This document shows, piece after piece, positions 1-23,943 of a stretch of 23,943 nt of DNA. Numbering within the stretch: the stretch's first letter is position 1; every line of letters starts with the position of its first letter. The stretch comes from a virus. A program made the translations under genes and the position numbers. The stretch spans positions 1 to 23,943 of IMG/VR virus record IMGVR_UViG_3300006805_000162. One strand, written 5' to 3'. Under the pieces are notes generated by a model. It was not told where the DNA came from, did no database searches, and saw only the letters and a list, made by a program, of their open reading frames with translations.

Positions 1-3000
1 CCTGCTAGCACTATCAGCGGTAATGGTAAGTCAGTAAACACGTTTACTATTCCTACTACAGGGACAACTACCCTACTAAGTGCATTGGGAGTCAATGCTC
101 ATACTCAGTTGATAAACACTACTTTAGATTTAGCTGGGTTTGCATTTACCTCACTGGGGGTAATCAATTATAATGGTGGAGTAATACTTAATTTTGGAAA
201 TATTAGTTGTACTACTTTTACGCTCAACGGACCTACTCTAGTACTTGACAGTGGATCTATAAATTGCAGCATTAGTTTTGTAATTAACTCAGGTTCATAT
301 ACATTGGCTGCACTAGGATCGATGGGCCCAACTCCTCTATTCACTCATACATCAGGTGATGTGATATTTGGTAAAGATTATAGCCTCACTACTACTGGTA
401 CTTATACACTGACAAGTGGTACACTAGACTTAGGTGGGTTTACATTAACAACTGGTATCTTTAGTTCATCTAATGCTAACACTCGTGCAATTGCATTTGG
501 TTCGGGTAGTATTGTATTAACAAATACTGTTACTAATATTAATTGTTTGTCAATGGCCGATGCTACTAACTTCTCATATACCGGTATAGGTGGATTTGTT
601 GCCGCTGCAGATATAGTTGGTAGAAGATTTGATTTTGGTCGCACCGCAGGTGGTACTGATTCTAACGCACCCAATTTGTCTATTACTAGTGGTTCTAATG
701 AAATATTGTTTTTTTCAACCAGTTGGTTTAATAAACTTGATTTGACTGGTAGTACTTGTATTGTATCTGGGTCTGCTACTGGTACACTCGTAACATTAAA
801 TCTTAAATCATTAACTCTTGGTGGTGCTGCATCATATGCTAACTTGACTGCAAATATAGTTGACACTGGTACTATTAACGGTAACGGTAAATCAATGTTC
901 GTATTAGTCGTCAACCACATTGGTACTACAACTTTTACTGGATCCTTGACAGTTTCAGGAACATATACTCAAACATCAGGTGATATTGATTTTGGTACAT
1001 ATAATTTAACCTGCGCAGGTGCAATAGCTTACACATCTGGTACATACGCTAATACTGGTATAATTTCTTGCACTACTTTTACTGTTAACGGTAACTTCAC
1101 TCTTACCAACGGTACACTTACTCCTAGCACTAGCTTCATATTAGCGTCAGGTACATTTGAATATGTCGGTGGTACGTTAAGTCCGGCACCGGCATTCATT
1201 CATACTTCAGGCGTCGCAACTTTTTCTAAAGCGTATGCGCTCACTGCTACCGGTACGTATACATTGACTGCTGGATACATAGTTTTAAACGGTTACAACT
1301 TAACTACTGGTATATTCAGTTCAAGTAACGCAAATATTCGTGAAATAAGTTTTGGTCTCAATAATATTATTCTCGCAACTAGTACAGCAGCCGCAGTAAA
1401 CCTTAATATGTCAACTGCTACTAATTTTAGTTGCACTGGTATCGGCGGCTTTAGAGCAGCAGCAGATATAACACGGACTTTTGCTTTTGGTAACACCATT
1501 GGCGGTACAACAGCTAATGCACCTAACTTAACTTTTACTACTGGTGCAGCAGTGCAAACTCTTACCACTGCTAGTTGGTTTAACTCACTAAATTTTGGCA
1601 CTACTTCATTCAATCCAGGTACAACTACATTAAATCTTACTACTCTGTTGTTATCTATTAATGGCACGTACACCGCACTATCACCTAATATGATCGGTAC
1701 TGGTACCATCAATACTGCCGGTAAAACAATCGGATCATTTACTGTTAACACACTTGGTACAGTTACATTAGCTAGCAACATACAATGTGCAAATTACTTC
1801 CAATTAGATGGATTCATTGATTATCAAACCTATACTATAAATAGTACAGGAGCAATGTCCTATACTGGTGGAACGTTGACCGATGCTACTATTACTTGCG
1901 CTAGTGTCACTATCTCAACCGGAGTATTTTCATTCATTAGCGGCGTAATAAATACTCCTACTTTTACTGTAGCATCTGGTACATTTAATTATGTTGGTGG
2001 AGATTTGTCTTCGGTGACAAATTTTACACACACTAGCGGTACTGTTAATATGACTAGTGACTTGACCTTAGCACCAAACAGTACTTACACGTTCACTGCT
2101 GGTACACTAGCAATGAATGATTTTACGTTGTCTACTGGTATATTCAGTTCAACTGGTATCATTGCCCGTTCTATATTATTCGGTACGGGTAATATTATGT
2201 TAACTCACACAACAGCAGCACAAACTGTACTGTCAATGGCAGACGCTACTAATTTCAACTATACCGGGACTGGTGGATTTAGAACAACAGCAGATGTGAC
2301 CAAAACATTTACAGTTGGTAGTACTTTGGGTGCTAACTTTAACAATGCACCTAGCTTGGCAATCACTAGTGGTAGTGCTGTACCAACTATTACAACTAAC
2401 AGTTGGTTCAAAGTATTAGATTTTACCGGCAGTACTTGTACCCCGGCTGCAACTACCGTCAATATAGATACGCTACTGCTTGACGCTACTGGAACTTATA
2501 CTGGATTGATCCCTTGCTTTACTAGAACACAAACTTGGACTAGTCAGCACAGTAAACAGTTAGGTGGTATCGGGGTGAACAGACTTTTCACTACTGTTAC
2601 GCTAGACGGCACTCAAACATATACTGCAACTTCAGTGTGCTCAGTGATAGCAGGTACGTTAGACTTAGGTGGGTATGATTTAACAATTGGGTCATTCATT
2701 AGTTCAGGCACAAGTATTCGTTCAGTTGTGTTTAAAAATACTAATATTATTTTGAACACTACTACTGCGGGCGCAGTGCTGTCAGTAGCTGATGCTACTA
2801 ACTTTAGTTATACTAGTATCAGCGGAGGCTTTGTGTCTGATGCTACTATAGCAAGAACATATCAATTTGGCAGCACCCTCGGTGCTAGCACGGCGAATGC
2901 ACCAAACTTATTAATTAATAGCGGAACAGCAATACCGTCTATTACAACTAATAGTTGGTTTAATACTCTTGACTTCACTGGTAGTAGTTGCACCCCTGCA

Positions 3001-6000
3001 GCAACAGTAGTAAATGTCAATAACCTAACGTTATCTAGTGGCGGCACATTTACTGGTATTTCAGCAACCATGCGGTCTAATGGTATAATCACACCTAATG
3101 GCAAGAGCATAGCAGCATTAGTTATAAATCATACTGATTTAGGAACTACTTCATTAGCGGGGGCACTAACCTGCACTACGCATACATACACTACTGGTAA
3201 CATTGACTTCAATAATTTTAACTTGACCGGAACTGTTGCCATCTATTCTAGCGGCTCATTCTCTAACATTAATGTTTTTGTTTGCACTTCGTTTAATATT
3301 GCTGGAAATTTTGTACTTGATAATGGTATCATCACTCCGAGTTCAGCTATTACCTTAAATTCAGGATCACTTACTTACCTTGGTGGAACAATAAGTCCGG
3401 TAGCTACGTTTAATCATAATGCAGGTACGGTGACACTAGGTAAGAGTTACGCTCTCACCGTGAATGGTACATATACATTAACTGCTGGCTCATTGAATTT
3501 GAATAACTATAATTTGAGTACTGGTATATTCAGTTCGACCGGTATCGTTGCCCGCTCAATTGAATTTGGTACAGGTAATATTACACTGACACATACTACT
3601 GTCGCTACTACTGTTCTGTCAATGGCAGTTGTTACTAACTTTACTACATCAGGTACTGGTGGATTTGTCACTGCGGCATCAATCACCCGCACATTTACTT
3701 TCGGAACCACTGGAGGCTCTGAGACAAATGCAGTGAGCCTAGCAATTACTAGTGGTAGTGCTGTACCAACTATCACTACTAACAGTTGGTTTAATACGTT
3801 AGACTTTACTGGTAGTACCTGCGCACCGATTGCAGCAGCGGCGTACGTGAACACCTTGATATTGGCCACAGGTGGCGATTATACCGGTTTGGTAGCTAGA
3901 TTTACTAGAACACAAACTTGGTCAATGCAATATGGTAAACAACTGGGTGGCATGGGGTTTAACCTGGCTGGCGGTACGCTTACATTAGATGGTACACAAA
4001 CATTCCCTGCTATTTCCAGCTTTTTATTGCAGGCAGGAAAATTAAATTTAGGTGGATATGATTTCTCAATTGGAACATTTAGTGCCAACAGTACCGCCGA
4101 ATTGATTGCATTTGGCACCAACAATATTGTATTGACTACTACTGCTACACTAGTAACAGCTCTTAACTTTGGCAATGCTACCAACTTTACCTGCACTGGC
4201 ACCGGTGGATTTGTAATACCGGCGGATAGGGAAAGAACATTTGTTTTTGGTACTACCGGTGGCACTAGTGCCAACGCTCCTAACTTGACATTTACTGGTT
4301 CAGGTACCGCTATACAAACATTGACTACTGGTAGCTGGTTTAATAAACTTGATTTTGGTACTACTGCATTTTCCCCCAGTGTAACTACATTAAACTTAAA
4401 CGGGCTGACATTATCCAGTGGCGGCGGCAGCTATACTGCTTTGATTGTAAACCTGGTTGGCAGTGGCATTATTATAGGTAATGGCACTGCATCATTAGGC
4501 GGGCTAACTATCAATCATTCGGCCACCACTACACTGGGTGGAAATTTTGCAGTAAACTATGTGTTGAATTGTTCGGTCACGTTAACTAGTGGGACACTGG
4601 CGCTAGCTGGGTATACATTAACAACTGCTGCTTTCATTTCGACTAACACAAACACAAGATCAATTGCGTTTGGTACCGGCAATATTGTTTTATCAGTCCC
4701 TAGTGGATCAGCAGTGCTGAATTTAGACATGGCAGATGCTACTAACTTTACTTGTACTGGTACTGGTGGATTTACTAGTGCAATGTCAGTAGATAGAACA
4801 TTTACATTCGGCAGTACAACAGGCGGCTCTGTAAGTAACGCACCAAACTTATCTATTACTAGCGGTGCTGCAATACCAACAATTACCAGTGGTAGCTGGT
4901 TTAACGCACTTAATTTTACAGGTAGTACTTGTACACCCGCAGCAACTACGGTAAACGTGTCTACATTGACATTAGCTACCGCCGGCACTTACACTGGATT
5001 GACTCCATTATTCACTAGAACACAAACATGGACCAGTCAATACAGTAAAACATTAGCTGGCATTGGTTTTAATTTAATTGATGGAACACTAACACTAGAT
5101 GGAACACAAACTTACAGTGCGACTGGTAGTTTTAGTTTAGTTGCTGGTACATTGAATTTAGGTGGTGTTAATCAAACATTTGGTAGATTTATTTCAAATA
5201 CTACTGACACTCGTTCAATTGCTTTTGGTACTAACAATATTATATTAGCAACTACTACTGCTGCCGTAGTAAACCTTAGTATGCCAACTGCTACTAATTT
5301 TAGCTACACTGGTACCGGTGGATTTACTAGTGCAATGAGTGTAGCTAGAACATTTAATTTTGGATCTACTGCGGGGGGCACATCAGTCAATGCACCTAAC
5401 CTATCATTGACTAGTGGCGCCTCAATACCAACATTCATATCCGGTAGTTGGTTTAATACTTTAAACTTTACCGGTAGTTCTAGCACACCGGATGTGGCTA
5501 CATTGAATCTCAACAGTTTAACACTGCCCGGCACCGGAACATATACCAATCTAACGGTAAATATGGTTGGTAATGGTACTATCAACGGCAATAGTAAAAC
5601 TATTGGAGCACTAACTGTCAACTCTAATAACCCTAACACAACAGAACAATATAAAGTTGTTACTTTCAATAGTTCCGGGTCAATAACTTTCCCTGCATCT
5701 AATGCACCACCTACAGTTGAATATCTAGTAGTTGGCGGGGGAGGCGGGGGAGGCGGCGGCGCCCAGCGTGGTGGCGGAGGTGGCGGTGCCGGCGGATTAG
5801 TAGCGGGAACATCTTCGATAACTAGTGGGATAAGTTACCCGGTTACTGTTGGTAGCGGCGGAGCCGCTACCGTAATAGCCGACAGTGCGGGTGCTGTCGG
5901 AACTGCATCATCTTTTTCTGGAGTTACAGGAAACGGCGGTGGCGGTGGTGGCTATCAGGATATCAACGGCCCAACTACTGGTGCCTGCGGTGGCGGTGGC

Positions 6001-9000
6001 TCGCAGAACGGCAATCAAGCAGGTGCAGCCGGAAATCAAGGATATGGCGGCGGCCAAGGCTTCGATGGCGGCACTCCTGGCCCGTGGCGCGGCGGCGGTG
6101 GCGGCGGAATGGGAGCCATCGGCGACAATGGCAGCGTTGGCGGCGCAGGCGGTGTGGGTCTATTAAACTCTATATCCGGAACATCTAGTTATTACGCCGG
6201 TGGCGGTGGCGGCGGTGCGCAGAGTACTTCGGCCGGCGCTGGCGGAAATGGTGGCGGAGGGGCAGGGGGCTCGGATTCTAATGGCAGCAACGGTACAGCT
6301 AATAAGGGCGGTGGCGGCGGGGGCGGGGGATTCAATGGCGGCACCGGCCTCGGTGGTGGTGGTGGATCGGGCCTAGTCAGTATCCGTTATCTAGCTACTT
6401 ACGCGGATCCAACGTCAACGACTGGATCACCTGCTGTTTATACTATTGCGGTCCCTTTAGTAGCAGTAACACAGACTACATCTGACATAGTAACGTTAAG
6501 TAGCGCATTGTTTGTAACAGGAACTACGACATTAACTTTTGGAAAAATTAATCTAAACAATTTCACACTGTCAACTAGTAGTTTTATTTCAAGTAATACG
6601 AATGTTCGTGCAATTGATTTTGGATCAGGCAACATTGCAATAAGTACGGCCGCCGCAGCCGGAACTGCTGTATTGTCAATGGCAGATGCTACTAACTTTA
6701 CTTGTACTGGTACTGGTGGATTTACTAGTGCATTGAGTGTAGCACAAACATTTAGATTTGGTAGTACAGCAGGTGGCTCATCAACTAAGGCACCTAATTT
6801 ATCTATTTACAGTGGTACAGCTATTCCTACTATCATAACTAATAGTTGGTTTAATACTTTGAATTTTACTGGTAGTTCTAGCACACCTGCAGTGACAACA
6901 GTTAATGTCAATTCTATAATATTAGCAACTGGCGGAACATACACTAATCTAACAGTAAATATGGTTGGTACTGGAACTATTACTAGTAATGGTAAAACTA
7001 TTGCAGCACTAAACATCAATTCTAATAACCCCGACGTACTGGTTCCATATAAAGTTTATACGTTTAATAGTTCCGGGTCAATAACTTTCCCTGCATCTAA
7101 TGCACCACCGACAGTTGAATATTTAGTAGCTGCAGGCGGTGGTGGAGGAGGAGGAGGTATTGGTGCCGGTGGTGGCGGGGGCGGTGGCGGTGCCGGCGGT
7201 CTAATTTTATCAAGTGCTAGTATAGTACCCGGATCTAGTTATTCAATAGCAGTCGGATCAGGTGGCATTGCAGCCACTGGTATTAGCGGAACATCAGGAT
7301 CAATATCTTCATTTCATGATAGTATAGCAATTGGTGGAGGTTACGGCGGGCAGCGAGTCCCAGGTGGTGCAGGCGGATCCGGTGGTGGAGGTGGAGGTGG
7401 CCTAGGCACCCGTATAGGCGGACTCGGTACTGCAGGTCAAGGTAATAACGGTGGTGCAGCAGCAGCAGCCGGCCCGGCAAATGCAGATTCTTCTGGTGGT
7501 GGTGGTGGTGCAGGCTTTGCAGCCGCTGATGCAGTGGCTACTGTCGCTAGTTCTGGCGGCGACGGACTATCTTCTGTTATTGCCGGTACAGAAACATATT
7601 ATGCTGGCGGTGGTGGTGGTGGCGGAAATACTACTCCGGGCGCTGGCGGCAATGGCGGCGGCGGAGCAGGTGGAGGTAACCTCCAAAACGGATCAGCAGG
7701 CACATCTAACACCGGCGGCGGAGGTGGCGGCGGTGGTGGCGGAAATTCTAGCGGTGGCGCAGGCGGCTCGGGTGTAGTAATTATTAGTTACATGTCCGTT
7801 TACGCGGATCCATCATCAACGACTGGATCACCTAATGTTTCTACTATTATAGCTATTCCATTAATAGCATCTTCACCTGACATAGTAACATTAAGTGGTG
7901 CATTAACTGTAACAGGAGTTACCTCATTAACTCTAGGAAAACTGAATCTAAACAATTTTACACTAACAACGGCTGGATTCAGTTCAAGCAACACGAATGT
8001 TCGTGTACTAGCTTTTGGTACAGGTAATATTGCATTAACTAGCACTACCGCATCAACTACTGTATTGTCAATGGATGATGCTACTAACTTCAGTTACACC
8101 GGCACTGGTGGATTTACTAGTGCAATGAGTGTAACTAGAACATTTACTTTTGGTAGTACAGCCGGGGGTTCTATATTCAATGCAATGAATCTATCACTAA
8201 CCAGTGGTGCAAGCACAATAACACTTACCAGTGGTAGTTGGTTCAAAGTATTAGCTGTTACCGGCACTACAAGCACTATAGCAGCAACTACCTTATATGT
8301 AGATACATTGACGTTAGCGACCGGCGGTACATATACCGGATTAACACCTGTATTCACTAGAACACAAATTTGGACAATGCAATTTGCCAAGCAATTAGCT
8401 GGAATAGGTGTAAATAGTGTTGATGCAACTCTTACTCTAGATGGTACACAAACCTATGCAACGACAAGTAAGTTATTACTGACTGCAGGTACATTAGATT
8501 TAGGCGGTAGCAATGTAACATTTGGATCAGTTGTTTCAAGTAATAATAATGCTCGTGCGATTGTATTTGGCTCAAATAACATTACACTAGCAACTACTGT
8601 AGCAGATACTGAAGTTTTATCAATGGCAGATGCTACTAACTTCACTTGTACAGGTACTGGTGGATTTACTGCAGGAATGAATGTGACAAGAACATTTAGT
8701 TTCGGAAGTACAACAGGTGGCTCTGCAACAAGTGCACCTAATTTATCTATAACCTCTGGTGCAAATCTACTAACAATCAGTAATGGTAGTTGGTTTAGGG
8801 TATTAGATTTTACCGGTAGTACGAGTGAGATAATTCCAACTACATTAAATGTAGATACACTAACACTTGCGACCGGTGGCACTTACACTAGTTTGACTTC
8901 GGTATTTACTAGAACACAAACTTGGACTAGTCAATTCAGCAAAGTATTAAGTGGCATTGGAGTGAATAAGGCAGGCGCCACACTAACATTAGACGGTACT

Positions 9001-11049
9001 CAAACATTAGCTGTTATGTCTAATATCGTAGTAAATGCCGGGACACTAAATCTAGCCGGATATGATATATCTTGTTACAATTTTAGCTCTACTGGTACCG
9101 GATCAAGAGTTATTACTGGAGCGAGTGCAATTACAGTAACTAATAATTGGTCTGTTATAAATGGTACGGGGCTCGACACATCCGGTTGTACAATTAATAT
9201 GGTTGCACAGGCGACTAAAACATTTGCAGGCGCTGGGGGAACTTATGGTACACTTGTTCAAAAGAGCAAGTACCCTCTTTTAATAACAGGTTCTAACAGC
9301 TTTGAAAGTGTACAAGTAAGCAGCGACATGGTTGAATTTGTTACTGCTATGATACCTATCGGTGAAATGTCATATACTACACCAGGTACTTATACTTGGA
9401 CAGCACCAGCATACGTAACTAGTGTTAGTGTAGTGACTGTCGGCGGCGGCGGGTCTGGTGGCATAGGTAGTACTGGCGGAGCTATGGGCGGTGGTGGCGG
9501 TGCTCTAGCTTGGAAAAACAATATTTCGGTTACTCCTGGCCAATCATACACCGTAGTTGTCGGTGCGGGCGGTGCTGCACAAGTTAATCAATCTAGCTCA
9601 AACACCGGCTTCTCGGGTGGCGACAGTTACTTTTTAAGTACAACTACTGTCAGAGCCGGTGGCGGCACTGGGGGCAATTGCAGTGGAACTCTAGTACCGG
9701 GCGGCGCTGTTCTGGCCGGAGACGGTGGTGGTGCTGGCGGCCGGGTATCATTCATCTGGGGTGGCGCCGGAGGTGCTGGAGGATACAACGGCAATAGTGG
9801 TACCGGTGGTCAAGGTGGCGATAGCAGCGGACTCAGCGCCGGTGCTGGACAGAATGGTGGCGGTGGTGGCGGAAATGGTACTACTAGCGTTGGCAACGGT
9901 ACCGGTTCTGGTGGTGGTGTAGGAATTATGGGTCTAGGTGCAAATGGCTCAGCAGCTTCGAGCGGCATAACAAGTGCTAGTGGTAGTCCTGGATCAGGTG
10001 GATCCGGAAAATTGTACGGTGGTGGTGGCAATGGCCTCTACACATTCGGCGGCAATTCCGGGCCCGGTGGCGACGGTGCAGTTCGTATTATCTGGGGGTA
10101 CAAAAGATCGTTCCCAGTAGATACACCGGTGACTGTGGATATGATGATAGTCGGTGGTGGTGGTGGTAGCCAAATAGGCGCTGGAGACGCAAATTCTGGT
10201 ATCGGTGGCGGTGGCGGTGGCGGAGTAGTCCTTACAACTTACACTATTCCTCAATCAGTGATAGTATCGCAAACAGCGATAGTAGTGACAGTTGGTACTG
10301 GTGGCTACAATAGTAACGGTTCTAATTCGACAGTAGCTGCGGCCGATAATACTTTTTCACTCACTGCATTAGGCGGTGGCGCAAGCGGCACGTTCCAGGT
10401 GAACGGTACTGCAGGCGGCAGTGGTGGTGGTGGTGGTGGTAGAGACTACCCACCGGGCACAGGCGGCACAGGTTTACAACCAACTAGTGCTAGTGGTGGA
10501 TACGGTAACAACGGCGGCAACTGCCGAACAGGTAATGAAGGTGGAGGCACATCGGCTGGCGGCGGCGGAGGTGGCGCCGGAGCAGTAGGTGGTTACGGTG
10601 TATCTCAACTTGGCGGTGTCGGTGGCGTTGGTATAGCATCTACATTGATTGGTGCTAGCATAGCACTAACGCTAGGTGTAGGAGAGATTTCTGGTAGTTC
10701 TGTTTACTTTGCTGGCGGAGGCGGTGGCATGGCAAACGGTAGCGGTGGCGCAGGTGGTTTAGGTGGCGGGGCAGTGGGTGCATCCAGTACTTATCAAGGC
10801 TCCGGATCTGCAGCCAGTACTCAATCTAATTCGACCGGTGTTAGAAATGGCAAAACAAATACAGGTGGCGGCGCAGGTGGCGCAGCAGCTGGTTACACAT
10901 ATGGCGGAACTGGCGGTTCGGGTATAGTCATCATTCGTCAATTACTGACGACTTCCCCACCGGCCGCTGCAACTGGTGGATGCACTGTAGTATATGATGG
11001 ATTGTATATCTTATACATCTTCAAGAGCTCCGGTACTATAACACTGTAA
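1..11049 (+). CDS. Giant modular beta-repeat / glycine-rich adhesin-like virion protein (5' partial)
   Basis: The frame is open from base 1. The first in-window start candidate is only a TTG at 85, and the codons before it read as normal repeat sequence, so the gene begins upstream and at least 3,682 residues are visible. Eleven copies of a core module carry ATNF-(S/T)-x-TG-x-GGF, then RTF-x-FG, then NAPNL and SWF-(N/K/R)-xLxFTGS. Between them lie beta-strand-like linkers such as FTRTQTW and GTINGNGK. Four glycine-rich domains lie in the second half. Composition is Thr/Ser/Gly/Asn-rich with few charged residues, typical of extended beta-solenoid or fibre proteins. The glycine-rich domains resemble those known from phage tail fibres and adhesins. 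I infer a tail-fibre or surface adhesin role. A host-derived surface protein is less likely given the phage genes that follow. No enzyme motif was recognised. Confidence 0.75.
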   Translation, partial: PASTISGNGKSVNTFTIPTTGTTTLLSALGVNAHTQLINTTLDLAGFAFTSLGVINYNGGVILNFGNISCTTFTLNGPTLVLDSGSINCSISFVINSGSYTLAALGSMGPTPLFTHTSGDVIFGKDYSLTTTGTYTLTSGTLDLGGFTLTTGIFSSSNANTRAIAFGSGSIVLTNTVTNINCLSMADATNFSYTGIGGFVAAADIVGRRFDFGRTAGGTDSNAPNLSITSGSNEILFFSTSWFNKLDLTGSTCIVSGSATGTLVTLNLKSLTLGGAASYANLTANIVDTGTINGNGKSMFVLVVNHIGTTTFTGSLTVSGTYTQTSGDIDFGTYNLTCAGAIAYTSGTYANTGIISCTTFTVNGNFTLTNGTLTPSTSFILASGTFEYVGGTLSPAPAFIHTSGVATFSKAYALTATGTYTLTAGYIVLNGYNLTTGIFSSSNANIREISFGLNNIILATSTAAAVNLNMSTATNFSCTGIGGFRAAADITRTFAFGNTIGGTTANAPNLTFTTGAAVQTLTTASWFNSLNFGTTSFNPGTTTLNLTTLLLSINGTYTALSPNMIGTGTINTAGKTIGSFTVNTLGTVTLASNIQCANYFQLDGFIDYQTYTINSTGAMSYTGGTLTDATITCASVTISTGVFSFISGVINTPTFTVASGTFNYVGGDLSSVTNFTHTSGTVNMTSDLTLAPNSTYTFTAGTLAMNDFTLSTGIFSSTGIIARSILFGTGNIMLTHTTAAQTVLSMADATNFNYTGTGGFRTTADVTKTFTVGSTLGANFNNAPSLAITSGSAVPTITTNSWFKVLDFTGSTCTPAATTVNIDTLLLDATGTYTGLIPCFTRTQTWTSQHSKQLGGIGVNRLFTTVTLDGTQTYTATSVCSVIAGTLDLGGYDLTIGSFISSGTSIRSVVFKNTNIILNTTTAGAVLSVADATNFSYTSISGGFVSDATIARTYQFGSTLGASTANAPNLLINSGTAIPSITTNSWFNTLDFTGSSCTPAATVVNVNNLTLSSGGTFTGISATMRSNGIITPNGKSIAALVINHTDLGTTSLAGALTCTTHTYTTGNIDFNNFNLTGTVAIYSSGSFSNINVFVCTSFNIAGNFVLDNGIITPSSAITLNSGSLTYLGGTISPVATFNHNAGTVTLGKSYALTVNGTYTLTAGSLNLNNYNLSTGIFSSTGIVARSIEFGTGNITLTHTTVATTVLSMAVVTNFTTSGTGGFVTAASITRTFTFGTTGGSETNAVSLAITSGSAVPTITTNSWFNTLDFTGSTCAPIAAAAYVNTLILATGGDYTGLVARFTRTQTWSMQYGKQLGGMGFNLAGGTLTLDGTQTFPAISSFLLQAGKLNLGGYDFSIGTFSANSTAELIAFGTNNIVLTTTATLVTALNFGNATNFTCTGTGGFVIPADRERTFVFGTTGGTSANAPNLTFTGSGTAIQTLTTGSWFNKLDFGTTAFSPSVTTLNLNGLTLSSGGGSYTALIVNLVGSGIIIGNGTASLGGLTINHSATTTLGGNFAVNYVLNCSVTLTSGTLALAGYTLTTAAFISTNTNTRSIAFGTGNIVLSVPSGSAVLNLDMADATNFTCTGTGGFTSAMSVDRTFTFGSTTGGSVSNAPNLSITSGAAIPTITSGSWFNALNFTGSTCTPAATTVNVSTLTLATAGTYTGLTPLFTRTQTWTSQYSKTLAGIGFNLIDGTLTLDGTQTYSATGSFSLVAGTLNLGGVNQTFGRFISNTTDTRSIAFGTNNIILATTTAAVVNLSMPTATNFSYTGTGGFTSAMSVARTFNFGSTAGGTSVNAPNLSLTSGASIPTFISGSWFNTLNFTGSSSTPDVATLNLNSLTLPGTGTYTNLTVNMVGNGTINGNSKTIGALTVNSNNPNTTEQYKVVTFNSSGSITFPASNAPPTVEYLVVGGGGGGGGGAQRGGGGGGAGGLVAGTSSITSGISYPVTVGSGGAATVIADSAGAVGTASSFSGVTGNGGGGGGYQDINGPTTGACGGGGSQNGNQAGAAGNQGYGGGQGFDGGTPGPWRGGGGGGMGAIGDNGSVGGAGGVGLLNSISGTSSYYAGGGGGGAQSTSAGAGGNGGGGAGGSDSNGSNGTANKGGGGGGGGFNGGTGLGGGGGSGLVSIRYLATYADPTSTTGSPAVYTIAVPLVAVTQTTSDIVTLSSALFVTGTTTLTFGKINLNNFTLSTSSFISSNTNVRAIDFGSGNIAISTAAAAGTAVLSMADATNFTCTGTGGFTSALSVAQTFRFGSTAGGSSTKAPNLSIYSGTAIPTIITNSWFNTLNFTGSSSTPAVTTVNVNSIILATGGTYTNLTVNMVGTGTITSNGKTIAALNINSNNPDVLVPYKVYTFNSSGSITFPASNAPPTVEYLVAAGGGGGGGGIGAGGGGGGGGAGGLILSSASIVPGSSYSIAVGSGGIAATGISGTSGSISSFHDSIAIGGGYGGQRVPGGAGGSGGGGGGGLGTRIGGLGTAGQGNNGGAAAAAGPANADSSGGGGGAGFAAADAVATVASSGGDGLSSVIAGTETYYAGGGGGGGNTTPGAGGNGGGGAGGGNLQNGSAGTSNTGGGGGGGGGGNSSGGAGGSGVVIISYMSVYADPSSTTGSPNVSTIIAIPLIASSPDIVTLSGALTVTGVTSLTLGKLNLNNFTLTTAGFSSSNTNVRVLAFGTGNIALTSTTASTTVLSMDDATNFSYTGTGGFTSAMSVTRTFTFGSTAGGSIFNAMNLSLTSGASTITLTSGSWFKVLAVTGTTSTIAATTLYVDTLTLATGGTYTGLTPVFTRTQIWTMQFAKQLAGIGVNSVDATLTLDGTQTYATTSKLLLTAGTLDLGGSNVTFGSVVSSNNNARAIVFGSNNITLATTVADTEVLSMADATNFTCTGTGGFTAGMNVTRTFSFGSTTGGSATSAPNLSITSGANLLTISNGSWFRVLDFTGSTSEIIPTTLNVDTLTLATGGTYTSLTSVFTRTQTWTSQFSKVLSGIGVNKAGATLTLDGTQTLAVMSNIVVNAGTLNLAGYDISCYNFSSTGTGSRVITGASAITVTNNWSVINGTGLDTSGCTINMVAQATKTFAGAGGTYGTLVQKSKYPLLITGSNSFESVQVSSDMVEFVTAMIPIGEMSYTTPGTYTWTAPAYVTSVSVVTVGGGGSGGIGSTGGAMGGGGGALAWKNNISVTPGQSYTVVVGAGGAAQVNQSSSNTGFSGGDSYFLSTTTVRAGGGTGGNCSGTLVPGGAVLAGDGGGAGGRVSFIWGGAGGAGGYNGNSGTGGQGGDSSGLSAGAGQNGGGGGGNGTTSVGNGTGSGGGVGIMGLGANGSAASSGITSASGSPGSGGSGKLYGGGGNGLYTFGGNSGPGGDGAVRIIWGYKRSFPVDTPVTVDMMIVGGGGGSQIGAGDANSGIGGGGGGGVVLTTYTIPQSVIVSQTAIVVTVGTGGYNSNGSNSTVAAADNTFSLTALGGGASGTFQVNGTAGGSGGGGGGRDYPPGTGGTGLQPTSASGGYGNNGGNCRTGNEGGGTSAGGGGGGAGAVGGYGVSQLGGVGGVGIASTLIGASIALTLGVGEISGSSVYFAGGGGGMANGSGGAGGLGGGAVGASSTYQGSGSAASTQSNSTGVRNGKTNTGGGAGGAAAGYTYGGTGGSGIVIIRQLLTTSPPAAATGGCTVVYDGLYILYIFKSSGTITL
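5644..6402 (+). other. Glycine-rich domain 1 of the giant protein
   Basis: This in-frame domain opens with a strand motif (YKVVTFNSSGSITFP), then EYLVVGGGGGG. It continues with long Gly tracts broken by short strands such as YPVTVGSGG and YYAGGGGGG, and closes with SGLVSIRYL. This layout matches the glycine-rich domain family found in phage tail-fibre proteins, in which Gly tracts can form polyglycine-II helices. Local GC content is clearly higher than in the flanking repeats because of the GGN codons. It replaces the ordinary linker between core modules 8 and 9. Confidence 0.75.
7042..7803 (+). other. Glycine-rich domain 2 of the giant protein
   Basis: It has the same architecture as domain 1, with entry strand YKVYTFNSSGSITFP, then EYLVAAGGGGG, internal YYAGGGGGGG and exit SGVVIISYM. 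The entry and exit DNA is nearly identical to that of domain 1 at an offset of about 1,398-1,401 bp, which points to a recent tandem duplication. It lies between core modules 9 and 10. Confidence 0.75.
9370..10101 (+). other. Glycine-rich domain 3 of the giant protein
   Basis: It opens with YTTPGTYTWTAP and SVSVVTVGGGGSGG, contains YTVVVGAGGAA and several Gly tracts, and closes with GAVRIIWGY. The entry strand differs from domains 1 and 2 (TYTWTAP rather than SGSITFP), so this is a separate lineage of the same domain type. It follows directly after the end of the core-module array. Confidence 0.7.
10126..10947 (+). other. Glycine-rich domain 4 of the giant protein
   Basis: It starts with PVTVDMMIVGGGGG, contains VTVGTGGY, VYFAGGGGGM and repeated Gly tracts, and closes with SGIVIIRQLL. 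It directly follows domain 3 with only a short linker, so the protein ends in a tandem pair of glycine-rich domains. These may form the exposed distal part of the fibre (inference). Confidence 0.7.
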
Positions 11050-11074
11050 CTAATATTAATAATGGAATAAGCAC

Positions 11075-11377
11075 ATGACACAATCTACAACTACCCTTAT
11101 TTTTGAAGCAGGGACTACTACTACGATAACCGATACTAATATATCCGGAGTAGATGGAGCTATGCTAACACTGAAAAGTTCTTCACCCGGCACACAGTTC
11201 ACTTTGGCTAAATCTAGCGGCACAGTTACCGCAACCTATACGAAAATACAAGACAGTAACGCTACTGGTGGAGCAGTTTGGGATGCTACTAGTAGAACCA
11301 ATTACAACTTCGGTGACAACACTGGCTGGATCTTTACGGTGGTACCGGTGACCGGTGAATTCTTTTCTTTCTTCTGA
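11075..11377 (+). CDS. Small beta-rich protein resembling a C-terminal beta domain
   Basis: This 100-residue protein starts 25 bases after the giant gene stops, in a different frame. It is Thr/Ser-rich with regular beta-strand patterns: LIFEAGTTTTITDTNISG, then MLTLKSSSPGTQFTLAKSSG, then YTKIQDSNATGG, and it ends with an NNF-type turn and DNTGWIF. That strand order is familiar to me as a C-terminal domain of large bacterial and phage beta-repeat proteins, which makes a free-standing copy notable. It has no signal peptide or enzyme motif. It may be a small partner of the giant fibre, or a C-terminal domain separated from it by an earlier stop codon. The Shine-Dalgarno signal is weak, so translation coupled to the upstream stop is possible. 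Confidence 0.6.
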   Translation: MTQSTTTLIFEAGTTTTITDTNISGVDGAMLTLKSSSPGTQFTLAKSSGTVTATYTKIQDSNATGGAVWDATSRTNYNFGDNTGWIFTVVPVTGEFFSFF

Positions 11378-11405
11378 TTGTAATTTAAAAACTACGGAAG
11401 CATTC

Positions 11406-11413
11406 TATAGATA
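11406..11413 (+). promoter_or_regulatory. Possible degenerate T4-type late promoter octamer
   Basis: TATAGATA differs from the T4 late consensus TATAAATA at one position. It lies in the 48-base gap between 11377 and 11426, the only sizeable gap before the nrd operon. The following ATG is just 12 bases downstream, which would leave almost no leader, so the call is weak. Confidence 0.2.
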
Positions 11414-11425
11414 AGTATATGTCTA

Positions 11426-11860
11426 ATGAATGTATTTCAAACTAACTATGAAGCCAGACTGCGCAGCTGGTGTGAGTTAAGATCAACCCTAGAAAACAGC
11501 GATACTAAAACCAAATCTATAGCAATTGACCACTGGTGGCAGAAAGCTCCTTTGGTCAATCACCATTTACACTTACAAGATTCTATGACATGGCCGGGAC
11601 CCTGGGAACTTCTATCCGAAAATACCTACTGTACGGTTGCAAGAGCACTAGGAATGTGTTATACTCTACTTCTAGTGGGAGTAGACGATATACAATTAGT
11701 TGAGGCGACTGACATGCAAGGCGATGATATGGTAATAGTCCTAGTTGACCGCGCTAAGTATGTACTTAATTACTGGCCCAATTCAGTATTAAATAGCAGT
11801 TCAACAGAATTTACAATCAAGCGACACATTGATGTGTCCGCAATCCAATTAAAATTATAA
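11426..11860 (+). CDS. Phage protein of unknown function
   Basis: This gene encodes 144 residues and I do not recognise the family. It is a soluble-looking protein rich in aromatic residues, with a distinctive stretch around residues 37-62 (DHWWQKAPLVNHHLHL, then MTWPGPWELL), three Cys residues and a hydrophobic segment near residues 73-85 (CYTLLLVGVDD). There is no signal peptide and no clear membrane helix. It ends 10 bases before nrdA on the same strand and is probably co-transcribed with it. The conserved-looking Trp/Pro motif suggests a real fold rather than a chance frame. The start ATG at 11426 lacks a good Shine-Dalgarno. An ATG at 11419 is out of frame. Confidence 0.7.
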   Translation: MNVFQTNYEARLRSWCELRSTLENSDTKTKSIAIDHWWQKAPLVNHHLHLQDSMTWPGPWELLSENTYCTVARALGMCYTLLLVGVDDIQLVEATDMQGDDMVIVLVDRAKYVLNYWPNSVLNSSSTEFTIKRHIDVSAIQLKL

Positions 11861-11870
11861 CAGGCAAAAT

Positions 11871-14195
11871 ATGAATATAAATGTGATCAAGAGAGATGGA
11901 ACTAAAGAGCCACTGATGTTAGAAAAGTGGCAAGCTCAGGTCGCTAAAATATGTGTTGGGATAGCTGATGTTAGCCCATCAATGGTAGAAATTAAGTCAC
12001 AACTTCACTTTTATGACAGTATCTCAACCCGTCAAATTGACGAGATTACCCTACGTGCTATCGTAGACTTGATTGATGTAGAGAATAATCCAGATGTAGG
12101 ACATACTAACTATCAGTATGTAGCTGGCAAGCAACGACTAAGCATGTTACGTAAAGATGTATACGGTGACTATGAAGTACCTAGCTTGTACTCTATCATT
12201 AAGACTAATGTAGAGACAGGTCTATACACTAATGAACTACTAGAATGGTACAGTGAAGAAGACTGGAACAAGATGGATTCATTCTTAGACCATTCTAAGG
12301 ACGAGCAATATTCTTATGCCGCCATTGAACAATTGATAGAGAAGTACTTGGTTAAGAACCGTAGCACAAAACAAACATATGAAACTCCACAAATTAGATA
12401 TATGGTCGCGTCCGCTACTATATTTCACAAAGAAGAACCGAATGCAGCGAGAATGCGTTACATAAAGGAATATTATAATGCTGCTAGTGATGGTCTGTTT
12501 ACTCTTGCTACACCTGTGCTTGCTGGTCTTGGCACTCCGACAAAACAATTTAGTAGTTGTGTGCTTATCAGGAGCGATGATGATCTGGATAGTATTTTTG
12601 CTAGTGGCGAAATGATGGCAAAGTATGCTAGCAAACGTGCTGGCATTGGCTTAGAGATTGGAAGACTACGCCCCTTAGGTAGTCCTATTCGTGGCGGAGA
12701 AATTATGCATACAGGTATGATCCCCTTCTTAAAGAAATGGTTTGGGGATCTGCGTTCGTGCAGTCAAGGAGGTATTCGTAATGCAAGTGCTACTGTATTT
12801 TATCCTATCTGGCATCATCAGTTTGATGACCTAATCGTTCTTAAGAACTATCAAGGAACAGAAGAAACTCGTGTGCGTCACATGGACTATGGAGTTGTAC
12901 TATCTGCTTTCTTCTGGCGTAGATTTAAGAACAAAGAAGATATCACTTTTTTCGACCCCAATGAAGTCCCCGACCTCTATCAAGCGTTCTATTCTAATAC
13001 GGAACTCTTTGAAGAACTGTATGTCAAGTACGAGAAACAAAAGAACCTTCGCAAGAAAACAATGAGTGCCGAAGAGGTATTCAAAAGTGGAATACTAAAA
13101 GAACGAACAGATACAGGACGTATCTACCTAGTGTTCATTGACAATGTAATGAATCAAGGTCCATTCGATCCTGAGTATCATACAATCTACCAGAGTAATC
13201 TATGCTGTGAAATTCTATTACCAACGAAATCGTTTAAGAGACTTGATGACGAAGAGGGAAGAATTGCGCTCTGCACACTTGGCAGTATTAACTGGGGTGC
13301 ATTTCGCAATCCCGAAGATATGCGTAGGGCTTGTCGCATTCTGCATCGTAGTCTTAATAACATTTTGGATTACCAAGACTTCCTTTCTATCCAATCTAAA
13401 CTAAGCAATGATGAGATTCGCCCATTAGGTATCGGTATCACTAACTTAGCATACTGGCATGCAAAGCGCAGTTTGAAGTATGGTGACAAAGATGCACTAG
13501 CTGAACTTAAAACATGGATGGAACATCAGACATTCTATCTCACAGAGATGAGTGTTGAGTTAGCTAAAGAGCGTGGTAAGTGTTTGGGTAGTGACCATAC
13601 TCGTTATGGTAAGGGTGTCTTCCCGTGGGAGCTACGTGCTAAGGGTGTTAACGAACTAACTGACTTTACCCCTGAACTAGACTGGGAAACATTACGGGCA
13701 GATATGATTACATACGGTGTCCGTAATGCTACTAATAGTGCTGTAGCTCCTGTAGAATCTAGCAGTGTTGCTATCAACTCAACTAACGGCATTGAAATGC
13801 CAATGAGTTTGATTAGTGTTAAAGAAAGCAAAGCAGGATCATTTGTTCAAGTTGTACCAGAGTATACCAATGCTAAGGTACGCAAGAACTATCAATTGAT
13901 GTGGGAACAGAAAGATTGTGATGGTTATCTAAAGACAGCCGCAGTGATTGCAGCTTATGTTGACCAGAGTATCAGTACTAATACATTCTATAACCCTGCT
14001 CACTTTCCTGAAAGAAAAGTCCCCACAACGTTGATTGCTAAGAACTTGATGCAATCTCATATATGGGGATTGAAGACATTCTACTATAGCTTGATTAACA
14101 AAGCCGGTAGTAAACAAGTAGCAGAAGATGCCCCAACAATGCTAGAACCAATTGATTTTGATAACGAAGAAGACTGTGAAAGCTGCAAATTATGA
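11871..14195 (+). CDS. nrdA: Class Ia ribonucleoside-diphosphate reductase, alpha subunit
   Basis: NrdA reduces ribonucleoside diphosphates to deoxy forms together with the NrdB radical subunit, feeding phage DNA synthesis. The protein has 774 residues, close to E. coli NrdA (761), and aligns along its full length. An N-terminal ATP-cone (about residues 1-95, starting INVIKRDG) suggests allosteric activity control. Catalytic residues by comparison with E. coli are the redox pair C230 and C468, N443, the thiyl-radical C445 and E447 in the loop QSNLCCEI, the radical-transfer pair Y738 and Y739 (KTFYYS), and the C-terminal shuttle cysteines C769 and C772 (CESCKL). The shuttle pair is spaced CxxC, against a wider gap in E. 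coli. C446 beside the catalytic Cys is a small oddity. A weak AGG lies ahead of the ATG, and the stop overlaps nrdB by 4 bases (ATGA). Confidence 0.97.
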   Translation: MNINVIKRDGTKEPLMLEKWQAQVAKICVGIADVSPSMVEIKSQLHFYDSISTRQIDEITLRAIVDLIDVENNPDVGHTNYQYVAGKQRLSMLRKDVYGDYEVPSLYSIIKTNVETGLYTNELLEWYSEEDWNKMDSFLDHSKDEQYSYAAIEQLIEKYLVKNRSTKQTYETPQIRYMVASATIFHKEEPNAARMRYIKEYYNAASDGLFTLATPVLAGLGTPTKQFSSCVLIRSDDDLDSIFASGEMMAKYASKRAGIGLEIGRLRPLGSPIRGGEIMHTGMIPFLKKWFGDLRSCSQGGIRNASATVFYPIWHHQFDDLIVLKNYQGTEETRVRHMDYGVVLSAFFWRRFKNKEDITFFDPNEVPDLYQAFYSNTELFEELYVKYEKQKNLRKKTMSAEEVFKSGILKERTDTGRIYLVFIDNVMNQGPFDPEYHTIYQSNLCCEILLPTKSFKRLDDEEGRIALCTLGSINWGAFRNPEDMRRACRILHRSLNNILDYQDFLSIQSKLSNDEIRPLGIGITNLAYWHAKRSLKYGDKDALAELKTWMEHQTFYLTEMSVELAKERGKCLGSDHTRYGKGVFPWELRAKGVNELTDFTPELDWETLRADMITYGVRNATNSAVAPVESSSVAINSTNGIEMPMSLISVKESKAGSFVQVVPEYTNAKVRKNYQLMWEQKDCDGYLKTAAVIAAYVDQSISTNTFYNPAHFPERKVPTTLIAKNLMQSHIWGLKTFYYSLINKAGSKQVAEDAPTMLEPIDFDNEEDCESCKL

Positions 14196-15292
14196 GTAAA
14201 GAACAATATAACCTAACAACAAAAACAGACTATCTCAACCGTAAGATGTTTCTAGACCCAGAGGGTCCTGTAACTATTCAACGATTTGAGGAAGTCAAGT
14301 ACAAAAAGATCGTAGACTTTGAACAAACAGCACGTGGCTTCTTTTGGGTTCCGGAAGAAGTTAGTTTAACTAAAGATGCAACTGACTTCAAGGAAGCTAG
14401 TGATGCCGTTAAGCATATCTTTACTAGCAACCTATTGCGTCAGACTGCACTAGATAGCTTACAGGGTAGAGCACCAAGTCAAGTGTTTACCCCTGTTGTA
14501 TCATTGCCTGAACTTGAAGCATTGATTTACAACTGGAGCTTCTTTGAGACTAACATTCATAGTCGTAGCTATAGTCACATCATCCGTAACATCTATAATG
14601 TACCTAAAGATGTGTTCAACACTATCCACGATACACAAGAGATTGTTGACATGGCTAGTAGTGTTGGTAACTACTATGAAGCATTACATAATGTTAACTG
14701 TCAGAAGCAGTTGGGCATGCCTGTACTAGAAAAAGATCATATCAAAGCTATCTGGATGGCACTACATGCAAGTTATGCACTAGAAGCATTTAGATTCATG
14801 GTATCATTCGCTACAAGTTTAGCAATGGTTGAGAACAAAATCTTTATTGGTAACGGTAATATCATTAGCTTGATTCTACAAGATGAACTATTACACAAGG
14901 GTTGGACAGCATATCTTATCAATCAAGTAATCAAAGAAGATAGTCGCTTTGCCGCTATTAAACTAGAGTGTGAAGCAGAAGTCTATCAACTGTACATGGA
15001 TGTTATCCGTGAAGAAAAAGACTGGGCCAAGTATCTATTCAAGTTCGGTCCAGTGATTGGATTGAATGCAAACATTCTAAATGACTTTGTAGACTATACA
15101 GCAGTGGGTGCATTGAAAGAGATTGGTATCAAGTATCAAGCTATTGCTCCTAAATCTACTCCTATCCCGTGGTTCAATAAGCACGTTGATACAAGCAAGA
15201 AGCAAACTGCACTGCAAGAAAACGAATCAACAAACTATGTTATTGGTGTAATGAGTGACTCATTAGACTATGACACACTACCTAATTTTTAA
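14192..15292 (+). CDS. nrdB: Class Ia ribonucleoside-diphosphate reductase, beta subunit
   Basis: NrdB houses the di-iron centre and tyrosyl radical that activates NrdA. The 366 residues match the family length. By comparison with E. coli, the ligands are D88 (ALDSLQGR), E119 and H123, E198 (ALEAFRF), and E232 with H235 (DELLH). The radical Tyr is Y127 (HSRSYSHI). The C-terminal tail contains Y349, the counterpart of E. coli Y356, and ends in an acidic, NrdA-docking type peptide (DYDTLPNF). The first Glu-His ligand pair reads ETNIH, one residue longer than the usual ExxH of E. coli (ETIH). The bases are unambiguous and the frame continues normally on both sides. The start overlaps the nrdA stop as ATGA, so translation is probably coupled, which suits equal subunit supply. 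Confidence 0.96.
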   Translation: MSKEQYNLTTKTDYLNRKMFLDPEGPVTIQRFEEVKYKKIVDFEQTARGFFWVPEEVSLTKDATDFKEASDAVKHIFTSNLLRQTALDSLQGRAPSQVFTPVVSLPELEALIYNWSFFETNIHSRSYSHIIRNIYNVPKDVFNTIHDTQEIVDMASSVGNYYEALHNVNCQKQLGMPVLEKDHIKAIWMALHASYALEAFRFMVSFATSLAMVENKIFIGNGNIISLILQDELLHKGWTAYLINQVIKEDSRFAAIKLECEAEVYQLYMDVIREEKDWAKYLFKFGPVIGLNANILNDFVDYTAVGALKEIGIKYQAIAPKSTPIPWFNKHVDTSKKQTALQENESTNYVIGVMSDSLDYDTLPNF

Positions 15293-15303
15293 CAGGAACA
15301 AAA

Positions 15304-15537
15304 ATGACAGCAATCGTATGGAGTAAGGACGCCTGTCCTTACTGTGTTCAGGCTAAAGCCCTGCTCACACAGAAAGGTATCGCATTTGAAGAACGTAACA
15401 TCATGCACGGCACCTGGACTAAAGAACAACTACTAGAAGCAGTACCAACTGCACGAACATTACCACAAATCTTCTTGGGTGAAGAATATGTGGGTGGGTT
15501 CACTGAACTCAGAACTAAACTAACAGAAAGCAAATAA
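15304..15537 (+). CDS. Glutaredoxin
   Basis: This 77-residue thioredoxin-fold protein carries the dithiol active site CPYC at residues 11-14, the cis-proline motif TLPQIF (P54) and the glutathione-binding GGF-type turn at residues 64-66. All three are glutaredoxin signatures. It most likely returns electrons to the C-terminal cysteines of NrdA, the role played by NrdC in phage T4, and its position 11 bases after nrdB supports this. An AGGA Shine-Dalgarno lies 8-11 bases ahead of the ATG. The stop overlaps the next start by one base (TAATG). An NrdH-type redoxin is the alternative, but the length, the GGF turn and CPYC fit both. Confidence 0.93.
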   Translation: MTAIVWSKDACPYCVQAKALLTQKGIAFEERNIMHGTWTKEQLLEAVPTARTLPQIFLGEEYVGGFTELRTKLTESK

Positions 15538-15836
15538 TGGAACAAGGTAAAACATATACATTCAAATTAAACTCAGGCGAGGAACTTATTGCTAAAGTAG
15601 TTGATATCTTCACAGAAGAACATACTATTAAGATTAGCGATCCAGTATCAATCGCCCCCGCACAGAACGGCATGCAAATGATTCCTAGCATGTTTACCGC
15701 AGAACCCGGTTCTTCAGTTACACTAAATACTAATAGCGTTGCTATGTACTCTGAGACTGAGGACAGTATCAAAATGAAGTATATTGAAGCAACAACGGGT
15801 ATCAAAGTACCCGAGAAAAAAATATTCTTAGGATAA
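15537..15836 (+). CDS. Small Sm-like beta-barrel phage protein
   Basis: This gene encodes 99 residues. It opens with a strand-turn-strand (YTFKLNSGEELIAKVVDI), followed by the charged turn TEEHTIKI and DPVSIAPAQNGMQMIP. This resembles the Sm/LSm-like small barrel proteins common in marine T4-like phages, including the PVSIAP segment. A conserved-looking tail follows (VAMYSETEDSIKMKYIEATTG). Function is unknown: an RNA-binding or assembly role is only a fold-based guess. It has no Cys, signal peptide or membrane segment. It overlaps the glutaredoxin stop by one base and ends one base before the PAAR gene, so it is translated as part of a tight chain. Confidence 0.65.
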   Translation: MEQGKTYTFKLNSGEELIAKVVDIFTEEHTIKISDPVSIAPAQNGMQMIPSMFTAEPGSSVTLNTNSVAMYSETEDSIKMKYIEATTGIKVPEKKIFLG

Positions 15837-15837
15837 T

Positions 15838-16119
15838 ATGTCAGCATTAAGTCGTGTAGGAGATCAGAATCAAGCCGGAGGTGCAATCAAGCGCGGAGCT
15901 GATTCAGTGTTTGCAAATGGAATAGCTGTAGGCTTGCACGTTAGCGGCATAACTCCACACGCACCTTGGGGCAGACCGCATCCACCTCATGAAGCAGCAA
16001 CTACAACTGATGGTAGTCCTACTGTATTTTGTGAGGGTGTTCCTGTACTCAGAGTGGGTTCAGGTAACAGTTGCGGACATAGTATCAGTCAAGGAAGCCC
16101 GGATGTGTTCGTACCATGA
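15838..16119 (+). CDS. PAAR-motif protein, tail spike tip
   Basis: This 93-residue protein has the PAAR layout. An early segment (SRVGDQNQAGGAI) is followed by two Gly/Pro-rich halves carrying His and Cys residues suited to binding one metal ion at the tip: H34, H41, H48, H51, C65, C79 and H81. The second half reads GSPTVFCEGVPVLRVG and ends in SQGSPDVFV. PAAR proteins form the sharp cone capping the central spike of contractile tails and type VI secretion systems. In T4 this is gp5.4. An AGGA ends six bases before the ATG. The stop overlaps the next gene by 4 bases (ATGA), so the spike tip is made together with the large virion-type protein downstream. Confidence 0.88.
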   Translation: MSALSRVGDQNQAGGAIKRGADSVFANGIAVGLHVSGITPHAPWGRPHPPHEAATTTDGSPTVFCEGVPVLRVGSGNSCGHSISQGSPDVFVP

Positions 16120-18356
16120 GTTTAACAGGTAAATATTCTCCCCTCAATTTAAATAGCTTGGGCTCGTTTGTGCAGAATGAAGGATTGTGTATCAATCCAG
16201 ACGCTGTGCTACATATGGGCACGAGCACTGGATTGAGTAATTATACTCTAGGAACAACCACACTCAATACTGTATTGCGAATGCTAGTTAATTCTATAAG
16301 AGCAGGATTCTTGCAATCTAATCTCACTTGTTATAGTGAATTAATATCAATTGGTAGTAACAGTATCCCCGCGCTAGGAGATAGTAAGCCACCGGAGTAT
16401 TTGCGTACAGAATCACTTAATCCCTACCCCAATTCAGTTCCATACACTAGCGAATATACTAGCTATGGATGGTTGCGTACTATTCCGTTGCAAGCTCACT
16501 ATGAATTCTATATCAATAACGGATCATATAGTGATTTCTTGTACACATTCAATATGGCACAAGGGTTCATCGGACAGTCTAACAAAGCTATTGATGCAAT
16601 GAATGCCGCAGATACTTACCTAGACGGTACGTATAGCAACATGAACGACTTGATTACGGCAGACTTAGCCGGCGTCAGTTTAGCATTGTTCTTTTGGGGC
16701 CAAGACTTAATTGTATTGGGTAGAGCATTAGACTTAGGGTACATTGATACATACGGTCGTCCTAGTAACCTATTGAAGACTTTGTATAAAAACAAAGCGT
16801 TAACTAAGGCAGTTAATCTAGCATTGTTAGCAGCAGGTTTCTCCGCTGATGACATGGACTATATCATTAGCGGCGGCGAAGCTACTGTGGATCAACAAAA
16901 GAAACTATACGGTGCATTCAGTATTGTTATGGGCATCGATCTCGTTGAATCATTGATTGCTTTGAATTGTCAGACAAAGGGACTAGAGACTCTAGCTGAC
17001 TTGTTAAACCCTAAGATGATATTCCCTAGAAGTTATGCTACATTAACAGTACCTGAGTACAATGCAAACTCGGGCCCTACTAATAGTAAGACATACTACC
17101 TGTTATATACCGGTGGCGAACTAACTTCACATGTATTGAACAAGTACGGAGAAGAGTTAAAGACTATCCTTCCAGACACCTTAGCGGCATCATGTGCAGC
17201 ATTCAGCACCACAATGCTACAGATTAAAAACATCAAGTCAATGGACATTGAAAGATTCAGTCAAGTAGTTCGTAACTTAGAAACAGTAAGTGATCTAGGT
17301 GTTAATGGAACAAACGTCCCTACTAATCAGCCTATCAGAAACGCTACGTTGCCTCTTATTGCATTGGGTTCGGGAAAGAATGGCAGATACACTACATGCG
17401 ACTTCTTTGGAGCCATGTCAGGATTACCATACGAGTGGAACATATTAGAATCGTATATTAATTCATTAACTACTAGCACCTTAGTTAGTATATACCAATC
17501 ATTATATGAGTCTATCACCGAACCAGTGTTGTCGCTGTCAGGATTACCCGACTGGACTGCAACAAATACCATAGTGCTATCATATATAAATGCAGCTAAT
17601 ACTGAAATTGCATCTATTGCATCTAATAACCCTGCACTAACAATAGCTATAAACAACTTATATAACAAGTTTGGCAAACAATTAACTATAGAACAAAACG
17701 CTAGAAGTATAGGATTACGAGCCGAAAAGTATCTACCTGATCTAAGCACCACTACAACTGATATATACGGATTCATGGAAAGTTTGAATGGCTACGCTAT
17801 GCAGACTGAAAAATGGGGAGCCGTACAGAATTTAGAAGCTATCACTGATACTTCTAAGATTGGTGGCAATAGCATGATCGGTAGCATGAGAGAAGTCCGC
17901 AATGCACATCGACTAGGGCTAACTGGTGCAGAGCAAGACAACGAAGTAGGTATAGAACAACTGACCTTACCTAGAGTCAACGGAGTAGTACCGACTACAA
18001 CTACTATCGACCCGATAACAGGTGAGACTATTATTGTCCCTGTTGTTACATCTGGACCTATAGTCGATCTTCCAATCGACACGGGCGGTCCCGGCCCTGT
18101 CGGACCACCGTGGGGCACAGTCGTTACGACTGACCCTACAACACCATCGTCACCTGACGCAGTAGTAGGTACTCCGTACCCAACTATTAACCCAAATACA
18201 GGGAATGGTAACACCTCGCCGTGGACTACATTAGTTCCACCCTCGATAGATATAATTTCTATTACACCTATCGTGAAACCGTCAATTCTTACCCCCGCCC
18301 AAGCAATCGAAGATGTTATATTATGTAATTGTGATTGTTGGGACCATATACTGTAA
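16116..18356 (+). CDS. Large putative virion structural protein
   Basis: This 746-residue protein resembles, from memory, a virion structural protein of marine T4-like phages (segments SFVQNEGLCINPDAVLHMG, SIGSNSIPALGDSKPP and LADLLNPKMIFP). That likeness should be checked by search. About residues 1-620 look alpha-helical and globular, with segments such as SNMNDLITADLAGVSLAL. From about residue 625 the protein changes to a Pro/Thr/Gly-rich, probably disordered tail. The extreme C-terminus carries a CxCxC cluster (C737, C739, C741) followed by WDHIL. Coupling to the PAAR gene suggests a baseplate or tail role. There is no signal peptide. The gene is followed directly by the promoter of the hydrolase gene. 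Confidence 0.65.
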   Translation: MSLTGKYSPLNLNSLGSFVQNEGLCINPDAVLHMGTSTGLSNYTLGTTTLNTVLRMLVNSIRAGFLQSNLTCYSELISIGSNSIPALGDSKPPEYLRTESLNPYPNSVPYTSEYTSYGWLRTIPLQAHYEFYINNGSYSDFLYTFNMAQGFIGQSNKAIDAMNAADTYLDGTYSNMNDLITADLAGVSLALFFWGQDLIVLGRALDLGYIDTYGRPSNLLKTLYKNKALTKAVNLALLAAGFSADDMDYIISGGEATVDQQKKLYGAFSIVMGIDLVESLIALNCQTKGLETLADLLNPKMIFPRSYATLTVPEYNANSGPTNSKTYYLLYTGGELTSHVLNKYGEELKTILPDTLAASCAAFSTTMLQIKNIKSMDIERFSQVVRNLETVSDLGVNGTNVPTNQPIRNATLPLIALGSGKNGRYTTCDFFGAMSGLPYEWNILESYINSLTTSTLVSIYQSLYESITEPVLSLSGLPDWTATNTIVLSYINAANTEIASIASNNPALTIAINNLYNKFGKQLTIEQNARSIGLRAEKYLPDLSTTTTDIYGFMESLNGYAMQTEKWGAVQNLEAITDTSKIGGNSMIGSMREVRNAHRLGLTGAEQDNEVGIEQLTLPRVNGVVPTTTTIDPITGETIIVPVVTSGPIVDLPIDTGGPGPVGPPWGTVVTTDPTTPSSPDAVVGTPYPTINPNTGNGNTSPWTTLVPPSIDIISITPIVKPSILTPAQAIEDVILCNCDCWDHIL

Positions 18357-18366
18357 GCCAAAACAA

Positions 18367-18396
18367 TTGACGTTCAACGTTGTATAGTGTTATACT
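18367..18396 (+). promoter_or_regulatory. Sigma70-type promoter for the SleB-family hydrolase gene
   Basis: A -35 box TTGACG (18367-18372) and a -10 box TATACT (18391-18396) are separated by 18 bases. Each differs from consensus at one position. Transcription would begin near 18403, just ahead of the Shine-Dalgarno at 18406. The spacer contains the perfect palindrome CAACGTTG (18375-18382), within ACGTTCAACGT, a possible operator site (inference). Confidence 0.7.
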
Positions 18397-18405
18397 ATGC
18401 ATAAG

Positions 18406-18412
18406 AAAGGAG
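18406..18412 (+). promoter_or_regulatory. Strong Shine-Dalgarno that sets the hydrolase start
   Basis: AAAGGAG lies 5 bases ahead of the ATG at 18418. The in-frame ATG at 18397 overlaps the edge of the -10 box and would lie upstream of the predicted transcript, so 18418 is the better start. Confidence 0.8.
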
Positions 18413-18417
18413 TATAT

Positions 18418-19017
18418 ATGAAAAATATAGCCTCAATCACCGCTAAAGTACTAGCAATAAGTATAGCGGTATACACAATGATAACAGTAGTGATTGATAT
18501 GACTACTGTGCAAGAAGAACCGGAATTCGTAGTAGAAGCTAGGCCAGTTGATAGTAAACAACTACTATGTATGGCAGAGAATATATATTACGAAGCAGGC
18601 AGCGAATCAATTGCAGGTAAAGCAGCAGTAGCAAGAGTAGTAATGAACAGAGTTAGTCATGGCTTTGCTAGTACGCCCTGCAATGTAATACATCAAATGA
18701 CAATGATAACAAAGATTGATGAGAACACCTTAGATTCATATAGAGTTAGAATGTGTCAGTTTAGTTGGGTTTGCGAGGGTAAGAAGAAAGTAAATGTCAA
18801 TGACCCTAAGTATGTGCAAGCACTAGATGTTGCATACCAAGTACTGGCATACGATGCATATCAAGAAGTATTACCCCGTACTGCATTGTTCTTTCATAAT
18901 CTAACAGTTGATCCGTTCTGGCCCTACAAGCAAGTAGCACGAATAGGTAATCATATATTCTATAGCAAACAGAAAGTAAAATATGTTGAGAAGAAGCCCA
19001 CAGCGGGGAACATTTAG
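18418..19017 (+). CDS. Membrane-anchored SleB-family cell-wall hydrolase (endolysin candidate)
   Basis: From the ATG at 18418 this encodes 199 residues. A hydrophobic segment at about residues 5-27 looks like a signal-anchor, which would place the enzyme on the periplasmic side. The catalytic domain (about 47-190) matches the SleB / Hydrolase_2 family. It has LCMAENIYYEAGSE (E54 probable catalytic Glu), GKAAVARVVMNRV, CQFSWVCEG (residues 113-121), YVQALDVAYQVL, and a C-terminal FFHNLTVDPFW and GNHIFY. Family members cut peptidoglycan glycan strands. In a phage this suggests host lysis or wall opening, and the anchor suggests a signal-anchor-release type endolysin (inference). It has its own promoter and a strong ribosome site, so it is regulated apart from the structural operon. 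Four Cys residues (51, 88, 113, 119) could form disulfides outside the membrane. Confidence 0.88.
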   Translation: MKNIASITAKVLAISIAVYTMITVVIDMTTVQEEPEFVVEARPVDSKQLLCMAENIYYEAGSESIAGKAAVARVVMNRVSHGFASTPCNVIHQMTMITKIDENTLDSYRVRMCQFSWVCEGKKKVNVNDPKYVQALDVAYQVLAYDAYQEVLPRTALFFHNLTVDPFWPYKQVARIGNHIFYSKQKVKYVEKKPTAGNI

Positions 19018-19018
19018 T

Positions 19019-19555
19019 ATGGATAGGTACGAGAAGAAACTCATAGATAATCCTCAGGATCAGTCTGCATTAGATATGATAGACTTCTATAAAAGCCACA
19101 AGCAAATGCAGTTAGAGTTAGAAGAAACTGCTGAATGGCGTACTGACAATATGGAATATGACTTGCGTACTAGTGAATATATCATAGAGAAATGTAGTGA
19201 TCCAATCTACGCTCAAAATCTGTATGCAGCACTATGCAACAATGATTTTACTAAAAACGATGTATGGCCTATTCTAACAGAAAAGCGATGGAGTTGTTCA
19301 TGGAGGCATGCGGGCGGCATCATCGCTGATATAAAGCAAGAAGGTGACTACATCAATTGGTACTGTAGTGGCATACGAAATGCAACAGACTTAGACGATG
19401 ATTCATTTAGAGAACTATCTAAAGAAGAACAGATTGAATATCTAGAGCAAAAAGCATACGTGGGTGAAGGCTTTGTTACTGATGAGATACGCAAAGACTT
19501 ACTGAAGCTGGGATGGTTAATCCCTGATAACAATGAATATGATCAAATTTTTTGA
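19019..19555 (+). CDS. Conserved-looking phage protein of unknown function
   Basis: This gene encodes 178 residues from the ATG at 19019, chosen over 18983 because it follows the hydrolase stop by one base and has GGGGAA 8 bases upstream. The earlier ATG would overlap the hydrolase gene by 35 bases. The N-terminal half is acidic and helical (about residues 10-60, probably coiled). The C-terminal half holds the motif WRHAGGIIADI followed by DYINWYCSG, a segment I associate with small unknown proteins of aquatic T4-like phages. It has no signal peptide or membrane helix, and no enzyme motif is evident. It is probably co-transcribed with the hydrolase gene, but nothing visible links it to lysis. 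Confidence 0.7.
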   Translation: MDRYEKKLIDNPQDQSALDMIDFYKSHKQMQLELEETAEWRTDNMEYDLRTSEYIIEKCSDPIYAQNLYAALCNNDFTKNDVWPILTEKRWSCSWRHAGGIIADIKQEGDYINWYCSGIRNATDLDDDSFRELSKEEQIEYLEQKAYVGEGFVTDEIRKDLLKLGWLIPDNNEYDQIF

Positions 19556-19599
19556 CTCGGTTGAAATGCACTAAATCATAGTATCACTGAAAGATTTAC

Positions 19600-20451
19600 A
19601 TGGAAGATACACCCAGCACAATTCAAGCAACGCTTGATTCACTAAAAGATTCACTACTAGTAACTAGCTCAAGGATAGGAGACTTTCTAGTATACAAGAA
19701 TGATATTGTCATCAGCAAAGCGATTGACTTGTACGGTGAGTACTGTCAAGCAGAAGTTGATATTCTATCAGAGTATCTAGGAGAAACAAGCCAGTACATT
19801 GATATCGGGACCAATATTGGATATCATCTAGTCGCAGTACACAAAGCAACTAACTGTAATGTATTAGGATTTGAGCCTAACCCAAAGCACTTTGCAGTAG
19901 CATCATACAACAGCAAAGACTACCCTAAGATTCAAGTTGTCAATGCAGGCGCAAGCGATAAGAGTTCAGAGTTTACATTAAAAGACTTTGACCCTACAAA
20001 ATCTACCAACTACGGTGACATTCATATCACTGAGGATGAAGGTATCACCGTCAAGATGATTCCATTAGATACAGTAGGACTTAGCTCATGTCATGTTATC
20101 AAACTAGATGTAGAAGGGCACGAGTATGAAGCAATTCAAGGATGTACCAAGACTATAAGTAAGTTTCGTCCTGTAGTGTTCTATGAAGCTATGGAATGGG
20201 ATGTATGGACTAAAGTAAATGAGTTCTTAACTGATAGACAGTATACTCAATACTGGGTGGCATGTAGAACAGATCCTATTGCAGATACGTTTAAAGTCGC
20301 TGACGAGAATCCATTCGGTTCAAGTACTGTAGCAAATATCTTGTCAGTACCTAATGAAAAACCACAGCCCAACAACTTAGTTGAAGTTACCCCGGGTGAG
20401 GGCTTTAGCACATGCTTTGAACGATATAAAAGACTTAGAATTCTATTCTAA
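19600..20451 (+). CDS. FkbM-type SAM-dependent methyltransferase
   Basis: This 283-residue protein has the FkbM (Methyltransf_21) pattern. The SAM-binding motif I is YIDIGTNIGYH (about residues 66-76). The acidic end of strand 2 is FEPNP (91-95), and the family hallmark is KLDVEGHEYEAIQG (about 168-181), followed by RPVVFYEAMEWD. FkbM enzymes methylate hydroxyl groups, often on sugars or natural products. Phage copies are thought to modify glycans or surface structures, but the target here is unknown. The start ATG has only a weak Shine-Dalgarno (GAAAG). The gene converges on the next one and the two stop codons overlap, with no room for a terminator between them. The last 60 or so residues lie beyond the usual domain and could contribute to substrate choice. 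Confidence 0.88.
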   Translation: MEDTPSTIQATLDSLKDSLLVTSSRIGDFLVYKNDIVISKAIDLYGEYCQAEVDILSEYLGETSQYIDIGTNIGYHLVAVHKATNCNVLGFEPNPKHFAVASYNSKDYPKIQVVNAGASDKSSEFTLKDFDPTKSTNYGDIHITEDEGITVKMIPLDTVGLSSCHVIKLDVEGHEYEAIQGCTKTISKFRPVVFYEAMEWDVWTKVNEFLTDRQYTQYWVACRTDPIADTFKVADENPFGSSTVANILSVPNEKPQPNNLVEVTPGEGFSTCFERYKRLRILF

Positions 20452-21002
20452 ACCCATCTAGGGTATTTGTTTAATTCATTCATGAACACGTCTGGGAATA
20501 ACTCCCAGACTGTTTGATTAGTATTACGATATACTACATCACCCATATTACGCATTTGTCCTGTACTAGCCATAGCAGGACCAAAGATTCTATGCACTAA
20601 TCTTTGAGTACCCAAATCACTATCGGTACTGGTAATAAACAATCTACTACCCTTCGGGGCCCAATTAATACAAGCGGGTATTAAAAATTGACTAGTAACA
20701 TGCTGATGGGTTACTATTTGATTACGGGTTCTTAATGAATTGTAGGGAATCATATCAGTAAATGCACAAGTCCTTGCTGCTATTCTATAGCAATTCTCGC
20801 CCATTATATCAAATGTATGTGCTGCACAGCTACCCACTGCTATATCATTATAATAAAGAATATATACGCATTTCTCAGGCTCACGATCAAAACAATCAAT
20901 CATAGCCTTCTGGCTACTATTATTAGTAAAACCCTTCTGTTCCGCTATTCTATAGAAGTCAGTTAAATCTAATGATTCATTCCAGGGTATTATTTTAAAC
21001 AT
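20448..21002 (-). CDS. GNAT-like acyltransferase-fold protein (tentative)
   Basis: This gene encodes 184 residues. The order of elements resembles a GNAT fold. A helix-rich N-terminus is followed by VYILYYNDIAVGSCAAH (the strand 2-3 hairpin), then YRIAARTCAFTD (a strand 4-like segment), RLFITSTDSD, and a C-terminal VVYRNTNQTVWEL reminiscent of the closing strand. The usual acetyl-CoA loop (RxxGxG/A) is not visible, so it may be inactive, divergent or another fold. It overlaps the upstream kinase-like gene by 13 bases on the same strand, which suggests coupled expression. Its start has no strong Shine-Dalgarno, in line with coupling. Confidence 0.5.
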   Translation of the reverse strand: MFKIIPWNESLDLTDFYRIAEQKGFTNNSSQKAMIDCFDREPEKCVYILYYNDIAVGSCAAHTFDIMGENCYRIAARTCAFTDMIPYNSLRTRNQIVTHQHVTSQFLIPACINWAPKGSRLFITSTDSDLGTQRLVHRIFGPAMASTGQMRNMGDVVYRNTNQTVWELFPDVFMNELNKYPRWV

Positions 21003-21673
21003 TGCACTCTGTCAATAAATTCATCAGGATAGTTCTTTCTAAATGATTCCCAGCATAACTTATCTAATAAAGGAAACGGTTGGGGCTTATCCCATTCTAT
21101 TCCTAATGATTCTATATGCTTGCGCATTTCATCCTGTCGAGTACTATAGATATGACTTTCCACATCACTAATACTAACTTCTGGGTCAGTTTTATGATAT
21201 GTAAAGAAATAATTAATTGATTTTAATCTGCCCTCTACTACAAAATAGCTTGAAGGATGCATACTATATTTGTGTAAGTCTAAACTCTTATGGGCATTAA
21301 TTATATCAATCATTTGAGTATCCCAGTCAGGTAATACATCATAATAGCTATTTAATTCATGACTACGCTGCCAGAAATCATCCCCATCTACTGCTAGATA
21401 TAATTTACGGTTTTTATGATCTATATCAAGAATCTTAGGAACTAAGTCAGGATACATTAAATTCATCAGTTGAGCATACTTAATCTCACGCTCCCACTTC
21501 TCTTGCATTAATTCGGGCAGAACCACTTGATTTTGACCCCTGTGATAGACCTCATCATTAAAATACCACTGGACAAATACTTTCTTATCCTCACTCATTA
21601 AACTTGTATAGATTAAATTGTTTCTCCATGGTTCTTCCCCGGGTAGCTTATTGTAGTAGTAGTCGTATTTCAT
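20990..21673 (-). CDS. Kinase-like phage protein, paralogue A
   Basis: This gene encodes 227 residues. It shares a collinear pattern with the gene at 23060-23716: NLIYT near the N-terminus, a Trp/Asp/Tyr/His segment, then PDLVPKILDIDHKNRKLYLA, then PDW with HPSSYFVVEGRLKSINYFFTY. The last segment resembles the catalytic-loop and DFG region of protein-kinase-like and aminoglycoside-phosphotransferase folds (HxxN...DF). Here the Asp and Asn are replaced, so phosphotransfer is doubtful. I infer a divergent kinase-fold protein. A nucleotide- or substrate-binding role without catalysis is possible. The ATG has no Shine-Dalgarno and is followed at 21002 by the GNAT-like gene, which overlaps it by 13 bases. 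The start is shared with the divergent TATAAATA promoter region. Confidence 0.55.
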   Translation of the reverse strand: MKYDYYYNKLPGEEPWRNNLIYTSLMSEDKKVFVQWYFNDEVYHRGQNQVVLPELMQEKWEREIKYAQLMNLMYPDLVPKILDIDHKNRKLYLAVDGDDFWQRSHELNSYYDVLPDWDTQMIDIINAHKSLDLHKYSMHPSSYFVVEGRLKSINYFFTYHKTDPEVSISDVESHIYSTRQDEMRKHIESLGIEWDKPQPFPLLDKLCWESFRKNYPDEFIDRVQCLK

Positions 21674-21680
21674 ATAAATA
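21673..21680 (+). promoter_or_regulatory. T4-type late promoter octamer
   Basis: TATAAATA is an exact match to the T4 late consensus. It lies 30 bases ahead of the ATG at 21711, a normal leader length, and overlaps the first base of the divergent kinase-like gene. Recognition would need a gp55-type late sigma factor, which is not in this window. Confidence 0.65.
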
Positions 21681-21699
21681 TTTAATCAACAGAACAGAC

Positions 21700-21704
21700 G
21701 AGGA
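21700..21704 (+). promoter_or_regulatory. Shine-Dalgarno for the first oxygenase-like gene
   Basis: GAGGA lies 6 bases ahead of the ATG at 21711 and supports that start. Confidence 0.65.
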
Positions 21705-21710
21705 ATTAAA

Positions 21711-22520
21711 ATGTCATCACTAATCGGAATTAACCATCAGCCATATATCGATATGGCCCCGTATTTAAATATGGAACAGTTTAATCAATTGCAGCCAGAA
21801 ATCATCCGCGGCTTCAGTGACGCTAGAATGTATGCTAAAGAAGGCACATGGATGAAACCCGGATTTACATTCGAACAAATGAGTTATAAGCATAATTGGA
21901 AACCCATCTATCAAGCTATGGAAGAGTTTATGCAGTTACCTGATGATGACCCAATTAAGTTAGGGGGAATTGATTTATTCCGTGACTTCAACGATTATCA
22001 AGTACGTAATAGATTTACACGCTATTTAAAGATGGCAATGGGTGCTTATGACCCGTATATCTATTATTTCTTATGGGAAGAAGGATCATGGGATGATAGA
22101 ACAGCAGAAAGAAAACTAACGGAAGAAGCTAAACATTTCCCTAATACAGTTAAATGGGTAGAGCAGTTAATCACTGACAATATCTTTGAGCATATTGGAC
22201 GGGTTATATTCTTTCATTGTGAAGCAGACGGAATACCCTTTGAGCATAGAGATTTAGACGCTAAGAACGGAATTAATAATCATGGTCCTCATCGTAATGA
22301 GTTTATTCATGTAAGGCCTAATACAAAGAAAGCGTTTTATCTATGGGATCCTGAGACTAAAGATAAAACATATTTAAACACTAGAGCAGCATGGTGGAAT
22401 GACAATGACTGGCACGGCGGAGAAAAGATCATGGAACAAAGTTACTCACTTAGAATAGACGGCAAATTCACCGAAGAGTTTAGAACAAAACTCGGCATCA
22501 ATCACTTAGAAAGCTATTAA
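21711..22520 (+). CDS. 2OG/Fe(II)-dependent oxygenase-like protein 1
   Basis: This 269-residue protein has a C-terminal double-stranded beta-helix pattern. The strand GRVIFFHCEADG leads to the iron-binding HxD (H179-R180-D181 in FEHRDLD), then HRNEFIHVRP and KAFYLWD. The distal His H235 (NDWHGGE) and R248 (SYSLRIDG), 13 residues later, suit 2OG carboxylate binding. The usual facial triad His, Asp, His plus Arg is therefore present, and activity is plausible. Family members hydroxylate proteins, nucleic acids or small molecules. The substrate is unknown. The N-terminal 160 residues are helical, unassigned and probably give specificity. The gene follows an exact late-promoter octamer and a GAGGA ribosome site, and ends one base before the second oxygenase-like gene. 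Confidence 0.72.
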   Translation: MSSLIGINHQPYIDMAPYLNMEQFNQLQPEIIRGFSDARMYAKEGTWMKPGFTFEQMSYKHNWKPIYQAMEEFMQLPDDDPIKLGGIDLFRDFNDYQVRNRFTRYLKMAMGAYDPYIYYFLWEEGSWDDRTAERKLTEEAKHFPNTVKWVEQLITDNIFEHIGRVIFFHCEADGIPFEHRDLDAKNGINNHGPHRNEFIHVRPNTKKAFYLWDPETKDKTYLNTRAAWWNDNDWHGGEKIMEQSYSLRIDGKFTEEFRTKLGINHLESY

Positions 22521-22521
22521 T

Positions 22522-23076
22522 ATGACACAGTATATAGGCAATTGCAGTCACTTAATCGACTGGAACGAAGTAATCAATACAATCAAAGATATGCCCCCAG
22601 CATATGTAGGCCCTAGACACAGAGCTACAGACATTATCCCGGGATTAGAAGAAGTTTCTAGTGTATGGGACATTGCAGGATATAAGACAGTAGAAGAAGG
22701 TGGTAATGCATCATGGGATATGTACTTCCCCGGCACACAGTTTGATATCAGTGTAGTAGAGAAGTTTGCTAAGTTTGTTAATATAGACTTAGATGGCCCT
22801 TACTACTGCTGGATTAGCAGAGTTAAGCCGGGAAACGTAGCACCCTGGCATTGGGACGTAACAGATGATGAGGGTATACTCAGTAACACACTAGAGCCTA
22901 AACGCTTTCACGTTCATATCATCCCTAGTCAACCGGGACATGCGTTATTCATTGAAGACGAATGCTTATGGAAACAACAAGTGGGAGATACGTTTCAATG
23001 GCCATCACGTAAGAGCTGGCACGCGGGTGTCAACGGTGGTGCAAGTGATAAGTTCTTGTTTAACTTCTGGAGATAG
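22522..23076 (+). CDS. 2OG/Fe(II)-dependent oxygenase-like protein 2
   Basis: This gene encodes 184 residues with a cupin/2OG-oxygenase pattern like that of aspartyl/asparaginyl hydroxylases: YYCWISRVKPGNVAPWHWD, with HxD at H110-W111-D112, RFHVHIIP (R128 suited to 2OG binding) and the distal H167 in KSWHAGVNGG. It ends in a final strand, FLFNFW. The HxD, Arg and His positions suggest a working active site. It lacks the long N-terminal half of its upstream neighbour. Expression is most likely from the same late promoter, since it begins one base after the previous stop. Its 3' end overlaps the end of the opposite-strand kinase-like gene by 17 bases. Confidence 0.72.
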   Translation: MTQYIGNCSHLIDWNEVINTIKDMPPAYVGPRHRATDIIPGLEEVSSVWDIAGYKTVEEGGNASWDMYFPGTQFDISVVEKFAKFVNIDLDGPYYCWISRVKPGNVAPWHWDVTDDEGILSNTLEPKRFHVHIIPSQPGHALFIEDECLWKQQVGDTFQWPSRKSWHAGVNGGASDKFLFNFWR

Positions 23077-23716
23077 CACGAGGGAAAGGGTTATTCCCAT
23101 TCCAATACTTATCTAAGTAAGTATCTAGTAAACGGTCAAAGAATATGCCGAAGTCTATGTTGTCATCAACACGTGCTTCGGCAAACCGTTGTACGCTCTC
23201 AGCCCCAATCATGTCTTCAACCTTAGATAACTCTACCATACAGTCGTTCATAGGTACACACCCATATAAGTCAAAGGTATGTATACGTTTCTTGTCGTCT
23301 AAGTAGAAACAGTGAGGATATAGTGTGACTTTATAGTAATCATTAGAAACAATGTCAGACAATATCTTGTTAAGCTGTTCTTTCCAATCAGGGCATTCTA
23401 TATTGATATCACGATTGGGATCCATGATGATGTGGTTCAAAGAATCCCCGTACCATTTAAAATAAATGCGTCTATTTATGGCGTTAATACCCATAATTTC
23501 CGGTGCCCACGAGTACCCCTGAAATTTCTCAAAACCACACACTTCACGAGCGAAGAACCACGACAATAGGCTATCAGAAAGCACTTTTTCATGATAGTCA
23601 GACGAATTCCAGTCCATACACAGCAAACAATTGTCCATAATGATCGGAGTATACAACAAATTAGTTGTACATTGTGTTTTATCCGTGTAATCAATCTTGT
23701 ATAAATACTTGTTCAC
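23060..23716 (-). CDS. Kinase-like phage protein, paralogue B
   Basis: This gene encodes 218 residues with a GTG start at 23716, chosen because AAAGGAG lies 7 bases upstream on this strand. It is collinear with paralogue A: NLLYT, a WNSSDYH segment, then APEIMGINAINRRIYFKWYGDS, then PDW and LYPHCFYLDDKKRIHTFDLYG. The last segment resembles kinase catalytic and DFG regions, with FDLYG close to DFG. The catalytic-loop Asp of typical kinases is not evident. Its relation to phosphotransferase folds is an inference from the pattern, and the protein may bind nucleotides or only share the fold. Its 3' end overlaps the second oxygenase-like gene by 17 bases and its start overlaps the partial gene upstream by 26 bases. 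Confidence 0.55.
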   Translation of the reverse strand: MNKYLYKIDYTDKTQCTTNLLYTPIIMDNCLLCMDWNSSDYHEKVLSDSLLSWFFAREVCGFEKFQGYSWAPEIMGINAINRRIYFKWYGDSLNHIIMDPNRDINIECPDWKEQLNKILSDIVSNDYYKVTLYPHCFYLDDKKRIHTFDLYGCVPMNDCMVELSKVEDMIGAESVQRFAEARVDDNIDFGIFFDRLLDTYLDKYWNGNNPFPRAISRS

Positions 23717-23943
23717 AGTTGAACTCCTTTGGCAATATTTCTAGCAGTGAAGGCAGATACAGTTCTTCTAGATTGAACAGAACATCAGGTCCCTTTAATC
23801 TGAAATCATTTATTAAATGACGCTTGTTTATGGTGTTTAACCATGGACTTATGGTGTCGTCAAAGATGAAGCGGGCCATCTCTAAATCGTCTATGTTGGA
23901 GCTAAGACGTATTGACAACGGTTTGTGTAGTTTGCTGTCTCTA
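23691..23943 (-). CDS. Protein of unknown function (5' partial)
   Basis: The frame is open to the right edge of the window, and the TTG at 23918 is probably not the true start because the codons before it read as coding (SKLHKPLSIRLSS). About 83 C-terminal residues are visible, including DDLEMARFIFDDTISPWL and a Leu/Pro-rich end (LYLPSLLEILPKEF). I do not recognise the family. It overlaps the start of kinase-like paralogue B by 26 bases, so the two are probably co-expressed. Confidence 0.5.
   Translation of the reverse strand, partial: RDSKLHKPLSIRLSSNIDDLEMARFIFDDTISPWLNTINKRHLINDFRLKGPDVLFNLEELYLPSLLEILPKEFNCEQVFIQD
23724..23730 (-). promoter_or_regulatory. Shine-Dalgarno that sets a GTG start
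   Basis: On the minus strand AAAGGAG precedes the GTG at 23716 by 7 bases and supports that non-ATG start for paralogue B. It lies inside the coding sequence of the upstream partial gene. Confidence 0.7.

Follow-up and report, generated by a model that had tools for sequence, protein, structure and literature searches.

The window analysed here, a whole IMG/VR record of 23,943 bp, carries most of a giant gene that we read, with a probability of roughly 0.7, as encoding a solenoid fibre attached to the tail or baseplate of a T4-type freshwater phage, with heads that would bind the host multivalently. The 3' two thirds of this gene occupy positions 1..11049 (+), and its start lies outside the window. 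This ORF of 3,682 aa is stop-free from base 1; 200 shuffled versions of its bases had open runs of up to 223 aa, and in none of the remaining five frames of the window did one extend beyond 188 aa. In a scan of virus contigs the window was found to be contained in a sister contig of 98,387 bp (10 mismatches over 21,046 bases), where the full gene, with an ATG at L027:8996 as its start and its end at 25354, measures 16,359 bp and encodes 5,452 aa, the window holding residues 1771-5452. The sister contig supplies the N-terminal domain of ~210 aa, the RYWVGGTGTW.. region and eight more modules. Seven of the 10 differences between the two contigs fall inside the giant gene and five of these seven change an amino acid, numbers too small to interpret. 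An initial annotation of the window had described a frame already open at base 1, a gene exceeding 11 kb and a low-charge, Thr/Gly-rich chain, and had proposed that the upstream contig be obtained to find the true start. The sister contig provides that start and the predicted length, and the composition agrees as well: Lys, Arg, Asp and Glu make up 192 of the 3,682 residues (5.2%), and Gly, Thr and Ser predominate.

The shaft of the protein is built from repeated modules. Eleven SWF-anchored copies were found in the window, spaced by 183-187, 276-284 or 464-466 residues and, where aligned, 48-65% identical to a reference copy. A profile search added a twelfth, degenerate module at residues 3007-3138 to the eleven core modules and four glycine-rich domains that had been counted initially and that were confirmed here; by the same profile, the full protein in the sister contig carries 20. 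Eight core modules, all on the plus strand as are the others, occupy 397..5565 (397-858, 1252-1692, 2080-2520, 2632-3072, 3466-3903, 4015-4455, 4570-5013 and 5125-5565), some of them spaced by extra solenoid blocks of ~95 aa. Another lies between the first two heads (6520..6963), and the solenoid ends with three more at 7915-8355, 8467-8907 and, degenerate, 9019-9414. Structure prediction, also suggested at the outset, was run with AlphaFold2 on two adjacent modules (window 3988-5148; 86 aligned segments) and gave a model of beta strands throughout, with a pLDDT of 95.3 and a pTM of 0.92. We read the module as a predicted beta-solenoid unit. Foldseek matched the model to no solved structure in the PDB at E <0.001, and the weak PDB matches (E >0.2) were to beta-helix proteins, TibA, HK620 tailspike, Ag43 and pertactin among them. 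A library of viral models returned six significant matches, all of them unnamed proteins of uncultured Caudovirales. Sequence searches of the PDB yielded a single chance-level match for the modules (an L-shaped tail-fibre assembly chain, E 0.2) and implausible matches only for the N-terminal domain, and neither modules nor heads gave a tblastn match in cultured phages.

The four glycine-rich heads are the part of the protein that can be tied to known fibres. Pfam Gly_rich_2 (PF21722) matches the window protein in four stretches (E 3.7e-46; 158.4 bits against a curated cut-off of 24.3). Two of these are inserted in mid-shaft between modules, at 5674..6390 (+; residues 1892-2130, the best stretch) and 7072..7791 (+), and the other two come after the final solenoid segment, at approximately 9475..10170 (+) and 10186..10950 (+). 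A moderately confident model of the domain (pLDDT 77, pTM 0.81) was matched by Foldseek to the fibre of cyanophage Pam3 (7ypx) with E 3.7e-6 and to the tail tip of Bxb1 (9d93) with E 2.5e-5, both at a probability of 1.00 and with moderate TM-scores of 0.43-0.51. A PDB sequence search with the head gave no match. The study of Pam3 assigns host-receptor recognition to these fibre domains (PMC9608196). In gp38, a T-even tail-fibre adhesin, PGII tips bind OmpC and a related glycine lattice makes the contact (PMC12892980); structures of gp38 (6F45, PGII sandwich, S16/PP01) were absent among the 36 Foldseek matches of the head, and its likeness to gp38 would at most be one of working mode. In the longest relative of the protein (locus L031), one head splits a module into profile positions 2-82 and 73-147, and the site before its C-terminal cap holds a second glycine-rich head together with LamG-like sequence, a call made by eye through similarity to a neighbouring structural protein (g009, see below). 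Since heads sit between modules, inside a module and at the pre-cap site in these two proteins, solenoid junctions tolerate insertions.

Directly downstream of the giant gene, a 100-aa ORF (11075..11377, +) is, by homology, the family's C-terminal solenoid cap detached as a gene of its own: a cap profile matched the sister-contig copy with E 4.8e-34. The cap is fused to the solenoid in some relatives (L069, L054, L050 and L040) and forms a separate ORF of ~100 aa directly after the giant gene in the window phage and in L031, L059, L044 and L043. In all five detached-cap loci the break comes after a TGSN.F motif, and in four of them heads lie between motif and break, L043 having none. A head or lectin is inserted at this same pre-cap site, with a separate cap, in L027, L031, L059 and L044. 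From its position and homology we infer that the cap, translated separately, closes or tips the C-terminal solenoid. The short tail after the fourth head ends in ..YIFKSSGTITL, as do the C-termini of some relatives. We considered, and rejected, a truncated C-terminus of the giant protein, given the similar final motif of relatives and the detached cap encoded by the following gene.

The surroundings of the gene are those of a phage. Downstream of the cap follow a conserved 144-aa neighbour (11426..11860, +), found in the same order in L031, and nrdA and nrdB (11871..15292, +), which encode a class Ia ribonucleotide reductase in a phage context. Just after nrdB, a 77-aa ORF (g019; 15304-15537, +) with a CPYC motif is glutaredoxin-like in appearance. 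The initial annotation had named a PAAR protein, a virion-type protein and a hydrolase as neighbours. The first and the last were recovered as a PAAR-motif protein of the tail spike tip type (15838..16119, +; PF05488 over cut-off) and a cell wall hydrolase or endolysin-type protein (18397..19017, +; PF07486, E 7.4e-18; phrog_938); "virion-type" is unproven for the 746-aa protein between them (16116-18356), which has no Pfam or PHROGs match and relatives in 25 virus loci, the sister contig among them. Near the hydrolase lies an FkbM-type methyltransferase (19600-20451, +; PF05050, E 3.7e-17). Elsewhere on the sister contig (G001, forward bases 6624-18815; L034), ~12 kb hold 42 predicted tRNA genes for nearly all amino acids. 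The nrdA gene is closest to those of Xanthomonas phage X1 and Stenotrophomonas phage Moby (53-59%), and the nrdA/nrdB pair is T4-type. Two contigs, one with a gene 76% identical to that for the 746-aa protein and the other with a 2,409-aa member of the fibre family, carry the T4-type capsid gene Gp23; the 98-kb sister contig lacks the capsid gene of the window phage itself. From the nrdA relatives, the structural cassette described below and Gp23 on related contigs, the phage, a freshwater-type virus, is most likely T4-type. Its phage origin is well supported by the IMG/VR record, the T4-type nrdA/nrdB, the virion-structural cassette with its S-CAM1-like neighbour, and the presence of the module in virus contigs with no confirmed GTDB counterpart.

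The giant gene is the last in a series of large ORFs on the sister contig, the others being of 840, 456, 1,014, 479, 1,542, 1,272, 1,875, 1,024 and 964 aa. Several of these match virion structural, tail-fibre or baseplate PHROGs, which puts the giant gene in a tail and virion structural cassette. The 1,875-aa product (g009; L037:13822-19446 (-) = L027:1-2073) carries repeated LamG/concanavalin A-like lectin domains and a glycine-rich domain, and the 1,542-aa product (g007; L038:3398-8023 (-)) is a glycine-rich structural protein with matches to phrog_2295 and to tail-fibre-assembly and tail-protein PHROGs. No dedicated tail-fibre chaperone was identified beside the giant gene. Less probable, in our judgement, is a virion appendage other than the primary receptor-binding fibre, such as a whisker, a neck or head fibre or an extension of the baseplate wedge, which would attach weakly and reversibly to particles, mucus or glycans. 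Cyanophages do have giant gp7-like baseplate virion proteins (that of S-IOM18 has 6,387 aa), the 964-aa upstream neighbour is 48.5% identical to an S-CAM1 virion structural protein that adjoins the head-completion genes gp13-gp15, and LamG lectin-like sequence takes up the head insertion site in L031. However, what the heads resemble is a tail fibre and a tail tip rather than head fibres, the genes beside the giant gene match tail-fibre and baseplate families, and, although its neighbour g009 matches a baseplate-wedge PHROG, the giant protein itself has no such match in residues 1-2000 or 1771-5452. Much less probable still is a protein that is not part of the virion and that the infected cell displays or secretes, for instance for superinfection block or aggregation. 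The resemblance of large low-charge solenoids to bacterial adhesins would fit it, as the weak Foldseek matches to TibA, Ag43 and pertactin (E >0.2) illustrate, but the gene sits among virion structural genes, Gly_rich_2 was the only significant Pfam match in the C-terminal 3,682 aa, with no translocator or anchor family, and the modules were confirmed in no GTDB contig by a non-exhaustive search with two short peptide patterns. The view taken in the initial annotation, a virion adhesin rather than a cellular surface protein, thus stands as the best reading, which the Pam3-fibre-like heads and the position of the related P19250A gene after protein J and a tail fibre support; on this reading the giant protein would be part of the virion and bind a receptor.

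The window protein is an extreme member of a common, unstudied family. Alignment of the module recovered 69 distinct virus loci, with 33 distinct complete ORFs of 442-7,357 aa and 1-29 modules (median 1,029 aa), nearly all of which have an RYWVGG-like start. The window protein and that of L031 (7,357 aa) are its extremes. Against the family median, the initial description of a gene very large for a phage fibre was right; phage virion proteins of similar size are known, however. Eight modules of the full protein, A08-A15, are collinear with B16-B23 of L031, the paired copy being the best match for A14-A15 and the rest of the pairing. Downstream of the L031 gene, the cap ORF, a 149-aa ORF, nrdA and nrdB follow in the order seen in the window. 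Over the paired modules pN/pS was 0.37, with synonymous sites near saturation. Together with the collinearity, this value marks the array as old and conserved under purifying selection; neither recent expansion of the repeats nor faulty assembly accounts for it. Repeats can yield chimeras in metagenomic assembly, yet we rejected as scarcely credible the idea that the great length is an artefact of joined repeats, on the grounds that the DNA of different modules matches at best with ~72-77% identity over 500-870 bases and is thus resolvable by an assembler, that two contigs agree (10 mismatches/21 kb) with the frame intact over 16 kb, and that the divergent contig has the same module order.

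Altogether, these data are best explained by a fibre in which the N-terminal domain would dock to the virion, ~20 modules of ~184 aa are predicted to stack into one long beta-solenoid shaft, and four Pam3-fibre-like heads, two in mid-shaft and two at the C-terminal tip, would bind receptors or surface glycans multivalently, as their fold and the literature suggest. The family may evolve through gain and loss of modules and through head insertion at a small number of permissive sites, the heads being either glycine-rich or LamG lectin-like. More tentatively, and at somewhat less than even odds, the protein could form a single-chain fibre of ~80-100 nm, a length estimated from 20-25 residues per 0.48-nm coil, with heads along the shaft and at the tip, a cap from a separate small gene, and a length and head set tuned by module gain and head insertion. 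If true, such a single-chain, multi-head fibre would be a multivalent host-contact device. The solenoid fibre family, whose members have 1 to 29 modules and heads, receptor-binding or lectin-like, that can be exchanged, was seen in 69 virus loci and confirmed in no bacterial or archaeal contig searched. It offers a concrete system for studying how phages lengthen fibres, arrange multiple heads on a single chain and use a separate gene to cap a giant solenoid.

No description of this solenoid family was found in the literature on giant phage fibres, and the closest known systems each share a part of it. Two BFVD models from uncultured Caudovirales (A0A6J5QXQ6 and A0A6J5KUB8) are like the window module in fold and sequence (E 1.6e-19, 34% identity, TMq 0.77); they are unstudied, with models of 1,257 and 811 aa, whereas the window protein is 4-7x longer and has four heads. 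The N-terminal region alone led to two cultured phages: the 'PE family protein' (925 aa) of Methylophilaceae phage P19250A and an ORF of Limnohabitans phage DC31 share the RYWVGGTGTW.. region at 38-45% identity. The likeness is N-terminal only, the core-module profile finding no match in either. The P19250A protein has about one sixth of the length of the giant protein, and its gene immediately follows those for host-specificity protein J and a tail fibre. In DC31 (L108 7998-12120), the RYWVGG N-terminus belongs to an unannotated frame of at least 1,374 codons that runs to the record edge, where the deposited annotation has short opposite-strand ORFs only. The tail fibre gp24 of Pam3 (TNF-like plus glycine-rich head; PDB 7ypx) shares the head, with the profile over cut-off and a Foldseek probability of 1.00, but as a fibre it is short (~97 A) and trimeric, and its shaft is helical, whereas the window protein has four heads on one giant solenoid chain. 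Finally, the gp7-like virion structural protein of S-IOM18, encoded by a 19,164-bp gene, is likewise a giant virion protein of a T4-type phage; the window protein differs in having no match to baseplate-wedge PHROGs. The window gene is therefore not the largest phage gene, and the L031 protein is longer than that of S-IOM18.
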